From IMG/VR virus record IMGVR_UViG_3300044673_000108, positions 1-41,738 of that record: a stretch of 41,738 bases of DNA. One strand, given 5' to 3'. A model generated the notes under the pieces. It was not told the DNA's origin and ran no database searches. It worked only from the letters and a program-made list of their open reading frames with translations. The translations under genes and the position numbers were made by a program. Of this stretch, positions 1-41,738 are shown piece by piece. How positions within the stretch are numbered: the first letter of the stretch is position 1; the number at the start of each line of letters is the position of its first letter. The DNA comes from a virus.

Positions 1-681
1 GTCGTTCACCTGCAGCCAGAGGAGCATCTTCCTGGCTTCAGTCATGGGGTCCACCCCGGGGAAGGCCTCACCCCACTGGCGCAGCATCCCCTCCGTGACC
101 GGCCAGGATTTCCCATCAGACCCAGCGCAGGGCAACTCCAGCACCACCGGCGTGGAGTCGGACTTGCCCGGCTCCGCGCAAGCTTTTAAGGGTGCGGGTG
201 CGGGTGCGGGTGCGGGAGTGACGTTCACTTGCTGCTTTTTGCTGCTCGTTTGCTGCTCGTTTGCTGCTCGTTTGCTGCTCGTTTGCTTGCCGCCCTTGCT
301 CCCGGCCTCGGCCCGGATGGCCGAAAGGGTCTGCCCCTTGGCCCGGCGATCGGCCTCCCGAAGCATCCGGGTGGCCACGTAGCGGGGGGCATGGTCGTAG
401 AAGTCATGGCAGCGGTAGAGGCCCGGGCGGCCCGGGACCTCTTCGATGTAGCCGGACTCCCCCTCACCCCCAGCATTCAGAAGGGCCTGGCACAGCTCCC
501 CAGGCTTCCCGGGCCACTCCGCCAGTGCCTCGACGCTGGTTGAGTCACCCAGGTAGTCATCCCCGTTGATGCAGCACTTCTCCCAGATGAGTTCCAGGCA
601 CCCGAGGGCGAGGGGTGCGCAGCCCAGCAGGAACTTCAGCCGGACGAACTTGCGGTGTCCAGTGGCACCAGGCCGAGCCAT
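1..681 (-). CDS. Replisome-organiser-like phage replication protein (partial, runs off left edge)
   Basis: An open frame of 227 codons starts at ATG 681 (start MARPGATGHRKFVRL) and reaches base 1 without a stop, so the C-terminus is missing. An N-terminal globular part (about residues 1-120, with HDFYDHAPRYV near residue 90) is followed by a low-complexity linker of K/Q/S/A and PA repeats, then a second conserved-looking block (VTEGMLRQWGEAFPGVD). This layout is typical of phage replisome-organiser proteins. The linker is built from two short DNA tandem repeats. The ATG overlaps the stop of the upstream gene (TGATG). It is a different protein from the replication gene at 12575, which supports the view that this arm comes from another phage. 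Confidence 0.6.
   Translation of the reverse strand, partial: MARPGATGHRKFVRLKFLLGCAPLALGCLELIWEKCCINGDDYLGDSTSVEALAEWPGKPGELCQALLNAGGEGESGYIEEVPGRPGLYRCHDFYDHAPRYVATRMLREADRRAKGQTLSAIRAEAGSKGGKQTSSKRAANEQQTSSKKQQVNVTPAPAPAPAPLKACAEPGKSDSTPVVLELPCAGSDGKSWPVTEGMLRQWGEAFPGVDPMTEARKMLLWLQVND
190..284. repeat. Two tandem repeats inside the replication gene (6 bp x4 and 11 bp x4)
   Basis: GGGTGC occurs four times at 190-213 and encodes an in-frame Pro-Ala tract on the minus strand. GCTGCTCGTTT occurs four times at 241-284. Its 11-bp unit is not a multiple of three, so gain or loss of one unit would shift the reading frame. It could also serve as iterons of an origin within a replication gene. Confidence 0.85.
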
Positions 682-920
682 CACGCCCTCCCGTCGATGA
701 GGGCCAGACGCTCAGCCTCTTCTCTTTTGGCGGCCTCGAAACGGGCCCGCGCCATGGGCAGAGCGCTCCTGGCCGCCTTTTTGAGCTTGCGAGGCGTGCG
801 CTGTGGCCATTTGGGATAGGCCAGCTGCTCAAGAACCGAGAGGACGAGTTGCTTGGCCACGAGGCGCTGGATCGTGTGAACCACCATGGCGAAAGGAGAA
901 GGGCTTTTCTGGGTATCCAT
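681..920 (-). CDS. Hypothetical protein, basic and helical
   Basis: 79 aa from ATG 920, preceded by a GAGGGGG ribosome-binding site. The start overlaps the stop of the DUF3850 gene as TGATG, and its own stop overlaps the next ATG the same way, so three leftward genes are translationally coupled. The sequence is rich in Arg, Lys and Ala, with a predicted helical C-terminal half (FEAAKREEAERLAL). I do not recognise a family. Confidence 0.6.
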   Translation of the reverse strand: MDTQKSPSPFAMVVHTIQRLVAKQLVLSVLEQLAYPKWPQRTPRKLKKAARSALPMARARFEAAKREEAERLALIDGRA

Positions 921-1354
921 CACACCCCCTCGAATTCACAGAACTGCTCAACCACCCGAGCCTCAGCCTCCCGAGCCTCCTTGACGCCCCGGGCCGCCGC
1001 CAGGAGGGCTTCCTCCTCGACGGCACCGAAGACCGGCTTCACACCCAGCAGCTCGGCCACCTGGTGCAGCAGGGCCCCCAGGCGGGCCTGCTCGGCCGCC
1101 AGGGTGGCGTCCTCCACCCCCAGCACCACCAGGCCGTCAGGGAGGGCCAGCGGCCCGGCCGAGCGGATCACGCAGGTGGTGCGGCGCAGGAGCTCCCGGC
1201 CCGTGTAGGCCCTGCTGAAGGGATCCCACTCCTGGAGGCAGAGCGTGTCGCCAGCCGTGTAACCTCGGTCATCCACGCGGATCTCGAAGGGCTTTAGGCC
1301 GCCCAGCGAGGCATTGAACGGCTCAGGCCAGGTCTTGAGGAAGTGGGTGGTCAC
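920..1354 (-). CDS. DUF3850 / ASCH-like domain protein
   Basis: 144 aa with a GTG start at 1354 behind GAGGTGGGACG. The N-terminal half matches the DUF3850 signature: HFLKTWPEPFNASLGG, then KPFEIRVDDRGYTAGDTL, then LQEWDP. DUF3850 has an ASCH/PUA-like fold and is common in phages; RNA binding is the usual guess. The C-terminal 60 residues look like a separate helical tail. It is the last gene before the left attI-like site, in the position the 38496-39338 gene holds on the main phage. Confidence 0.75.
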   Translation of the reverse strand: MTTHFLKTWPEPFNASLGGLKPFEIRVDDRGYTAGDTLCLQEWDPFSRAYTGRELLRRTTCVIRSAGPLALPDGLVVLGVEDATLAAEQARLGALLHQVAELLGVKPVFGAVEEEALLAAARGVKEAREAEARVVEQFCEFEGV

Positions 1355-1430
1355 CGTCCCACCTCGATCCGCCGATTTTTAGTACGCATTCGCATGATGG
1401 AGTCCCAGGGGATTTGCAGCATTTACGTTC

Positions 1431-1480
1431 AAAAAAGACTGATTAGGCGAACTGGGAGGGGGCGTCCGAGTTCGTCTAAT
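1431..1480 (-). terminator. Possible leftward terminator next to the attI-like site
   Basis: A 12-nt inverted repeat (1442-1453 with 1469-1480, one G-T mismatch) is followed on the minus strand by CAGT and six T (A-tract 1431-1436). It would end leftward transcripts leaving the cassette array. The same hairpin could instead be part of the attI-like recombination site. Confidence 0.4.
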
Positions 1481-1492
1481 ACAAAGTTGGGC
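1455..1492 (+). other. attI-like recombination site (left arm)
   Basis: The site ends TAATACAAAGTTGGGC, with core GTTGGGC at 1486-1492. Class 1 attI1 ends in TAAAACAAAGTTAGGC, so the A-rich run before the core matches an attI rather than an attC. It has no attC-type L arms. The first cassette follows directly on the right. The second attI-like site at 39440-39471 shares GAGTTCGT and ACAAAGTTGGGCGCT although the flanking genes differ. Confidence 0.6.
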
Positions 1493-1493
1493 G

Positions 1494-1691
1494 CTACATT
1501 GCTTTTTGAATTTCACGGATCAAACGCCTGCGGGCGGCATCCGCTTGGGTTCCCGTTATAAAACCCCTGACATGCAGCCGACTGATCGCATCAGCATCGG
1601 CCTCAAGGATCCGAATCTCGTCTTCCCCGATGGGGGTGTCCCTCAACTGTTTTGACAATGGCGCTGCGAATGCTCCAAGTTCAATTTGCAT
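1494..1691 (-). CDS. Cassette L1: small helical protein
   Basis: 65 aa starting MQIELGAFAAPLSK. The TAG stop (1494-1496) follows the R' core as GTTGGGCG-CTA, and the ATG at 1691 is three bases from the R'' core of the next attC, so any ribosome-binding site must lie within that attC. A longer in-frame reading upstream through the attC exists but looks like attC translation. The charged helical sequence (EIRILEADADAI) has no family I recognise. Confidence 0.55.
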   Translation of the reverse strand: MQIELGAFAAPLSKQLRDTPIGEDEIRILEADADAISRLHVRGFITGTQADAARRRLIREIQKAM

Positions 1692-1694
1692 TGC

Positions 1695-1791
1695 GCCCAA
1701 CCTTTCGCTCCACTCGGACCCCGCCGCAAGTCCGATATTTGAAGGATTGTGGCTCACCCGCGGCAGGGCCGGTGAGCTTGGTTTGTTGGGC
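1695..1791 (+). other. attC L1
   Basis: R'' GCCCAAC 1695-1701 and R' GTTGGGC 1785-1791. The left arm GCTCCACTCGGACCC pairs with the right arm GGGCCGGTGAGC, with unpaired bases on the left arm, so the top strand is +. It is nearly the same as the attC at 3982-4079, including the spacer around CGCAAGTCCGA. Confidence 0.85.
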
Positions 1792-1792
1792 G

Positions 1793-1945
1793 CTAGTGCC
1801 CATGTGCCTTCGTCCATGCTTCGATGATTTCCACGGCCACCTTTCCGCCGATCAACACCAACAGGATCCAGCCACACCCAGGCCCCTCCCATCGTGTAGA
1901 TGTAACGGTTGTGCCTTCGTCGTTTTTCTCCATCTTTATCTCCAT
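1793..1945 (-). CDS. Cassette L2: small single-span membrane protein
   Basis: 50 aa from ATG 1945 (start MEIKMEKNDEG) behind GGAAAGGAAG. An in-frame ATG at 1963 would add six residues. The hydrophobic stretch GWILLVLIGGKVAVEII is a likely membrane helix. TAG at 1793-1795 directly follows the R' core. It fills the cassette almost completely. No family recognised. Confidence 0.6.
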   Translation of the reverse strand: MEIKMEKNDEGTTVTSTRWEGPGCGWILLVLIGGKVAVEIIEAWTKAHGH

Positions 1946-1966
1946 CGCTTCCTTTCCGGGCATCGC

Positions 1967-2056
1967 GCCCAACCATCTCGCTCAACCCCGCTCACTTCGT
2001 TCGCTCGGACCCGTCAGGCTGCGCCTGCCGGCCCGGGTTAGCTCGGGGCGTTAGGG
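1967..2056 (+). other. attC L2
   Basis: R'' GCCCAAC 1967-1973 and R' GTTAGGG 2050-2056. The left arm GCTCAACCCCG carries an extra C relative to the right arm CCGGGTTAGC. An internal GCTCACTTCGTTCGC segment is typical of these sites. It is almost identical to the attC at 39714-39788, including about 15 bases of cassette sequence upstream of R''. Confidence 0.88.
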
Positions 2057-2194
2057 CTTCCGACGATCCGGTATCAGTGCGCCGAAGAGGCCGCCTGCGA
2101 ACCCGAACCAGTTGCCCACCGAATGCGGGTTTTCCAACGCCCACCCAAAGCAGACACCAGACATGAAAAGCAATAAAAGGCTCGTTTTGCTCAT
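2051..2194 (-). CDS. Cassette L3: small membrane or secreted protein
   Basis: 47 aa from ATG 2194 behind CTGGAGGAAC. The N-terminus MSKTSLLLLFMSGVCFGWAL is a membrane anchor or signal sequence, and a second apolar segment (WFGFAGGLFGALI) follows. The TAA stop is inside the R' core (CCC-TAA-C). No family recognised. Confidence 0.6.
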   Translation of the reverse strand: MSKTSLLLLFMSGVCFGWALENPHSVGNWFGFAGGLFGALIPDRRKP

Positions 2195-2210
2195 GTTCCT
2201 CCAGTCATCG

Positions 2211-2286
2211 CCCTAACCGGGCATTCAACCTGCGTTCGCTGCGCTCACCGGACGGCTGCGCCGCCGGGTTAATGCCAAAGTTAGGG
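2211..2286 (+). other. attC L3
   Basis: R'' CCCTAAC 2211-2217 and R' GTTAGGG 2280-2286. Left arm GGGCATTCAACC against right arm GGGTTAATGCC, with the extra C on the left, so it is oriented +. Confidence 0.82.
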
Positions 2287-2871
2287 CTTCAAACTTTCAC
2301 GCAGCTTCGCTACCCAGGCGCTCCGTCCATTGGCACGTTCAACTTCCTTGGCGTGTTCGGCCTCGTGGTAGCTGATGTCTCGCATGGCCTCCGCATGCGA
2401 CGATGCCAGCCATTCCATGGGGCTCAGTTTCTGGATCGGCTTGAGATAGGAAATATCACAGTCGAAAGAGATGGATTGAATGATCTGCTCCGCCATGAAC
2501 TGCTTGAACCCCTCATGGTCGGGAGTGGGGGGCACCCAGGCTTTCACCTGCGCCAGCATCGTCTCGTATTTCCGGCGCAACTCGTGCGCCTTCCAGATGG
2601 TGTTGTCGCGTTCCTGCACCTTGACGCTGTATGCGAGTTCGGCGGCCTGCGCTGCTTCTTCCTTCGCCATCGTTTCCAGCTTCGCCAGGGTGGCGTGGGC
2701 CTCTTCCAACTTCTTGGTGTGGTAATCGCTGGGCTCGAATCGCTCGGGGATTGGTGCATCGGCGGGTTCGTCGCGCATCATGATCAGGGCTCCCATAGCG
2801 CGGGCGCACGACCAAGCGTAGGTATTGAAGTCGATTCCATCAGCGATGGCGGCGGTGTATCCGGTTGGCAT
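2281..2871 (-). CDS. Cassette L4: coiled-coil protein
   Basis: 196 aa from ATG 2871 (MPTGYTAAIADGIDF) with an AAAGGAACACC leader. A central Ala/Glu-rich segment (residues about 55-115, LEEAHATLAKLETMAKEEAA) should form a coiled coil. The TAA stop lies inside the R' core. It is the largest cassette gene here. It resembles small early proteins of phages rather than resistance-type cassettes. No defined family. Confidence 0.75.
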   Translation of the reverse strand: MPTGYTAAIADGIDFNTYAWSCARAMGALIMMRDEPADAPIPERFEPSDYHTKKLEEAHATLAKLETMAKEEAAQAAELAYSVKVQERDNTIWKAHELRRKYETMLAQVKAWVPPTPDHEGFKQFMAEQIIQSISFDCDISYLKPIQKLSPMEWLASSHAEAMRDISYHEAEHAKEVERANGRSAWVAKLRESLKP

Positions 2872-2911
2872 GGTGTTCCTTTCTGGGGAATTTATTGGTT
2901 GTGTGTTGAAG

Positions 2912-2969
2912 CCCTAACAGGTCGTTGCAGCCGGACGCCTGCGGCGCCTGCTGAACTCCGAAGTTAGGC
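2912..2969 (+). other. attC L4 (short)
   Basis: R'' CCCTAAC 2912-2918 and R' GTTAGGC 2963-2969; 58 bp. Left arm CGTTGCAGCCGGAC against GCTGAACTCCG, with the extra base on the left arm. It has a different arm sequence from most sites in the array. Confidence 0.72.
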
Positions 2970-3377
2970 GCGTGGCATAACGCTGAGATCAATGTATGGA
3001 CCGCCGCACAGGTGGAGCTGCCACGCCCGCCGCCCGTGCGGCTTGGGAGTCGCGTCCTCTTCCCCTTGGCGGAAGATGGTTCCGCAAGCCTTGATGATCG
3101 CGGCCACCAGTTCTTCGGCGGGCACGGCTTCCTCGGTCCAGGGAATTGCCACGAAATCGAAGTCCCGCGCCATGGACCCGTGGACGGTGAGTGCGTAGCC
3201 ATGTTCCCGTGCCACCTTGACCACCCGTGGCAGGAAGGCGAGACACCCGATGGGCATCGCCTCTTTGATCGCCTGCTTGCTCATTCGCTTCTCCCATTCG
3301 TCGGCAAGGTGCGCTGCATATCCGTGGTCCTCGCCCCGTCTCAGCGCCGCGTTGTAAACATCACCCCAGGTCTTCAT
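2964..3377 (-). CDS. Cassette 5: nucleotidyltransferase-like protein
   Basis: 137 aa from ATG 3377 (MKTWGDVYNAALRRGE) behind GGAGAGG; a GTG five codons upstream is less likely. Residues about 65-85 read HGSMARDFDFVAIPW, a GS..RD.D pattern as in minimal nucleotidyltransferase folds. The protein ends YIDLSVMPRA. Related small proteins occur in phages. The TAA stop is in the R' core. This cassette links the two arms of the window: its 3' part recurs at 41573-41738 with one base changed. Enzyme activity is inferred only from the motif. Confidence 0.65.
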   Translation of the reverse strand: MKTWGDVYNAALRRGEDHGYAAHLADEWEKRMSKQAIKEAMPIGCLAFLPRVVKVAREHGYALTVHGSMARDFDFVAIPWTEEAVPAEELVAAIIKACGTIFRQGEEDATPKPHGRRAWQLHLCGGPYIDLSVMPRA

Positions 3378-3393
3378 TCGCCTCTCCACTTGT

Positions 3394-3457
3394 GCCTAAC
3401 CAAGTCGCTCAGCGTCGGACCCGTGTGCCACGGGCCGAGCTAGCTCCGAAGTTAGGC
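3394..3457 (+). other. attC 5
   Basis: R'' GCCTAAC 3394-3400 and R' GTTAGGC 3451-3457. Left arm GCTCAGCGTCGGACCC and right arm GGGCCGAGCTAGC; 64 bp. The left arm carries the unpaired bases. Confidence 0.85.
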
Positions 3458-3700
3458 GTTGACCATCTCGCGGGCCTCATCAAGGTCGCGCTTTAGCTGT
3501 TTGATCTCGCGTTCCAAATCTTCAACCCGTTCTTCTGCTTCCATGGCCCGCCCAAGTGCATCTATCAACGCCCCCCGCAGCGCTTCTGTTTGTTCCTTGA
3601 TCGCGGTCTCCGCGTCGGCCAGCGCTTTCTCCACCTTGGGGCAGGTCTCAGGGACCAGTTCAAAGGCTTGTTTCCGTGCATATTGGGTGTTTCTCACCAC
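3452..3700 (-). CDS. Cassette 6: coiled-coil phage-type small protein
   Basis: 82 aa with tandem GTG codons at 3700 and 3697 behind GGAGGAG. It begins (M)VRNTQYARKQAFELV, and the second half is a continuous heptad-like helix (EERVEDLEREIKQLKRDL). The TAA stop is in the R' core. Similar short proteins with a TCPKVEKAL segment occur in phage early regions, but no function is known to me. Confidence 0.7.
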   Translation of the reverse strand: MVRNTQYARKQAFELVPETCPKVEKALADAETAIKEQTEALRGALIDALGRAMEAEERVEDLEREIKQLKRDLDEAREMVNA

Positions 3701-3722
3701 TCCTCCAATCTCGGCTGCACTC

Positions 3723-3807
3723 GCCTAACCCGGTGCTCAACCTCGCTCGTTTCACTCGCTGGACCCTACGGCCTGCGGCCTTCGGGCCGGTTAGCTTTTC
3801 GTTGGGC
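3723..3807 (+). other. attC 6
   Basis: R'' GCCTAAC 3723-3729 and R' GTTGGGC 3801-3807. Left arm GCTCAACC...GGACCC and right arm GGGCCGGTTAGC; extra C on the left arm. Confidence 0.9.
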
Positions 3808-3808
3808 G

Positions 3809-3964
3809 CTAGCTCATGTAGTGGGCACAGCCCATGCAGTCGCGTTCGTCACGATCCTGGTGCTTGCAGGCGCAGCACGGGAACTGGAATCCTGTCCGAT
3901 TTTCAGCGGGCTCAAATTGATCGGGCAGTTCGTCATCGGTAGGCAGGTAATCAATCAGTGGCAT
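3809..3964 (-). CDS. Cassette 7: small cysteine-rich (zinc-binding-like) protein
   Basis: 51 aa from ATG 3964 (MPLIDYLPTDDELPD) behind AGGAAGGAGAAGGG. The C-terminal half has CxxC and CxxC pairs (PCCACKHQD...CMGCAHYMS), which suggest a zinc ribbon. TAG at 3809-3811 follows GTTGGGCG. Longer readings upstream are only translated attC. Confidence 0.65.
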   Translation of the reverse strand: MPLIDYLPTDDELPDQFEPAENRTGFQFPCCACKHQDRDERDCMGCAHYMS

Positions 3965-3981
3965 CCCTTCTCCTTCCTCGC

Positions 3982-4079
3982 GCCCAACCAGGGCGCTCCA
4001 CTCGGACCCTGCCGCAAGTCCGAAATTTGGTAGGTTGTGGCTCACCTGCGGCAGGGCCGGTGAGCTTGGATCGTTAGGC
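3982..4079 (+). other. attC 7
   Basis: R'' GCCCAAC 3982-3988 and R' GTTAGGC 4073-4079. Arms GCTCCACTCGGACCCTGCC and GGCAGGGCCGGTGAGC. Near-identical to attC L1 over its whole length. Confidence 0.9.
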
Positions 4080-4286
4080 GTATGGGTCGCAATCCCCGAA
4101 GTCGTCAATGCCCGTTTCCCCGGCGCGGACAGGTTCCCCGAGATCCGTCACCTCCACCTCGTTGCTGTAAATCTCACCACCGGCCTGAATCAGTTCGTCG
4201 GCCTCTTCCTGGGTTTCGGCGTCCACATAGAACACCTGTGTCCCACTCGCGGCCTTCACATCGAATGAATAAAGGAATCGCTTCAC
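4074..4286 (-). CDS. Cassette 8: small acidic protein
   Basis: 70 aa from GTG 4286, which abuts the R'' core, so its ribosome-binding site (GAGAGG) lies in the attC. Starts (M)KRFLYSFDVKAAS, with a FYVDAETQEEADELI segment typical of small alpha/beta proteins found in phages and cassettes, and an acidic tail. The TAA stop is in the R' core. Function unknown. Confidence 0.65.
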   Translation of the reverse strand: MKRFLYSFDVKAASGTQVFYVDAETQEEADELIQAGGEIYSNEVEVTDLGEPVRAGETGIDDFGDCDPYA

Positions 4287-4380
4287 GCCTAACCTCTCGC
4301 TCAACGCGGACCCCGGCGGTTCCGCAAGTTTCAAGGTGTCGCTAATCCGTGCCGGGGCCGGTTAGCTTCATTCGTTGGGC
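4287..4380 (+). other. attC 8
   Basis: R'' GCCTAAC 4287-4293 and R' GTTGGGC 4374-4380. Arms GCTCAACGCGGACCCCGG and CCGGGGCCGGTTAGC, extrahelical bases on the left. Closely related to the attC at 39995-40089. Confidence 0.9.
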
Positions 4381-4584
4381 CATCTCTCCAAGAATCTTGT
4401 TCACGGCATCCCGCGCCTTCATGGTCGGTTCGTAAAGGCAGTCCTCTTGGTCGTCGTCATTTAGACACTTCATCAGCCTGGCGTAGGCAGCCTTGAGCCT
4501 TCTTTCGTGGCCTGGCCTAACCTCGCGCTCAAGTCGGACCCCGCCCGTGGTGGCTTCGGTCTTGGTTTCGTCTTTGTCGTTCAT
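4342..4584 (-). CDS. Cassette 9: protein starting and ending inside attC sites
   Basis: 80 aa. AGGAGG and ATG 4584 (MNDKDETKTEATTGG) sit in the variable terminal part of attC 9. The first 23 residues are encoded by that attC, then comes the helical body (RRLKAAYARLMKCL). There is no stop before the R' core, so translation continues into the neighbouring cassette's attC, adding RMKLTGPGTD before TAG at 4342. The C-terminal tail therefore depends on which cassette lies downstream. No family recognised. Confidence 0.65.
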   Translation of the reverse strand: MNDKDETKTEATTGGVRLEREVRPGHERRLKAAYARLMKCLNDDDQEDCLYEPTMKARDAVNKILGEMAQRMKLTGPGTD

Positions 4585-4637
4585 CTGGTTCCTCCTGTTG
4601 GTTTCGATGGGCGGGTCCGCTTAGCTGTTCGTTAGGC
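4515..4637 (+). other. attC 9 (long, carries a start codon)
   Basis: R'' GCCTAAC 4515-4521 and R' GTTAGGC 4631-4637; 123 bp. Arms GCTCAAGTCGGACCCCGCCC and GGGCGGGTCCGCTTAGC. The roughly 60-bp terminal segment holds AGGAGG and ATG on the minus strand. Confidence 0.88.
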
Positions 4638-4916
4638 GTCTCTAAGCGCCTCGGTTGCGATCATCACGGCCTCAAACGACCCGGAAAACCGCTCGGCGGC
4701 GATGTCCTCCAGGGCCTTGCGGAACCGGTCTCTCTCGCGGTCGTGAATCAGGTTCATCTGGGCGCGGAACACGCCCGCCTCTTCAGCGGTGATCTGAACC
4801 CGCTCGCCACGCATGATTGCCTCGGTCTTCTCGGGAGACAGCAGCCCCAGAAAGGGGAGGTCTCGCCTAACCCCGCGCTCAACCGGACCCTTGGGCTCGT
4901 TGCTTTCGTCCTGCAT
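4632..4916 (-). CDS. Cassette 10: protein with attC-encoded N-terminus
   Basis: 94 aa from ATG 4916 (MQDESNEPKGPVERG) behind GGAGGCAAC, both inside the attC 10 loop. The first 17 residues are attC sequence. The body (LPFLGLLSPEKTEAIMRGE ... REDRFRKALEDI-type helix) is a small helical protein. The TAA stop is in the R' core of attC 9. No family recognised. Confidence 0.7.
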   Translation of the reverse strand: MQDESNEPKGPVERGVRRDLPFLGLLSPEKTEAIMRGERVQITAEEAGVFRAQMNLIHDRERDRFRKALEDIAAERFSGSFEAVMIATEALRDA

Positions 4917-4962
4917 GTTGCCTCCGTTCGGCCCAAGGGCCGGTTAGCTTCTTCCGTTGGGC
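4865..4962 (+). other. attC 10 (carries a start codon)
   Basis: R'' GCCTAAC 4865-4871 and R' GTTGGGC 4956-4962. The arms GCTCAACCGGACCCTTGGGC and GCCCAAGGGCCGGTTAGC pair almost perfectly, with C and A unpaired on the left. Confidence 0.92.
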
Positions 4963-4966
4963 CGCT

Positions 4967-5182
4967 CTACCAGTGCGCCTCATAACTCGTTTCGGGGCCG
5001 CTTGCCACATACTCCCCGGCATCGTCGTATTCCGTGAAGTTGTGGGGCTGCCCGCAGCAGGCGCACCCGGCTTCAGTTGCGCTGAGGCCCGTGATTCGCT
5101 CCCACTCATCAGCCGCTTCCCGCAGGCTCAGGCCATGTCGGGTCGCGTGGCTGGCCAAGGCCCCTAGCTTTTCGTTAGGCAC
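4967..5182 (-). CDS. Cassette 11 / array-edge gene, cysteine-containing
   Basis: 71 aa from a GTG at 5182 that overlaps the R' core at 5174-5180, starting (M)PNEKLGALASHATRH. It has a Cys cluster (GCACCGQPHNF). The TAG stop is 5 bases from the R' core of attC 10. There is no clear ribosome-binding site; the start overlaps the end of the 5175-5561 gene, so translational coupling is likely. Function unknown. Confidence 0.6.
   Translation of the reverse strand: MPNEKLGALASHATRHGLSLREAADEWERITGLSATEAGCACCGQPHNFTEYDDAGEYVASGPETSYEAHW
5113..5180 (+). other. Degenerate attC at the array edge
   Basis: The right half is intact: CTAGCTTTTC then GTTAGGC at 5174-5180, matching the ends of attC 6. On the left only a weak arm (GCTCAGGCC) is visible and no RYYYAAC core. 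The reading frame of the 4967 gene runs through it. This looks like an eroded site marking the border between array and phage operon. Confidence 0.5.
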
Positions 5183-5561
5183 TCATCTTATTTGGCGTAA
5201 TCCGCCCTTTGGCGGCGACGATGAACCCCCAATGCTCACGGTTGCGATACCAGAGGCGCATCACATACCAGTCCGCGAAGTCGCCGTTGCGGAAGCCGCT
5301 CGCCAGGGCAAGCTGCTCATCCCACAGGGCGCGGTGTTCGGCCCGGTTCTCGCGGAGGTGATACCGCCTGATCGTGTCCGTGATGTATTCGGCGGCGTGG
5401 GCCTCGCGTAGCTGGGTTTCCAGTTCGAGGTTCCGAGCGTAGTGGTCGCTGGTTTCGTCCCGTTCGCACTGTTCCCGGTAGATCCCGAGGGCTACGGCGG
5501 TCCCAGCGGTGATGATGATGATGGACCATAGCCAATTCATCGCTGCCTCGGGCTCAGGCAT
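5175..5561 (-). CDS. Membrane-anchored hypothetical protein at the operon/array junction
   Basis: 128 aa from ATG 5561 (MPEPEAAMNWLWSI); ATG at residue 8 is also possible. One N-terminal membrane helix (NWLWSIIIITAGTAVALGI), then a charged helical cytoplasmic or periplasmic part. Its TAA stop is contributed by the R' core at 5174-5180, as in cassette genes, although no attC follows on its other side. It overlaps the preceding gene by 8 nt. Confidence 0.65.
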   Translation of the reverse strand: MPEPEAAMNWLWSIIIITAGTAVALGIYREQCERDETSDHYARNLELETQLREAHAAEYITDTIRRYHLRENRAEHRALWDEQLALASGFRNGDFADWYVMRLWYRNREHWGFIVAAKGRITPNKMSA

Positions 5562-5721
5562 CGTCCCCCCTCTCGGCACCAACCGAATGGAGCAGCGCGA
5601 GGGCGTCCTGAATCTTGTTCAGCTTGTTCAACCGCCTCACTACTTCTTCGATGGGAACGGGGCACCCATGTTCGAGGATGGCGGCTCCATCGCTCATGAT
5701 TCCTCCGGTGTATCGGCTCAT
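5554..5721 (-). CDS. Small hypothetical protein
   Basis: 55 aa from ATG 5721 (MSRYTGGIMSDGAAIL) behind AAAGGACG. The in-frame ATG at 5697 has its own GGAGG and would give 47 aa. The C-terminal half is helical (IEEVVRRLNKLNKIQ). Its stop overlaps the next start. Function unknown. Confidence 0.55.
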   Translation of the reverse strand: MSRYTGGIMSDGAAILEHGCPVPIEEVVRRLNKLNKIQDALALLHSVGAERGDDA

Positions 5722-5743
5722 TGGTTCGTCCTTTCGAGGGTCA

Positions 5744-5912
5744 TGCAGATGGACAGGTGCTATCGCTGTGCGTTGGCGAGGGTGAGCAGTTCAGCGGCGC
5801 TCTCGTAGTCCTTCACGGAGCAAGCACGGGCAGCGGTTTCTTCGAGCCAGTTCACAAGGTTATTCATGGGTTCCCCTTTCGTGGGATGGGTCGTGCAGAT
5901 GGACAGGTGCTA
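5744..5912. repeat. Repeated 19-bp intergenic element
   Basis: TGCAGATGGACAGGTGCTA occurs at 5744-5762 and 5894-5912. Each copy starts at a TAG stop on the minus strand and is followed by CGAAAGG-type ribosome-binding sequence and an ATG. A related element (GATGGACATATTCACTT) is at 6333-6349 and 6810-6826. Confidence 0.75.
5760..5867 (-). CDS. Very small hypothetical protein
   Basis: 35 aa from ATG 5867 (MNNLVNWLEETAARA) behind AAAGGGGAACCC. Amphipathic helical sequence ending LLTLANAQR. TAG at 5760 begins the repeated intergenic element. Function unknown. Confidence 0.5.
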   Translation of the reverse strand: MNNLVNWLEETAARACSVKDYESAAELLTLANAQR

Positions 5913-6161
5913 CTTGGTTGCGAGGGCTTCATAGAGAACCGATGCGGGATACAGGCTCCAGTCACGCCCATCCATCACGACTATCTGGACGATCCGTTCT
6001 CGTTCCTCATGCTTGGCGGCAATCCTGGCGTTCAGGACAGTGGTAGCGATCTCGGGAGGGTATCCGTCCAGCCCATAGCTTTCTTCGATCTTGAGGGCTT
6101 CGCTGGACCCATCCCGCATCGCCAGCATGTAACGCTTCATGTCTTTGACTTCATCGCGCAT
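5910..6161 (-). CDS. Hypothetical protein
   Basis: 83 aa from ATG 6161 (MRDEVKDMKRYMLAM) two bases after the upstream stop, with GGGGGC as ribosome-binding site. Mixed alpha/beta sequence ending YPASVLYEALATK. Part of the tightly spaced leftward early operon. No family recognised. Confidence 0.65.
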   Translation of the reverse strand: MRDEVKDMKRYMLAMRDGSSEALKIEESYGLDGYPPEIATTVLNARIAAKHEERERIVQIVVMDGRDWSLYPASVLYEALATK

Positions 6162-6163
6162 CG

Positions 6164-6322
6164 TTAAGCCCCCAGCCAGATTTCAGGGTTTGACCCCGGA
6201 ACGGTCACGGGTTGAGGCGCAGGCAATTCGCGCACGGGTTTGGCGGCATTGGGATCGGGGTGAATGTGCGGCTCTCCAATGTCCTGGATGATGTCTAAGC
6301 ACTTCTCGCAGTAACGGCGCAT
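6164..6322 (-). CDS. Small protein with N-terminal CxxC-like motif
   Basis: 52 aa from ATG 6322 (MRRYCEKCLDIIQDI) behind GGAGGAACC. YCEKC near the start could bind metal; the second half is proline-rich (ELPAPQPVTVPGS). Short hydrophilic early phage protein of unknown role. Confidence 0.6.
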   Translation of the reverse strand: MRRYCEKCLDIIQDIGEPHIHPDPNAAKPVRELPAPQPVTVPGSNPEIWLGA

Positions 6323-6332
6323 GGTTCCTCCA

Positions 6333-6349
6333 GATGGACATATTCACTT
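6333..6349. repeat. 17-bp intergenic repeat, copy 1 (copy 2 at 6810-6826)
   Basis: GATGGACATATTCACTT is identical in both places. On the minus strand it reads AAGTGAATATGTCCATC and in this copy overlaps the TGA stop of the 6344 gene just before a GGAGGAACC-ATG start. In the second copy its ATG could itself be a start codon. Confidence 0.65.
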
Positions 6350-6565
6350 GCTGTTGAGAAGGGCGGTGCAGAGGCAGAGGGCACAAGAACCCGGCTCATC
6401 GGTTCCGCAGTCGCAGCCATCGTTTTCCATCCAAGCCACGGCTGGCTCAATCGCCGCCTCCAGCTTTGCGTTACGAGCAACGAGGCGATCCCGTTCCTGG
6501 CTGACCTTCAGGTATTCCTTGAAGTAATCCACGGGGTTCCTTTCTTCCAGGTCGATCCTGGACAT
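6344..6565 (-). CDS. Small coiled-coil protein with C-terminal cysteine cluster
   Basis: 73 aa from ATG 6565 (MSRIDLEERNPVDYF). Helical middle (VSQERDRLVARNAKLEAAI) and a C-terminal cluster CDCGTDEPGSCALCLC that probably binds zinc. Similar layouts are common in small phage early proteins. Function unknown. Confidence 0.65.
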   Translation of the reverse strand: MSRIDLEERNPVDYFKEYLKVSQERDRLVARNAKLEAAIEPAVAWMENDGCDCGTDEPGSCALCLCTALLNSK

Positions 6566-6572
6566 GCTCGGG

Positions 6573-6818
6573 CTAGACCCAAGACAGGTTGTTCATTTTG
6601 TGATGCAGGGCGAAGCACTCGGCATGGACCTGTTTGCACTCCACGATTCCGCCATCTTCGGTGCCAGGGATAGCCACCAACACCACGGGCGCGTCAGCCT
6701 TGGACCGACAGATCAGGCACTCGAAATTGACTGGGTTGGGATGCTCGAAAATCCGGCTTGGGTATTTGAGTTCAGGACCGCTCATGAGTGCCTCGGAATG
6801 GTGGTGAAGGATGGACAT
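6573..6818 (-). CDS. Zinc-finger-like hypothetical protein
   Basis: 81 aa if started at ATG 6818 within the repeated element (MSILHHHSEALMSGP), or 70 aa from ATG 6785, which has a GAGGC site. Longer upstream readings are unsupported. CLIC and ECKQVHAECF form a CxxC/CxxxHxxC arrangement consistent with one zinc site. Function unknown. Confidence 0.6.
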   Translation of the reverse strand: MSILHHHSEALMSGPELKYPSRIFEHPNPVNFECLICRSKADAPVVLVAIPGTEDGGIVECKQVHAECFALHHKMNNLSWV

Positions 6819-6910
6819 ATTCACTTCGTTGATGATTGTTGAGACACTATCTCGATGTAACCCGCACAGTTGCTGGGTCCAAGGTTCCGCTCCGTGAAGT
6901 TCACAGGACA

Positions 6911-7159
6911 CTAAACTGCCTCACCCCATGCGCCCATTCGGATCGCCTCATACCTGGCATCCCACGCTCGGGTGTCCTGCGCTCGGGTTGACTTCATCCG
7001 TGCGACCTTGGCGGCATCCTGGATGCGGTAGATGCCCCAGGCGGCCTGTTCATCCATGGTGAGGGGGCGGACCTTGGCGGGTTCAGCGGCAAACACGGGC
7101 CATAAAAGGCAGAACGCGGCGAAGCATCCCAGGGGAACCAGCACAATCACGGCGATCAT
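6911..7159 (-). CDS. Membrane or exported hypothetical protein
   Basis: 82 aa from ATG 7159 (MIAVIVLVPLGCFAA), overlapping the upstream stop as ATGA. The first 24 residues form a membrane helix or signal peptide ending FAAEPAK. The rest is charged and helical. No family recognised. Confidence 0.65.
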   Translation of the reverse strand: MIAVIVLVPLGCFAAFCLLWPVFAAEPAKVRPLTMDEQAAWGIYRIQDAAKVARMKSTRAQDTRAWDARYEAIRMGAWGEAV

Positions 7160-7338
7160 CGCGGCATCTCCTTTTGAATCCGGGCCATTGCATCAATGTC
7201 TGCATTGAACTTCCGAGCGTCCTCTGCGGCTTTGCGGCGGGCCTGGATATTGTCTGAGGCGGCGACGATGAATCCACAGAACGCGGCCATAAGGAAGCCG
7301 ATCTCTAGCGTGATGACGGCGGCTTTGAACGCTCTCAT
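7156..7338 (-). CDS. Small single-span membrane protein
   Basis: 60 aa from ATG 7338 (MRAFKAAVITLEIGF) behind GAGGG. Membrane helix at about residues 7-27, then a charged helix (NIQARRKAAEDARKF). ATGA overlaps on both sides. Function unknown. Confidence 0.6.
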   Translation of the reverse strand: MRAFKAAVITLEIGFLMAAFCGFIVAASDNIQARRKAAEDARKFNADIDAMARIQKEMPR

Positions 7339-7595
7339 GCGGCCCTCTTTCGTTTGCGGGGCATGGGCTCCCGGTAGATGTAATCCGACTTGGGCAGGCA
7401 GGTAGGGGCTTTGCGCTCGAAGATCATGCGGAACCTCCCGGTATCTACCTCGGACTGGAGCCTGTCGCGTGTATTCGTCCACCGTGCCAGGGCGTGGGAC
7501 CATCCGGCGTATTGCTCGGGTGTCATCTCATGCACTGGGCAGGGCTGAATGGGGCGGGCGTCAAGGTGCGCGGTGAGGGCTTCTAGGGGCGTCAT
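7335..7595 (-). CDS. Hypothetical protein
   Basis: 86 aa from ATG 7595 (MTPLEALTAHLDARP), overlapping the stop of the annealing protein gene as ATGA. Basic C-terminus MPRKRKRAA. It probably works near the recombination gene, but no domain is recognised. Confidence 0.6.
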   Translation of the reverse strand: MTPLEALTAHLDARPIQPCPVHEMTPEQYAGWSHALARWTNTRDRLQSEVDTGRFRMIFERKAPTCLPKSDYIYREPMPRKRKRAA

Positions 7596-8347
7596 GCGGA
7601 CTTCACCGGGTATTTGGCAATGGTCCGCTGGCAGTAGGCATGGAGTCGGTTCGCCCACTTATCGAAGCCGATGGTGGTATCTCCGATGGTGGATTCAGGC
7701 TTCCTTACGATGGTCTTGATTTCAGACTCATCCACGCTGCGCTCCAACAGAATGTCGGCAAGGTCGGCAATTAGGTTCTTCGCATTGGCGTAGTCATCGT
7801 CGGACCACGGGAACTCTTCGGCGGTGACGGGAGGCTCCCACGCCTTTGCCTGCGCTCCGGGGATCGTCTCGGCTTCCGTCTCGTCCAGCATCCCGAGGCC
7901 ACAATGGGCCAGGACAGCGCGGCGGATCGCCTTGGTGGTCGCCTTCAGCATGGCGTTGGCCTTGGCCTCGCCCTTGAGCCCCGCCACGGGCACGGCTCCC
8001 ATGTTCTCGGTGCTGCGCTGGTCCGGTCCTTTGACCTCGACAAAGACGCAGTAGATGTCGTCCACTAGTTCCCGCAGGGTCACGCGATGGGACAGTCCAT
8101 GAATGGCAGTAAGCTGCTGGGTGCAGGCGGCGTTAGCGTAGAGGATTTCCTTCCCGTTCAAGGTCAAGAGGTCAAAGGGCTTCGCGGCGGGGTCCAGTCC
8201 GGCCTGCTGGCATCGGTAGTTATAGAAGGCTACCTTCTGCCCTGCGTCCAGCCGCTTGAGGTCGCCATTGATGACGAGGCTACTGATGACATGCGGGTCC
8301 AGCGTCATCAGGGGCTGAGTGGTGGTGGTTCTGACTTCTGCGTTCAT
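7592..8347 (-). CDS. RecT/Bet-like single-strand annealing protein (putative)
   Basis: 251 aa from ATG 8347 (MNAEVRTTTTQPLMT); earlier starts lack a ribosome-binding site. The central region reads FYNYRCQQAGLDPAAKPF, then LNGKEILYANAACTQQL, then GLKGEAKANAMLKATTKAI and GLGMLDETEAETIP. These blocks match a widespread phage early protein family with RecT/Bet-type features (a quorum-like KxGLDPxxxPF start and a KAxTKAxRR helix). In lambda the equivalent gene lies at this place in the PL operon. The C-terminal 80 residues are more variable. Annealing activity is inferred from the family and position. Confidence 0.65.
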   Translation of the reverse strand: MNAEVRTTTTQPLMTLDPHVISSLVINGDLKRLDAGQKVAFYNYRCQQAGLDPAAKPFDLLTLNGKEILYANAACTQQLTAIHGLSHRVTLRELVDDIYCVFVEVKGPDQRSTENMGAVPVAGLKGEAKANAMLKATTKAIRRAVLAHCGLGMLDETEAETIPGAQAKAWEPPVTAEEFPWSDDDYANAKNLIADLADILLERSVDESEIKTIVRKPESTIGDTTIGFDKWANRLHAYCQRTIAKYPVKSA

Positions 8348-8583
8348 GCGACACCTTTCAGTAGATACGCGGCTGACTTCTCCAGTGCCCGGCGCAAGGG
8401 CCTTTCCGCAGCTTCCACGGCACAATCCGGAGCGTGCTGCTCGTAGTCCGGGGCTCCGCAGGATGTGCAGGAACACCCCATCTGGTGACGGGCGTCATTC
8501 CACGCCTCTTCCCATCCGAGGCCGTGATCAAGTGATGCGCGGATCTGTTCCCGCATGTAGATGATCATTTCTTCGGCGTTCAC
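8344..8583 (-). CDS. Small cysteine-rich hypothetical protein
   Basis: 79 aa from GTG 8583 (M)NAEEMIIYMREQIR, the GTG overlapping the upstream stop (GTGTGA). CSCTSCG and a further Cys (DCAVEAAERP) suggest metal binding. Stop overlaps the start of the annealing protein gene. Function unknown. Confidence 0.6.
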   Translation of the reverse strand: MNAEEMIIYMREQIRASLDHGLGWEEAWNDARHQMGCSCTSCGAPDYEQHAPDCAVEAAERPLRRALEKSAAYLLKGVA

Positions 8584-8753
8584 ACGGCCTCCGCCGGCAT
8601 GGGTAGGCGCTTGGCCAGCACCTCCAGGGCCTTGCGGGCCGCTTCCATTCCTGTGGCCCGGTATTCCCCGGTGTAGGCCCGCTGCCCGTCAATGGTGAGG
8701 ATTGGACGCCAGCCGTAGTCATCGTCGTGGTCGAGGGTGATGGACACTTGCAT
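8580..8753 (-). CDS. Small hypothetical protein
   Basis: 57 aa from ATG 8753 (MQVSITLDHDDDYGW), three bases after the stop of the 8756 gene. Beta-rich start followed by a helix (GMEAARKALEVLAKRL). Function unknown. Confidence 0.6.
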   Translation of the reverse strand: MQVSITLDHDDDYGWRPILTIDGQRAYTGEYRATGMEAARKALEVLAKRLPMPAEAV

Positions 8754-8755
8754 GG

Positions 8756-9370
8756 CTACACCGCCTTCCCAAGCGACTTGGCGAGGTCCCCCGCGAAGCT
8801 GACCATATCGAGGGGGGCGAAGTTTGGAGCGGGGTGGGCCTGCTCGATGGCATCCATGGCCTCGTCCTCTTCCGGCGTGGCGACGGGGATGGAGTCGGCG
8901 TGTTCCATGCCGTAGGGACCTAAAAACCACCTGCCATCGCCAATGACCTCGGCGTTTCCTTGGCCATTGAAGTTGACGAGCCTGCCCGCTTCGACAATCC
9001 CGATATCACCACGCGAGAACCACGGGCGGTCCCCCAGTGTGACGCGAACACGATCACCAACCTTAAACGGACGCGCCTTCCGTGCCGCGATGGTCCGGGC
9101 GATATCGGCGGCGAAGGGTTCCTCTGAAAACGGCGGTTCGTCGGCAATGGCCCGCATCGCATCGTTCCCCGTCGCATGGCTGGGATGCACACAGTCATCA
9201 CCACAGGCGCAGTCATCGCCGTAGTCATGGCGGATGATCCTCCCCGCGCTGCGCTCAATCGAGGCACCCAGCGCCATGGCGCGTTCTACGGCCATGGGCT
9301 CGTCCAGATTGAGGCCAGCGATGGAGGCTTGTAGGCCCTTCAGGACATCCAGTTCGGTCATGGGGTTCAT
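8756..9370 (-). CDS. SH3-like beta-barrel domain protein
   Basis: 204 aa from ATG 9370 (MNPMTELDVLKGLQA) behind ATAGGAGCCGAC. A central Cys cluster (CACGDDCVHPSH) is followed at about residues 105-150 by FKVGDRVRVTLGD, RGDIGIVEAG and a GRWFLG strand, typical of a small KOW/SH3-like barrel. Role in the phage unknown; nucleic-acid or protein binding is possible. Confidence 0.6.
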   Translation of the reverse strand: MNPMTELDVLKGLQASIAGLNLDEPMAVERAMALGASIERSAGRIIRHDYGDDCACGDDCVHPSHATGNDAMRAIADEPPFSEEPFAADIARTIAARKARPFKVGDRVRVTLGDRPWFSRGDIGIVEAGRLVNFNGQGNAEVIGDGRWFLGPYGMEHADSIPVATPEEDEAMDAIEQAHPAPNFAPLDMVSFAGDLAKSLGKAV

Positions 9371-9378
9371 GTCGGCTC

Positions 9379-9465
9379 CTATGCGGCCTGTGGGATCGGA
9401 TGGATGGGCGCTGGCGTTTTCGGCCCAGGCGGATGGGGTGGGATGAATCGGACGATGCGTTTCAT
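9379..9465 (-). CDS. Proline-rich micro-ORF
   Basis: 28 aa from ATG 9465 (MKRIVRFIPPHPPGP) with a strong GGAGGA site and correct spacing. It ends 8 bases before the next start. Six or more prolines. It may be a real microprotein or a leader for the 8756 gene. Confidence 0.4.
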   Translation of the reverse strand: MKRIVRFIPPHPPGPKTPAPIHPIPQAA

Positions 9466-9591
9466 GGCAGTCCTCCGGCTGGCCTACTGGCCTGTGGTGG
9501 TGGGGTTGCGGTTCAGATGGGGGTGGTGCGAGGGATTCTTTCCCCTCTGCCAACCCGACCAGGATGTTTGGGTCTGAGCTGCCCCCGCGCG

Positions 9592-9699
9592 CTACGGGTG
9601 CCTTCCCTGGAGCCGTCTATTGGTAATTTGCTCCGCTGCCCGAATCAGGGTGTCCAGGTCGCTCACGGGCGGGTATGCCCATCCGTGCCCTCGATGCAC
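9592..9699 (-). pseudogene. Possible gene remnant or small ORF
   Basis: A minus frame with coding-like sequence (RIQFGVHRGHGWAYPPV then SDLDTLIRAAEQI) ends at TAG 9592. It has no ATG; GTG 9699 or 9666 are the only starts, and it is stopped upstream at about 9750. It may be the tail of a decayed gene. Confidence 0.3.
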
Positions 9700-10257
9700 C
9701 CCGAATTGAATCCTTGGGGCCAGACGCGACCCTGGCTTTGTGGGCCTTCAGCAGTGATCGCAGCCCAACCGTCCTAGGCTCTAGTTGACAGTTTGCCGAG
9801 CCGTGCTGCCGTTGTTGTGGATCCGGGGGCACCCGGGTTTCAGCCTCTACTCCCCCCAACGAACAGAACAGGTATTCGGTAGTAACCCCCAACCGATCAC
9901 ACTTCCGTGCATGTCGCTTACATGCTTCCCAAGGAACTTGAAACCGGATGGTAGTCGTCTCTTCTACTCTGTGACCGCCCCGCCTTACGGACAGAGGCAT
10001 CCGGTGTGTATCGTCTGGAGGAAAGCCGCTGTGTGGGCCTTCCCTCAAACGATAGGTGCCGGTGGTGAGCGCTCGAATGCCTCACTATGTAGCGCCCCAT
10101 TGCCATGATGGACAGAAGGCACCGGCTGATTTTGTATCCACGCAGCTGCACAACGCTGACCGTGGGGTTTCCGGCACTCTTGCTACATTGGCCGGTTATC
10201 AAAGATCAAGGGGGCCGAGGCCCTGGAGAAAACGGCCGTAGCCGCTTTCCTCAAGGT
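9700..10257. other. Early-operon gap without a convincing gene
   Basis: About 560 bases between the first PL gene and the rest of the operon hold only overlapping frames of low coding quality on both strands and no good ribosome-binding site. Position suggests an untranslated leader, antitermination site or small RNA, or a decayed gene. I see no strong terminator in it. Confidence 0.4.
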
Positions 10258-10446
10258 CTAGCTGGCCTTCAGGTAATCGACGGTGCGGAGCTTCTCCTGC
10301 TCAATCAGCTCGTCCAGATGGCCCATCACGGCCCCGTAGTGGATCGCTTCCCGCTTGGTGTGGCTGGCCTTGCGTGACCAGTAGTCCTGCTCAAGGTCCA
10401 GCTTGATCCGGCGAAGCTTGGCGATTCGGCTGTTGGTTGCGCTCAT
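10258..10446 (-). CDS. First gene of the leftward (PL) operon
   Basis: 62 aa from ATG 10446 (MSATNSRIAKLRRIK) behind AAGGAGCCGAC. Basic N-terminus followed by helical sequence (YWSRKASHTKREAIHYG). It lies directly after the duplicated promoter/operator block. Its place and basic start recall lambda N, but there is no sequence evidence for antitermination. Confidence 0.6.
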   Translation of the reverse strand: MSATNSRIAKLRRIKLDLEQDYWSRKASHTKREAIHYGAVMGHLDELIEQEKLRTVDYLKAS

Positions 10447-10480
10447 GTCGGCTCCTTGGGTGGCCTTGCTTTGATGTCCC

Positions 10481-10523
10481 ATACTCGCTCTTTCTGTGAG
10501 CATGGTCAAGGGGCGAATCTCAC
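10481..10523 (-). promoter_or_regulatory. Leftward early promoter/operator (PL/OL-like)
   Basis: On the minus strand a GTGAGAT half-site, GCCCCTTGACC (TTGACC as a -35) and CTCACAGAAAGAGCGA follow in order. The same series occurs on the + strand at 11290-11326. The -10 is weak (GAGTAT or TATGGG). An adjoining AATCTCA/TGAGATT inverted repeat with T-runs lies at 10516-10540. Confidence 0.65.
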
Positions 10524-10550
10524 TTTTTTTGAGATTTTTTGTCAGGGCAC

Positions 10551-10572
10551 AAAAAACCCCTCTTTCGAGGGG
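10551..10572 (-). terminator. Rho-independent terminator, leftward
   Basis: On the minus strand CCCCTC-GAAA-GAGGGG is followed by six T. It ends the two-gene transcript of the immunity region just before the PL-like promoter, separating the repressor-side transcript from the early operon. Confidence 0.85.
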
Positions 10573-10608
10573 CTGGATTCGGGACTGTTTTCTATCTGGA
10601 GGGGGGCG

Positions 10609-10803
10609 TCAGGCAGCTCCGTCCTTATCCTTCCGCCGATACCACCAGGTGGGGATGGCGACGAACCAGGGCCTATGTTCCTCGTCCAGCATCAAGCGGG
10701 GCTGATCGAAGTCTGGATGCTCCACAAGCGGCACCCCCAATTCTCTGGCGGCCTCGTGGCTTCCGGAGAGTGTGTCGCGCTTATGGGCGAACCGCTTGGG
10801 CAT
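10609..10803 (-). CDS. Immunity-region small protein
   Basis: 64 aa from ATG 10803 (MPKRFAHKRDTLSGS) behind GAGGTGG. Ends WYRRKDKDGAA. It is second in the leftward transcript that starts beside OR and ends at the 10551 terminator, so it is probably expressed in the lysogen. Possibly a superinfection or accessory lysogeny gene; no family recognised. Confidence 0.6.
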   Translation of the reverse strand: MPKRFAHKRDTLSGSHEAARELGVPLVEHPDFDQPRLMLDEEHRPWFVAIPTWWYRRKDKDGAA

Positions 10804-10818
10804 GGGGCCACCTCGATG

Positions 10819-11241
10819 TTAGCGAGGCTTGCGAATCGCTCCAGCCTCGATGAGATCCTGAAGAGCATTAAACACCTTCTCGGCATCTTCATCTGAGGTA
10901 TTAGGATCGGCCAAATATTTTGTGATGGATTGCCGGGCTAGGCGTTTGGCCGGGCTGGGCAAATCATGCGTTGCTCCGTAGATTTCGCTTTCATCTACAC
11001 CCCACCGTGCCGCTGCCAGCTTGATCACCGGCCTCTTCGGGGCGCGCCTGTGGTCATGCCGATATGCGGTCCTCAGGCTGGCCCCGGTGGTGAGGCCAAT
11101 GGCAACGGCTACCGTCTGAAAGGCGGCGTCCTCGCTCATACCCTGCGCCATCAGTTCCGCAACGTCCGAATCCACGAGCTGCATGAAACGATCCCTCTGT
11201 TTCCAGGGATCGTCTTCGCGTGGTTTACGTGGTCGCGCCAT
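10819..11241 (-). CDS. Putative repressor-position DNA-binding protein
   Basis: 140 aa from ATG 11241 (MARPRKPREDDPWKQ). No Shine-Dalgarno site is visible and the upstream stretch is AT-rich (CAAATAATG), so a leaderless transcript like lambda cI from PRM is possible. Basic N-terminus; the middle (RTAYRHDHRRAPKR, AARWGVDESEI) could form a helix-turn-helix. It occupies the cI position, divergent from the Cro-like gene and next to the OR-like block. Repressor function is inferred from position only. Confidence 0.5.
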   Translation of the reverse strand: MARPRKPREDDPWKQRDRFMQLVDSDVAELMAQGMSEDAAFQTVAVAIGLTTGASLRTAYRHDHRRAPKRPVIKLAAARWGVDESEIYGATHDLPSPAKRLARQSITKYLADPNTSDEDAEKVFNALQDLIEAGAIRKPR

Positions 11242-11287
11242 GCATGAAGGATCTACATTATTTGCATATTTTGCAATATCACCCAGA

Positions 11288-11337
11288 CTGTGAGATCGCC
11301 CCTTGCGTTTCTCACAGAAAGAGCGACCATGTAAGGT
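11288..11337 (+). promoter_or_regulatory. Rightward early promoter/operator (PR/OR-like)
   Basis: A perfect inverted repeat CTGTGAGA (11288-11295) / TCTCACAG (11310-11317) overlaps a TTGCGT -35-like box and is followed by AAGAGCGA, as in the OL-like copy at 10485-10523. The start codon at 11338 is only about 20 bases beyond, so the leader is very short. Confidence 0.65.
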
Positions 11338-11607
11338 ATGAGGATCGAGATTCCGAAGGGCCACACCGCCTCCAGCATCGCTGAGGCTTGCCGCGTCCAC
11401 CCGGCGTCTATCAACCGGGCCTTGGCCGATTACGATGAAGCCACGGGCATCCATGTCTGCTCCGGCACGCTCGCCATCGCTATTCACTACGCCACCGGGG
11501 GGCGGGTCAAGTGCTGGGACCTGCGTCCTGACTACTGGAAGCGGGGCCAGATGCCGCCGAAGCCTTTGCGCGTTCAAGACGGCCCACCTTCGGACTTGGC
11601 CGCGTGA
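11338..11607 (+). CDS. Cro/YdaS-like transcription regulator
   Basis: 89 aa from ATG 11338 (MRIEIPKGHTASSIA). The N-terminal helix-turn-helix region (TASSIAEACRVHPAS) and the segment GTLAIAIHYATGGRVKCWDLRPDYW match small Cro/YdaS-type phage regulators, which end with an LRPDYW-like motif. First gene of the rightward operon, directly behind the OR-like block. Probably antagonises the lysogeny repressor. Confidence 0.75.
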   Translation: MRIEIPKGHTASSIAEACRVHPASINRALADYDEATGIHVCSGTLAIAIHYATGGRVKCWDLRPDYWKRGQMPPKPLRVQDGPPSDLAA

Positions 11608-11726
11608 GCCGCCCTCCGCGCTTCCTCAAGGGCCTGCCGCGCCGCTGCCTGAATCTCCGGCGTTCGCCCAAACATGGCGAGGGCTTTGAGGGGGATGAGT
11701 TCGGGGATGTAAACGGCTTTTTCCAT
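11574..11726 (-). CDS. Possible antisense small ORF
   Basis: 50 aa from ATG 11726 (MEKAVYIPELIPLKA) with GGAGG nine bases upstream. The sequence looks like an ordinary helical protein (TPEIQAAARQALEEARRAA) but it opposes the rightward operon and overlaps the end of the Cro-like gene by 34 nt. No gene fits the same interval on the + strand. Confidence 0.35.
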   Translation of the reverse strand: MEKAVYIPELIPLKALAMFGRTPEIQAAARQALEEARRAAHAAKSEGGPS

Positions 11727-11740
11727 TAGGGAGTGCCTCC

Positions 11741-12040
11741 GTGGATCACATTATTGGGCTCGAATTCGGCATAGGCGAGGAGTTCATCGTTGAACTCAAG
11801 TCGGTAATGGATGCCTGCATCGCCAGGGCAATGGAGGAAGATCCCTCTGTTTCCAAGAAATCCATCGCCATGAACCTTGGGTACACCCAGGCGGATCTGA
11901 GCCACTGGCTTTCGCCCAAGTGCCCAAAAACAACGATGCCGTCCCACCTGATGCCGCTTTTCTGCATCTTGGTCCGGGACAACACGCCCCTCTGGATGAT
12001 CCAGGAGGCTTACGAAAAAGGCCGCGTGACGGCGGCCTAG
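11741..12040 (+). CDS. CII-like phage regulatory protein
   Basis: 99 aa from GTG 11741 (MDHIIGLEFGIGEEF). A helix-turn-helix-like segment (SKKSIAMNLGYTQADLSHWL) is followed by MPSHLMPLFCILVRDNTPLWMI, a pattern common to phage regulators encoded second in the PR operon, where lambda has cII. DNA binding and control of lysogeny are likely. Confidence 0.65.
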   Translation: MDHIIGLEFGIGEEFIVELKSVMDACIARAMEEDPSVSKKSIAMNLGYTQADLSHWLSPKCPKTTMPSHLMPLFCILVRDNTPLWMIQEAYEKGRVTAA

Positions 12041-12073
12041 TTCTTAACCGGCTATCTAAAGGAGATCCAGCCG

Positions 12074-12244
12074 ATGACCCAAGATAAGACCAAACCCGAC
12101 TCATTGCAAGCCATCAAAGACGCGATGACCGCGATTGGTTGCGCTGATGCCTGCCTGTTGGGGCGTGAAGGCGTGAGCGAGGCCATGCAGTTCCACCGTG
12201 AGGCTATCCAGTCGCTCCAGAAGGCGCTTGAGGGGGCGGCATGA
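12074..12244 (+). CDS. Small hypothetical protein
   Basis: 56 aa from ATG 12074 (MTQDKTKPDSLQAIK) behind AAGGAG. Helical throughout. Its stop overlaps the ATG of the nuclease gene. Function unknown. Confidence 0.65.
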   Translation: MTQDKTKPDSLQAIKDAMTAIGCADACLLGREGVSEAMQFHREAIQSLQKALEGAA

Positions 12245-12573
12245 GCCACCTTGAGGACACACTCTGGAACCAGATCCACCTTGCCAAGCTGCCCATTCCC
12301 GAGCGTGAGTATCAGGCGATCCCCGGCAGGCGCTTTCGTTGGGACTTCGCGTGGCCTACGGAAGCTGATGGAGCCCTGCTAGTGGAAGTCCAGGGAGGCA
12401 CCTGGAACGCCGGGGCGCATGGCCGTGGGGCTGGGATCAGCCGGGACTGCGAAAAGCTGAACCTCGCCACCCTGAACGGCTGGAAAGTGCTGGTCTTCAC
12501 CTCTGACCAGATCCGAGACGGGAAGGCCCTGGCCTGCCTCCAGTGGTATTTCCGACTGCGGGAGGTTGCGTAA
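12241..12573 (+). CDS. PD-(D/E)XK-type endonuclease (VSR/DUF559-like)
   Basis: 110 aa from ATG 12241 (MSHLEDTLWNQIHLA). RFRWDFAWP and LLVEVQGGTW supply the conserved Asp and Glu-x-x of a small PD-(D/E)XK fold. GAGISRDCEKLNLATLNGWKVLVFT is the usual downstream helix-strand. Such small nucleases are common beside phage replication genes; the substrate is unknown. Confidence 0.7.
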   Translation: MSHLEDTLWNQIHLAKLPIPEREYQAIPGRRFRWDFAWPTEADGALLVEVQGGTWNAGAHGRGAGISRDCEKLNLATLNGWKVLVFTSDQIRDGKALACLQWYFRLREVA

Positions 12574-12574
12574 C

Positions 12575-13420
12575 ATGGCCCGCATCCGAACGATCAAACC
12601 CGAGTTCCCCCAGTCCGAATCCATGGGCCGCGTGTCCCGTGATTCTCGGTTGCTTTTCGTCCTGCTCTGGACCCTTGCCGACGATGACGGGAGGCTTCGA
12701 GGATCCTCGCGAATCCTCGCGAGCCTTCTTTTCCCCTATGACGACGACGCCAAAGACCTCATGGATGCGTGGCTGTCGGAATTGGAGCGTGAAGAGTGCA
12801 TCGTCCGCTACATGATCGACAAGGACACTTACCTCCAAATCCTTAACTGGAACAAACACCAGAAGATAGACAAACCGTCTGCCTCTAAAATCCCAGCTTT
12901 CGACGAATCCTCGCGAACATTCTCGAATCCTCGCGAAGCGTCGTCGGAGGATCAAGGACCAAGGACCAAGGACCAAGGACCTAAGGACCTATCCCCCCTA
13001 ACCCCCCAGGGGGAACTTGTCCCGCCTGCTCCGCAGGCTGAAAAGCCTCCTCGGGTGAAGAAACTCAAAACTACGGAACTCAAGCCGGAGTCGGTTGAGG
13101 CATTCCAGGCGGCATGGGAAACCATCCCTGCGTCCGTGGTCCGGTGGGATGCCAACGTGCGGCGCGACATCGAAGAGGCCGTCGCCAAGGGGAGCCGTGC
13201 CGAGGCGGAGCGGAACTTCCAGGCCATCGTAGACGCCAAGATCGCCACGCCTCGGACGCTGTATGTCGCCCTGTATGCCTACATCACGGAAGGCGAGGGG
13301 CCACGGAAGGGCTTTGTCCAGCATTGCGCGACGTTCTACGGCCCGAAGAAGCGGACCTACCTGGAATGGCTTGAGCGTGCGCGTGAACTCGAATCAGAAC
13401 GCTACGGGGTGTCGGCATGA
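12575..13420 (+). CDS. Phage replication protein (replisome organiser / O-like)
   Basis: 281 aa from ATG 12575 (MARIRTIKPEFPQSE), with GGAGG ten bases upstream; the TTG nine bases earlier is less likely. The first 110 residues, including ILNWNKHQKIDKPS, match the N-terminal winged-helix domain of phage replication initiators. A variable Ser/Pro/Lys linker (about 110-170) is coded by DNA repeats, and a helical C-terminal domain (RRDIEEAVAKGSRAEA) follows. The repeats may be the replication origin, as in lambda O. Confidence 0.75.
   Translation: MARIRTIKPEFPQSESMGRVSRDSRLLFVLLWTLADDDGRLRGSSRILASLLFPYDDDAKDLMDAWLSELEREECIVRYMIDKDTYLQILNWNKHQKIDKPSASKIPAFDESSRTFSNPREASSEDQGPRTKDQGPKDLSPLTPQGELVPPAPQAEKPPRVKKLKTTELKPESVEAFQAAWETIPASVVRWDANVRRDIEEAVAKGSRAEAERNFQAIVDAKIATPRTLYVALYAYITEGEGPRKGFVQHCATFYGPKKRTYLEWLERARELESERYGVSA
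12704..12936. repeat. Iteron-like repeats in the replication gene
   Basis: TCCTCGCGA occurs at 12704-12712, 12714-12722, 12908-12916 and 12928-12936, mostly preceded by AA; spacing within pairs is 10 and 20 bp, one and two helical turns. This resembles an origin embedded in its initiator gene. Confidence 0.65.
12954..12989. repeat. 7-bp tandem repeat AAGGACC
   Basis: Five copies begin at 12954, 12961, 12968, 12975 and 12983 (one extra base before the last). They encode the DQGPRTKDQGPK linker. A 7-bp unit would shift frame on expansion or loss. Confidence 0.85.
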
Positions 13421-13776
13421 GCTATCAGGAAGCGTATCCCTGGCCCGATGAAGGCCATTCGACCGAGCGTGAATACCTGCGGAACTGGAAGGGGATGCCC
13501 CTCAGGTCCGAATGGAACTCCAGCCCCAGCCTGAAGCATTGCCAGACCTGCACCTCCTGCGGCTACAAGTGGGATCAGGTGGACTTCACCTATCGCGGGG
13601 CGATGCTGAATGGCGAGGCCCCCGCCGTGGCGGTCCACCGGATCTGCTGGAACTGCTTCCAATGCGAGACGAACCACGAGCAGACCCGGAAGTTCTGGGA
13701 GGCTGTGGACAAGCCCCAGACGGGCAGCACGGCGAAAAAGACGCCCCAACTCAAAACGATGGGGAGTCTGTCATGA
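13417..13776 (+). CDS. Zinc-binding-like hypothetical protein
   Basis: 119 aa, ATG 13417 overlapping the previous stop (MSYQEAYPWPDEGHS). CQTCTSCGYKW and CWNCFQC give paired cysteines about 40 residues apart, likely one zinc site. Part of the replication-side operon. Function unknown. Confidence 0.65.
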   Translation: MSYQEAYPWPDEGHSTEREYLRNWKGMPLRSEWNSSPSLKHCQTCTSCGYKWDQVDFTYRGAMLNGEAPAVAVHRICWNCFQCETNHEQTRKFWEAVDKPQTGSTAKKTPQLKTMGSLS

Positions 13777-13961
13777 GTATGCCCCGCGAGTATCACCAGG
13801 AGCGATACCGGACCCTGATCGCCCTGGGCCTTTGTCCGAAGTGCGGGAAGGCCGATTCCCGAGCCAACGCGACCACCTGTGAGGCTTGCGGGTCTGCCCA
13901 GCGGGAAACCCAGCGGAAACGACGCGCGGCCCGTAAAGCGGCGTTAGCGGAGGCCGCATGA
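13773..13961 (+). CDS. Small zinc-ribbon protein
   Basis: 62 aa from ATG 13773 ([15 protein letters not shown]), overlapping the upstream stop as ATGA. CPKCGK and CEACGS form a zinc ribbon, followed by a basic tail ([14 protein letters not shown]). Likely nucleic-acid binding; similar small ribbons occur in many phage early operons. Confidence 0.7.
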
Positions 13962-14615
13962 GAATTGAAACCATCGGCCCCGCCACGCTCTACCTTGGGG
14001 ATTGCCGGGACATTCTGCCGACGACGGCCCCGGTTGACCTTGTGCTGACTGATCCGCCGTATGGGATTGGGCGGGATGGACAATCAGCATCTACGGGGAA
14101 GCATGGTGGCCGGAAGGCGTACGAGTTCATGGCATGGGATGACTCAAGGCCCTCGCCAGATCTGTTTGAAATGATATTGGCGGCATCTGAGCGCCAAATC
14201 ATCTGGGGCGGGAACTACTTTGCCGACCTTCTGCCGCCCACTGCGGGGTGGTTGGTTTGGGATAAGGGACAACGGATATCTCAGTCCGACGGCGAATTGG
14301 CATGGAAGTCATGGGGGGGGGGCGCTTCGGATTTGGACGCTCAACAGGGTGGCCATTATGTCTGACGGCGCGGTTCATCCAACACAGAAGCCAACAGAGC
14401 TTATGCGGTGGTGCCTAGGGCTTGACCGTGAATCTAACACTGTTCTTGACCCCTTCATGGGCTCGGGTTCAACGGGTGTCGCATCTATCCAAGAGGGACG
14501 GTCATTCATCGGCATTGAGCGGGAACCCAAATACTTCGACATCGCCTGCAAGCGCATCGCCCTTGCGGTAGCTGAGTCAAAGCAACGCCTGTTCCCCGTG
14601 GATGGTGTTGCATGA
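13958..14615 (+). CDS. DNA methyltransferase (beta-class), interrupted at a poly-G tract
   Basis: Starts ATG 13958 ([15 protein letters not shown]). The N-terminal part carries the catalytic TDPPYGIG motif (about residues 30-37), and the C-terminal part, in another frame, has [10 protein letters not shown] and the AdoMet site [14 protein letters not shown] before the AdoMet motif is beta-class order, adenine-N6 or cytosine-N4. The frames meet at ten consecutive G (14313-14322). Nine G would give one 218-aa protein (SWGGALRIW across the join). With ten, translation stops at 14365. This could be a phase-variable switch, a mutation, or an assembly error. Confidence 0.8.
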
Positions 14616-14989
14616 TGCGCCGCTCCCCCCTGCCCCCCAAGAGAGAGAAGCCCCGCCGCAAGGGTCCATCCGCGCCCCGGATCAAGGCCCCTGTGAACTT
14701 CCGGTCCACCCGCTTGATGGAACTGGCGTCCGAGTGCCCCCACTGCATGAATCAGTCCTGCCGAGCCGTGAACTTCGGCCAGATCGTGGGATGCCACCCC
14801 AACAGCCTGCGATTCGGGAAGGGCATGGGGCAGAAGTCGCATGACCTCGTGGCCTACCTCTGCGGGGACTGCCACAAGGTTCTAGACGGTGCGGGGGATC
14901 GTGCCGTGCTGGAGGCGATGTTCCTGGATGCGTTCTATTGGTCAACCCTTTGGCTCATTCAGGCCGATCATCTGCGGGTGGCGGCGTGA
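14612..14989 (+). CDS. DUF1364-like putative nuclease
   Basis: 125 aa from ATG 14612 or 14615 ([15 protein letters not shown]). Basic N-terminus, then ASECPHCMNQSC, GQIVGCHPN, HDLVAYLCGDCHKVLDG. The Cys pairs around a His/Lys core resemble the DUF1364 family, an HNH-like group usually found next to nin-region genes of lambdoid phages. Probably processes DNA; activity not proven. Confidence 0.65.
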   Translation: MMRRSPLPPKREKPRRKGPSAPRIKAPVNFRSTRLMELASECPHCMNQSCRAVNFGQIVGCHPNSLRFGKGMGQKSHDLVAYLCGDCHKVLDGAGDRAVLEAMFLDAFYWSTLWLIQADHLRVAA

Positions 14990-15390
14990 GCGTATCCAAG
15001 GTCTTCATCCTCCGGGAAGAACGCAACGCCCAAGCCCTCTGGGCCTTCCTCAAGGCGAACTGGAAGGAACTGGCGAAGGTAGGCAAGCCCCTCCAGATCA
15101 CCATCGGACCCGAGCAGACCCAGCGCAGCATCCAGCAGAACAAGAGGTATTGGGCCATCTTGCGGATCATCAGCGAAACGGGCTGGATTCACGGGAAGCA
15201 GTTCGAGTCTGAAGCGTGGCACTGGTATTTCCGCAAGAAGTTCATCGGCATGATCGACAGCCCGGATGGTGACGGCGTGCCCATGTCCACCACCAAACTG
15301 AGTGTGGAGGAGTTCGCGGAATACATGACGCAGGTTGAAGCATTCGCCGCAACTGAACTAGGCGTTGAGTTTGTGGAGATGGCCGCATGA
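14986..15390 (+). CDS. ninB: NinB-like recombination protein
   Basis: 134 aa from GTG 14986, overlapping the previous stop (GTGA). Starts (M)SVSKVFILREERNAQ. The NinB/Orf family hallmark QNKRYWAIL is at about residues 50-60, followed by EAWHWYFRKKFIG and STTKLSVEEFAEYM. NinB (lambda Orf) binds single-stranded DNA and assists RecF-pathway recombination. Length matches the family (about 140 aa). Confidence 0.85.
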   Translation: MSVSKVFILREERNAQALWAFLKANWKELAKVGKPLQITIGPEQTQRSIQQNKRYWAILRIISETGWIHGKQFESEAWHWYFRKKFIGMIDSPDGDGVPMSTTKLSVEEFAEYMTQVEAFAATELGVEFVEMAA

Positions 15391-15735
15391 CCGCCTGCAC
15401 CCACCCCGTAACCCACACAGAGCCCGACGGCGAGGTTGTCTGCCTCGTATGTGACGCAGTGATCAGCCCGGGGCGAGGACGATACGGCGTGGCGGATCCT
15501 GGAGGGCGACGAAAGCGGAACCCTTACCGCCCGGGCCGTGTTGTGGGAGGAAACCTGGGCCAAGCGGTTCCTCGCAGCCATCCAGTGGCAGGAGGCCCTC
15601 GGCTCGGGGATGCTGCGGCTCGCCCAAGATGGCATTGTGATCGACAGCAACACAGGCAAGGTGTGGCAGCCACCCAAGGGCAAACGGGCTCCTGCGCTAA
15701 AGATCGAGCCTGCCAATAAGCGGAGGAAGGCATGA
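15387..15735 (+). CDS. Hypothetical protein, frame interrupted
   Basis: The frame from ATG 15387 (MTACTHPVTHTEPDG) has a CLVC pair and continues sensibly only to about 15470. Coding-like sequence then continues in another frame (EDDTAWRILEGDESG through KRRKA, stop 15733). Removing one G from GGGG at 15470-15473 joins them into one protein of about 115 aa. Either a natural frameshift or a sequence error. Function unknown. Confidence 0.5.
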
Positions 15736-15839
15736 ACGATGAATGGATGCGGCGCAAGGTTCTAACACTCTGGGTCTGCCTGATGGTCCTGGGGTTCTTC
15801 GGTAGCTGGATGTGGGACAAGATTGGGGGGAAGCGATGA
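15732..15839 (+). CDS. Small single-span membrane protein
   Basis: 35 aa from ATG 15732 (MNDEWMRRKVLTLWV), overlapping both neighbours. Membrane helix LWVCLMVLGFFGSWMW. No ribosome-binding site is needed if coupled. Function unknown. Confidence 0.5.
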   Translation: MNDEWMRRKVLTLWVCLMVLGFFGSWMWDKIGGKR

Positions 15840-16168
15840 CTAAGCCCTCTGGTGGCAAAGTGTCGAAAAGTGGACACCCCAGGCCGCAGCCGAAGGGGGG
15901 GAGCCGGAAGGGTATCCCAAACAAGGCCACGGCCAACGCAAGGGAAGCAATCGCCCGCTTTGTCGATGGCAACGCAGAGCGCCTCCAGGGGTGGCTGGAT
16001 CAAATCGCGGAGACGGACGGCCCCAAGGCGGCTTGGCAGTGCTTTATGGACACGCTGGAGTTCCACGTGCCCAAGCTGGCCCGGACCGAGCTGACCGGCA
16101 AGGACGGCGACCCGATGCAGGTAGACAGCCGCGTTCTGATCATCGAGGGCATCAAGCCCCATGAGTGA
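15836..16168 (+). CDS. terS: Terminase small subunit (putative)
   Basis: 110 aa from ATG 15836 (MTKPSGGKVSKSGHP), overlapping the previous stop. RKGIPNKATANAREAIARF is typical of small terminase or terminase-associated proteins with a DNA-binding N-terminus. Ends next to the large subunit with an 8-nt overlap. It should recognise the packaging site and load the large subunit. Confidence 0.7.
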   Translation: MTKPSGGKVSKSGHPRPQPKGGSRKGIPNKATANAREAIARFVDGNAERLQGWLDQIAETDGPKAAWQCFMDTLEFHVPKLARTELTGKDGDPMQVDSRVLIIEGIKPHE

Positions 16169-17426
16169 AACCCGCGTCCAGATCCCACACAAGCTGGTAG
16201 AGCCACTGTTCACGCCGCACCGCTACAAGGTGTTCAAGGGCGGGCGAGGCTCGGCTAAGTCGTGGTCTGTGGCCCAGGCGCTGCTGTCGCTGGGCTACCA
16301 GAAGAAACTCCGCATCCTGTGCGCCCGTGAGATCCAGAAGTCCATTCAAGACTCGTCGTATAAGCTGCTGTCGGATCAAGTGGAACGGCTCGATCTTGGC
16401 GGCTATTACGATGTGTTGAAAACCGAAATTCGCGGGACCAACGGAACAGAGTTCCTTTTTCGTGGCCTCGGCAACCTCACGGCGGAGTCAATCAAGAGTT
16501 TTGAAGGTGTCGACCTCGTGTGGGTTGAAGAAGCGCACACGGTAAGCGCCAGAAGTTGGGAGTTATTGATCCCGACCATCCGCAAGCCTGGGTCCGAGAT
16601 CTGGATAACCTACAACCCGGACGAGGAAACAGACCCGGTTGATGTGAATTTCGTCCAGCGCAACCCGCCTGATTGCGTGGTGACCGAGGTCAACTGGAAC
16701 GACAACCCGTGGTTCCCTGAGGTTCTGAGGGCGGAAAAGGATTACCTCTACTCGGTGGACCCTGACACGGCGGCGCATGTTTGGGGGGGCGGCTATCGCA
16801 AGGTGTCAGATGCCCAGATCCTCCGGGGCCGCTGGAAGGTCAAGGAGTTCAGCCCGGTTGAGGAACTTTGGGATGGCCCCTACCACGGCATCGACTTCGG
16901 GTTCAGCCAGGACGCCGGGACGATGATCCGCCTCTGGATCTGGGAGGGCGATCTTTACATCGAATACGAGGCCGCAGGGCTCGAAGTGGACACGGACGAA
17001 CTGCCCGCGCTTTGGGATGAGATCCCAGGCGCTCGGAACTACATCGCACGGGCTGACTGTAGCCGCCCGGAGACAATCAGCGCCGTGAAGCGGGCCGGAT
17101 ACAACCGCGTCATTCCCTGCGAGAAGTGGAAGGGTTGTGAAGAGGACGGTATTGACCATCTGCGGAGCTACAAGAACATCATCATCCACCCCCGCTGCAA
17201 ACTGGCTATTGAAGAGGCGAAGAACTGGAGCTGGAAGAAGGACCGCTTGACCGGAGATATCCTGCGCGTGACCACGGGCAAGTTTGATAACACCTGGGCC
17301 GCTGCCCGCTATGCGCTGGAGCCGATTATCAAGTTTGGGCTGAAGAACAAGGCACCCGAAGTCGAGGACGACTGGGAAACCCGCATGATGAACCAATCAA
17401 CGCACGGCCTTTCGTGGATGGGTTAA
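16161..17426 (+). CDS. terL: Terminase large subunit
   Basis: 421 aa from ATG 16161 (MSETRVQIPHKLVEP). Walker A GGRGSAKS at residues 27-34, Walker B LVWVEEAH at about 118-125, and a nuclease-domain start GIDFGFSQDAG at about 243. The order ATPase-nuclease and the VNWNDNPWFP block fit PBSX-type terminases. It cuts and pumps DNA into the prohead. Its type suggests headful packaging, in line with a circularly permuted virion genome. Confidence 0.93.
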   Translation: MSETRVQIPHKLVEPLFTPHRYKVFKGGRGSAKSWSVAQALLSLGYQKKLRILCAREIQKSIQDSSYKLLSDQVERLDLGGYYDVLKTEIRGTNGTEFLFRGLGNLTAESIKSFEGVDLVWVEEAHTVSARSWELLIPTIRKPGSEIWITYNPDEETDPVDVNFVQRNPPDCVVTEVNWNDNPWFPEVLRAEKDYLYSVDPDTAAHVWGGGYRKVSDAQILRGRWKVKEFSPVEELWDGPYHGIDFGFSQDAGTMIRLWIWEGDLYIEYEAAGLEVDTDELPALWDEIPGARNYIARADCSRPETISAVKRAGYNRVIPCEKWKGCEEDGIDHLRSYKNIIIHPRCKLAIEEAKNWSWKKDRLTGDILRVTTGKFDNTWAAARYALEPIIKFGLKNKAPEVEDDWETRMMNQSTHGLSWMG

Positions 17427-17428
17427 CC

Positions 17429-17647
17429 ATGTCAATCCTTTCTGATGTTCTAGCTGCCCAGGGCCTCACGCCTCGCCAGATTGCCCGCGTCCAAGCCGTG
17501 GTGGAGTGGGAGCGGACCCGCTGCTACATCTACGAGTTGCGCCGAACCCTGACCGTGCCCGTGATTGCGGAGCGCCTGGATCTGTCAGAATCCACGGTCA
17601 ACCGCGCCATCCGTGAGCAGCTTGAGATGAGGCGGAACGCGGCCTAA
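17429..17647 (+). CDS. Small helix-turn-helix protein
   Basis: 72 aa from ATG 17429 (MSILSDVLAAQGLTP). VIAERLDLSESTVNRAIRE is a clear helix-turn-helix of the kind seen in sigma-like and GntR-like regulators. It lies between terminase and lysis genes and may regulate late transcription, or be a second DNA-packaging factor. Confidence 0.6.
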   Translation: MSILSDVLAAQGLTPRQIARVQAVVEWERTRCYIYELRRTLTVPVIAERLDLSESTVNRAIREQLEMRRNAA

Positions 17648-17756
17648 AACTGTCAGCACCTGATAGGCGACGGACTAGAACCTGTGGTGCCGGAGAGTTG
17701 GCACCGCTCCCAGAGCGCCAAAGGCACAGCCTTAAAACTCCCCGGCATCCTTCAGG

Positions 17757-18146
17757 GTGCCCGTGGAAATCGCCGCTACATACAGCCAGACAACGGGGGT
17801 CATCGCTGCGGCGGATGGCTCTGTTGTGGCGTCTGGATGGGCTGGGCACGGTAGCGGCAAGAACGAGCCCGACAAACAGGGCGAGCGTGCGCTAGGGCCT
17901 CTGCCACAGGGCATCTGGGTAGTGGGCACCTGGGGCGATCATCCACGCCTCGGGAAGATGGTCGCCCCGCTGACCCAGATTGAGGGCGAGACCTTCCAGC
18001 GGTCTAACTTCTTTATTCATGGCCCCGCGAAGGACGCCGGCCGCTACGGGCAGGAAAGCCTCGGCTGCATCGTGGTCCCCTTCGGCGGTAGGCAGCGAGT
18101 CAAGGCTGCGCTTCCCGAGGGCTCGTATCTGCGGGTGACGGCGTGA
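17757..18146 (+). CDS. L,D-transpeptidase-like (DUF2778/Tlde1-type) lysis enzyme
   Basis: 129 aa; GTG 17757 or 17763 is the start (MPVEIAATYSQTTGV). SGWAGHGSGKNEPDKQ, GPLPQGIWVVG, FFIHGPAKD and ESLGCIVVP match the DUF2778 fold, with likely catalytic His88, Ser101 and Cys104. Known relatives include the Tlde1 peptidoglycan-attacking effectors. It precedes two small membrane proteins, so it is the likely endolysin. It has no signal peptide, so it would need a holin. Confidence 0.7.
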   Translation: MPVEIAATYSQTTGVIAAADGSVVASGWAGHGSGKNEPDKQGERALGPLPQGIWVVGTWGDHPRLGKMVAPLTQIEGETFQRSNFFIHGPAKDAGRYGQESLGCIVVPFGGRQRVKAALPEGSYLRVTA

Positions 18147-18400
18147 GGTATCTGGCGCGGTTCCTCAATGCGGCTGACCCCACGGCAAGCCTGCGCCACG
18201 CGGCGTATGCGGTGGTGATCGGCTGCTCTTGCGGCTGGCTCACGTATGGCCTGCTCAAGCCGGGGTTGGATGGTAATTGGGTTGCGGCGTTTGGTCTGCT
18301 CCTGACTGCCGTTACTGCCGGCAAGGTGCTGGGCAAGTCTGTCGGGGTTGCGGCCCCTTCCGCCTCTGGAGCGCCAGGCTCGGGCGGAGGCAATCAATGA
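18143..18400 (+). CDS. Holin-like membrane protein
   Basis: 85 aa from GTG 18143 (M)RYLARFLNAADPTAS, overlapping the lysin stop. Two membrane helices (YAVVIGCSCGWLTYGLL and VAAFGLLLTAVTAGKVL) and a Gly/Ser tail. Size, topology and position suit a class II holin. Confidence 0.65.
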   Translation: MRYLARFLNAADPTASLRHAAYAVVIGCSCGWLTYGLLKPGLDGNWVAAFGLLLTAVTAGKVLGKSVGVAAPSASGAPGSGGGNQ

Positions 18401-18624
18401 TCCCCCGCGATAAGCAGCTTCACCTTGCGGCTGGCTTCGTGCTGGCCTTCGTGCCTGCGGTGCTGGGCTACCCAGCCGGGGGGCTGTCTCTTGCCATCGT
18501 CGTGGGATGTCTGAAAGAGCTGTGGGATGCGCGTCATCCCCTGACCCATACGGCTGACTTCTGGGACTTCGCGGCAACGGTGCTGGGCGGCTTGGTCGGG
18601 TCTGTTGCGGGGTGGCTGGTATGA
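18397..18624 (+). CDS. Small membrane protein of the lysis module
   Basis: 75 aa from ATG 18397 (MIPRDKQLHLAAGFV). Membrane segments at about 9-30 and 55-74, with KELWDARHPLTHTADFWDF between them. The DKxLHxxAG start and HTADxWDF motif recall a DUF2279-like membrane family seen beside phage lysis genes. Confidence 0.6.
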   Translation: MIPRDKQLHLAAGFVLAFVPAVLGYPAGGLSLAIVVGCLKELWDARHPLTHTADFWDFAATVLGGLVGSVAGWLV

Positions 18625-18728
18625 CGCCGCGCCAATTCTTACTCATCCACCTTCTGCCCATCCTCGCTGGCGGGCTTTGTGGCGTTTGGTTCATGCGCTG
18701 GATGGCGAGGCGAGGTGACCATGAGTAA
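18621..18728 (+). CDS. Very small membrane protein
   Basis: 35 aa from ATG 18621 (MTPRQFLLIHLLPIL), one membrane helix then basic residues. Overlaps both neighbours. Possible holin or antiholin accessory. Confidence 0.45.
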   Translation: MTPRQFLLIHLLPILAGGLCGVWFMRWMARRGDHE

Positions 18729-18933
18729 GGACACGCGCCGGGTTGACGCCATCGTGGGCCGTTGTGCCGAGGTAGCGGGCAAGGCCCCGAAGATCACGGC
18801 GTATGTGATGGTCTACCAGACCAAGAATGGAACCATCAGCTACCACCGGGGCGGGGACGCAAGCGCCCAGCTCGGCATGGTGAAGCTCATGGAGACCGGC
18901 ATCATCAACGGGCTCATGGCGGTGGACGAATGA
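18721..18933 (+). CDS. Hypothetical protein
   Basis: 70 aa from ATG 18721 (MSKDTRRVDAIVGRC), behind GAGGTGACC. Beta-strand-rich middle (TAYVMVYQTKNGTISYH). Located within the lysis module. Function unknown. Confidence 0.6.
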   Translation: MSKDTRRVDAIVGRCAEVAGKAPKITAYVMVYQTKNGTISYHRGGDASAQLGMVKLMETGIINGLMAVDE

Positions 18934-19547
18934 ACCCCCGCATCTTAGCCGCTGCCCTTGGTTTGGCCCTCGTCATCGGGGGCCTTGGCGCATTGGCGGG
19001 GCTGGACTCATGCCGGAAGCACCAAGGCGAGGCCGGGGAACACAACGCAGCGGTAGCAAGCGGGGCGGCTAATGTCCATCAATCGCAAGCCCAGGCGCAG
19101 GACCCGATTATTGCGGACCTCCAAGCCCAGCACGAAAAGGATGCGGCAGACCTGGGTCGGCTCAATGCGGAGCGTGATGCGCTACTCCGCAAACTGGCAT
19201 CCAGGCCCAAGCCCCATGTTGATTCAGTCGGTGACAATTCGTCACCAACTGACCCTGTGGGCGCTGACGATTCTGCCTTAGAGGCTGCTGAGGCGGTCAT
19301 CGCCAAGGATGCAGAGGTCATCGAGTCCCAGGAAATACTAATCAAAAACCAATCCGAGCAGATTTTAGTAATTACCAAGAAGTCTGACGAGTGGGAAGCC
19401 ACAGCCAAGGCGCGGGAACGGCAGGCACTGGCACAGGAAGCCGCTACTAAGGCGTGGCGCGACGCGGTGACTACCAGCCGGTGGCGAGGTCGCATCGAAG
19501 GGTTCGCCGCTGGGGTTGCCCTCGGCTATGTGGGGGGGCGGCGGTAA
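18930..19547 (+). CDS. Rz/i-spanin-like protein (putative)
   Basis: 205 aa from ATG 18930 (MNPRILAAALGLALV). N-terminal membrane anchor (residues about 5-25), then long coiled coils (DLQAQHEKDAADLGRL; ALEAAEAVIAKDAEVIESQ). This is the general architecture of an inner-membrane spanin, placed in the lysis cluster. The Gly-rich C-terminal hydrophobic end (GFAAGVALGYVGGRR) is unusual for Rz, and no clear outer-membrane partner is seen. Confidence 0.5.
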   Translation: MNPRILAAALGLALVIGGLGALAGLDSCRKHQGEAGEHNAAVASGAANVHQSQAQAQDPIIADLQAQHEKDAADLGRLNAERDALLRKLASRPKPHVDSVGDNSSPTDPVGADDSALEAAEAVIAKDAEVIESQEILIKNQSEQILVITKKSDEWEATAKARERQALAQEAATKAWRDAVTTSRWRGRIEGFAAGVALGYVGGRR

Positions 19548-19789
19548 TGGAGCAGCACATTCTTAGCGCATTGATCCAGAACGGGCTCCTTCTGGCCTGT
19601 CTCGGCTGGCTCCTGAAATACATGGTGAGCGACAAACTCAAGACAATCTCCAGCGACATAAGCGAACTGAAGCAGGCGCGGGCTGAAGATACGGCGAAGA
19701 TCCACCACATTGATACTCGCGTGGCTCGGATCGAGGAACGGCACAAGCAGCTTGACTCCTGGCGCGGCCCTAACCGTGAGGTGTGCTGA
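19547..19789 (+). CDS. Membrane protein with coiled coil
   Basis: 80 aa from ATG 19547 (MEQHILSALIQNGLL), overlapping the previous stop. One membrane helix at about 12-25 followed by a coiled coil (ISSDISELKQARAEDTAKI). Resembles small hemolysin XhlA-like or holin-associated phage proteins. Function uncertain. Confidence 0.55.
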   Translation: MEQHILSALIQNGLLLACLGWLLKYMVSDKLKTISSDISELKQARAEDTAKIHHIDTRVARIEERHKQLDSWRGPNREVC

Positions 19790-21990
19790 TGAGTCTCGCT
19801 GGGCTGGCCCGCAAGTTCAAGAAGGCTACCGGCATTGAGAAGGCCATCGGTTCCGAGGGCGGCGACGCCGAGTTTATCCACAAGGTTCGCCGTCAGTTCG
19901 CCACGGCCGACGATGCGGAAAAGGAACAGATCAAGCTAGAGCAGGATGACATTGCATTTTGCGACCCGGATAAGCAATGGCCCGAGGATATCCGCAATGA
20001 GCGTGAGGCCGACGGCCGCCCCTGCTTGGTGGAGGACCATCTTGGGCCGTTCATCCATCAGGTCTGCAATGAGCAGAGGCAGAACCGCCCCAGCGTCCAG
20101 GTCAACCCGGTCGATGATGACGCCGATGTGGACACCGCTGAGGTGTTGCAGGGCTTGATTCGCCATATCGAATACGATTCGAGTGCCGACCACGCCTATG
20201 ACACCGCCTTTGAGTCCATGGTGCGTTGCGGGCGCGGGTTCTACCGGCTCACCACCGAATACGAGGACGTTGAGAAGTCGGATAACCAGATCATCAAGAT
20301 CCGGCGCATTCCTAACCACTTCCTCGTGAAGATGGACCCCAGCGCGGTTGAACTGGACTTCTCCGACGCGGAATGGGGCGGCATCAAGGAATACATGACC
20401 CGCGAATCATACGAGGCGGCCTATCCGGACTCGGATTTAGCCAAGTATGGCTCTGCTGATTGGGAATCCATTTCGGACGAGGCTCCGGATTGGATGTCCA
20501 AAGACGGCGAAATGTGCATGGTCGTGGAGTATTTCTGGAAGGAATACAAAAAGGTCAAGCTGGCCCGTCTGACGAGTGGCAAAACCATCGACCTGCCCGA
20601 AGGCGCGAAGGTCGATGACGAGGCAGAGGGCGAAACCATCGATTCAGTCGTGGATCATCGCCGCCCCGTGGTGAAGTGGGCCAAGCTGAACGCCATCGAG
20701 GTGTTGGAGCGCGGCGAATGGGCGGGGAAGTGGATCCCCATCATCCCCGTGCTGGGCACCGAGCTTCAGATCAACGGAAAACGCACTTGGGCGGGCCTGA
20801 TTCGCAGCGCAAAGGACCCCCAGCGGCGGCTGAATTACTTCATCTCTGCCCAGTCGGAGATCATCGCCCTCGCCCCTCGCACCCCCTACATCGGCCCCCG
20901 TGGCTTCATGGGCGCTCGAACCCGTGAGTGGGGGCTGGCGAACCGCAAGAGCTTCAGTGCGCTTGAATACGAGCCCTACGACGATCAGCAGAGGCCCCTT
21001 GCACCCCCCGCCCGTGCCGACTACAACCCGCCCATCCAGGCCGTCACTGTTGCCCTAGAGGGTGCAGAGCAGGGCCTGAAGTTCACCACCGGCATGTTTG
21101 ATGCATCGCTGGGCCAGCGTGAAGCCTCGCAGTCTGGTGTCGCCATCCGTAGCCTTCAGCAGCAGGGCGCAACGGGTAACTTCCACTTCCAGGATGGCCT
21201 TTCGAGGGCAATCAAGTTCGAGGGCCGCCAGCTTCTTGACCTGATCCCCATCATCTATGACACCCCGGGCCGCGTGATCCGCATTGTGGGCGAGGACCAG
21301 ACCGCCACGACGCAGAAGATCAATGCGCCGGTAGTCGTGAAGGGCGAAAAGAAGACCTTCGATGTGACCTCCGGCAAATACGATGTGACTGTTTCCGCTG
21401 GCCCCAGCTACCAGACCAAGCGCACGGAAGCTGTGGCGTCCATGACTGCCATGGTGCAGGCCCACCCGCCTCTTATGGAGGTTGTGGGCGATCTACTCAT
21501 CCGGAATATGGACTGGCCCGGGGCTCGTGAGATCGCGGATCGGCTCAAGAAGATGCTCCCGCCCCAGCTTCAGGAAAACCCGGATGAACAGGGCCAGCAG
21601 ATCCCGCCCCAGGTCCAGCAGATGCTCCAGCAGGCCCAGCAGAAGGACCAGCAGGCGGGCCAGATGATCGAGCAACTAACCCAGAAGGTCCATGAATTGA
21701 TGGATCAGATCGAGGCGAAGCAGGGCGAACTGGACGCTGCGATGGCAAAGGCTGAATTGGAGAGCCAGACCAAGCTCCAGATTGCCCAGATGGACAACGA
21801 GGCGAAGATCCTGATTGCCGAAGCCCAGATCGTGGGCGCTGGGGCCATCCCCGAACTGAAGCAGGAACTGGCCGAACTGAAGCAGCAGCATGAGGAACTG
21901 TCTGAACTTGCCCTCCATCTGCACGGCGCGGTAGTGGGCCAGCCTGAAGCCGCAGAGCCCGCCGAACTCCAGCCCGTAGGGGGTGAATGA
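19789..21990 (+). CDS. Portal protein (P22 gp1-like)
   Basis: 733 aa from ATG 19789 (MSLAGLARKFKKATG), close to the 725 aa of P22 gp1. N-terminal region with FCDPDKQWPEDIRNERE and GPFIHQVCNEQRQNRPSV, a core with DPQRRLNYFISAQSEI, and a long Gln-rich C-terminal helix (residues about 590-720) corresponding to the P22 portal barrel. It forms the dodecameric DNA channel at the capsid vertex. Confidence 0.92.
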   Translation: MSLAGLARKFKKATGIEKAIGSEGGDAEFIHKVRRQFATADDAEKEQIKLEQDDIAFCDPDKQWPEDIRNEREADGRPCLVEDHLGPFIHQVCNEQRQNRPSVQVNPVDDDADVDTAEVLQGLIRHIEYDSSADHAYDTAFESMVRCGRGFYRLTTEYEDVEKSDNQIIKIRRIPNHFLVKMDPSAVELDFSDAEWGGIKEYMTRESYEAAYPDSDLAKYGSADWESISDEAPDWMSKDGEMCMVVEYFWKEYKKVKLARLTSGKTIDLPEGAKVDDEAEGETIDSVVDHRRPVVKWAKLNAIEVLERGEWAGKWIPIIPVLGTELQINGKRTWAGLIRSAKDPQRRLNYFISAQSEIIALAPRTPYIGPRGFMGARTREWGLANRKSFSALEYEPYDDQQRPLAPPARADYNPPIQAVTVALEGAEQGLKFTTGMFDASLGQREASQSGVAIRSLQQQGATGNFHFQDGLSRAIKFEGRQLLDLIPIIYDTPGRVIRIVGEDQTATTQKINAPVVVKGEKKTFDVTSGKYDVTVSAGPSYQTKRTEAVASMTAMVQAHPPLMEVVGDLLIRNMDWPGAREIADRLKKMLPPQLQENPDEQGQQIPPQVQQMLQQAQQKDQQAGQMIEQLTQKVHELMDQIEAKQGELDAAMAKAELESQTKLQIAQMDNEAKILIAEAQIVGAGAIPELKQELAELKQQHEELSELALHLHGAVVGQPEAAEPAELQPVGGE

Positions 21991-22217
21991 TGGGCGTTTT
22001 GATGAATCTTGGGTTTGGAGATGGGTCTAAAACCGTCTTTAAACTCGGCAATAACGCGGATGTTGACCACCTCGGGACACCTCGGATTTTCAAGGACAAC
22101 ACCCCCCAAACGGTCACAACGGATTACTCCATCAGCGGGTATGACCTGACGTTCGTTGTCGCCCCTAGCGCCGGGGTGCTTGTCCGTGGAGATTACTCAA
22201 CCCTGGACCGCAATTGA
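21987..22217 (+). CDS. Small structural-like protein
   Basis: 76 aa from ATG 21987 or 21990 (MGVLMNLGFGDGSKT). Beta-rich with TTDYSISGYDLTFVVAP, a pattern of small phage head or tail decoration proteins. Between portal and scaffold. Role inferred only from place. Confidence 0.55.
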   Translation: MMGVLMNLGFGDGSKTVFKLGNNADVDHLGTPRIFKDNTPQTVTTDYSISGYDLTFVVAPSAGVLVRGDYSTLDRN

Positions 22218-22296
22218 TTACCGCCGCTGGCAATCGTGCCGGTAGCGGGCCTTCCGCAATGAAGCCGCTGGCCTGACGGCTGGCAAGGAGCAAGGA
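22218..22296. other. Intergenic leader before scaffold
   Basis: 79 bases with several GCCGCTGGC/GCCGGTAGCGGGC-type complementary stretches, ending in AAGGAGCAAGGA before the scaffold ATG. The pairing may tune scaffold expression. Confidence 0.35.
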
Positions 22297-23076
22297 ATGA
22301 CCGACGAACCACGCTACGAATACCTGGACCCGGTTGGGGTGCAAAACGATGGCGAACCTGTCGCCGTTGCAACTGAACCCGAACCCACCCCGGAACCCGT
22401 AGAGCCCAATGCCGAAGACGCCGCCCCCGAACCTGGAACGGAAACCCCGGAGCAGATCGAGGAAAAGAAGCGTCAGACCGGATCTGCCCGCGCCAAGGCC
22501 AAACTCGCCGAGGAAAGGGAGAAGAACCGTCAGCTACTGGAGCGCCTTGAGCGCCTGGAAGCGAAGGGGACCCCCGAACCGAAGCAGCCCGCCCCCGAAG
22601 GCAAGCCCAAGCTGGACGATTTCGAGTCCTTCGAGGCGTTCAACGAGGCTCTGACTGACTGGAAGGTTGACCAGAAGCTCCGGGCGCGTGAATCCGAAGC
22701 CCAGACAACCAAGGCCGTGCAGTCATGGGAAGCCAAGAAAGAGGCGGCCCGCGCTGAGATCGAAGACTTTGACGAGGTTCTGGCCGACATGATCGCCCCC
22801 GCTCCCGTGGTGGTCGCTGTCATGAACGAATCCGAGCATACGGCGAAGATCGCCTACCACCTGGCCCAACATCCGGACGAACTCCGGAAGATCAACCAGA
22901 TGAGCCCTCCCGCCGCTGCGCTGGCAATCGCGGATATCGCGCTCCAGTTCAAGTCCGTGCCGGAACCCAAGAAAGAAGCACCCAAAACAAAAGCCCCCGC
23001 TCCGATTAACCCCGTTGCGGCCCGTTCTGCGGTCCCTCCTGTGGACCCATTCCAAGGCCGTTTCGAGACATTCTGA
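22297..23076 (+). CDS. Scaffolding protein
   Basis: 259 aa from ATG 22297 (MTDEPRYEYLDPVGV). Acidic Pro/Glu-rich N-terminus, a highly charged helical middle (LAEEREKNRQLLERLERLEAKG), and a C-terminal Lys/Pro/Ala-rich tail likely to bind coat. Position between portal and coat matches P22 gp8. It guides procapsid assembly and leaves before packaging. Confidence 0.85.
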   Translation: MTDEPRYEYLDPVGVQNDGEPVAVATEPEPTPEPVEPNAEDAAPEPGTETPEQIEEKKRQTGSARAKAKLAEEREKNRQLLERLERLEAKGTPEPKQPAPEGKPKLDDFESFEAFNEALTDWKVDQKLRARESEAQTTKAVQSWEAKKEAARAEIEDFDEVLADMIAPAPVVVAVMNESEHTAKIAYHLAQHPDELRKINQMSPPAAALAIADIALQFKSVPEPKKEAPKTKAPAPINPVAARSAVPPVDPFQGRFETF

Positions 23077-23082
23077 GCCTCA

Positions 23083-23123
23083 CCTCCTTTGCCGGATAAA
23101 TACCGGCCCCTCGGAGAAATCTA
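23083..23123 (+). promoter_or_regulatory. Hairpin leader before coat gene
   Basis: TTGCCGGATAAATACCGGCC forms a CCGG/CCGG stem, followed by CCCTCGGAGA and ATG. A similar leader stands before the tail fibre at 32320-32362. Confidence 0.5.
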
Positions 23124-24335
23124 ATGGCTACTAATGCCTTTAACAACGTAGCTGCAATCGCCGCTATGGCGATGGACGCTATTGAAAACAACTGTGTCGC
23201 TGCCAAGTTCGTGAATCGGAAGTATGACAACACCTTCCGGGACGGCGGCGCGAAGCAGGGCGACACCTACAACATCCGCATCCCCGGGTACGGCACGTTC
23301 CGCCGTGGCAAGGTGGCGAACCCTCAGGGCTACGCTGACACCTTCATCCCCGTGACTCTGGCCCAGGGTGGTGCTGACATGCAGTTCAGCTCCAAGGAAC
23401 TGGCCCTGAATGTCGATGACTTCCAGCAGAACGTGCTGGCCCCCCAGCTTGCCGCCGTGTGGAACCAGATTGACTCTGACATCCTCGCGCTGACCGAGCA
23501 GGTCAACAACGCTGTCGGCACCCCCGGCACCGCCATGACCGACCTTCAGTCCTTCCTGGACGCTGGCGCGATCCTGGACGAGAACGGCGTGCCTCGTGAT
23601 GGCAACTGGTCCGCGATCATGAGCCCCCGCACTCAGGCTTCCATCGTTGGTGGGCTGAAGACCCTGTTCAACCCCCAGTCCGACATTGCCGAGCAGTACA
23701 AGAACGGCACCATGGGGCGCCTCGCCGCTGGCTACAAGTTCAGCATGGACCAGAACGTTCCCACGCACACCTTCGGCCCCCTGGGTGGTTCCCCCACCTA
23801 TACCTCCGGCGCGACGGACGGCGGGAACACGATGGTTACGGGCGGCTGGACTGCCGCTGCTGCTGCTCGCCTGAACGCTGGCGATATCTTCACCGTGGCG
23901 GGCGTCTACCGCGTCAACCCCGTGTCGAAGATTGCCCAGCCTGACCTGATGACCTTCCGGGTTGTGTCTGCATTCAGTTCCGACGCCTCCGGCAACGGCA
24001 CTGTGACCTTTGACCCCCCGATGCGCACCACTGGCACCCTTCAGAACGTGTCTGCCCTGCCCGCTGGCTCGGCTGTCATCACTCCCCTGTCGGCTGCGAG
24101 CAAGGTTTCCGCAAACAACATCGTCTTCCACCAGGATGCGTTCGTGCTGGCCTGCGTCGATCTTCCCAAGGTCGGTCAGGAATGCACCCGGATCTTCAGC
24201 AAGAAGCTGGGCCTTTCTGCCCGCCTTGCGAAGTTTTGGAACGGCACCCAGGACGAGGAACTGTATCGCCTGGACGTTCTCTACGGTGTCGCCAAGTTGC
24301 GCGAAGGCTTCGCCTGCCGCGTCCACGGCGCCTAA
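23124..24335 (+). CDS. Major coat protein (P22 gp5-like)
   Basis: 403 aa from ATG 23124 (MATNAFNNVAAIAAM). P22 gp5 is 430 aa. FVNRKYDNTFRDGGAKQGDTY and IRIPGYGTFRRG near residues 30-65, then SSKELALNVDDFQQ, correspond to the conserved N-terminal arm and E-loop region of HK97-fold P22-type coats. Codon use is strongly C/G-ending, as expected for the most abundant protein. Confidence 0.92.
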   Translation: MATNAFNNVAAIAAMAMDAIENNCVAAKFVNRKYDNTFRDGGAKQGDTYNIRIPGYGTFRRGKVANPQGYADTFIPVTLAQGGADMQFSSKELALNVDDFQQNVLAPQLAAVWNQIDSDILALTEQVNNAVGTPGTAMTDLQSFLDAGAILDENGVPRDGNWSAIMSPRTQASIVGGLKTLFNPQSDIAEQYKNGTMGRLAAGYKFSMDQNVPTHTFGPLGGSPTYTSGATDGGNTMVTGGWTAAAAARLNAGDIFTVAGVYRVNPVSKIAQPDLMTFRVVSAFSSDASGNGTVTFDPPMRTTGTLQNVSALPAGSAVITPLSAASKVSANNIVFHQDAFVLACVDLPKVGQECTRIFSKKLGLSARLAKFWNGTQDEELYRLDVLYGVAKLREGFACRVHGA

Positions 24336-24363
24336 CCCTAACCGATCCTGAAAGGACGAAAAC

Positions 24364-24780
24364 ATGGCTTCCACGCCTTACCAAACCAGCAATACCATCC
24401 GGACCCCGGGGATCTACACGATCAACCTCGGCTACGCGCTGGCGGATATCGCCGCTGCGGATCTGCTGACCGATTACATCCCCGGTCACAACTTCAAGAT
24501 CCTCGGCATCAACGCCATCGTCACCAAGGCGGCTACTACCGCTGCGAAGGCCGCGACTGTCACCCCGAAGATCGGCACCACGGCCATCCCCAATTCGGCC
24601 CTGGCCCTGACCTCCGCGAATATGACCCCCCTCGGCAAAGTCGTGGCGGGTCTGGTTCCTGTGACCGGGAACACGGGTGGCCCTACGGACAAGATCAGCC
24701 TGACTGGTTCGGCTGTCACCGCGTTTGTCGAAGGCACGGCGACCATCACCGTGACCATCCAGAACACCGATAACACCTAG
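24364..24780 (+). CDS. Possible head decoration protein
   Basis: 138 aa from ATG 24364 (MASTPYQTSNTIRTP) behind GAAAGGACG. Thr/Ala/Ile-rich beta-sheet sequence ending ITVTIQNTDNT. Immediately after coat, with similarly biased codon use. A capsid decoration role is inferred from place and composition. Confidence 0.55.
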   Translation: MASTPYQTSNTIRTPGIYTINLGYALADIAAADLLTDYIPGHNFKILGINAIVTKAATTAAKAATVTPKIGTTAIPNSALALTSANMTPLGKVVAGLVPVTGNTGGPTDKISLTGSAVTAFVEGTATITVTIQNTDNT

Positions 24781-24788
24781 GAGTAAAC

Positions 24789-24983
24789 GTGCTGACCTTC
24801 CCGCGCTGGATGTATCACGCAGAGCATGAGGCTCGAATCTTTCCGCATCAGGCGGAACTGGATGCGTCCGGCGCGGGTTGGGTCTGCACACCCTCGGACC
24901 TGATCGCCCCCGAAGTGAAGCCGGAACCCGAGCCCGTCAAGGTCAAGGGCAAGCCCGGGCCTAAACCCAAGACGAGGGGATAG
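24789..24983 (+). CDS. Small hypothetical virion-region protein
   Basis: 64 aa from GTG 24789 behind AGGAG (M)LTFPRWMYHAEHEAR. Ends in a Pro/Lys repeat tail (VKVKGKPGPKPKTRG). Found at this place in many P22-like phages. Function unknown. Confidence 0.6.
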   Translation: MLTFPRWMYHAEHEARIFPHQAELDASGAGWVCTPSDLIAPEVKPEPEPVKVKGKPGPKPKTRG

Positions 24984-24984
24984 C

Positions 24985-25719
24985 ATGGCGACAACCGTAC
25001 GCACGATTCTGACGGACGCCCTGGCAGAGCTTGGGGTGATTGACCAGTCGGAAACCATTGACGCGGGCAAGGCCGCGTCCGGGCTTCGCGTGTTCAACCG
25101 GATGCTCCAGGCATGGAACAACGAAAAGCTGATGGTCTATACGGTGGATCGCCAGGTATTCAGCCTGGTCCCTGGTAAGCAGTTCTACACCATCGGCCCC
25201 GGTGGGGATTTTGATGTCCCCCGCCCCGTGCGGATTGAGATAGCTTCGATCCTCTGGACGGCATCAAATCCGCGTCCGGTAGAAATCCCCATCGCCATCA
25301 ACACGGACGAGGAATGGCGGGCTACCTGCGTCAAAAACACGCCTTCGACCTACCCAACGGATATGTGGCCCAACGGCAACTATCCGCTTAACACCCTCGC
25401 ATTCTGGCCTGTGCCGACGCAGGTCAATGATCTGGTCCTCTACACCTGGGGGCAGGCTGCCGACTTCACTAGCATCAATCAGGAAGTCACCTTCCCCCCG
25501 GGCTACGAGGAAGCCTTCGTGTTGAATCTGGCGGTTCGCCTTGCGCCTAGCTACGGCCTGTCGCCCAGCCCCGTCACGATGAACCTAGCCGCTGCCGCAA
25601 AGTCTCGCCTTGAGCAGATCAACTGGGACCCCACTTACCTGACTGTTGACCGGGCACTCCTCCGCAATGGCGGGAACGCTCTGGCGATCAAGAGCCAGGG
25701 CTACCTGATGGACCGCTGA
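24985..25719 (+). CDS. Head-tail adaptor (P22 gp4-like)
   Basis: 244 aa from ATG 24985 (MATTVRTILTDALAE). An N-terminal helical segment with AASGLRVFNRMLQAWNNE, then beta-rich sequence, and YLMDR at the end. This is the extended form of the gp4 tail accessory family, which closes the portal after packaging; P22 gp4 is 166 aa. Confidence 0.8.
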   Translation: MATTVRTILTDALAELGVIDQSETIDAGKAASGLRVFNRMLQAWNNEKLMVYTVDRQVFSLVPGKQFYTIGPGGDFDVPRPVRIEIASILWTASNPRPVEIPIAINTDEEWRATCVKNTPSTYPTDMWPNGNYPLNTLAFWPVPTQVNDLVLYTWGQAADFTSINQEVTFPPGYEEAFVLNLAVRLAPSYGLSPSPVTMNLAAAAKSRLEQINWDPTYLTVDRALLRNGGNALAIKSQGYLMDR

Positions 25720-27155
25720 TGCGTATCCGTGGAGCCGTAGGCCCGTCCTACAGCCTGTCAACAGTCCCCCTGGACTGCCAGCAGACCATCAACCTCTACC
25801 CTGAACCCGACGAACTCCAGACGGGCAAGGATGGGTCCATCGGTGCGTTGGTGAGCCGCCCGGACCTCACGCGCAGCCTGACGCTACCGCAGGCCCCCGT
25901 GCGCGGCTTCTGGCGCGTTTCGTCCACTGGCGAGACGTTTGGCGTTGGTGGGAATGGGCTCTACCAGATCTTCGAGGATTGGAGCATCAAGCTAATTGGA
26001 CGCCTCCAGACCGAGACCGGCGCCGTGTCCATGAGTGACAACGGCGTGGAGTTGATCGTGGTGGACGGGCTCTTTGGCTACCTGCTGACGCTGGGGAATG
26101 GCATCTTCCAGCAGATCCGCAGCGATGCGTTCTACTCGTCCAATAAGGTTGTGTTCATCGACGGGTATTTCGTGCTGGTGCGGCCTGATTCGGACCAGCT
26201 TTATCAGTCGGCCTCGTATGACGGACTGACGTATGGGGCACTGGACTTCACCTCGGCTGAATTTTCGCCGGATAAGACCGTCACCACGCTCCCCTACCGG
26301 GGGATGCTGGCGGCCTTCGGGGAGCGCACAACGCAGTTTTTCGTGGATAGCGGGAACAGTGCCTTTGCCTTCACGCCGGTCCAGGGCGCGGTCATTGAAC
26401 ACGGCTGCGCTGCTCCCCTGTCACCCGCCAAGGACGGGGACAATCTCATTTGGCTGGGACAGGACGAATACGGGCATGGAGTGGTGTATCGCGCTGTCGG
26501 CTATCAGGCCCAGCGCGTGAGCAATTACGGCGTTGAACTCGCCATTCAGGGCTACTCCAAGATCAGCGATGCCACGGGGTTCATGTTCCAGATGCGGGGG
26601 CATAGCTTTTACGTGCTGTCGTTCCCCTCTGCCAATACGACCTGGGTCCTTGATGTGGGCATGGGGCAGTGGGTCGAATGGCAGAGCGCCAAGGCTGACG
26701 GGACCCTTGGCCCGTGGCGGGCCGCCTCGCATGTTTTCGCCTTCGGGAAGCACATCGTAGGCGACTTCGAGGACGGGCGCGTCTACACGCTCGGCTTCTC
26801 CACCTTCACGGATGACGGAAAGCCCATCACCCGCAGGCGGCGGATTCCCAACGTATCGAACAACCTTAAGCGGCTGATCCACTCCAAGTTCCAGCTTGAT
26901 TGCAGGACCGGCGTTGGTAGCAACTCTGGGCAGGGCCAGCAGCCAGTGGTCTGCCTGCGCTATTCGGACGATGGCGGCATCTCCTGGTCCAGCGAAAAGT
27001 GGGCTCCGCTGGGCATGATCGGTCAGACCCTTGCCCGCGTGATCTGGCGTCAGCTCGGCATGAGCCGGAACCGTTGCTATGAGGTCACGGTCACTGATCC
27101 GGTTGACTTCGCCATGATCGGCGCGGATCTAGATGCGATCCCGGGGGCGTCATGA
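25719..27155 (+). CDS. Packaged-DNA stabilisation protein (P22 gp10-like)
   Basis: 478 aa, ATG 25719 overlapping the previous stop (TGATG). P22 gp10 is 472 aa. Starts MRIRGAVGPSYSLST with CQQTINLYPE near residue 22. The rest is beta-propeller-like, including FIDGYFVLVRPDSDQLYQS and an IWLGQDEYGHGVVYR blade. It forms the hexameric ring below gp4 where the tailspikes dock. Confidence 0.88.
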   Translation: MRIRGAVGPSYSLSTVPLDCQQTINLYPEPDELQTGKDGSIGALVSRPDLTRSLTLPQAPVRGFWRVSSTGETFGVGGNGLYQIFEDWSIKLIGRLQTETGAVSMSDNGVELIVVDGLFGYLLTLGNGIFQQIRSDAFYSSNKVVFIDGYFVLVRPDSDQLYQSASYDGLTYGALDFTSAEFSPDKTVTTLPYRGMLAAFGERTTQFFVDSGNSAFAFTPVQGAVIEHGCAAPLSPAKDGDNLIWLGQDEYGHGVVYRAVGYQAQRVSNYGVELAIQGYSKISDATGFMFQMRGHSFYVLSFPSANTTWVLDVGMGQWVEWQSAKADGTLGPWRAASHVFAFGKHIVGDFEDGRVYTLGFSTFTDDGKPITRRRRIPNVSNNLKRLIHSKFQLDCRTGVGSNSGQGQQPVVCLRYSDDGGISWSSEKWAPLGMIGQTLARVIWRQLGMSRNRCYEVTVTDPVDFAMIGADLDAIPGAS

Positions 27156-27388
27156 TCCAGAACGCTCCCATCCGTGAGGCGTTGGACTCCCCTGCCTGGG
27201 CGCTCTGGTTCCAGAACCTCGTCAGCATGTTCCGCCCCGTCACAGTAGCGAAGCTCCCCCGCCCTGCGCTTGGTGCCCGCGCCTTCGTGACCGATGCCAC
27301 GGCTACCACCTTCGGAGACGTTGTGTCAGGGGGTGGCACGAATCCGGTCCCAGTCTATTCCGATGGCCTTGTGTGGAGGGTCGGTTGA
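27152..27388 (+). CDS. Small tail-associated hypothetical protein
   Basis: 78 aa from ATG 27152 (MIQNAPIREALDSPA). The second half GARAFVTDATATTFGDVVSGGGT and VPVYSDGLVWRVG is a motif often attached to phage fibre and tail genes. Role unknown. Confidence 0.6.
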   Translation: MIQNAPIREALDSPAWALWFQNLVSMFRPVTVAKLPRPALGARAFVTDATATTFGDVVSGGGTNPVPVYSDGLVWRVG

Positions 27389-27849
27389 TCTTCCAGGGCT
27401 CATATCTCCCCAGCGAATCGCCGCATAGCGCGATTACCGGCGCTCTCAAGGTGTTGCTTCAGGCCACGACCCCAGCGGCTCGGCTGGATGCCATCAACGC
27501 ACTTGAAGCGGTTATGGCAACCTACCCGCAGGCGGAGCAGCCGCTGACTCATCACTTCAATGAGGGCCAGTACGCGCGGGAAATCTTCAACCCCAAGGGC
27601 TCGCTGATCGTCACCAAGACACACAAGCAAGGGAACTTCAGCTTTATCCCTTGGGGGCGGCTCCTGGTCATCAGCGAAGAGGGCCAGAAGGAACTCACGG
27701 GCGGAATGTTCTTCGCCACCAAGCCCGGAACCAAGCGGTTCATCTACGCGCTGGAGGATTCCCGCTTTGTGACCGTGCACCCGAATCCCGACAACTGCGA
27801 AGACCTGGAAATTCTCGAATCACGAATCATTGATGGAGGTGCGGCATGA
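27385..27849 (+). CDS. Cupin-like phage protein
   Basis: 154 aa from TTG 27385 in a TTGA overlap with the previous stop, behind GGAGGG. YAREIFNPKGSLIVTKTHKQG, WGRLLVISEEGQKEL and ATKPGTKRFIYALED give a cupin-like beta-barrel pattern with His at the expected metal position. Widespread in tailed phages; function unknown. Confidence 0.65.
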   Translation: MIFQGSYLPSESPHSAITGALKVLLQATTPAARLDAINALEAVMATYPQAEQPLTHHFNEGQYAREIFNPKGSLIVTKTHKQGNFSFIPWGRLLVISEEGQKELTGGMFFATKPGTKRFIYALEDSRFVTVHPNPDNCEDLEILESRIIDGGAA

Positions 27850-28760
27850 CTTGGGTTGCTGTCGGTGTAGCAGGGGCGGCCCTTGTCGGAAGCCTCGTTT
27901 CTTCTAACGCATCGTCTAAGGCTGCGTCTGGTGCCCAGAATGCGGCGAACAACGCGAATGCCCTTCAGTGGAATATGTTCCAGCAGGGCCGCACGGATCA
28001 GGCTCCCTGGCGGTCTACGGGCGGCGCTGCGCTGGGGGCTCTCGCTACCGGCATGGGACTCAACTCGCAGGCCACATTCAATGAGGCGGCCTACCTCAAG
28101 GCGCATCCTGACGCCCATGCCCGCATGTTCAACACAGGGCAGAGCGCGTATGAGGACGCGATGAGCCGCTACGGTGGCGCGGATTCGGCGGATCTCAAGC
28201 CGTTCTTCACCCAGGGCGCGGGCTTCGGGAGCATGTCCCGTGACTTCGGCATGGCCGATTATCAGGCCGACCCCGGGTATCAGTTCCGGCTGGAGCAGGG
28301 TGCGAAGGCCCTGGAACGCGCTGGCGCGGCGAAGGGCATGACGCTCTCGGGTGCCCAGGCGAAGGGCCTCACGGACTACAACTCCGGCATGGCCTCGCAG
28401 GAATACGGGAACGCCTACAACCGGTTCATGCAGAACCGCACGACCAAGTTTGGCGAACTGTCCAACCTTGCGGGCCTCGGTCAGTCCAGCGTTGGGCAGA
28501 CGGGCCAGATGGGGATGAACGCGGCCCAGTACATGGGGAACAACACGATGGGCGCGGCTACCGTGGCGGGTAACGCTGGCATGGCGAACGCCGGGAACTG
28601 GGGCAACGCGCTCAACACCGGGGCGAACACCTGGATGCAATACAACATGATGAACCAGCAGACCCCGGGAGCCTACAGCATCACGGGCACCCCTGGCGGG
28701 GCCACGCCGAACTTCGGGAACAACTGGGGCCAGCCGGTTCCCTTCGCGACGGGGGGGTGA
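27846..28760 (+). CDS. Ejection (DNA transfer) protein, gp7-like
   Basis: 304 aa from ATG 27846 (MTWVAVGVAGAALVG). Hydrophobic Ala/Gly N-terminus, then ANNANALQWNMFQQGRTDQAPW, and a Met/Asn/Gly-rich C-terminal half. First of three ejection-type genes, as gp7-gp20-gp16 in P22. Such proteins leave the capsid to build the channel through the cell envelope. Confidence 0.75.
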   Translation: MTWVAVGVAGAALVGSLVSSNASSKAASGAQNAANNANALQWNMFQQGRTDQAPWRSTGGAALGALATGMGLNSQATFNEAAYLKAHPDAHARMFNTGQSAYEDAMSRYGGADSADLKPFFTQGAGFGSMSRDFGMADYQADPGYQFRLEQGAKALERAGAAKGMTLSGAQAKGLTDYNSGMASQEYGNAYNRFMQNRTTKFGELSNLAGLGQSSVGQTGQMGMNAAQYMGNNTMGAATVAGNAGMANAGNWGNALNTGANTWMQYNMMNQQTPGAYSITGTPGGATPNFGNNWGQPVPFATGG

Positions 28761-28763
28761 TAG

Positions 28764-30341
28764 ATGGCCTTCGAGGGGATGAACTTCGGCCTGGCCCGTC
28801 CGACTGTGGCGCTCGAAAACCCGATGGATCTGGCGATGAAGCAATTCGCCATGCAGCAGGCGCAACGGCAGGGCCAGCTTCAGGACCTTCAGATTCAGGG
28901 GCAGACTCAGGCCATGCAGCGATCCGCTGCGACCAGGCAGGCCGTCGCTGGGGCTGGCGGCGACATGGAGAAGATGGCTAAGGCCGCCTATGACTCCGGA
29001 GACTGGGAAACCGGGGACAAGATCAGCACGGCCGCGAAGGCGCAGGCCCAGGCGAAAGCCGCGCTTCAGAAAACCTACCTTGAGGCGAATGACCTGGAGC
29101 AGAAGCAGCTTCGCGGCATGACCCAGACCGCTGGCGCGGCGGCACAGGCCGCCATGAGCATCAAGGACCCCATGGAGCGATGGGCCGCTTGGCAACAGAC
29201 GCTCCCCCGGATCGCGCAGCAGGTTCAGCCCAGCCCGACGGACACGCCGAAGATGCAGCAGATCAAGCAATCCATGATCCAGCAGCTTCAGGCAGAGGCC
29301 CAGGGCCTTATGGCGATGAAGGGGCCGGAGGATCTGGACGCCCTGCTGACCAAGCACATCAATGATTCCAAGACGCATGAAGACTGGATGAAAGAGGCGG
29401 AGGCCCAGCGGCAGGCTAACAAGGTGGTCGGGTTCCATCCCGCGCTTGGCCCCGACGGGAAACCGGGGATCTTCCAGACTACGGGTGGCGGGGACGTTAA
29501 ACAGGTTCCCGGGCTCAAGCCGATACCGCCTGCGCCAATGGTAATGACCGGGCCGGGGACGCCGTCCATGGACCCGTCCAAGCGGTCTTCCCGTGCCGAG
29601 CAGATCGCAAACGGTGAAATCCCTGTGCCCAAGCCGACACGTGGAGATCCGACCGCGCTTCGGGACGTTGCGGATGCTCGCCAGATAATGATTGAGCGCG
29701 GTTTGGACCCCCAGGACCTCCCGGGCCTCTACAGTTCCAAGAAGACGGGCCAGGAGTCCTTTGCGGCTGGTAAGCCCAACGCCCGGATCATCACCGCCAT
29801 CAACACCGCGTCTGACCACACAGAGAAGATTCTCCGTCCTGCCGCTGCGGCCCTGAATAACGGGGACTGGCAGACCGCGAACAAGATCATGAACGCGGTG
29901 GGGGTCAACCTCGGCAATAACGAGAAAACGAATTTCGATGCGGTTGCAACCTTCCTGGCTACCGAAGTCGCCAAGGTCGCGTCCGGTGGTGGGGTGCCCA
30001 CGCTGTCTGAAATCGCGGAAGCACGGAAGATGTTTCCGGCGGAGGGCAGTAACAAGCAGATCATGGGCGCGATTGATATTGCCAACCGGATCATGGGTGG
30101 CAAGCTCTCGGCTCTGGATATTGAGCATAAGAACGCATTCAACGGCAAGAGCATTCGGGACATGAAGCGCCTTAGCCCGGAGGCGATCCGGAACATTGCT
30201 AGCACGGGCGGGGAAGAGCAAAAGAAGTCTGCTCCCAAGACCTACAAGGTAGGGGATACCGAAACTGCGCGTGACGGCACCAAGATGGTCTTTCTCGGCG
30301 GCGACCCAATGAAGCCTGCAAGCTGGAAGAAGGTGCGCTAA
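28764..30341 (+). CDS. Ejection (DNA transfer) protein, gp20-like
   Basis: 525 aa from ATG 28764 (MAFEGMNFGLARPTV). The N-terminal third is Gln/Ala-rich helix (MKQFAMQQAQRQGQL). The C-terminal part contains GGDPMKPASWKKVR, a typical terminal motif of phage injection proteins. Stop overlaps the next ATG. Confidence 0.7.
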   Translation: MAFEGMNFGLARPTVALENPMDLAMKQFAMQQAQRQGQLQDLQIQGQTQAMQRSAATRQAVAGAGGDMEKMAKAAYDSGDWETGDKISTAAKAQAQAKAALQKTYLEANDLEQKQLRGMTQTAGAAAQAAMSIKDPMERWAAWQQTLPRIAQQVQPSPTDTPKMQQIKQSMIQQLQAEAQGLMAMKGPEDLDALLTKHINDSKTHEDWMKEAEAQRQANKVVGFHPALGPDGKPGIFQTTGGGDVKQVPGLKPIPPAPMVMTGPGTPSMDPSKRSSRAEQIANGEIPVPKPTRGDPTALRDVADARQIMIERGLDPQDLPGLYSSKKTGQESFAAGKPNARIITAINTASDHTEKILRPAAAALNNGDWQTANKIMNAVGVNLGNNEKTNFDAVATFLATEVAKVASGGGVPTLSEIAEARKMFPAEGSNKQIMGAIDIANRIMGGKLSALDIEHKNAFNGKSIRDMKRLSPEAIRNIASTGGEEQKKSAPKTYKVGDTETARDGTKMVFLGGDPMKPASWKKVR

Positions 30342-32314
30342 TGCCGATGCCATGGGAAACCGAAGGAAGCCCTGAACCCAAGGGCAACGGTATGCCGTGG
30401 GAGAATGCCACTGATACCGCCGTCCCTGACGGCTTCCAGCCCACACAATACGGCTTCAAGGTCAAACAGGGCGAGGCCCCCACGGGCGGCCCTGCGACGA
30501 TCCGCGATGATGGGGCCATCAATTTCCCGGGCCAGAGCCACTGGCTTTTCTATGACCCCAAAACGCAGCAGTACGCCCCGGCCCCCTCTGAGCCTATCGC
30601 CAATAAGGGATTCTTCAGCCGCAACTTTGGGCTGGATACGCTGACCGAGAATGCCCGCAACTTTGGGGTTGGTACCGACCGTGCCGTAAACGCGGGCCTT
30701 TCCGCCGCGCAGGGACTGTTCAATAAATTCGATGCCACCCGGCAGACCCCGGAACAGATGCAGGGGGACAAAACCGCCTCTCAGCGCGTTTCCGCAATCG
30801 TCCAGGCGATGAACAACACAGGCAAATCTTCGGCCCAAAAGTATCAGGACATTGGGCAGATGGCCCCCGCCATGGCCGCTTCGACCCTGGCGCCCGTAAC
30901 CGGACCCACCTTCCTGGCGAGGGCGCTTCCTGGCGCGTTGACCTTCGGAACTGCCACCGGTTTGACCACAGAGGGAGATCTAGGGGACAGGGCGAAGGCT
31001 GCTGGCGGTGCTACTGCGGGCGCTCTGGCTGGGCAGGGCATTGTGGAGAAGGGGCTGCCGCTGGCGGGGAAGGCGGTTGGTGCCCTCACCAAGAAGTTGA
31101 CCAGCTATGGCAAAACGCCCGCCGTCCAGGAGCTTCTGGACTCACTGGGCTCTAGGTTTGGTGGTCAATCCCCGGGACGGGCGGCCCAAGATGCGGCGTG
31201 GGAGCAATACAACGGTGCTTGGGACAAGTTCAAAGCGGCCATTGCCCCCGTTGATGAGGCGGCGGGTGGCGCACAGATGGATTACAGCGGCCCCGTCAAG
31301 ACGATTGAGGATGTGCTGGGTGTTGGCCGGAAGCGGTCTCCGGCCCCGTTGCCACCGAAGAGCAAGGAATACCTGACAGAGCTGCTGGGGAACCTGAAGG
31401 AGGCTGGAGCCGCCGAAGGCGCGGTTGACAGCAGCGCGACGGGGGCCATCGACCTGATTAAGCAGCTTGGGGCACAAGAGCGGATTCTTGCCGGAGTTCA
31501 CGGCGAAACCGCGTCCCGGGACATGCTCAAGACCGTCCGTGATTCGATCCTGAAGGCGATGGACGATTCCCACCCTGATTTGGCGGGCAGTTACGGGAAG
31601 GCGCGTGAGATTTTCGCCAAAGAAGTGGCACCGTTGTTCGACAAGTCCGAGGGCGGGCACTTCCTGACCCAGTTGCGCGACACACCTACGCCCGATGACT
31701 GGATTGGCTCTAGTAATCAGGGGTCTCTTACCAGGATGAAAGCTGACAAGGCGGCGATTGTGGCGAAGGGCTCAAGTCCCGAGCCGCTTCTGTTCTCCAT
31801 GCTGGATGCTGCTGTAAAGCAGTCCAATGGGAACCCAGGGTCCTTCGTGACTTCAATTGAGAAGGCTATGCCCGCTGTCCAGAAGATGGCGGCAGACAAA
31901 ACGATTGAGCCGGAAATGCTCGCCGCCTTCCAGGGGCTCGCCAAGGTCGCACGAACCGCCAAGTTCGCCGGGTGGCTCGGGAACATGGGCGTAACGACAG
32001 CCGGAACCGCTATCGGGGGTCCGATGGCTGGAGCCGGGGCCGCCTCTGCCTCGCTCGGCCTGCACTTCAAGCCCGCATACTCCGCACCCGGCCTGATGTG
32101 GTCATTGATGCAGACACCCGCCACACGGAAGTTGCTGACTTTCGCGGGGAAGATGCCAGCGGGTAGCCCTGAATTGGAATTGATCGCCAAAGAATTGAGT
32201 GGAGCCGCTGGCAAGTTGAGCGGTGGGACCACGGCCACCAACATCACCCCCCTTCGCCCTAAACTCCCCGCAGCCGCTGACACAGGAAACCCTGACACCG
32301 TAGCCCAGCAGTAG
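30341..32314 (+). CDS. Ejection (DNA transfer) protein, gp16-like
   Basis: 657 aa from ATG 30341 (MPMPWETEGSPEPKG) with repeated MPWE motifs at the N-terminus. Long helical regions, and Gly/Ala-rich apolar segments near 560-600 (GTAIGGPMAGAGAASASLG) that could insert into a membrane. Third of the ejection set and about the size of P22 gp16 (609 aa). Confidence 0.7.
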   Translation: MPMPWETEGSPEPKGNGMPWENATDTAVPDGFQPTQYGFKVKQGEAPTGGPATIRDDGAINFPGQSHWLFYDPKTQQYAPAPSEPIANKGFFSRNFGLDTLTENARNFGVGTDRAVNAGLSAAQGLFNKFDATRQTPEQMQGDKTASQRVSAIVQAMNNTGKSSAQKYQDIGQMAPAMAASTLAPVTGPTFLARALPGALTFGTATGLTTEGDLGDRAKAAGGATAGALAGQGIVEKGLPLAGKAVGALTKKLTSYGKTPAVQELLDSLGSRFGGQSPGRAAQDAAWEQYNGAWDKFKAAIAPVDEAAGGAQMDYSGPVKTIEDVLGVGRKRSPAPLPPKSKEYLTELLGNLKEAGAAEGAVDSSATGAIDLIKQLGAQERILAGVHGETASRDMLKTVRDSILKAMDDSHPDLAGSYGKAREIFAKEVAPLFDKSEGGHFLTQLRDTPTPDDWIGSSNQGSLTRMKADKAAIVAKGSSPEPLLFSMLDAAVKQSNGNPGSFVTSIEKAMPAVQKMAADKTIEPEMLAAFQGLAKVARTAKFAGWLGNMGVTTAGTAIGGPMAGAGAASASLGLHFKPAYSAPGLMWSLMQTPATRKLLTFAGKMPAGSPELELIAKELSGAAGKLSGGTTATNITPLRPKLPAAADTGNPDTVAQQ

Positions 32315-32319
32315 ACAGC

Positions 32320-32362
32320 TTCACTCCCTTGGCCGCTTTGAAACGGCCCCTCCGGAGATTCC
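32320..32362 (+). promoter_or_regulatory. Hairpin leader before tail fibre gene
   Basis: GGCCGCTTTGAAACGGCC forms a stem-loop followed by CCTCCGGAGATTCC-ATG. It resembles the coat leader at 23083-23123 in sequence and layout. Confidence 0.5.
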
Positions 32363-34192
32363 ATGAGCGCATTGCCGCCGATCTTGCCCATTTTCCGTGC
32401 CGAGGATGCCAGCGGAGCATCCCTGCCGTTTGCCCTGCTCTACACCTATGCGGCGGGAACCACCACGCCGCTTGCGACCTACCAGGATGCGGCGGGGACC
32501 ATCCCCAATAGCAACCCCGTGGTGTGCGATGCCAACGGCTTGGCGGTGGTCTATACGACTGCTGGCGTGGGCTACAAGTTCGTGCTGACGGACCAGTTTG
32601 GGACTGTCCAGCCGCGCTACCCGGTGGACGGCATCACGGGCGGGGCACAGGGCCTCCCGGGTGCTGCTGGCTCCACCTGGCGCTCCGGCTCCGGCGTTCC
32701 CCTGGACTCCATTGGGGCCAACGGCGACTTCTACCTCGATACCAACACGGGCGACATTTACGCGAAGTCTACGGGTGCCTATGGCCTCGTAATGAACATC
32801 AAGGGGCCTCCGGGCTCCAGCGTCAACGTCATCAAGAATGGGTCCTTTTACAAGGGCTTGATGCCCTGGAACTCGCTGCCCTCTGACGCTGCCGCTGGCG
32901 TGACTCCCACGGCCCCGGTCATCGGTGCGGGGCACACGGCGGCTTCCAGCGCGGCCCAGCTTCTGTGCCCGTCCACAGACTTTGCCGTAGCGAAGATCTA
33001 CCGTGGCTCGGTCTCCCAGGGCTTCAGCATCCCCGTTCCGCAGGGCACAAGCATCCTGACCTTCTGGACCACCTGCTACCTGGAAACGGTCACGGCTCAG
33101 GTCTCGAATACGGGCTACATCAAGGCTTACCTCTTCTCCCAGACGGCGGGCACGGAAACCCTGCTCCAGACCTACACACTGACGGCCACCTCCGCTACGC
33201 CGACCTGGACGCAGCAGAGCCTGGACCTGACTGCCTCACTCCCGGCCCAGGGCGATTACGGCATCCGGTTTGAGATCGAATCCGCCTGTAACAACGTCAG
33301 TGGTTCCGGCGCAAACAAGGGCACCATCACGGCGATTGACGACATTACGCTGCTGGTCACGGCGGCGGGAACGACTGGCCCAGCCGGTGCCACTGGCCCT
33401 GCTGGTCCTGCTGGCCCTGCGGGAACGGCCACCTATCTCCGTCGGACCACGCTGACCAGTAACGCGACCTACACGACCGCTCCGAATACCCAGTGGCTGG
33501 ACGTTACCTGCACGGCTGGGGGTGGTGCAGGCGCTGGTCACGGCGTGACTGTCGCTGGCGGTGGAGGTGGCGCGGGTGGGACCATCCGCAAGCGCATTGC
33601 GGTTACCGGCTCCACGGGCTATGCGGTGGTCATCGGCCCGGGCGGTATCGGCGGGGTGGTGGGCGCTTCCGGTAGCGATGGAACGGCTACAACCTTCGGC
33701 GGAACCCTTGTGGTCGCTTCCCCGGGCAAGGGCGGATCAGCTACGGGTGTCGGCGGTGCGGGTGGTGCTGTTGATACCTTCGCGGGCGGGCCTGGTGGTG
33801 CTGCTGGAACCTCCAGTGTCGCCCCCGTGGGTGGTGCCTCCACTTCGACTCACGTAACGGTGTTCACCTTCGCGGCCCTCCCGGGTGGTGGCGGTGGCGG
33901 TGGCGGTAACAAAAACGCCCCCATCCCCAGCAATGCTGGTGCGGGTGGCGGTGGCACCGAGGCGTTTAGTGGCGGTATAGCCGGAGACACGGAACTAGCC
34001 AACCAGAACGGCGGTGGCGGTGGCGGTGCCTCTGCCTGGGCCGATGGTGGTCGTGGTGCCTCCGCCTTTGACGCTGCTGACGCCGGGTCTGGGTCGCAGG
34101 GTTCCGGTGGTGGTGGGGGTTGCGCCTTCTACGGCACGGGTGCCGGGGCTAACGGCGGGGCTGGACTCTGCATCATCGAGGAGATTGCCTAA
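32363..34192 (+). CDS. Tail fibre protein with collagen-like and glycine-rich segments
   Basis: 609 aa from ATG 32363 (MSALPPILPIFRAED). Residues 1-95 are a head-binding domain of the type YTYAAGTTTPLATYQDAAGT. A carbohydrate-binding-like jelly roll follows (about 150-325), then a short collagen repeat (GPAGATGPAGPAGPAG) at about 345, and a Gly-rich C-terminal domain (about 390-609) with many GGGG runs. The Gly-rich part resembles adhesin tips that vary to change receptor range. Confidence 0.8.
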   Translation: MSALPPILPIFRAEDASGASLPFALLYTYAAGTTTPLATYQDAAGTIPNSNPVVCDANGLAVVYTTAGVGYKFVLTDQFGTVQPRYPVDGITGGAQGLPGAAGSTWRSGSGVPLDSIGANGDFYLDTNTGDIYAKSTGAYGLVMNIKGPPGSSVNVIKNGSFYKGLMPWNSLPSDAAAGVTPTAPVIGAGHTAASSAAQLLCPSTDFAVAKIYRGSVSQGFSIPVPQGTSILTFWTTCYLETVTAQVSNTGYIKAYLFSQTAGTETLLQTYTLTATSATPTWTQQSLDLTASLPAQGDYGIRFEIESACNNVSGSGANKGTITAIDDITLLVTAAGTTGPAGATGPAGPAGPAGTATYLRRTTLTSNATYTTAPNTQWLDVTCTAGGGAGAGHGVTVAGGGGGAGGTIRKRIAVTGSTGYAVVIGPGGIGGVVGASGSDGTATTFGGTLVVASPGKGGSATGVGGAGGAVDTFAGGPGGAAGTSSVAPVGGASTSTHVTVFTFAALPGGGGGGGGNKNAPIPSNAGAGGGGTEAFSGGIAGDTELANQNGGGGGGASAWADGGRGASAFDAADAGSGSQGSGGGGGCAFYGTGAGANGGAGLCIIEEIA

Positions 34193-36228
34193 TGGCACTG
34201 ATCAGCGCCCCCCCCAGCGATAAGAGTATCTTCCAGTTCCCCCCCAGCTTCCCGAATGGGACGGTCAGCGATTCTTGGATCGCATGGTTTCAGGAGGTCC
34301 GGAACAATAATTTTGTGTTCCCCACCCCAGCCGCTGGTTTCGCCCTCGGCTGGGATGCCCTCGGCAACCTTGTCAATGTCCCGAATACCGGGGCCGACCA
34401 AACCGCCGCATGGACTGCCGCCGATGCCGCGAATATGGCCGCGCTGGCTGATACCACGCTTGGCGCTAAGGGTTCCGCCCTCGTCGGCAATAACCCCGCG
34501 CTAACCTACCCCCCCAACACGGTAGGCTCTGCCCTCGCCGCCCGTCTAATCGCTGGGGACCTCGCATCTACGGCCTCTGGCAAGGGTGCGGCGCTGGTCG
34601 GGTACCTCGCCCCCTACACGGGGGCTGTGGCTACTACGCAGGGTGAGTTAGACGACCGCCGAGTCAGCGTGTTCGACTTCCTCACGGACGCGCAGAGGGC
34701 GGATGTAAGGGCTCGGACTGCCGCACTGGATCTGTCTGTACCCATCGCTGCTGCCATTACCGCCATGAAGGGGTCCAAGAAAACCCTCTATTGGCCAGCC
34801 GGTATCTACTACCATGCCTCCGCCCTGACTGTGGACTACGCGCCCCAGTGGGAGGCCGAAGGCGTGGCGAATTGGGACGCATCCGGAGAGGTGAGCCATG
34901 GTGTGGTCCTGAAGTCTGGCGTTACGGGGGTGTCTTACGGGCTCACCATTGATCCCGGAGCAGGACCCTTTGCCGCTGGGCTCTATGTTCGGGGCTTCAA
35001 GTTCCTGGGTGGGGCCGGTGCAACCAATGGGACCTTACTGCATAACGTGGGTAACGATGGCCGGTTCGAGAATTGCACCTGGGACGGGTTTTCTGGCCCC
35101 GGATTGGACTGCAACTATGCCCAGGATGTCACCTTCCACGGCTGCTCCTGGTTCCGGTGTGGCGTAACGGCTGCGACCTACGCGCTGACGATCCGGGGTG
35201 GGTCCAATCTGCTGACGTTCTACCGCCCCCGGATTGAAAACTGTGTCCGTGGTCTGCATCTTACGGGCGCATGCTTCGGGATCAACTTCGATCAGCCCCA
35301 TTTTGAGATGGGCGACTACGGTGGAGCGAATACTTACAATGACTTCTACACCGCGCCGCCCTTCCTGATCGACGCGACAGGTGGCATTTCCAACGGCGTT
35401 AAGTTCAGTGATGGCTGGTTCGTCCCTGCTAGTGTCCAGACGCTGATGGATCATTACTCCATCACGGCAGATGCCACGGCCTTTTTGATCTCGTCAACGG
35501 ATTGCGAAGACCTCCAGTTCAACGGCTGCACCTTCATCCATGGCAGTAAGGGGGGCAAGTTCCTTCAGATCGTCAGCACCCAGCGCGATTACATGGCCCG
35601 CGTGGTCAACTGCGACTTCCTGCGGACAGATTGCCGGGTGGCCGCGATCGACATGCAAGAAGGCGTGTTTGAAAACAACACGATCCACGTCTATGACAAC
35701 ACTAGCACAGCCATTTTCAAGGTGGCCCGATTCTCCTACTGCTTGGTAAACGGGAACAAGGTCAACAGCTCGAATGCTGGAAGCACGACCAAAACCAGTG
35801 GTTACATCTTCGAGGCTTACACCGATGCCCTGGTATTCAATAAACGGTCCTTGCTGGGCCTGAATGCCTACATCATGGACAGTTACTACAAATACGCTAA
35901 TTCCCTTTGGGCCTGTTCCCCTGAATCCCAATGCCCCGTTAAGGGCTTGGGTGTGACGCCGGTGGCTGGCGCAATTGACCTTGAACTGTACCGAGATGGG
36001 TCAATCCTCCAGCCTGGGACAAACACCATCACGAGTATTACCAATGCCAAGCAAGGTCAAGTAGTAAAGATCATGGGCGTTAGCGGTGGGACTCCCACGA
36101 TCAACAATACAGCATCGGTCATCCTCAAGGGGGCTGCCAATGCGGGGCCGTTGGCTGCCAATCAGATCCTAACTCTCCAGGAGATCGACGGGGACGGGAA
36201 GCTATACGAGATTGGCCGGAACTTCTAG
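34192..36228 (+). CDS. Tailspike with pectate-lyase-type beta-helix
   Basis: 678 aa from ATG 34192 (MALISAPPSDKSIFQ). A short virion-attachment start (FPNGTVSDSWIAWFQEV), a linker, then from about residue 200 a right-handed beta-helix: repeated strand-turn motifs such as FENCTWDGFSGPGLDCN and FHGCSWFRCGV. The last about 75 residues form a separate capping domain. Likely binds or cleaves surface polysaccharide. The gene start overlaps the fibre stop. Confidence 0.8.
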   Translation: MALISAPPSDKSIFQFPPSFPNGTVSDSWIAWFQEVRNNNFVFPTPAAGFALGWDALGNLVNVPNTGADQTAAWTAADAANMAALADTTLGAKGSALVGNNPALTYPPNTVGSALAARLIAGDLASTASGKGAALVGYLAPYTGAVATTQGELDDRRVSVFDFLTDAQRADVRARTAALDLSVPIAAAITAMKGSKKTLYWPAGIYYHASALTVDYAPQWEAEGVANWDASGEVSHGVVLKSGVTGVSYGLTIDPGAGPFAAGLYVRGFKFLGGAGATNGTLLHNVGNDGRFENCTWDGFSGPGLDCNYAQDVTFHGCSWFRCGVTAATYALTIRGGSNLLTFYRPRIENCVRGLHLTGACFGINFDQPHFEMGDYGGANTYNDFYTAPPFLIDATGGISNGVKFSDGWFVPASVQTLMDHYSITADATAFLISSTDCEDLQFNGCTFIHGSKGGKFLQIVSTQRDYMARVVNCDFLRTDCRVAAIDMQEGVFENNTIHVYDNTSTAIFKVARFSYCLVNGNKVNSSNAGSTTKTSGYIFEAYTDALVFNKRSLLGLNAYIMDSYYKYANSLWACSPESQCPVKGLGVTPVAGAIDLELYRDGSILQPGTNTITSITNAKQGQVVKIMGVSGGTPTINNTASVILKGAANAGPLAANQILTLQEIDGDGKLYEIGRNF

Positions 36229-36277
36229 CCTTGTGCAGCCCGTGTGATGAATGTGTGAAAAGATGCGGCATTGACTC

Positions 36278-36507
36278 CCTAGCATCCGCCTAGCATCCGA
36301 AGCTGGGCGGGGCAGGGGAGCCAAAACGCTAGGATTCAATTGGTGCGCCCGGTGGGGGTCGAACCCACATGACCTAAGTCGGCGGATTTTAAGTCTTAGT
36401 TTGCGCCCCGCAAGCAACCGCATCATTCCGTAACCTCCATGTTTTCAGTATAGGCCCCGCAATATTACGCGCCATCCCGCAACCTGCTAGTATCCGCCTA
36501 GCATCCG
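36278..36507. repeat. Integrase arm-type direct repeats around attP
   Basis: CCTAGCATCCG is tandem at 36278-36288 and 36289-36299, and again at 36497-36507 next to a GCTAGTATCCG copy (36486-36496). The pairs flank the tRNA-derived core and are the likely binding sites for the integrase N-terminal domain. Confidence 0.7.
36341..36393 (-). other. attP core: 3' half of tRNA-Leu(UAA)
   Basis: On the minus strand the sequence runs from the anticodon loop CTTAAAA through a long variable arm, the T arm GTGGG-TTCGACC-CCCAC, and GGGCGCA-CCA (CCA at 36341-36343). The 5' half and the matching anticodon-stem strand are missing, so this is not a full tRNA. It is the integration core that restores the host tRNA gene. 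Confidence 0.8.
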
Positions 36508-36516
36508 GGGTGGGCC

Positions 36517-37692
36517 GTGAAAGTCGCGCTGTCAGACAAGATCATCGGGGGGGTGGATCATTCTAGCATCCTGGAAGGGCGGGAACGCCGCACCCTTTGG
36601 GATGCCTCACAGAAGGGGCTGGGCCTGCTGGTCCATAAGTCGGGAACCCTAGCCTGGGTCCTGCGCTACTCCATGCGGGGGCAAAACGGGCAGACCACGC
36701 TGGGGCAATGGCCGGATCTCCCCTATGCCATGGCGAAGAAAAAGGCCCAATCGCTCCGGGGCCAGATTGCGGATGGGATAGACCCAGCCAAGGTGAAGGA
36801 TGGAGCCAAGACGGTTAAGGATCTGGCGGCAGACTTTGAAAAGGACTATCTGCCTGGGCTGGCTGCCTCCACCTCGCGGACCTATAAGATGCTGATCAAG
36901 CGCCATATCCTGCCCAAGATTGGGCGACTGCTGGCGGATGAGGTAGCACTTCAGGACGTTGCGCGGGTCCACCATGCGCTCCGGGGCCAGCCCAGGACGG
37001 CGAACCAAGCATTAGCAGTCCTGTCTCGAATGCTGAACCTTGCGGAGCGGTGGGGATACCGGCCCGTAGGCTCGAACCCATGTAGTGCCATCGGGCGCTT
37101 CCCTGAGACCAAGCGGGAACGATACCTCACGGCGGAGGAAATGCAGACGCTGGGGGACAAGATCAGGGTGGAGGAATTGGCCGGATGGAACCCCTACACC
37201 ATCGCGGCCCTGCGGTTCGCCATGCTCACGGGAATGAGGCGCGGAGAAGTGGCGGGGCTGAAGTGGAGCCAGATCAAGGGAGACAAGGTGGTCTTCACTG
37301 CGCGGCGGGAAGACGCCTCTACGTCATCCAAAACCGGGGCAAAGACGATCCCACTCAACCCGCCTGCCAAGGCCATCCTGGGGGGGCTCACGCGGATGCT
37401 GGGCAGTCCCTACGTGTTCCCGGGTGAACAGGGCGGGCCATGCACGGGAAGCCTCAAGAACCTCTGGTATAAGCTGCGCGAAGAAACCACCTTCGCAGAC
37501 GTTCGGCTCCATGACCTTCGGCATACCTTCGCATCCATCGGCATCATGGAGGGCCTGACTCTTGAGCAGATCGGGGGCCTGCTGGGGCACAAGGCGGCGG
37601 CTACGACCAAGCGATATGCCCATCTAATGGAAGAGGCCGCACGGGTGGCGGCCTCAAAAGTCGGGAGCGAAGTGGTCAAGCGGCTTGGATAG
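36517..37692 (+). CDS. int: Tyrosine integrase (P4/DUF4102 type)
   Basis: 391 aa from GTG 36517 (M)KVALSDKIIGGVDHS. The N-terminal arm-binding domain has LRYSMRGQNGQTTLG, a SAM-like core-binding domain lies at about 105-190, and the catalytic domain has Arg in LTGMRRGEVAGL (about 238), HDLRHTFAS (about 331), LGHK (about 355) and Tyr in TKRYAHL (about 367). It should drive integration at tRNA-Leu. The N-terminal arm domain marks it as a phage/island integrase and not an integron IntI. Confidence 0.92.
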   Translation: MKVALSDKIIGGVDHSSILEGRERRTLWDASQKGLGLLVHKSGTLAWVLRYSMRGQNGQTTLGQWPDLPYAMAKKKAQSLRGQIADGIDPAKVKDGAKTVKDLAADFEKDYLPGLAASTSRTYKMLIKRHILPKIGRLLADEVALQDVARVHHALRGQPRTANQALAVLSRMLNLAERWGYRPVGSNPCSAIGRFPETKRERYLTAEEMQTLGDKIRVEELAGWNPYTIAALRFAMLTGMRRGEVAGLKWSQIKGDKVVFTARREDASTSSKTGAKTIPLNPPAKAILGGLTRMLGSPYVFPGEQGGPCTGSLKNLWYKLREETTFADVRLHDLRHTFASIGIMEGLTLEQIGGLLGHKAAATTKRYAHLMEEAARVAASKVGSEVVKRLG

Positions 37693-37873
37693 TGCTGGAG
37701 TAGCTGGGCTGGGCCTCAATCCATGCGTCTAGGTCGCACTGGCGGAACCTCACCAGCTTCTTGCCGAGCTTGATGAACCTCGGCCCCGTCCCGTCGTGCA
37801 TCATGGTTTCGAGGGTGCGGAGGGATATAGCTAGATATTTGGCCGCCTGTTTTTTGGTAAGCAGCTCAGTCAT
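37676..37873 (-). CDS. Excisionase / AlpA-like DNA-binding protein
   Basis: 65 aa from ATG 37873 (MTELLTKKQAAKYLA). Residues 1-50 are a MerR-like excisionase helix-turn-helix (KQAAKYLAISLRTLETMM, then FIKLGKKLVRFRQCDLDAWI). Convergent with int, overlapping its last codons. Last gene of the leftward operon, as xis in lambda. Confidence 0.8.
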   Translation of the reverse strand: MTELLTKKQAAKYLAISLRTLETMMHDGTGPRFIKLGKKLVRFRQCDLDAWIEAQPSYSSTIQAA

Positions 37874-38082
37874 GCCACCTTCCCCCTCAGCTTCGCCAGC
37901 AGCGCGGCCTTGTTCCGCTTCCGCGTTTCAACCCGCTTGGCGATCTGTTCGGGTGGGATCTTCCCTGGTCTTGTTCCGGGCTTCAATTTCACCGGGCGAT
38001 CTTCGTTGGCTTCGTCATGGAACCCGCAGAACGGTCCATTCGGCATGGATAGGTCATGGCATCCCCAGGCTCGGCAGATCAT
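37870..38082 (-). CDS. Small Cys/His hypothetical protein
   Basis: 70 aa from ATG 38082 (MICRAWGCHDLSMPN), ATGA overlaps on both sides. C-x4-CH and FCGFH may bind zinc; basic C-terminus (RKRNKAALLAKLRG). Likely nucleic-acid binding. Confidence 0.6.
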   Translation of the reverse strand: MICRAWGCHDLSMPNGPFCGFHDEANEDRPVKLKPGTRPGKIPPEQIAKRVETRKRNKAALLAKLRGKVA

Positions 38083-38288
38083 GCGGCATCCTTTCGACGG
38101 TCAAGAATCTCCAGCATCAGCACCCGGCGCGTGGCGGGGCCTGTGCCTCGGTTGATAAGTTGCGTGACCCATTCCTCCGCAGCGGTTCGGCGGGCGTTGC
38201 GCTCGGCGGCTTTGCGTGCCTTGGATTCGCGGTAGGACTTGCGGCGGGCCTCGATGCGCTCGGCTTCGGTGGCGTAGGGGCGGGTCAT
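38079..38288 (-). CDS. Small basic helical protein
   Basis: 69 aa from ATG 38288 (MTRPYATEAERIEAR). Arg/Lys/Ala-rich (RKSYRESKARKAAERNAR). Overlaps neighbours. Function unknown. Confidence 0.6.
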   Translation of the reverse strand: MTRPYATEAERIEARRKSYRESKARKAAERNARRTAAEEWVTQLINRGTGPATRRVLMLEILDRRKDAA

Positions 38289-38506
38289 GGCTTCACCTCG
38301 CCGCATGACTCAATGGCCTTGCGGATCAGGCCCATAAACTCTTCCGGCTTGTCCAGATCAATGGCCCATCGCTGGGTTTTGATCACGGCGTAATGTCCCC
38401 CGCCTCCGTCTTCCGTGGTGATCTCGATTTCATTGTCGGAGATGCCTCCTGGGGCGCAACAGTCGGCGTCTTCGGTCACAAGCATGGTAATGGATTCAAT
38501 GTTCAT
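38285..38506 (-). CDS. Small hypothetical protein
   Basis: 73 aa from ATG 38506 (MNIESITMLVTEDAD). Beta strands followed by helix (MGLIRKAIESCGEVKP), CC near residue 16. Starts inside the end of the 38496 gene. Function unknown. Confidence 0.6.
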   Translation of the reverse strand: MNIESITMLVTEDADCCAPGGISDNEIEITTEDGGGGHYAVIKTQRWAIDLDKPEEFMGLIRKAIESCGEVKP

Positions 38507-39338
38507 CGGACTCCCCGCTGCACTTGGAGCAGAAGTAGGGACTCGGCGGTAGGCATCGGTCGTGCCCGTTATCGGCGGGGCCTCCGCACTTCGGGCACTT
38601 GGACAGGTCGGGCCCCTCCCCGCTCTCCGTGCCGAGGATGGCGGCCTTGACTCTTCTCAGCCGTTCATACTGCTCGTCTGTACATAATTCCCGCCCTGCG
38701 ATATCGAGCAGATCCTCTAGGTCGGAGCGGACGGACTCGATCTTGCTCCGTTCATCATCCCTGATGCGCTGCTCGGCATCGGCCCCGGCCTGGGCGGTGG
38801 TGGCGAGGGCGGCCTTGATCGTGTCCAGGACGTAGCCGTGGCTCTGGTTGTGCCGTGCGATATCCCAGGAATCTGACTCCGCGAGGGTCATTCGCATGAA
38901 TGCCGCAGCATCACGCTCAAGACAACCGCCGATCTCCTCGCGCACCTTACCCAGCGCTTCGGTCAATCCCAGCACCTCGCGGTCACGCTGGGCGAGGGTG
39001 ACCTCTAGTTCTGCGGTATTCCGCTCAAGCTGGGCGTTGCAGAGATTGGCCCACTCATTGGCATCACGGACGATCCGCGCCCCGGCCTGGGCGATCTCGG
39101 CACACTGGGGGCCCCATGTGCGAAGTTCTTCGATGAATTTGCGAAGTTCTTCGATGAATTCTAGTGAGTACTGTCCTGATTCCTGTTCAGGCACGGGCGG
39201 CACCAGGGGCGCGGCTTGCGGGTCGGTTGAGCCCAGCGCCTTATTTGGGAGGCCGCAAACGCACGCGATCACGGGCCTTCCGTTGTTCATGCCGCACCCC
39301 AAGGCGTGGGCAGTAGCTGGGTACAGGTGGTCAGTCAT
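38496..39338 (-). CDS. Coiled-coil protein with C-terminal zinc ribbon
   Basis: 280 aa from ATG 39338 (MTDHLYPATAHALGC). Residues about 55-70 contain a 7-residue duplication (EFIEELR-KFIEELR) coded by a 21-bp tandem repeat. A long helical middle follows, then a zinc ribbon (CPKCGGPADN ... YFCSKCSG). First phage gene left of the cassette array on the main genome. Role unknown. Confidence 0.65.
   Translation of the reverse strand: MTDHLYPATAHALGCGMNNGRPVIACVCGLPNKALGSTDPQAAPLVPPVPEQESGQYSLEFIEELRKFIEELRTWGPQCAEIAQAGARIVRDANEWANLCNAQLERNTAELEVTLAQRDREVLGLTEALGKVREEIGGCLERDAAAFMRMTLAESDSWDIARHNQSHGYVLDTIKAALATTAQAGADAEQRIRDDERSKIESVRSDLEDLLDIAGRELCTDEQYERLRRVKAAILGTESGEGPDLSKCPKCGGPADNGHDRCLPPSPYFCSKCSGESDEH
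39124..39165. repeat. 21-bp in-frame tandem duplication
   Basis: GCGAAGTTCTTCGATGAATT appears twice in direct succession with one extra base per unit. It adds exactly seven residues to the coiled coil, so it is frame-preserving. Confidence 0.85.
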
Positions 39339-39439
39339 GGGCTTGCTCCTCGTGGGTTAGGCGAACCGCTCCGGGCTGGATTCGCTGGGGTTGCTGCGCG
39401 GGGCGGTTCGTAGTTGCGTCTGGATTTAGGGCGTTATGC

Positions 39440-39471
39440 GGATTGCGAGTTCGTATAAAACAAAGTTGGGC
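39440..39471 (+). other. attI-like recombination site (main phage)
   Basis: Ends TATAAAACAAAGTTGGGC, core GTTGGGC 39465-39471. TAAAACAAAGTT is identical to the end of class 1 attI1. No attC arms pair with it. First cassette of this arm follows directly. About 100 bases further left lie TTAGGCGAACCGC and a complementary GCGGTTCG, comparable to the inverted repeat beside the left attI-like site. Confidence 0.65.
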
Positions 39472-39473
39472 GC

Positions 39474-39692
39474 TTAGTCGTAGCTCTTGAGTAAGGATTC
39501 GAGATTGAGAATCCGGTTTTGCATGGCAGTGATGCCGTTGTGAATCCCGACTTGATGGAACCCGTAGGAATCCAGCAGGGCGCGGCACACGGTCAACTCG
39601 TTCGTTGCCCGTTCAAGTTCATCGGCTAGGCGCATGTTCTCGCTGATGCCGCCTTCGATCTGTTCGTCCATCTTTTGGGCCATGTAATCCAT
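39474..39692 (-). CDS. Cassette R1: coiled-coil protein
   Basis: 72 aa from ATG 39692 (MDYMAQKMDEQIEGG) behind GGAGGAACCAG. Heptad-like (ENMRLADELERATNELTVC ... NRILNLESLLKSYD). TAA stop three bases from the core. Longer upstream starts extend towards attC and are not needed. Function unknown. Confidence 0.65.
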   Translation of the reverse strand: MDYMAQKMDEQIEGGISENMRLADELERATNELTVCRALLDSYGFHQVGIHNGITAMQNRILNLESLLKSYD

Positions 39693-39713
39693 CTGGTTCC
39701 TCCCGGGCATCGC

Positions 39714-39788
39714 GCCCAACCATCTCGCTCAACCCCGCTTCGCTCGGACCCGCGCAAGCGCGGCCCGGGTTAGCTCGGGGCGTTGGGC
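39714..39788 (+). other. attC R1
   Basis: R'' GCCCAAC 39714-39720 and R' GTTGGGC 39782-39788. Arms GCTCAACCCCG...GGACCCG and CGGCCCGGGTTAGC. Nearly identical to attC L2 apart from the loop. Confidence 0.9.
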
Positions 39789-39789
39789 G

Positions 39790-39993
39790 TCAGTTAAGGT
39801 GGTCGTTGATTTGTTCGACAGAGATGGCGAGATCCCCAATCACCTCTTTGGTCGCCGCGATGGTTCGGTGGAAGTGGTCTTCCATTTCGGCCCGCTGGAG
39901 TGCCCGAACCGCCATGACGAGCGATCTCTGGGCAGAGGAAAACTGGTCTCGTGCGGCAATCAGGTATGGAATCTCTTTCGATTCGTGGGGCAT
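39790..39993 (-). CDS. Cassette R2: helical protein
   Basis: 67 aa from ATG 39993 (MPHESKEIPYLIAAR), two bases from R'', so its AGAGGG site is in the attC. Continuous helix (RSLVMAVRALQRAEMEDHF). TGA at 39790 beside the R' core. Function unknown. Confidence 0.6.
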   Translation of the reverse strand: MPHESKEIPYLIAARDQFSSAQRSLVMAVRALQRAEMEDHFHRTIAATKEVIGDLAISVEQINDHLN

Positions 39994-39994
39994 C

Positions 39995-40089
39995 GCCCAA
40001 CCCTCTGCTCAACTCGGACCCCGCCTGGTCCGTGATTTTTAAGGGTTTCGCTAACCGCAGGCGGGGCCGGTTAGCTTCATTCGTTGGGC
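39995..40089 (+). other. attC R2
   Basis: R'' GCCCAAC 39995-40001 and R' GTTGGGC 40083-40089. Arms GCTCAACTCGGACCCCGCC and GGCGGGGCCGGTTAGC. Spacer TTCATTC before R' as in attC 8. Confidence 0.9.
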
Positions 40090-40090
40090 G

Positions 40091-40378
40091 CTACTCATCG
40101 CCGCAGAGGCGACAAAGGTAAACATCTTCTGCCTGGTGCCACCCATCGCCTTCGCAGATGGGCTTGCCGCATGCCTCACAGAACGACACGAACTCGCGGT
40201 CGTTGATGGCGAGGATCTGGGCTCCCTTCGGGAGGCTGGCTCGGATGCCATCAAGCGAGGTGGCCTGGAAATCGAGGGTCAGCCGGTACTCGATCTTGAA
40301 GACCTCGCCCAACCCACCGCTCAACTCGGACCCAACCGCGTCCGGCAACTCTCCGGGATTTCCGGATACTTCGGTCAT
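40091..40378 (-). CDS. Cassette R3: zinc-ribbon protein with attC-encoded N-terminus
   Basis: 95 aa from ATG 40378 (MTEVSGNPGELPDAV) behind GAGGAG, both in the attC R3 loop. The first 24 residues are attC sequence. Body: IEYRLTLDFQATSLDGI, then C-terminal FCEACGKPIC and CRLCGDE forming a zinc ribbon. TAG directly after the R' core. Function unknown. Confidence 0.7.
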   Translation of the reverse strand: MTEVSGNPGELPDAVGSELSGGLGEVFKIEYRLTLDFQATSLDGIRASLPKGAQILAINDREFVSFCEACGKPICEGDGWHQAEDVYLCRLCGDE

Positions 40379-40432
40379 GGTTCTCTCCTCAAAATGGTGC
40401 TGCGGTTGGTCCGGTTAGCGGGACCGTTAGGG
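40307..40432 (+). other. attC R3 (long, carries a start codon)
   Basis: R'' GCCCAAC 40307-40313 and R' GTTAGGG 40426-40432; 126 bp. Arms GCTCAACTCGGACCCAACCGC and GCGGTTGGTCCGGTTAGC, with unpaired C and T on the left. Confidence 0.9.
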
Positions 40433-40651
40433 CTCCCGCCGATCAATGCAGTCATCCATGCTGCGGTAGTAGAGGGCCGGGAACCGCTCGCGCCAGGCTC
40501 TGACTTCGGCCTCCAGCTTCGGTCGCGTGATGCAGCAGAGCGGCTGGGGGAATGCTCTTTCAAAACTGAAGGGGGTGATCAGCGCCCTAACCGTCTCGCT
40601 CAAGTTGGACCCTACCGCGCTCGGCTTCGGGGTTCCAGGTGTCTCACTCAT
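40427..40651 (-). CDS. Cassette R4: protein with attC-encoded N-terminus
   Basis: 74 aa from ATG 40651 (MSETPGTPKPSAVGS) behind AGGGAG, in the attC R4 loop; an ATG six codons upstream is possible. The first 22 residues are attC sequence. The body contains CCITRPKLEAEVRAW and RSMDDCIDRREP. The TAA stop is in the R' core. Function unknown. Confidence 0.65.
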   Translation of the reverse strand: MSETPGTPKPSAVGSNLSETVRALITPFSFERAFPQPLCCITRPKLEAEVRAWRERFPALYYRSMDDCIDRREP

Positions 40652-40711
40652 GGTTTTGTTCTCCCTCATGATTTGTGATGCGGTAGGGCCACTTAGCTCG
40701 GGTCGTTAGGC
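40585..40711 (+). other. attC R4 (long, carries a start codon)
   Basis: R'' CCCTAAC 40585-40591 and R' GTTAGGC 40705-40711; 127 bp. Arms GCTCAAGTTGGACCCTACCGC and GCGGTAGGGCCACTTAGC. Confidence 0.88.
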
Positions 40712-40816
40712 CTCGAACATCGGGCTCGTCTGAATCCCGTTCGGGGTGCCAAATCGCCTGTTCGGCCGTTCTGCTTGGGGTTTCGTGGGGGGCGTGCGCT
40801 CATGGTGGCAAGTCAC
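40706..40816 (-). CDS. Cassette R5: possible basic small protein
   Basis: 36 aa from GTG 40816 behind AGGAAAGAG, (M)TCHHERTPPTKPQAE, or 49 aa from GTG 40855. It ends TSPMFEA with TAA inside the R' core, as other cassette genes do; this agreement is the main support. No other frame fits the cassette. Function unknown. Confidence 0.4.
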   Translation of the reverse strand: MTCHHERTPPTKPQAERPNRRFGTPNGIQTSPMFEA

Positions 40817-40888
40817 ACGTCGCTCTTTCCTATCTCCGCTCGGTTTTCCCGTCACCCCGGTTCAGTCCAGGTCAGAACTGGCGTCTCG

Positions 40889-41012
40889 GCCTAACCTTCA
40901 GCTCAACTCGGACCCCGCCTGCATTGTCTCCCGCTCTCTCTCAGCTTCTCGCTTTCTCGGCTCCGCTCGTCGCCTCGGTGCAGGCGGGTCCGGTTAGCTC
41001 CCTTCGTTAGAC
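40889..41012 (+). other. attC R5 (long)
   Basis: R'' GCCTAAC 40889-40895 and R' GTTAGAC 41006-41012. Arms GCTCAACTCGGACCCCGCCTGC and GCAGGCGGGTCCGGTTAGC. The loop has an ATG, but that frame stops at once, so here the loop is not a gene start. Confidence 0.9.
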
Positions 41013-41246
41013 CTTGTTCCCGTCTGCGTATTCGGTGTGCCAAGAGCAGATAACCCGCCGATTCCAGGCCCGTTCCGCCGCAACCTTCGTTTCCAGCCAT
41101 GGCCCCTCGGCGGCGCACTGGTTGCAAACCGCCCAATGGCTCGTCCCATCAGTCGTGAATAGCCGCGCACTCCCCCCACAGAATGGGCAGGGGTCTAACC
41201 GTGCGCTCGACTCGGACCCTGCCTCAGGTGCGTTCTGATTCGTCAT
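41007..41246 (-). CDS. Cassette R6: Lar-like restriction alleviation protein
   Basis: 79 aa from ATG 41246 (MTNQNAPEAGSESSA) behind AAAGGAACC in the attC R6 loop; the first 18 residues are attC sequence. The body LDPCPFCGGSARLF, AVCNQCAAEGPW and AAERAWNRR matches the Lar family: two CxxC pairs followed by a terminal AxxAWNRR. Rac-prophage Lar relieves type I restriction by promoting modification. The TAA stop is in the R' core. Confidence 0.75.
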   Translation of the reverse strand: MTNQNAPEAGSESSARLDPCPFCGGSARLFTTDGTSHWAVCNQCAAEGPWLETKVAAERAWNRRVICSWHTEYADGNKV

Positions 41247-41292
41247 GTCGGTTCCTTTCTCCGGCAGGGCCGGTCAGCTTGGGTCGTTAGGC
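41193..41292 (+). other. attC R6 (carries a start codon)
   Basis: R'' GTCTAAC 41193-41199 and R' GTTAGGC 41286-41292. Arms GCTCGACTCGGACCCTGCC and GGCAGGGCCGGTCAGC, unpaired bases on the left. Confidence 0.9.
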
Positions 41293-41466
41293 GTAGACCA
41301 GCACCCAAGCCCACGCTGCGAAGCCAATCCCCATGAGAAGGAAGACCACATCCTCGCCCAGGTTGTATTTCACGGTCCTTGGGTAGTCGCCAACCATCAT
41401 GGCGAGGGCTCGCGCAACGATTCCCGCGATGCCGAACCAGAACGAAAACTTGATGTAGAGGTTCAT
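41287..41466 (-). CDS. Cassette R7: two-span membrane protein
   Basis: 59 aa from ATG 41466 (MNLYIKFSFWFGIAG) behind AAGGAGCAC. Two apolar helices (about 5-25 and 42-58) separated by GDYPRTVKYNLGED. The TAA stop is in the R' core. Function unknown. Confidence 0.65.
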   Translation of the reverse strand: MNLYIKFSFWFGIAGIVARALAMMVGDYPRTVKYNLGEDVVFLLMGIGFAAWAWVLVYA

Positions 41467-41497
41467 GTAGTGCTCCTTATATGGGGTTTTTGGTGGC

Positions 41498-41578
41498 GCC
41501 TAACCCGGCGCTCAGCCTTCGCTCACTTCGTTCGCCGGACCCCGGCTGCGCCGGGCCCGGGCTAGCTGTTCGTTAGGC
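41498..41578 (+). other. attC R7
   Basis: R'' GCCTAAC 41498-41504 and R' GTTAGGC 41572-41578. Arms GCTCAGCC...GGACCCCGG and CCGGGCCCGGGCTAGC. Confidence 0.88.
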
Positions 41579-41738
41579 GCGTGGCATAACGCTGAGATCA
41601 ATGTATGGACTGCCGCACAGGTGGAGCTGCCACGCCCGCCGCCCGTGCGGCTTGGGAGTCGCGTCCTCTTCCCCTTGGCGGAAGATGGTTCCGCAAGCCT
41701 TGATGATCGCGGCCACCAGTTCTTCGGCGGGCACGGCT
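41573..41738 (-). CDS. Cassette R8: partial copy of the cassette 5 gene
   Basis: The last 55 codons of the same nucleotidyltransferase-like protein as 2964-3377, cut by the window end. Only one base differs over the aligned stretch (C at 3002, T at 41611). The upstream attC differs (R7 here, L4 there), so the same cassette stands in two contexts. Confidence 0.8.
   Translation of the reverse strand, partial: AVPAEELVAAIIKACGTIFRQGEEDATPKPHGRRAWQLHLCGSPYIDLSVMPRA
41612..41738. repeat. 127-bp terminal overlap with 3003-3129
   Basis: Every base of 41612-41738 equals 3003-3129, and the preceding base differs. A length of exactly 127 suggests an assembly-graph k-mer overlap where the contig end rejoins its own interior. 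Confidence 0.85.

Follow-up and report, generated by a model that had tools for sequence, protein, structure and literature searches.

Integrons are regarded as a gene-capture system of bacteria, and the locus analysed here raises the question of whether a phage may hold integron cassettes within its own early operon and, if so, what moves them. The window, i.e. the whole stretch of DNA that was analysed (IMGVR_UViG_3300044673_000108, 41,738 nt), is a near-complete P22-like temperate phage. A sequence-only reading had recognised in it an integron cassette array in a P22-like early operon, accompanied by virion genes, integrase and xis; this part stood. That reading had missed the attI-like sites, the reversed direction of the cassette genes, the occurrence in unrelated phages and the absence of an integron integrase, which the host probably supplies.

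The phage genome and its fixed genes

Genes for P22-like terminase, portal, scaffold, coat, head closure, ejection and tail proteins occupy positions 16161..36228 on the + strand, and the P22-type portal, coat, scaffold, head closure and ejection set was found (phrog_156, 283, 8865/648, 578 and 598, respectively). A lysogeny module is present, with an integrase and an excisionase: the former is a phage tyrosine integrase and not IntI (36517..37692, + strand; phrog_1; TIGR02249 26.2 bits vs a cut-off of 265), and the latter is encoded by an excisionase-like gene (37676..37873, − strand; phrog_66). The − strand also carries the leftward early genes upstream of array A (5175..11726, from gene calls), a DUF3850 gene that is the first fixed gene past attI-like site A (920..1354; PF12961, 70.3 bits), and a fixed gene beyond attI-like site B, with a flank also present in the viral record L009 (38496..39338). 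The ends of the record are not joined, which leaves a gap between positions 41738 and 1, and an Rfam scan of the window gave no match. As in the leftward early operon of lambda and P22, strings of small genes, including a Lar-type anti-restriction gene, lie between the early promoter region and xis/int; unlike in those phages, attC sites here delimit the accessory genes, whose rows begin at attI sites.

Two arrays of attC sites

Sites with the RYYYAAC/GTTRRRY ends, paired inner boxes and one-sided single extra base of attC form two arrays in the window, A (1486-5180) and B (39465-41738), which hold 17 complete sites and one half site, in agreement with the earlier estimate of about 18 sites at 1695-5180 and 39714-41578. 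A strict scanner identified 12 attC sites on the + strand, with the extra base in the 5' inner box, against 2 matches altogether across 20 order-2 Markov nulls. The sequence-only reading had proposed an attC covariance model as a check, and the model that we built from 16 chromosomal integron attCs, none of them taken from the window (CM R1), gave 15 matches in the window (E 6e-30 to 1e-4), all on the + strand and all within 1695-5000 or 39714-41578; outside the arrays there was no significant match, the next best in the window having E=0.19.

In array A, CM R1 identified, on the + strand, attC A1 (1695..1791; 61.8 bits, E=2.5e-14), A2 (1967..2057; 25.0 bits, E=1e-4), A5 (3394..3457; 28.6 bits), A6 (3723..3807; 29.6 bits), A7 (3982..4079; 47.1 bits), A8 (4287..4380; 62.5 bits), A9 (4515..4637; 69.5 bits) and A10 (4865..4962; 54.0 bits). 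Two further + strand sites were recognised by their boxes only, A3 (2210..2287), which the model did not find, and A4 (2911..2969), which is 92% identical to a site of the siphophage L023, and the array is closed by a terminal half attC, seen in the sequence, with L' and R' only (5155..5180, + strand). Array B, also on the + strand, comprises B1 (39714..39788; 35.5 bits), B2 (39995..40089; 72.9 bits), B3 (40307..40433; 35.0 bits), B4 (40585..40711; 49.9 bits), B6 (41193..41292; 72.4 bits) and B7 (41498..41578; 28.8 bits), again with CM R1 scores, together with B5 (40889..41012; 121.6 bits), a site of host type that is, over its whole length, 90% identical to the 124-bp attC family of a Geothrix chromosomal integron. 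The bottom strands of several sites fold into the R and L stems of an attC (A5, z=−4.15). Both arrays show what defines a CALIN, namely at least two attCs in the same orientation with R''-L''-L'-R' boxes and an extrahelical base, and one or few ORFs per attC-bounded unit; cassette 40706-41006 has no clear gene.

The arrays start at attI-like sites

Site A (1443..1492, + strand), at the start of array A, is composed of an upstream box, TTAGGCGAAC, and then GTTCGTCTAATACAAAG joined to TTGGGC, with boxes as in the chromosomal attI of Holophagaceae, and site B (39447..39471, + strand), at the start of array B, reads GAGTTCGTATAAAACAAAG joined to TTGGGC. At each of the two array starts of the window, and in the viral records L009, L023, L043 and L060, we observed CGTCTAATACAAAG joined to TTRGGC or a close variant of it. 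The host chromosomal attI is CCGTCCAATWCAAAG joined to TTAGGC, with the same TAGGCGAAC box upstream; by sequence, the attI of a complete integron is present, with core and upstream box common to the host attI. The attI1 site of class 1 integrons (5'-CS), which ends in TAAAACAAAG joined to TTAGGC, has an end nearly identical to phage site B; unlike a class 1 integron, the phage has no intI1, and none of the gene families found corresponds to a resistance cassette.

Cassette genes and their reversed polarity

The cassette genes of the window lie on the − strand, against attI/attC polarity, while in a complete integron genes are read from attI to attC. With codon-usage scoring trained on phage genes, viral arrays had 53 reverse and 3 forward genes vs 4 reverse and 25 forward in host chromosomal arrays (p=3e-14, a value that is overstated because related attCs were counted as independent). 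Since this scoring performs poorly on host cassettes, polarity was recounted with the same self-trained caller for both (viral 59 reverse/5 forward vs chromosomal 4 reverse/24 forward) and with the longest-ORF rule alone, which gave a weaker contrast (48/22 vs 9/36). Pfam, NCBIfam and phage homologues fall in the reverse frame of the cassettes, and this frame is supported by substitutions mostly at third codon positions in gene 4632..4916, a cassette gene common to L009 and L043.

Among the − strand cassette genes are one encoding a Lar-family restriction alleviation protein (41007..41246; TIGR03655 46.1 bits, cut-off 39.6; PF14354 44.4 bits) and a zinc-ribbon-like one (40091..40378), and phage-type genes in cassettes include, besides Lar anti-restriction, C5 methyltransferase and HNH genes. 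Gene 2964..3389 (− strand) belongs to a phage family and has a second copy beginning at 41573; the last cassette of the record, on its right, is in fact a copy of 2963-3129 (1 mismatch in 167), so that the earlier description of the arrays, sound for the attC sites, is amended here by this copy as well as by the attI-like starts and the − strand genes. The duplicated cassette occupies two array positions with different upstream attCs, the divergence falling exactly at R'. Gene 2281..2871 (− strand; 196 aa) has full-length matches to Pseudomonas, Caulobacter, Sinorhizobium and Streptomyces phage proteins; the similar gene of Pseudomonas phage Dolphis sits in an ordinary gene string.

Same flanks, different cassettes in unrelated viruses

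A portal-protein search of viral contigs found no relatives, and these were therefore sought by attI and attC patterns; a first attI pattern matched 26 viral loci, with attCs downstream in just two, and a later one gave five matches, all by chance. L023 has 1496 bp in common with the window (98.9% identity), ending at the attI R box, beyond which the cassettes are entirely different, and L009 has the same flank at attI B, followed by different cassettes. The combination of same flanks and different cassettes, which the sequence-only reading had named as a supporting result, is found at both attI-like sites. Similar arrays occur in unrelated carriers: P22-like phage, siphophage, T7-like phage (G001) and the Mu-like prophage of a cultured isolate, Geothrix fuzhouensis SG12. 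Near-identical attCs are accompanied by different genes (window 41193-41292 and L043 5602-5701, 98%), and one shared cassette gene is a mosaic inside its ORF, which suggests that homologous recombination also reshuffles phage cassettes.

The integrase and the Holophagaceae link

Within positions 1 to 41738 no integron integrase was found (best TIGR02249 score 26 bits vs 265), and, unlike in a complete integron, no intI lies adjacent to attI in the window; an integrase gene in the end gap has a small probability. IntI is also absent from the relatives examined, including G001 and G002. It is present in 46 of 77 Holophagaceae (Acidobacteriota) genomes, and the Geothrix chromosome bearing the prophage array also encodes it (462 bits). 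The window shares attC family, attI and cassettes with Geothrix, and from these common features the phage host is probably a Geothrix relative (Holophagaceae). The sedentary chromosomal integrons of this group (G008 C2:387622 and relatives) have the same attC family as the phage, and in attI core and upstream box they are almost identical to it; unlike the phage, they encode IntI and contain dozens of cassettes with forward genes. In one host, G032, the attI-proximal cassette combines an attC of phage type with a reversed gene; tblastn found no phage homologue of this inverted cassette, so that phage-type refers here to attC and architecture only.

How the arrays may work

We consider that the window is best explained, as a whole, by phage integrons without an integrase, served in trans by host IntI (probability of roughly 0.78). 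The leftward early operon would hold two cassette platforms, each consisting of an attI-like site, which either derives from the attI of the host integron or has come to match it by evolution, and of the attC-bounded cassettes that follow. During infection or lysogeny, the chromosomal IntI would act on single-stranded attC hairpins, recombining them with the phage attI or among themselves, by which cassettes would be inserted, excised and shuffled. Since the cassette genes are opposite to attI/attC polarity, they would be read by the phage's leftward operon and not by an integron promoter. As the outcome, and the putative benefit, the phage would gain small early genes that can be exchanged, those for anti-restriction among them, from a pool that unrelated phages have in common and from which cassettes leak into host integrons and back. 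With the same setup and different genes in unrelated viruses of the same kind of soil/sediment bacterium, these viruses appear to trade genes via their host's gene-capture enzyme.

The arrays could instead be passive CALINs, picked up long ago from host integrons and now shuffled solely where similar attCs undergo homologous recombination (lambda Red-like or RecA), as the missing intI, the near-identical attCs with different genes and the mosaic ORF would allow. We judge this unlikely, because host-derived cassettes are expected to be mostly forward and those of the phages face backward, the array starts of unrelated phages retain attI-like sites that have the host attI boxes, and the junctions are located at the R box. 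Movement by the phage's own tyrosine integrase, whose gene adjoins array B, has a still smaller chance, of a few in a hundred: the protein is of phage type, far below the integron integrase cut-off, and the T7-like carrier has no PF00589 protein.

Every attC site is a hairpin, and in several of them the adjoining reverse gene has its start codon, with the ribosome-binding site (A9, SD and ATG of gene 4342-4584; A10, start of 4632-4916; B3, start of 40091-40378; B6, SD and ATG of the Lar gene), as would be expected if the repeats were RNA hairpins, resembling attC by convergence, with a role in positioning translation starts or in ending transcription between early genes. This is very improbable, though slightly less so than movement by the phage integrase, as a model trained on IntI-linked chromosomal attCs matches the sites (E down to 6e-30), one site is 90% identical to the host attC family, and neither the extra-base asymmetry nor the attI match is necessary for such a role. 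The record ends within a repeated cassette, which could point to a phage and a bacterial integron being joined by assembly error, an outcome that the sequence-only reading had named as fatal to its claim; we assign it a negligible probability, since the same flank-attI-array junction is found in independent records of other metagenomes, a similar array lies in the prophage of a cultured isolate's chromosome, and the gene polarity is unlike that of host arrays.

The integrase-less arrays served by host IntI may represent a distinct class of phage integron, with a host-mimicking attI and a pool of inverted-gene cassettes traded via host IntI among unrelated phages of the same host group, in which inversion keeps phage and host pools functionally apart; we give this even odds. 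If so, host cassettes, many of them maybe anti-phage defences, would lie antisense and unexpressed in the phage, just as phage cassettes would be unexpressed once in a host integron, with the recombination hardware in common. Host integrons and phages would be parts of a single gene market, each reading genes in the direction opposite to the other, the accessory-gene diversity of phages (anti-restriction, methylases) would have a site-specific exchange across unrelated phages, and testable answers would follow on the precise swapping of small early phage genes and on intercellular cassette movement.

Comparison with published phage CALINs

Whether such arrays had been described, which the sequence-only reading could not check, is answered in part by the available portion of Qi et al. 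2023 (PMC9892861), where small attC clusters without intI, with methyltransferase cassettes as were also found here, are reported in phage genomes, and where IntI1 is shown in E. coli to recombine five phage attC sites with attI1. The phage attI sites in that portion accompany captured host integrons (Vibrio, Shewanella, P1), and the one CALIN detailed there, TJE1, has 3 attCs, against 17 in the window, spread over two arrays that both have an attI-like site; that portion describes neither inverted polarity nor sharing between unrelated phages. Phage attI sites of this kind, the array size and the reversed polarity appear to be new; small phage CALINs were already known. In TJE1 our strict scanner and covariance model found no attC, and it was therefore left out of the polarity scoring; the published CALIN of MW202573, scored here, is also inverted.

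attC and attI-like Sites

The repeats of the two arrays, A (1486–5180) and B (39465–41738), are attC sites, as the sequence-only reading had claimed. A strict box scanner identified 12 + strand sites in the window, and 2 matches in total across 20 Markov nulls. A covariance model, built from 16 chromosomal attCs (Holophagaceae and one verrucomicrobial MAG), matched 15 window sites (E 6e-30 to 1e-4), all on the + strand and all within the two arrays; outside these sites, the best match in the window had E = 0.19. In several sites the folded bottom strand presents R and L stems, unpaired spacers and extrahelical bases, and other sites folded without such attC structure. The Geothrix fuzhouensis chromosomal integron has a 124-bp attC family to which the site at 40889–41012 is 90% identical from end to end.

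Both arrays appear to begin at an attI. An attI-like site on the + strand stands before the first cassette of each: GTTCGTCTAATACAAAG followed by TTGGGC (attI A, ending at 1492) and GTTCGTATAAAACAAAG followed by TTGGGC (attI B, ending at 39471). The Holophagaceae attI adjoining intI reads CCGTCCAATWCAAAG followed by TTAGGC, with a TAGGCGAAC box approximately 40 nt upstream, and this box is likewise present at site A. The polarities of attI and attC in the window are concordant. An attI core identical to that of the phages was also noticed in a verrucomicrobial MAG contig (L042), followed by cassettes of a different attC family, at least the first gene being apparently forward.

Orientation of the Cassette Genes

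The first nine cassettes of the Geothrix host integron each have their longest ORF directed forward, from attI towards attC, and the cassette genes of the window run in the opposite direction. The reverse frames include a Lar gene (TIGR03655, above cut-off), a 196-aa protein with full-length matches among proteins of other phages and a further gene belonging to another phage family. Substitutions in a shared cassette number 2, 2, 7 and 8, 6, 28 at codon positions 1, 2, 3 of the − frame. Several window cassettes carry a Shine-Dalgarno sequence and ATG within the attC, and the hairpin therefore encodes the first residues of those proteins.

Viral contigs were collected through their attI and attC patterns. 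In these, a reverse gene starts at 53 attCs and a forward gene ends at 3; the corresponding numbers in chromosomal integrons are 4 and 25 (Fisher p = 3e-14, computed on non-independent sites). Self-trained gene calling gave 59 reverse/5 forward viral versus 4/24 chromosomal, and the crude longest-ORF rule 48/22 versus 9/36. MW202573, a phage record from the literature that includes a CALIN (attC cluster without intI), likewise has its annotated genes running against the attCs. One idea for the reversal is that the cassettes have to be read by the phage operon, with attI polarity fixed by function; another is that inversion would silence host cassettes in the phage and phage cassettes in the host.

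Probable Cassette Exchange and Recombinase

Phages with the same flanks and different cassettes, which the earlier reading had looked to for support, were found for both arrays. Positions 1–1496 are 98.9% identical to a 43,125-bp siphophage (L023, IMGVR_UViG_3300044712_001935), and the two are entirely different beyond the attI R box. The attI B flank is common to the window and a 43,069-bp T7-like phage without integrase (L009, IMGVR_UViG_3300042876_000299), at 86–89% identity, and is followed by other cassettes, part of one cassette being shared at 95% identity. The attCs L043:5602–5701 and window 41193–41292 are 98% identical with different genes attached, as if attC ends were swapped independently of the body of the gene.

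Neither the window nor any relative tested yielded an intI above cut-off, and the phage of L009 has no PF00589 tyrosine recombinase. IntI is present in 46 of the 77 Holophagaceae genomes. In one of this family (G032, L115:11250–11589), the cassette adjoining the chromosomal attI has a phage-type attC, which is 87% identical to those of the Geothrix prophage and of phage L072 and contains the start codon of the cassette's reversed gene. With a host-type attC in the window and a phage-type cassette in this integron, cassette traffic appears to occur in both directions. We infer, as the best reading, that host IntI would recombine phage cassettes in trans. Published experiments show other phage attCs to be IntI1 substrates (Qi et al. 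2023; PMC9892861).

Phage Genome and Position of the Arrays

The window comprises the whole of a linear IMG/VR virus record, 41,738 bp long. Its P22-type terminase, portal (phrog_156), scaffold, coat (phrog_283), head closure (phrog_578) and ejection (phrog_598) proteins, together with a tyrosine integrase (phrog_1) and an excisionase-like gene (phrog_66), agree with the P22-like temperate phage proposed from the sequence. Both arrays lie within a long leftward gene string, which would be continuous across the contig ends and runs from approximately 11,726 through the gene at 5175, array A, a DUF3850 gene (920–1354), the contig ends, array B and the gene at 38496–39338 to xis. Positions 41572–41738 are a second copy of the cassette part at 2963–3129 (1 mismatch in 167), inside which the record ends; this cassette is present in both arrays, behind different attCs. 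The assembly probably broke at this repeat, so that the two record ends are separated by a gap.

Other Carriers

Qi et al. (2023; PMC9892861) reported 17 CALINs, along with 4 integrons that were complete or partial, from 10,705 phage genomes. Our literature search, with most subscription papers and all preprints outside its reach, yielded no paper that describes Geothrix integrons or attI platforms of inverted polarity in phages. The isolate G. fuzhouensis SG12 carries an array similar to those of the window. It lies within a Mu-like prophage (transposase phrog_310, MuB-like phrog_296, portal phrog_113), at a distance of 57 kb from the isolate's own intI. A P22-like record (L060/L114) and two other phages (L065 and L049) likewise have reversed cassettes after an attI-like site. 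The carrier phages compared have almost nothing in common outside the arrays and their flanks.

The Geothrix Mu-like prophage also encodes a protein of an RNA polymerase sigma factor family (L087:17127–17801, phrog_351). A 36.9-kb siphophage record (G087, L109; IMGVR_UViG_3300025451_000030) holds approximately 18 attC sites, among the densest arrays observed, and no attI was recognised in this array. In a 55,216-bp record (G088, L106 and L108; IMGVR_UViG_3300038549_000019), the same attI and array occur twice, approximately 35.3 kb apart, and the record is probably an over-assembled circular phage genome. The siphophage relative (G002) carries two different phage-type tyrosine integrases (L040:15315–16400 and L039:9388–10560).

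Follow-up and report, generated by a model that had tools for sequence, protein, structure and literature searches.

The question raised by this locus is what kind of genetic unit carries a Lar-like gene at the end of a phage record, how such a unit is read, and how it is exchanged. The 41,738-base virus record (IMGVR_UViG_3300044673_000108; its whole length is called the window here) encodes a terminase, a portal protein and a major head protein, and at both of its ends small genes are flanked by repeats of 57 to 127 nt with inverted GTTRRRY and RYYYAAC ends. When the minus strand was folded, the repeats took the form R'-L'-loop-L''-R''. The extra bases sit in the L'' arm, the same side on which canonical attC sites carry them; only 7 of the 16 folded sites scored at least 2 sd better than shuffled sequences. 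A covariance model built from 13 window sites reported, at E < 0.001, 16 attC sites within the window. They are minus-strand sites without exception and fall in two blocks, 1695-4962 and 39714-41578; three lay outside the training set (E values of 2.6e-10, 9.4e-8 and 7.5e-4). A 17th site (2913-2969) was missed by the model and was identified by its motif and its 86% identity to an attC of locus L327.

What characterizes a CALIN is present in the window: attC sites recur, they have the boxes R', R'', L' and L'', and their hairpin is asymmetric. The intI gene of a complete integron was not found in this phage. The tyrosine integrase that it encodes on the plus strand (36517-37692) is a phage integrase (PHROG_1, 2.8e-63) and was ruled out as IntI, scoring 26 bits against TIGR02249 (cut-off 265). 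IntI over the cut-off was found in none of the 14 phage records searched. The window cassettes are integron gene cassettes, with about 17 attC sites and without an integron integrase. The attC model was also applied to 80 of the 102 loci of a viral pattern scan, to 25 loci from two earlier viral scans and, among the matches listed, to 34 of the 120 host pattern loci. It reported no site in 79 other viral loci with Tad2 relatives (526,112 bases), and the array had no nucleotide match among 50,697 phage records.

All array features lie on the minus strand. At the right end of the record, an attC at 41498-41578 (37 bits, outside the training set) is followed by a 59-aa gene (41287-41466), the stop codon of which lies within the R6 attC (41193-41292, 84 bits), at its R' box. 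The R6 attC folds and holds the Shine-Dalgarno sequence and the ATG of R6 in its loop; copies 95-98% identical to it occur in the genome of Geothrix fuzhouensis SG12 (G015), and a 95% identical copy occurs in locus L007 of phage G001. R6 itself stops on the TAA within the R' box of the following attC (40889-41012, 124 nt, 71 bits), which is of the Geothrix super-integron type and about 85-94% identical to Geothrix attC sites. Beyond it, an attC at 40585-40711 (73 bits) precedes a 74-aa gene (40427-40651) that starts in the attC and stops in an R' box, and an attC at 40307-40432 (62 bits) precedes a 95-aa gene (40091-40378) that also starts in its attC and is common to phages G001, G002 and G003. 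The block continues with an attC at 39995-40089 (91 bits), a 67-aa gene (39790-39993) and an attC at 39714-39788 (47 bits, outside the training set, 97-98% identical to a prophage attC), past which lies a 72-aa gene (39474-39692). At the extreme right, 41572-41738 is a second copy, 99% identical, of the left-array cassette at 2963-3129, and the record ends inside this copy; this could reflect a duplicated cassette, or else a contig that stops where the array differs between members of the sampled population.

The left block begins with an attC at 4865-4962 (79 bits) and a 94-aa gene (4632-4916) that starts in the attC and is partly common to the G015 prophage. It is followed by an attC at 4515-4637 (69 bits) with an 80-aa gene starting in it (4342-4584), an attC at 4287-4380 (87 bits) with a gene of about 70 aa whose start is uncertain (4074-4286), and an attC at 3982-4079 (93 bits) with a cysteine-rich 51-aa gene (3809-3964). 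The attC at 3723-3807 (43 bits) precedes an 81-aa gene (3452-3697), and that at 3394-3457 (54 bits) precedes a 137-aa gene (2964-3377), the 3' part of which recurs at the right end. After the motif-only attC at 2913-2969 comes a 196-aa gene (2281-2871), and after the attC at 2211-2286 (22 bits, outside the training set, 96% identical to two attC sites of phage G005) a 47-aa gene (2051-2194). The last two sites, at 1967-2056 (50 bits) and 1695-1791 (91 bits), are followed by a 50-aa gene (1793-1945) and by a gene of about 68 aa with an uncertain start (1494-1700), respectively.

R6 is an ORF of 79 aa (41007-41246) with an ATG start and a TAA stop. The preliminary description had proposed a Lar-like gene in a cassette array at this place, and this was confirmed: the ORF and its CPFCGG, CxxC and AWNRR motifs are present, and the gene is an array unit flanked by attC sites. 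The profile search against the Lar family that it had suggested gave matches above the curated cut-offs, by PF14354 (Lar_restr_allev) at 44.4 bits over residues 16-64 (cut-off 28.6) and by TIGR03655 at 46.1 bits over residues 17-64 (cut-off 39.6), and the nearest PHROG was the 'Lar-like' PHROG_599 (50.3 bits). The protein has the zinc-ribbon pattern of the family, with two CxxC pairs (the first being C20/C23) and the WNR motif (W61-N62). By its sequence, R6 is a member of the Lar family. Rac Lar dampens type I restriction, for example by EcoKI, and the family name suggests that R6 most likely has the same putative role. Taken alone, the Lar observation is correct and ordinary.

The start of R6 differs from that of other Lar proteins. 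Codons 1-18 lie inside the attC and the Lar domain begins straight after them, whereas in other phages a number of Lar relatives have no such leader and begin with the domain itself. A structure model from a six-sequence alignment showed a confident beta hairpin and helix at residues ~20-60 and a low-confidence start (pLDDT ~53 at residues 1-10). The attC-encoded leader is most likely a tolerated disordered extension. A full-length R6 relative was absent from 61 Holophagaceae genomes, in which the matches covered the attC-encoded leader only.

The attC sites link the phage to a bacterial host. A bacterial genome scan with a 22-base attC motif returned mainly Geothrix and other Holophagaceae contigs among the matches listed, with a small number assigned to other taxa, and five of the six genomes reached via these loci encode a true IntI over the cut-off (~460 bits, cut-off 265). 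One window cassette (40712-41012) had 83-85% identity with cassettes of the Geothrix chromosome over its full extent between R' boxes, and the flanks were unrelated. The window phage probably infects Geothrix or a close relative. The body of that cassette (40712-40888), the sole window cassette close to host cassettes over its whole length, contains no convincing ORF on either strand and may be an ORF-less, promoter-type cassette. The genome of G. fuzhouensis SG12 carries a super-integron and, in addition, a Mu-like prophage region, recognized by its Mu portal, Mu F-like and DUF3164 genes; nine phage-type attC sites, some of them 95-98% identical to window sites, were found in the prophage region (L323, G015 C2:320001-340000, at 11185-14051). 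Since this array resides in a cultured strain, it is testable.

Phage and host arrays were scored with one attC model, so their polarity is comparable. The host set comprised seven super-integron loci with 78 cassettes, and the phage-type set of 64 cassettes came from the window, from six other viral contigs (seven loci) and from the prophage region of G015; phage G003 was excluded from the count because its array is a near copy of that of G002. The canonical ORF was the longer one in 72 of the 78 host cassettes, and at least 80% of the cassette body was covered by the canonical ORF in 60 and by the reversed ORF in 4 of the 78. Among the phage-type cassettes, the reversed ORF covered at least 80% of the body in 60 of 64, against 11.6 expected from shuffled bodies. 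Six of the eight cassettes in five contigs not used before were also reversed. These sequences show that the phage array genes run on the bottom strand of attC, opposite to the host cassettes, and the canonical arrangement, with the gene on the attC top strand and 5' of its own attC, is not that of the phage-type arrays. One viral contig with three attC sites, L092 (IMGVR_UViG_3300034191_000055), is an exception, since two of its cassettes look canonical. In MW202573, a phage of the survey in PMC9892861, the annotated genes run against the top strand of the three attC-like sites that they surround. No convincing attC site was detected in TJE1 with the model and scripts, or with scripts in the stretches examined of Pseudoalteromonas phage H101 and of Polaribacter phage P12002L.

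We then considered where the reversed genes start and stop. With genes called by a ribosome-site rule, 64 of the 74 phage-type attC sites gave a gene and 10 gave none; 22 of these genes start inside the attC and 42 just after it. Of the 56 genes that are followed by an attC, 29 end on the TAA within its R' box and 20 exactly one base ahead of the box (49/56). Stops on the TAA are partly forced, because the box supplies a stop in one frame of three, whereas those one base before the box are not forced by its sequence. The R' box is also the position at which IntI cuts. For translation, each unit is nearly self-contained, with a ribosome site and a start codon in the loop or just past the attC and a stop codon at R'. 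Openness was greater at the start site than in the arms in all 20 folds (20/20), which is what a loop position predicts. According to a review, ribosomes are hindered by attC hairpins in mRNA, and the block can be relieved by a short ORF inside the attC (PMC8876359). By analogy, a start codon in the attC loop would relieve the hairpin block likewise.

That the units are interchangeable, as had been proposed from the window alone, was borne out by comparison of the arrays. Comparison of the 74 attC sites yielded 31 pairs with an identity of 85% or more across no less than 85% of the length, and 30 of the 31 precede unrelated bodies. Conversely, homologous bodies had different attC sites in 10 of 11 lines, several of which are short matches. 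The R6 attC with its leader occurred four times, in the window, another phage and the prophage, joined to four different gene bodies. Identity mostly ended a few bases from the attC ends, and some pairs shared 11-25 bases more, which hold the ribosome site. The cassette at 40091-40378 matched phage G002 at 83% by tblastn, with 95% nucleotide identity of the body, and phage G001 at 72%. The TerL, portal and head proteins of the window were matched in G001, and no match to them was found in the examined stretches of G002 and G005; cassettes therefore seem to cross between phages without this relationship. Two phage attC arrays, L333 and L335 of phages G007 and G008, contain homologous cassettes with 70-76% nucleotide identity.

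The content of the cassettes was examined with profile libraries. Pfam matches among the 64 phage cassette proteins comprised two Lar, one Tad2, one Acb2/Tad1-hairpin and two SpoU proteins, HTH and HNH domains in one protein each, and weak zinc-ribbon matches; most proteins had no family. PHROGs added a DNA methyltransferase, and PADLOC gave weak, mostly generic matches. The two SpoU-type methylases are probably those of L333 and L335. A third Lar cassette was present in a contig not used before, and the two Lar cassettes outside the window scored 34.3 bits each (cut-off 28.6). The anti-Thoeris Tad2 cassette of phage G005 scored 86.2 bits (cut-off 25) and matched SptTad2 with an E value of 5.7e-15, and we therefore assign it to Tad2. 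Its gene (L331:4406-4642, IMGVR_UViG_3300030325_000004) lies in a closed reversed cassette, and a methyltransferase-like gene (6274-6858) lies past the last attC of the same array. The ORF L329:12942-13211 was rejected as an Acb2/Tad1-hairpin match, as it has no Pfam match.

Lar or Tad2 was found in none of 75 host cassettes (the 78 minus 3 without an ORF of at least 40 aa) and in none of 133 other small phage ORFs (149 flank ORFs minus 16 cassette genes, gene pieces and opposite-strand ORFs removed by hand), of which one matched Acb2/Tad1-hairpin. The resulting difference, 3/64 against 0/208 for Lar and Tad2 together (Fisher 0.013), is weak, as the families were picked after inspection. Tad2 is also common in phages generally (512 matches), so the single Tad2 cassette is weak evidence alone. 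The occurrence of Lar in two further phages and of Tad2 in another makes a counter-defence role plausible for some cassettes. The preliminary description had taken the array as a counter-defence set expressed early; such a role is plausible for some cassettes, Lar and Tad2 among the families, and is not supported for the array as a whole, in which most proteins have no family. Early expression would be in keeping with the strand that the cassettes share with other non-structural genes.

Taken as a whole, the following account is in our judgment probable: R6 is a cassette of a phage-borne attC array that has no integrase of its own. The array would be read as part of the leftward non-structural operon of the phage, and the start codon in the loop would let ribosomes begin despite the attC hairpin. 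The insertion, removal and swapping of cassettes may be the work of host IntI on folded bottom strands, in combination with recombination at the conserved attC arms, with co-infecting phages, prophages and the host array as potential partners. Some cassettes, including Lar and Tad2, would serve counter-defence, and the array would be an exchangeable set of small early genes.

Several other explanations were weighed against this account. The arrays could be ordinary canonical cassettes whose reversed ORFs are antisense artefacts of GC-rich DNA. The canonical strand does cover at least 80% of 31 of the 64 phage bodies, and antisense ORFs are long on such GC-rich DNA; however, the reversed frame takes its substitutions chiefly at codon position 3 (2/2/12, 3/3/31 and 6/8/18 at positions 1/2/3 in three homologous cassette pairs, and a less clear 20/17/35 in a fourth, partial pair), the reversed ORFs, which alone were scanned, include Lar, Tad2, HNH, HTH and SpoU, and host arrays have the opposite polarity with the same attC model. 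These data already contradict the artefact, which is very improbable. A different doubt concerns R6, which could be a zinc-ribbon protein that merely resembles Lar and has another role, such as nucleic acid binding or the regulation of transcription or of a toxin. Consistent with this, what matches the family is a short zinc ribbon, R6 had no match among solved structures (best E value 1.1), and the profile of RalR, a DNase toxin, matched it weakly as well (18.3 bits, cut-off 113). Its scores above curated cut-offs in two libraries, its Lar-like PHROG and the recurrence of Lar as a cassette in other phage arrays argue the other way, and we consider such a role possible, though on balance doubtful.

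The remaining alternative concerns the means of exchange rather than the gene. The attC sites could be relics of host super-integron DNA that now serve as linkers with a ribosome site, and the swaps could be made without IntI by the phages' own homologous recombination between short attC arms. The phages lack IntI, and different sites show strong conservation between L'' and R''. Exchange breakpoints fall at R'' as well as R', and similarity is often lost at R'' or inside the loop, so IntI chemistry alone is insufficient as an explanation; a serious rival to IntI, or a partner of it, is homologous recombination between these conserved arms. On the other hand, many diverged sites and phages have retained the R and L boxes and the extra-helical bases, host cassettes match one window cassette over its whole R'-to-R' extent, and IntI is supplied by the host. 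We regard the relic explanation as unlikely.

The phage-borne cassette array was compared with known systems. Phage CALINs have been described, with 17 reported and IntI1 active on five of six tested sites, and counter-defence benefits have been proposed for them (Qi et al. 2023, PMC9892861). As far as the available sections of that survey describe them, they resemble the present arrays in combining attC sites and small genes, DNA methyltransferases included, without IntI. Unlike the arrays here, which have up to ~17 sites, a tie to a host super-integron and reversed genes starting in the attC loop, the examples described there are short (such as TJE1, with three attC sites and four ORFs), and those sections do not point out a reversal. 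The sedentary chromosomal integron of Geothrix and other Holophagaceae has the same attC type and one cassette in common with the window, whereas its genes are canonical and belong to other families, such as CcdB and GNAT. R6 resembles the Lar family (PF14354, TIGR03655) in its zinc ribbon and departs from it in its attC-derived N terminus. As in the short ORFs inside attC outlined in PMC8876359, translation would begin within the attC; there it is a separate short ORF, whereas here it is the cassette gene itself, on the other strand. Preprints and most subscription journals aside, the literature searched did not describe phage cassettes that are reversed and have their start codons inside attC. 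The array is of a known kind, the phage CALIN, apparently in a form undescribed so far.

We propose a broader interpretation with somewhat less than an even chance of being correct, namely that phages of integron-bearing bacteria have evolved a cassette format of their own. Its units would be reversed and self-contained, start in the attC loop and stop at the box cut by IntI; the phages would trade counter-defence genes via the host integrase, and the cassettes would be silent, being antisense, if captured by the host. The joining of nearly identical attC sites to unrelated genes bears on how gene cassettes are made. If the proposed account is true, phage biology would gain an integron-like system of cassette exchange, in which translation begins at what is also a recombination site, and phages of integron-bearing hosts could be searched, by way of their attC arrays, for unrecognized counter-defence genes.

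Follow-up and report, generated by a model that had tools for sequence, protein, structure and literature searches.

An inverted array of integron-type attC cassettes in the leftward early operon of a probable circular P22-like phage of Holophagaceae

In the usual integron gene cassette the gene is oriented as its attC site, and in chromosomal integrons it is normal for uniform attC sites to lie next to unrelated genes. The bottom strand of attC is the recombining strand and fixes the orientation of the cassette (PMC8946536). Clusters of attC sites lacking an integrase gene (CALINs) are already described in phages: Qi et al. (2023) report 17 among 10,705 phage genomes, including Tetrasphaera phage TJE1, and five of six phage CALIN attC sites tested recombine with IntI1 (PMC9892861). 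In the portion of that paper covered here, the cassettes of TJE1 and PH101 all point one way, in bacterial fashion, and the sites of P12002L are divergent (PMC9892861).

The DNA analysed here (the window) is a stretch of 41,738 nucleotides, virus record IMGVR_UViG_3300044673_000108. Like the phage CALINs, it has attC clusters in a phage genome without an integrase gene, but it differs from those in the same portion of that account by its systematically antisense genes and attI-like edge, by a likely host lineage with matching attC type and IntI, and by sharing among unrelated phages; the Holophagaceae attC type was not found in that portion (PMC9892861). It resembles the sedentary chromosomal integron of Geothrix fuzhouensis in attC type (best 92.7% identity), attI-like core and direction away from attI, although that integron has IntI and canonical genes and the phage array has neither. 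With P22-like temperate phages it shares scaffold, coat, portal, gp10-like head closure and DNA ejection genes and a size near 38.6 kb; however, its leftward early operon is a cassette array and its large terminase subunit is of the PBSX/TIGR01547 type.

The window ends in a copy of its own interior, with positions 3003–3129 and 41612–41738 identical at 127 of 127 bases and a lone mismatch beside them (T at 41611, C at 3002). The initial annotation had this right but overlooked that identity picks up again past the mismatch for 39 further bases, giving a block of 167 bp with one mismatch (2963–3129 versus 41572–41738). No exact repeat in the window is longer than the 127-bp pair, and the second longest (39 bp) is part of the same block. 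By repeat comparison (71 contigs for the contig end) its parts are as follows.

2963–3129: interior copy of the 167-bp block
41572–41611: 39 extra identical bases and the mismatch at 41611; block start at the core GTTAGGC
41612–41738: exact 127-bp copy of 3003–3129 at the contig end, read as an assembler k-mer overlap

The block opens precisely at GTTAGGC in both copies, this being the crossover core of an integron attC site, and leftward of GTTAGGC the two sides are unrelated. The branch point at the shared cassette, c0, is a cassette boundary, both left neighbours being joined to c0 at the attC core G↓TTAGGC; the argument from breakpoints at the core draws on a single pair within the window plus two or three others outside it. 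Of 71 whole contigs this is the only one to have a 127-bp stretch of its interior repeated at its end, and the match is to the interior and not to the opposite contig end; end overlaps were looked for in contigs G001 and G003, and none were found. The length is the top value of a commonly used SPAdes k set (PMC8172020), in agreement with its earlier description as a usual largest k-mer. An exact overlap of k at a de Bruijn fork would mean that the path beyond 41738 leads, initially at any rate, into 3130; the overlap by itself does not tell whether the path from 41738 runs the whole way round. If it does, the circle measures 38,609 bp (41738 − 3002 − 127), as originally calculated.

To either side of the join the leftward operon is organised as an array of attC cassettes, with 13 sites in the circle (including arm A, left of c0 at the contig end) and four in the arm at the contig start (arm B). 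Imperfect palindromes lie between the small leftward genes at 39474–41466 and 2964–4916, and their plan (RYYYAAC, spacer, GCTCAAC, variable loop, GTTAGC, spacer, GTTRRRY) is that of integron attC sites. The sites are listed with E values from a covariance model trained on 25 chromosomal integron attC sites from two Holophagaceae genomes and on no phage sites.

1695–1791 (+): attC, arm B (6.5e-15)
1967–2057 (+): attC, arm B, weak (0.035)
2212–2287 (+): degenerate attC-like hairpin, arm B; recognised by eye and missed by the model
2912–2969 (+): degenerate attC-like hairpin, arm B, adjoining c0; not found by the model
3394–3457 (+): attC of shared cassette c0 (5.2e-07)
3723–3807 (+): attC (7.4e-05)
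3982–4079 (+): attC (6.1e-12)
4287–4380 (+): attC (2.4e-15)
4515–4637 (+): attC; left-hand gene begins within the loop (4.8e-16)
4865–4962 (+): attC, final site of the array, adjoining ordinary early genes (2.6e-13)
39714–39788 (+): attC with 98% identity to one in a Geothrix prophage (4e-05)
39995–40089 (+): attC (2.6e-19)
40307–40433 (+): attC; left-hand gene begins within the loop (1.9e-09)
40585–40711 (+): attC; left-hand gene begins within the loop (4.3e-12)
40889–41012 (+): attC of the host chromosomal type, sharing 92.7% identity with one from a Geothrix chromosomal integron (3.3e-32)
41193–41292 (+): attC with 98% identity to one in a Geothrix prophage; the Lar gene begins inside it (5.9e-16)
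41498–41578 (+): attC left of c0, arm A (1.7e-04)

The model thus finds 14 sites in the window at E < 2e-4 and one at 0.035, every one of them on the + strand and within the two array regions; its last match, at 6066 (E 0.21), is at noise level. The clusters adjoin on the circle and have the make-up of a CALIN (at least two nearby attC sites and no intI). The degenerate hairpin at 2912–2969 is 86% identical to a site that the model does detect in a related contig, G002. A regular-expression scanner finds 12 sites in the window versus one across 20 dinucleotide-shuffled windows, GTTRGGC cores number 17 in the array regions and one elsewhere in the window, and all 12 strict attC sites have an extra base on the left arm. 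Arm pairs covary (GCTCAAC/GTTAGC, GCTCCAC/GTGAGC, GCTCAGC/GCTAGC, GCTCGAC/GTCAGC, GCTCAAG/CTTAGC), an observation that is descriptive only because the scanner itself selects for complementarity. Outside the window, the host-trained model has matches in G002 and in six further loci of phage or prophage-like character and finds no attC sites in G001; a search of bacterial genomes for this attC type returns mostly Acidobacteria, several of them Holophagaceae. A search against Rfam at gathering thresholds returned nothing. In 45 kb of phage TJE1 the scanner finds no site, and nor does the model, so both are tuned to the Holophagaceae attC type. The 100-bp attC at 41193–41292 also occurs at 4321–4420 and 5602–5701 of locus L109 and encodes an N-terminal leader starting MTNQNA, which in different phages is joined to different genes (Lar-like, HNH-like and of unknown function).

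Between the array genes, conserved arms some 25 nt long occur repeatedly, and a RecT-like protein gene (7592–8476; no family match, named by sequence resemblance) lies within the operon. The hairpins might therefore not be IntI substrates, with RecT-like recombination of the phage acting at short conserved repeats to give ordinary mosaicism. We regard this as unlikely, because the full attC architecture is kept, with the extra base on one arm, because a model trained on host sites fits one strand only, and because the c0 branch coincides with the G↓TT core, left of which the attC bodies are unrelated.

The array is set within the following genes.

1–2962 (−): variant arm B, with initiator-like gene 1–684, genes 681–923 and 920–1354 (DUF3850), attI-like edge and four cassettes; read as another phage
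2964–3457 (−): shared cassette c0, comprising gene 2964–3389 (141 aa, phrog_35913, function unknown) and attC 3394–3457
3452–4916 (−): cassette genes after c0 (3452–3700, about 3809–3966, 4074–4334, 4342–4584, 4632–4916), of which 4632–4916 also occurs at two further Holophagaceae loci
4967–11577 (−): remainder of the leftward early operon, including the RecT-like protein gene
12566–13420 (+): replication initiation protein of the circle (phrog_2149, 2e-30)
16161–36228 (+): terminase and P22-like virion genes (portal, scaffold, coat, head closure, DNA ejection, tail; PHROG)
36517–37692 (+): ordinary phage integrase (Arm-DNA-bind_3 and Phage_integrase), not IntI
39474–41466 (−): arm A cassette genes, including 39474–39719, 39790–39993, 40091–40378, 40427–40669, 41007–41246 (Lar-like anti-restriction) and 41287–41466

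A short ORF at 13958–14365 has a partial match to DNA methyltransferase families and is possibly a truncated gene. Repeated CTAGCATCCG units at 36279–36580, immediately upstream of the phage integrase gene, may be att or regulatory repeats. An 11-bp unit, TTTGCTGCTCG, is repeated four to five times at 238–292 of arm B within the replication-initiator-like gene.

Positions 3003–41738 are best read as a circular temperate P22-like phage of 38,609 bp, opened at cassette c0. PHROG matches show the P22-type order of portal, scaffold, coat, head closure and ejection genes, in support of a P22-like gene set, and the size called normal in the initial annotation is close to that of the relative G001 (IMGVR_UViG_3300005263_000001; terminase 83%), at 38,227 bp. 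The relative G002 (IMGVR_UViG_3300033493_000011; terminase 81%) has in one contig, in window orientation, rightward structural genes, leftward genes, the attC array and further leftward genes; this is the order that the circle predicts across the join and so supports it, together with the proposed shared cassette and an operon continuing through the join. G001 has the same layout without the array. Tandem repeats occupy the very start of the G002 contig (L093 1–230), a possible assembly end.

The segment 1–2962 is probably the arm of another phage that shares c0, attached by the assembler. It is read so because it has its own initiator-like gene and a left flank that recurs elsewhere: the window has two replication initiators, at 12566–13420 in the circle and, weakly scoring, at 1–684 in arm B, and the DUF3850 gene beside the attI-like site of arm B recurs in the independent Holophagaceae contig L185 (56% amino acid identity). 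A branch of other origin had been proposed at 1–3002; that origin remains probable, with the limit moved to 2962, at the attC core. Overall, the join, size, shared cassette and continuous operon of the initial annotation are supported, as is the P22-like gene set, and what it overlooked is the cassette boundary at the attC core and the integron-type array.

A single larger genome in which attI-like edge and array both occur twice, with a copy of c0 closing each array and the assembler halting at the second copy, would leave no 38.6-kb circle. A shared cassette edge longer than k would yield the identical exact 127-bp overlap, and an attI-like edge is present in both arms; yet such a genome requires two replication initiators and a total size well above 41.7 kb, whereas G001 ends at 38,227 bp and G002 connects the array to the early operon as the circle predicts, and we judge it improbable. 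The reading we favour, and hold to be probable, is a circular P22-like phage with a foreign arm and an attC array that has an attI-like edge, lacks IntI and is recombined by host IntI.

Isolated phages include no close relative by DNA, the best terminase match being about 51%, and the window phage occurs in none of 77 Holophagaceae genomes, only one of which has a terminase relative (53%). No other contig of the viral contig set searched carries c0, and Holophagaceae give a weak match only. Judged from attC type and shared cassettes, the host of the circle phage is probably a Geothrix-like member of the Holophagaceae.

Both arms begin at an attI-like edge.

1467–1495 (+): attI-like edge of arm B, TTCGTCTAATACAAAGTTGGGC
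39446–39474 (+): attI-like edge of arm A, TTCGTATAAAACAAAGTTGGGC

These starts have the form TTCGT(C/A)TAA(T/A)ACAAAGTTGGGC, likewise found with GTTAGGC in a Geothrix prophage, and they resemble the host attI regions that adjoin intI, TCGTCCAATTCAAAGTTAGGC and TCGTCTAATACTTAGTTAGAC. The motif has 17 matches in the 77 Holophagaceae genomes and none in a reversed control, and it was not seen in G002. One copy, in genome G065, directly adjoins an intI gene; most other copies fetched from Holophagaceae have no intI within about 6 kb. Five chromosomal attI-like sites of Holophagaceae (L177, L181, L182, L190 and L191), two of them in genome G058, are followed by canonical attC arrays with no detectable intI within about 6 kb. 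The IntI of Geothrix fuzhouensis scores 462 bits versus a curated cut-off of 265, and at least 22 attC sites of this type run away from its gene. No IntI of the TIGR02249 kind, as a complete integron would have, was found among the window ORFs searched; the only tyrosine recombinase gene found is the phage integrase at 36517–37692, which was rejected as IntI at 26 bits versus the cut-off of 265 and has an Arm-DNA-bind_3 domain.

The cassettes of the window consist of a gene and an attC at its 5′ end, with genes running against the array direction. The canonical direction is fixed internally, since in the chromosomal arrays the model strand is the gene strand and runs away from intI. Several window genes start within the loop of the right-hand attC (at 40378, 40669, 41246 and 4584); gene and right-hand attC therefore belong together and the gene is inverted. 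Orientation was scored by ORF position relative to the sites, codon scoring being uninformative in the chromosomal integron. The fit of ORFs between adjacent sites is better antisense for seven pairs and better sense for none in the window, the reverse of the usual cassette orientation, with sense and antisense counts of 0 and 5 in the Geothrix prophage and 0 and 2 in G002, versus 15 and 1 in the chromosomal Geothrix integron (L130 and L131). Mixed phage-borne arrays have one sense and three antisense (L105) or two and five (L102). The genes of phage-borne arrays in relatives are mostly antisense, and chromosomal integrons are mostly canonical. Phage genes near several of the arrays are terminase (L097, the Geothrix prophage, whose neighbours also include a transposase and GemA), tail (L102, L100) and portal-like (L105); L108 and L185 are only putative phage loci. 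The viral contig of L102 (5942–11497; IMGVR_UViG_3300048590_000316) combines a tail gene with some nine attC sites whose sequence type differs, and its genes are mostly antisense, one of them Lar-like; it suggests that the inverted layout may extend past Holophagaceae.

Cassettes are common to unrelated phages, as sequence comparison of their genes and sites shows. The cassette at 4632–4916 also occurs in the Mu-like Geothrix prophage (86% amino acid identity, 57 residues) and in L105 (84%, 61 residues), and between those two loci the matching block spans the whole cassette and begins at the core. The cassette at 40091–40378 also occurs in G002 (72% amino acid identity) in a different neighbourhood, and window attC sites are up to 98% identical to Geothrix prophage sites that lie there next to other genes. 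That the cassettes derive from a single entry out of a host integron and have since become fixed as early genes, as the lack of a detected IntI in the window and the degenerate state of some sites would allow, is very doubtful given that cassette order and content vary between arm A, arm B and G002 and that sites remain 95–98% identical across unrelated phages.

A mechanism can be proposed in which host IntI would recombine the phage attC sites in trans, during infection or lysogeny, with new cassettes inserted at the attI-like edge, presumably the promoter-distal end of the phage leftward operon. The phage promoter would then read only back-to-front cassettes, which may be the reason for the inversion. 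More tentatively, and with somewhat less than an even chance in our estimate, unrelated Holophagaceae phages draw on a dedicated inverted pool of early-gene cassettes, with a phage attI but no integrase, shuffled by host IntI in trans. If so, the inversion would serve the phage promoter and keep the pool apart from host cassettes, and the split assembly would be a snapshot of cassette shuffling. The reversed orientation predicts that cassettes captured at the phage attI would be expressed only when inverted.

The class itself, integrons and CALINs in phages, is already known (PMC9892861); set against the portion of that account covered here, inverted genes and an attI-like start look like new features. 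In the open literature neither Holophagaceae phage arrays nor systematic inversion were found described, which is weak evidence, since most subscription papers and preprints lie outside that scope.

By itself the contig end is an assembly detail, and it exposes a phage counter-defence and early-gene region built as integron cassettes. If host IntI moves these cassettes, short-read assemblies of such phages would break precisely at cassettes, and the phages would be using a device of bacterial adaptation to exchange anti-defence genes, Lar among them. The arrays suggest that Holophagaceae phages trade early genes by borrowing the integron machinery of their hosts.
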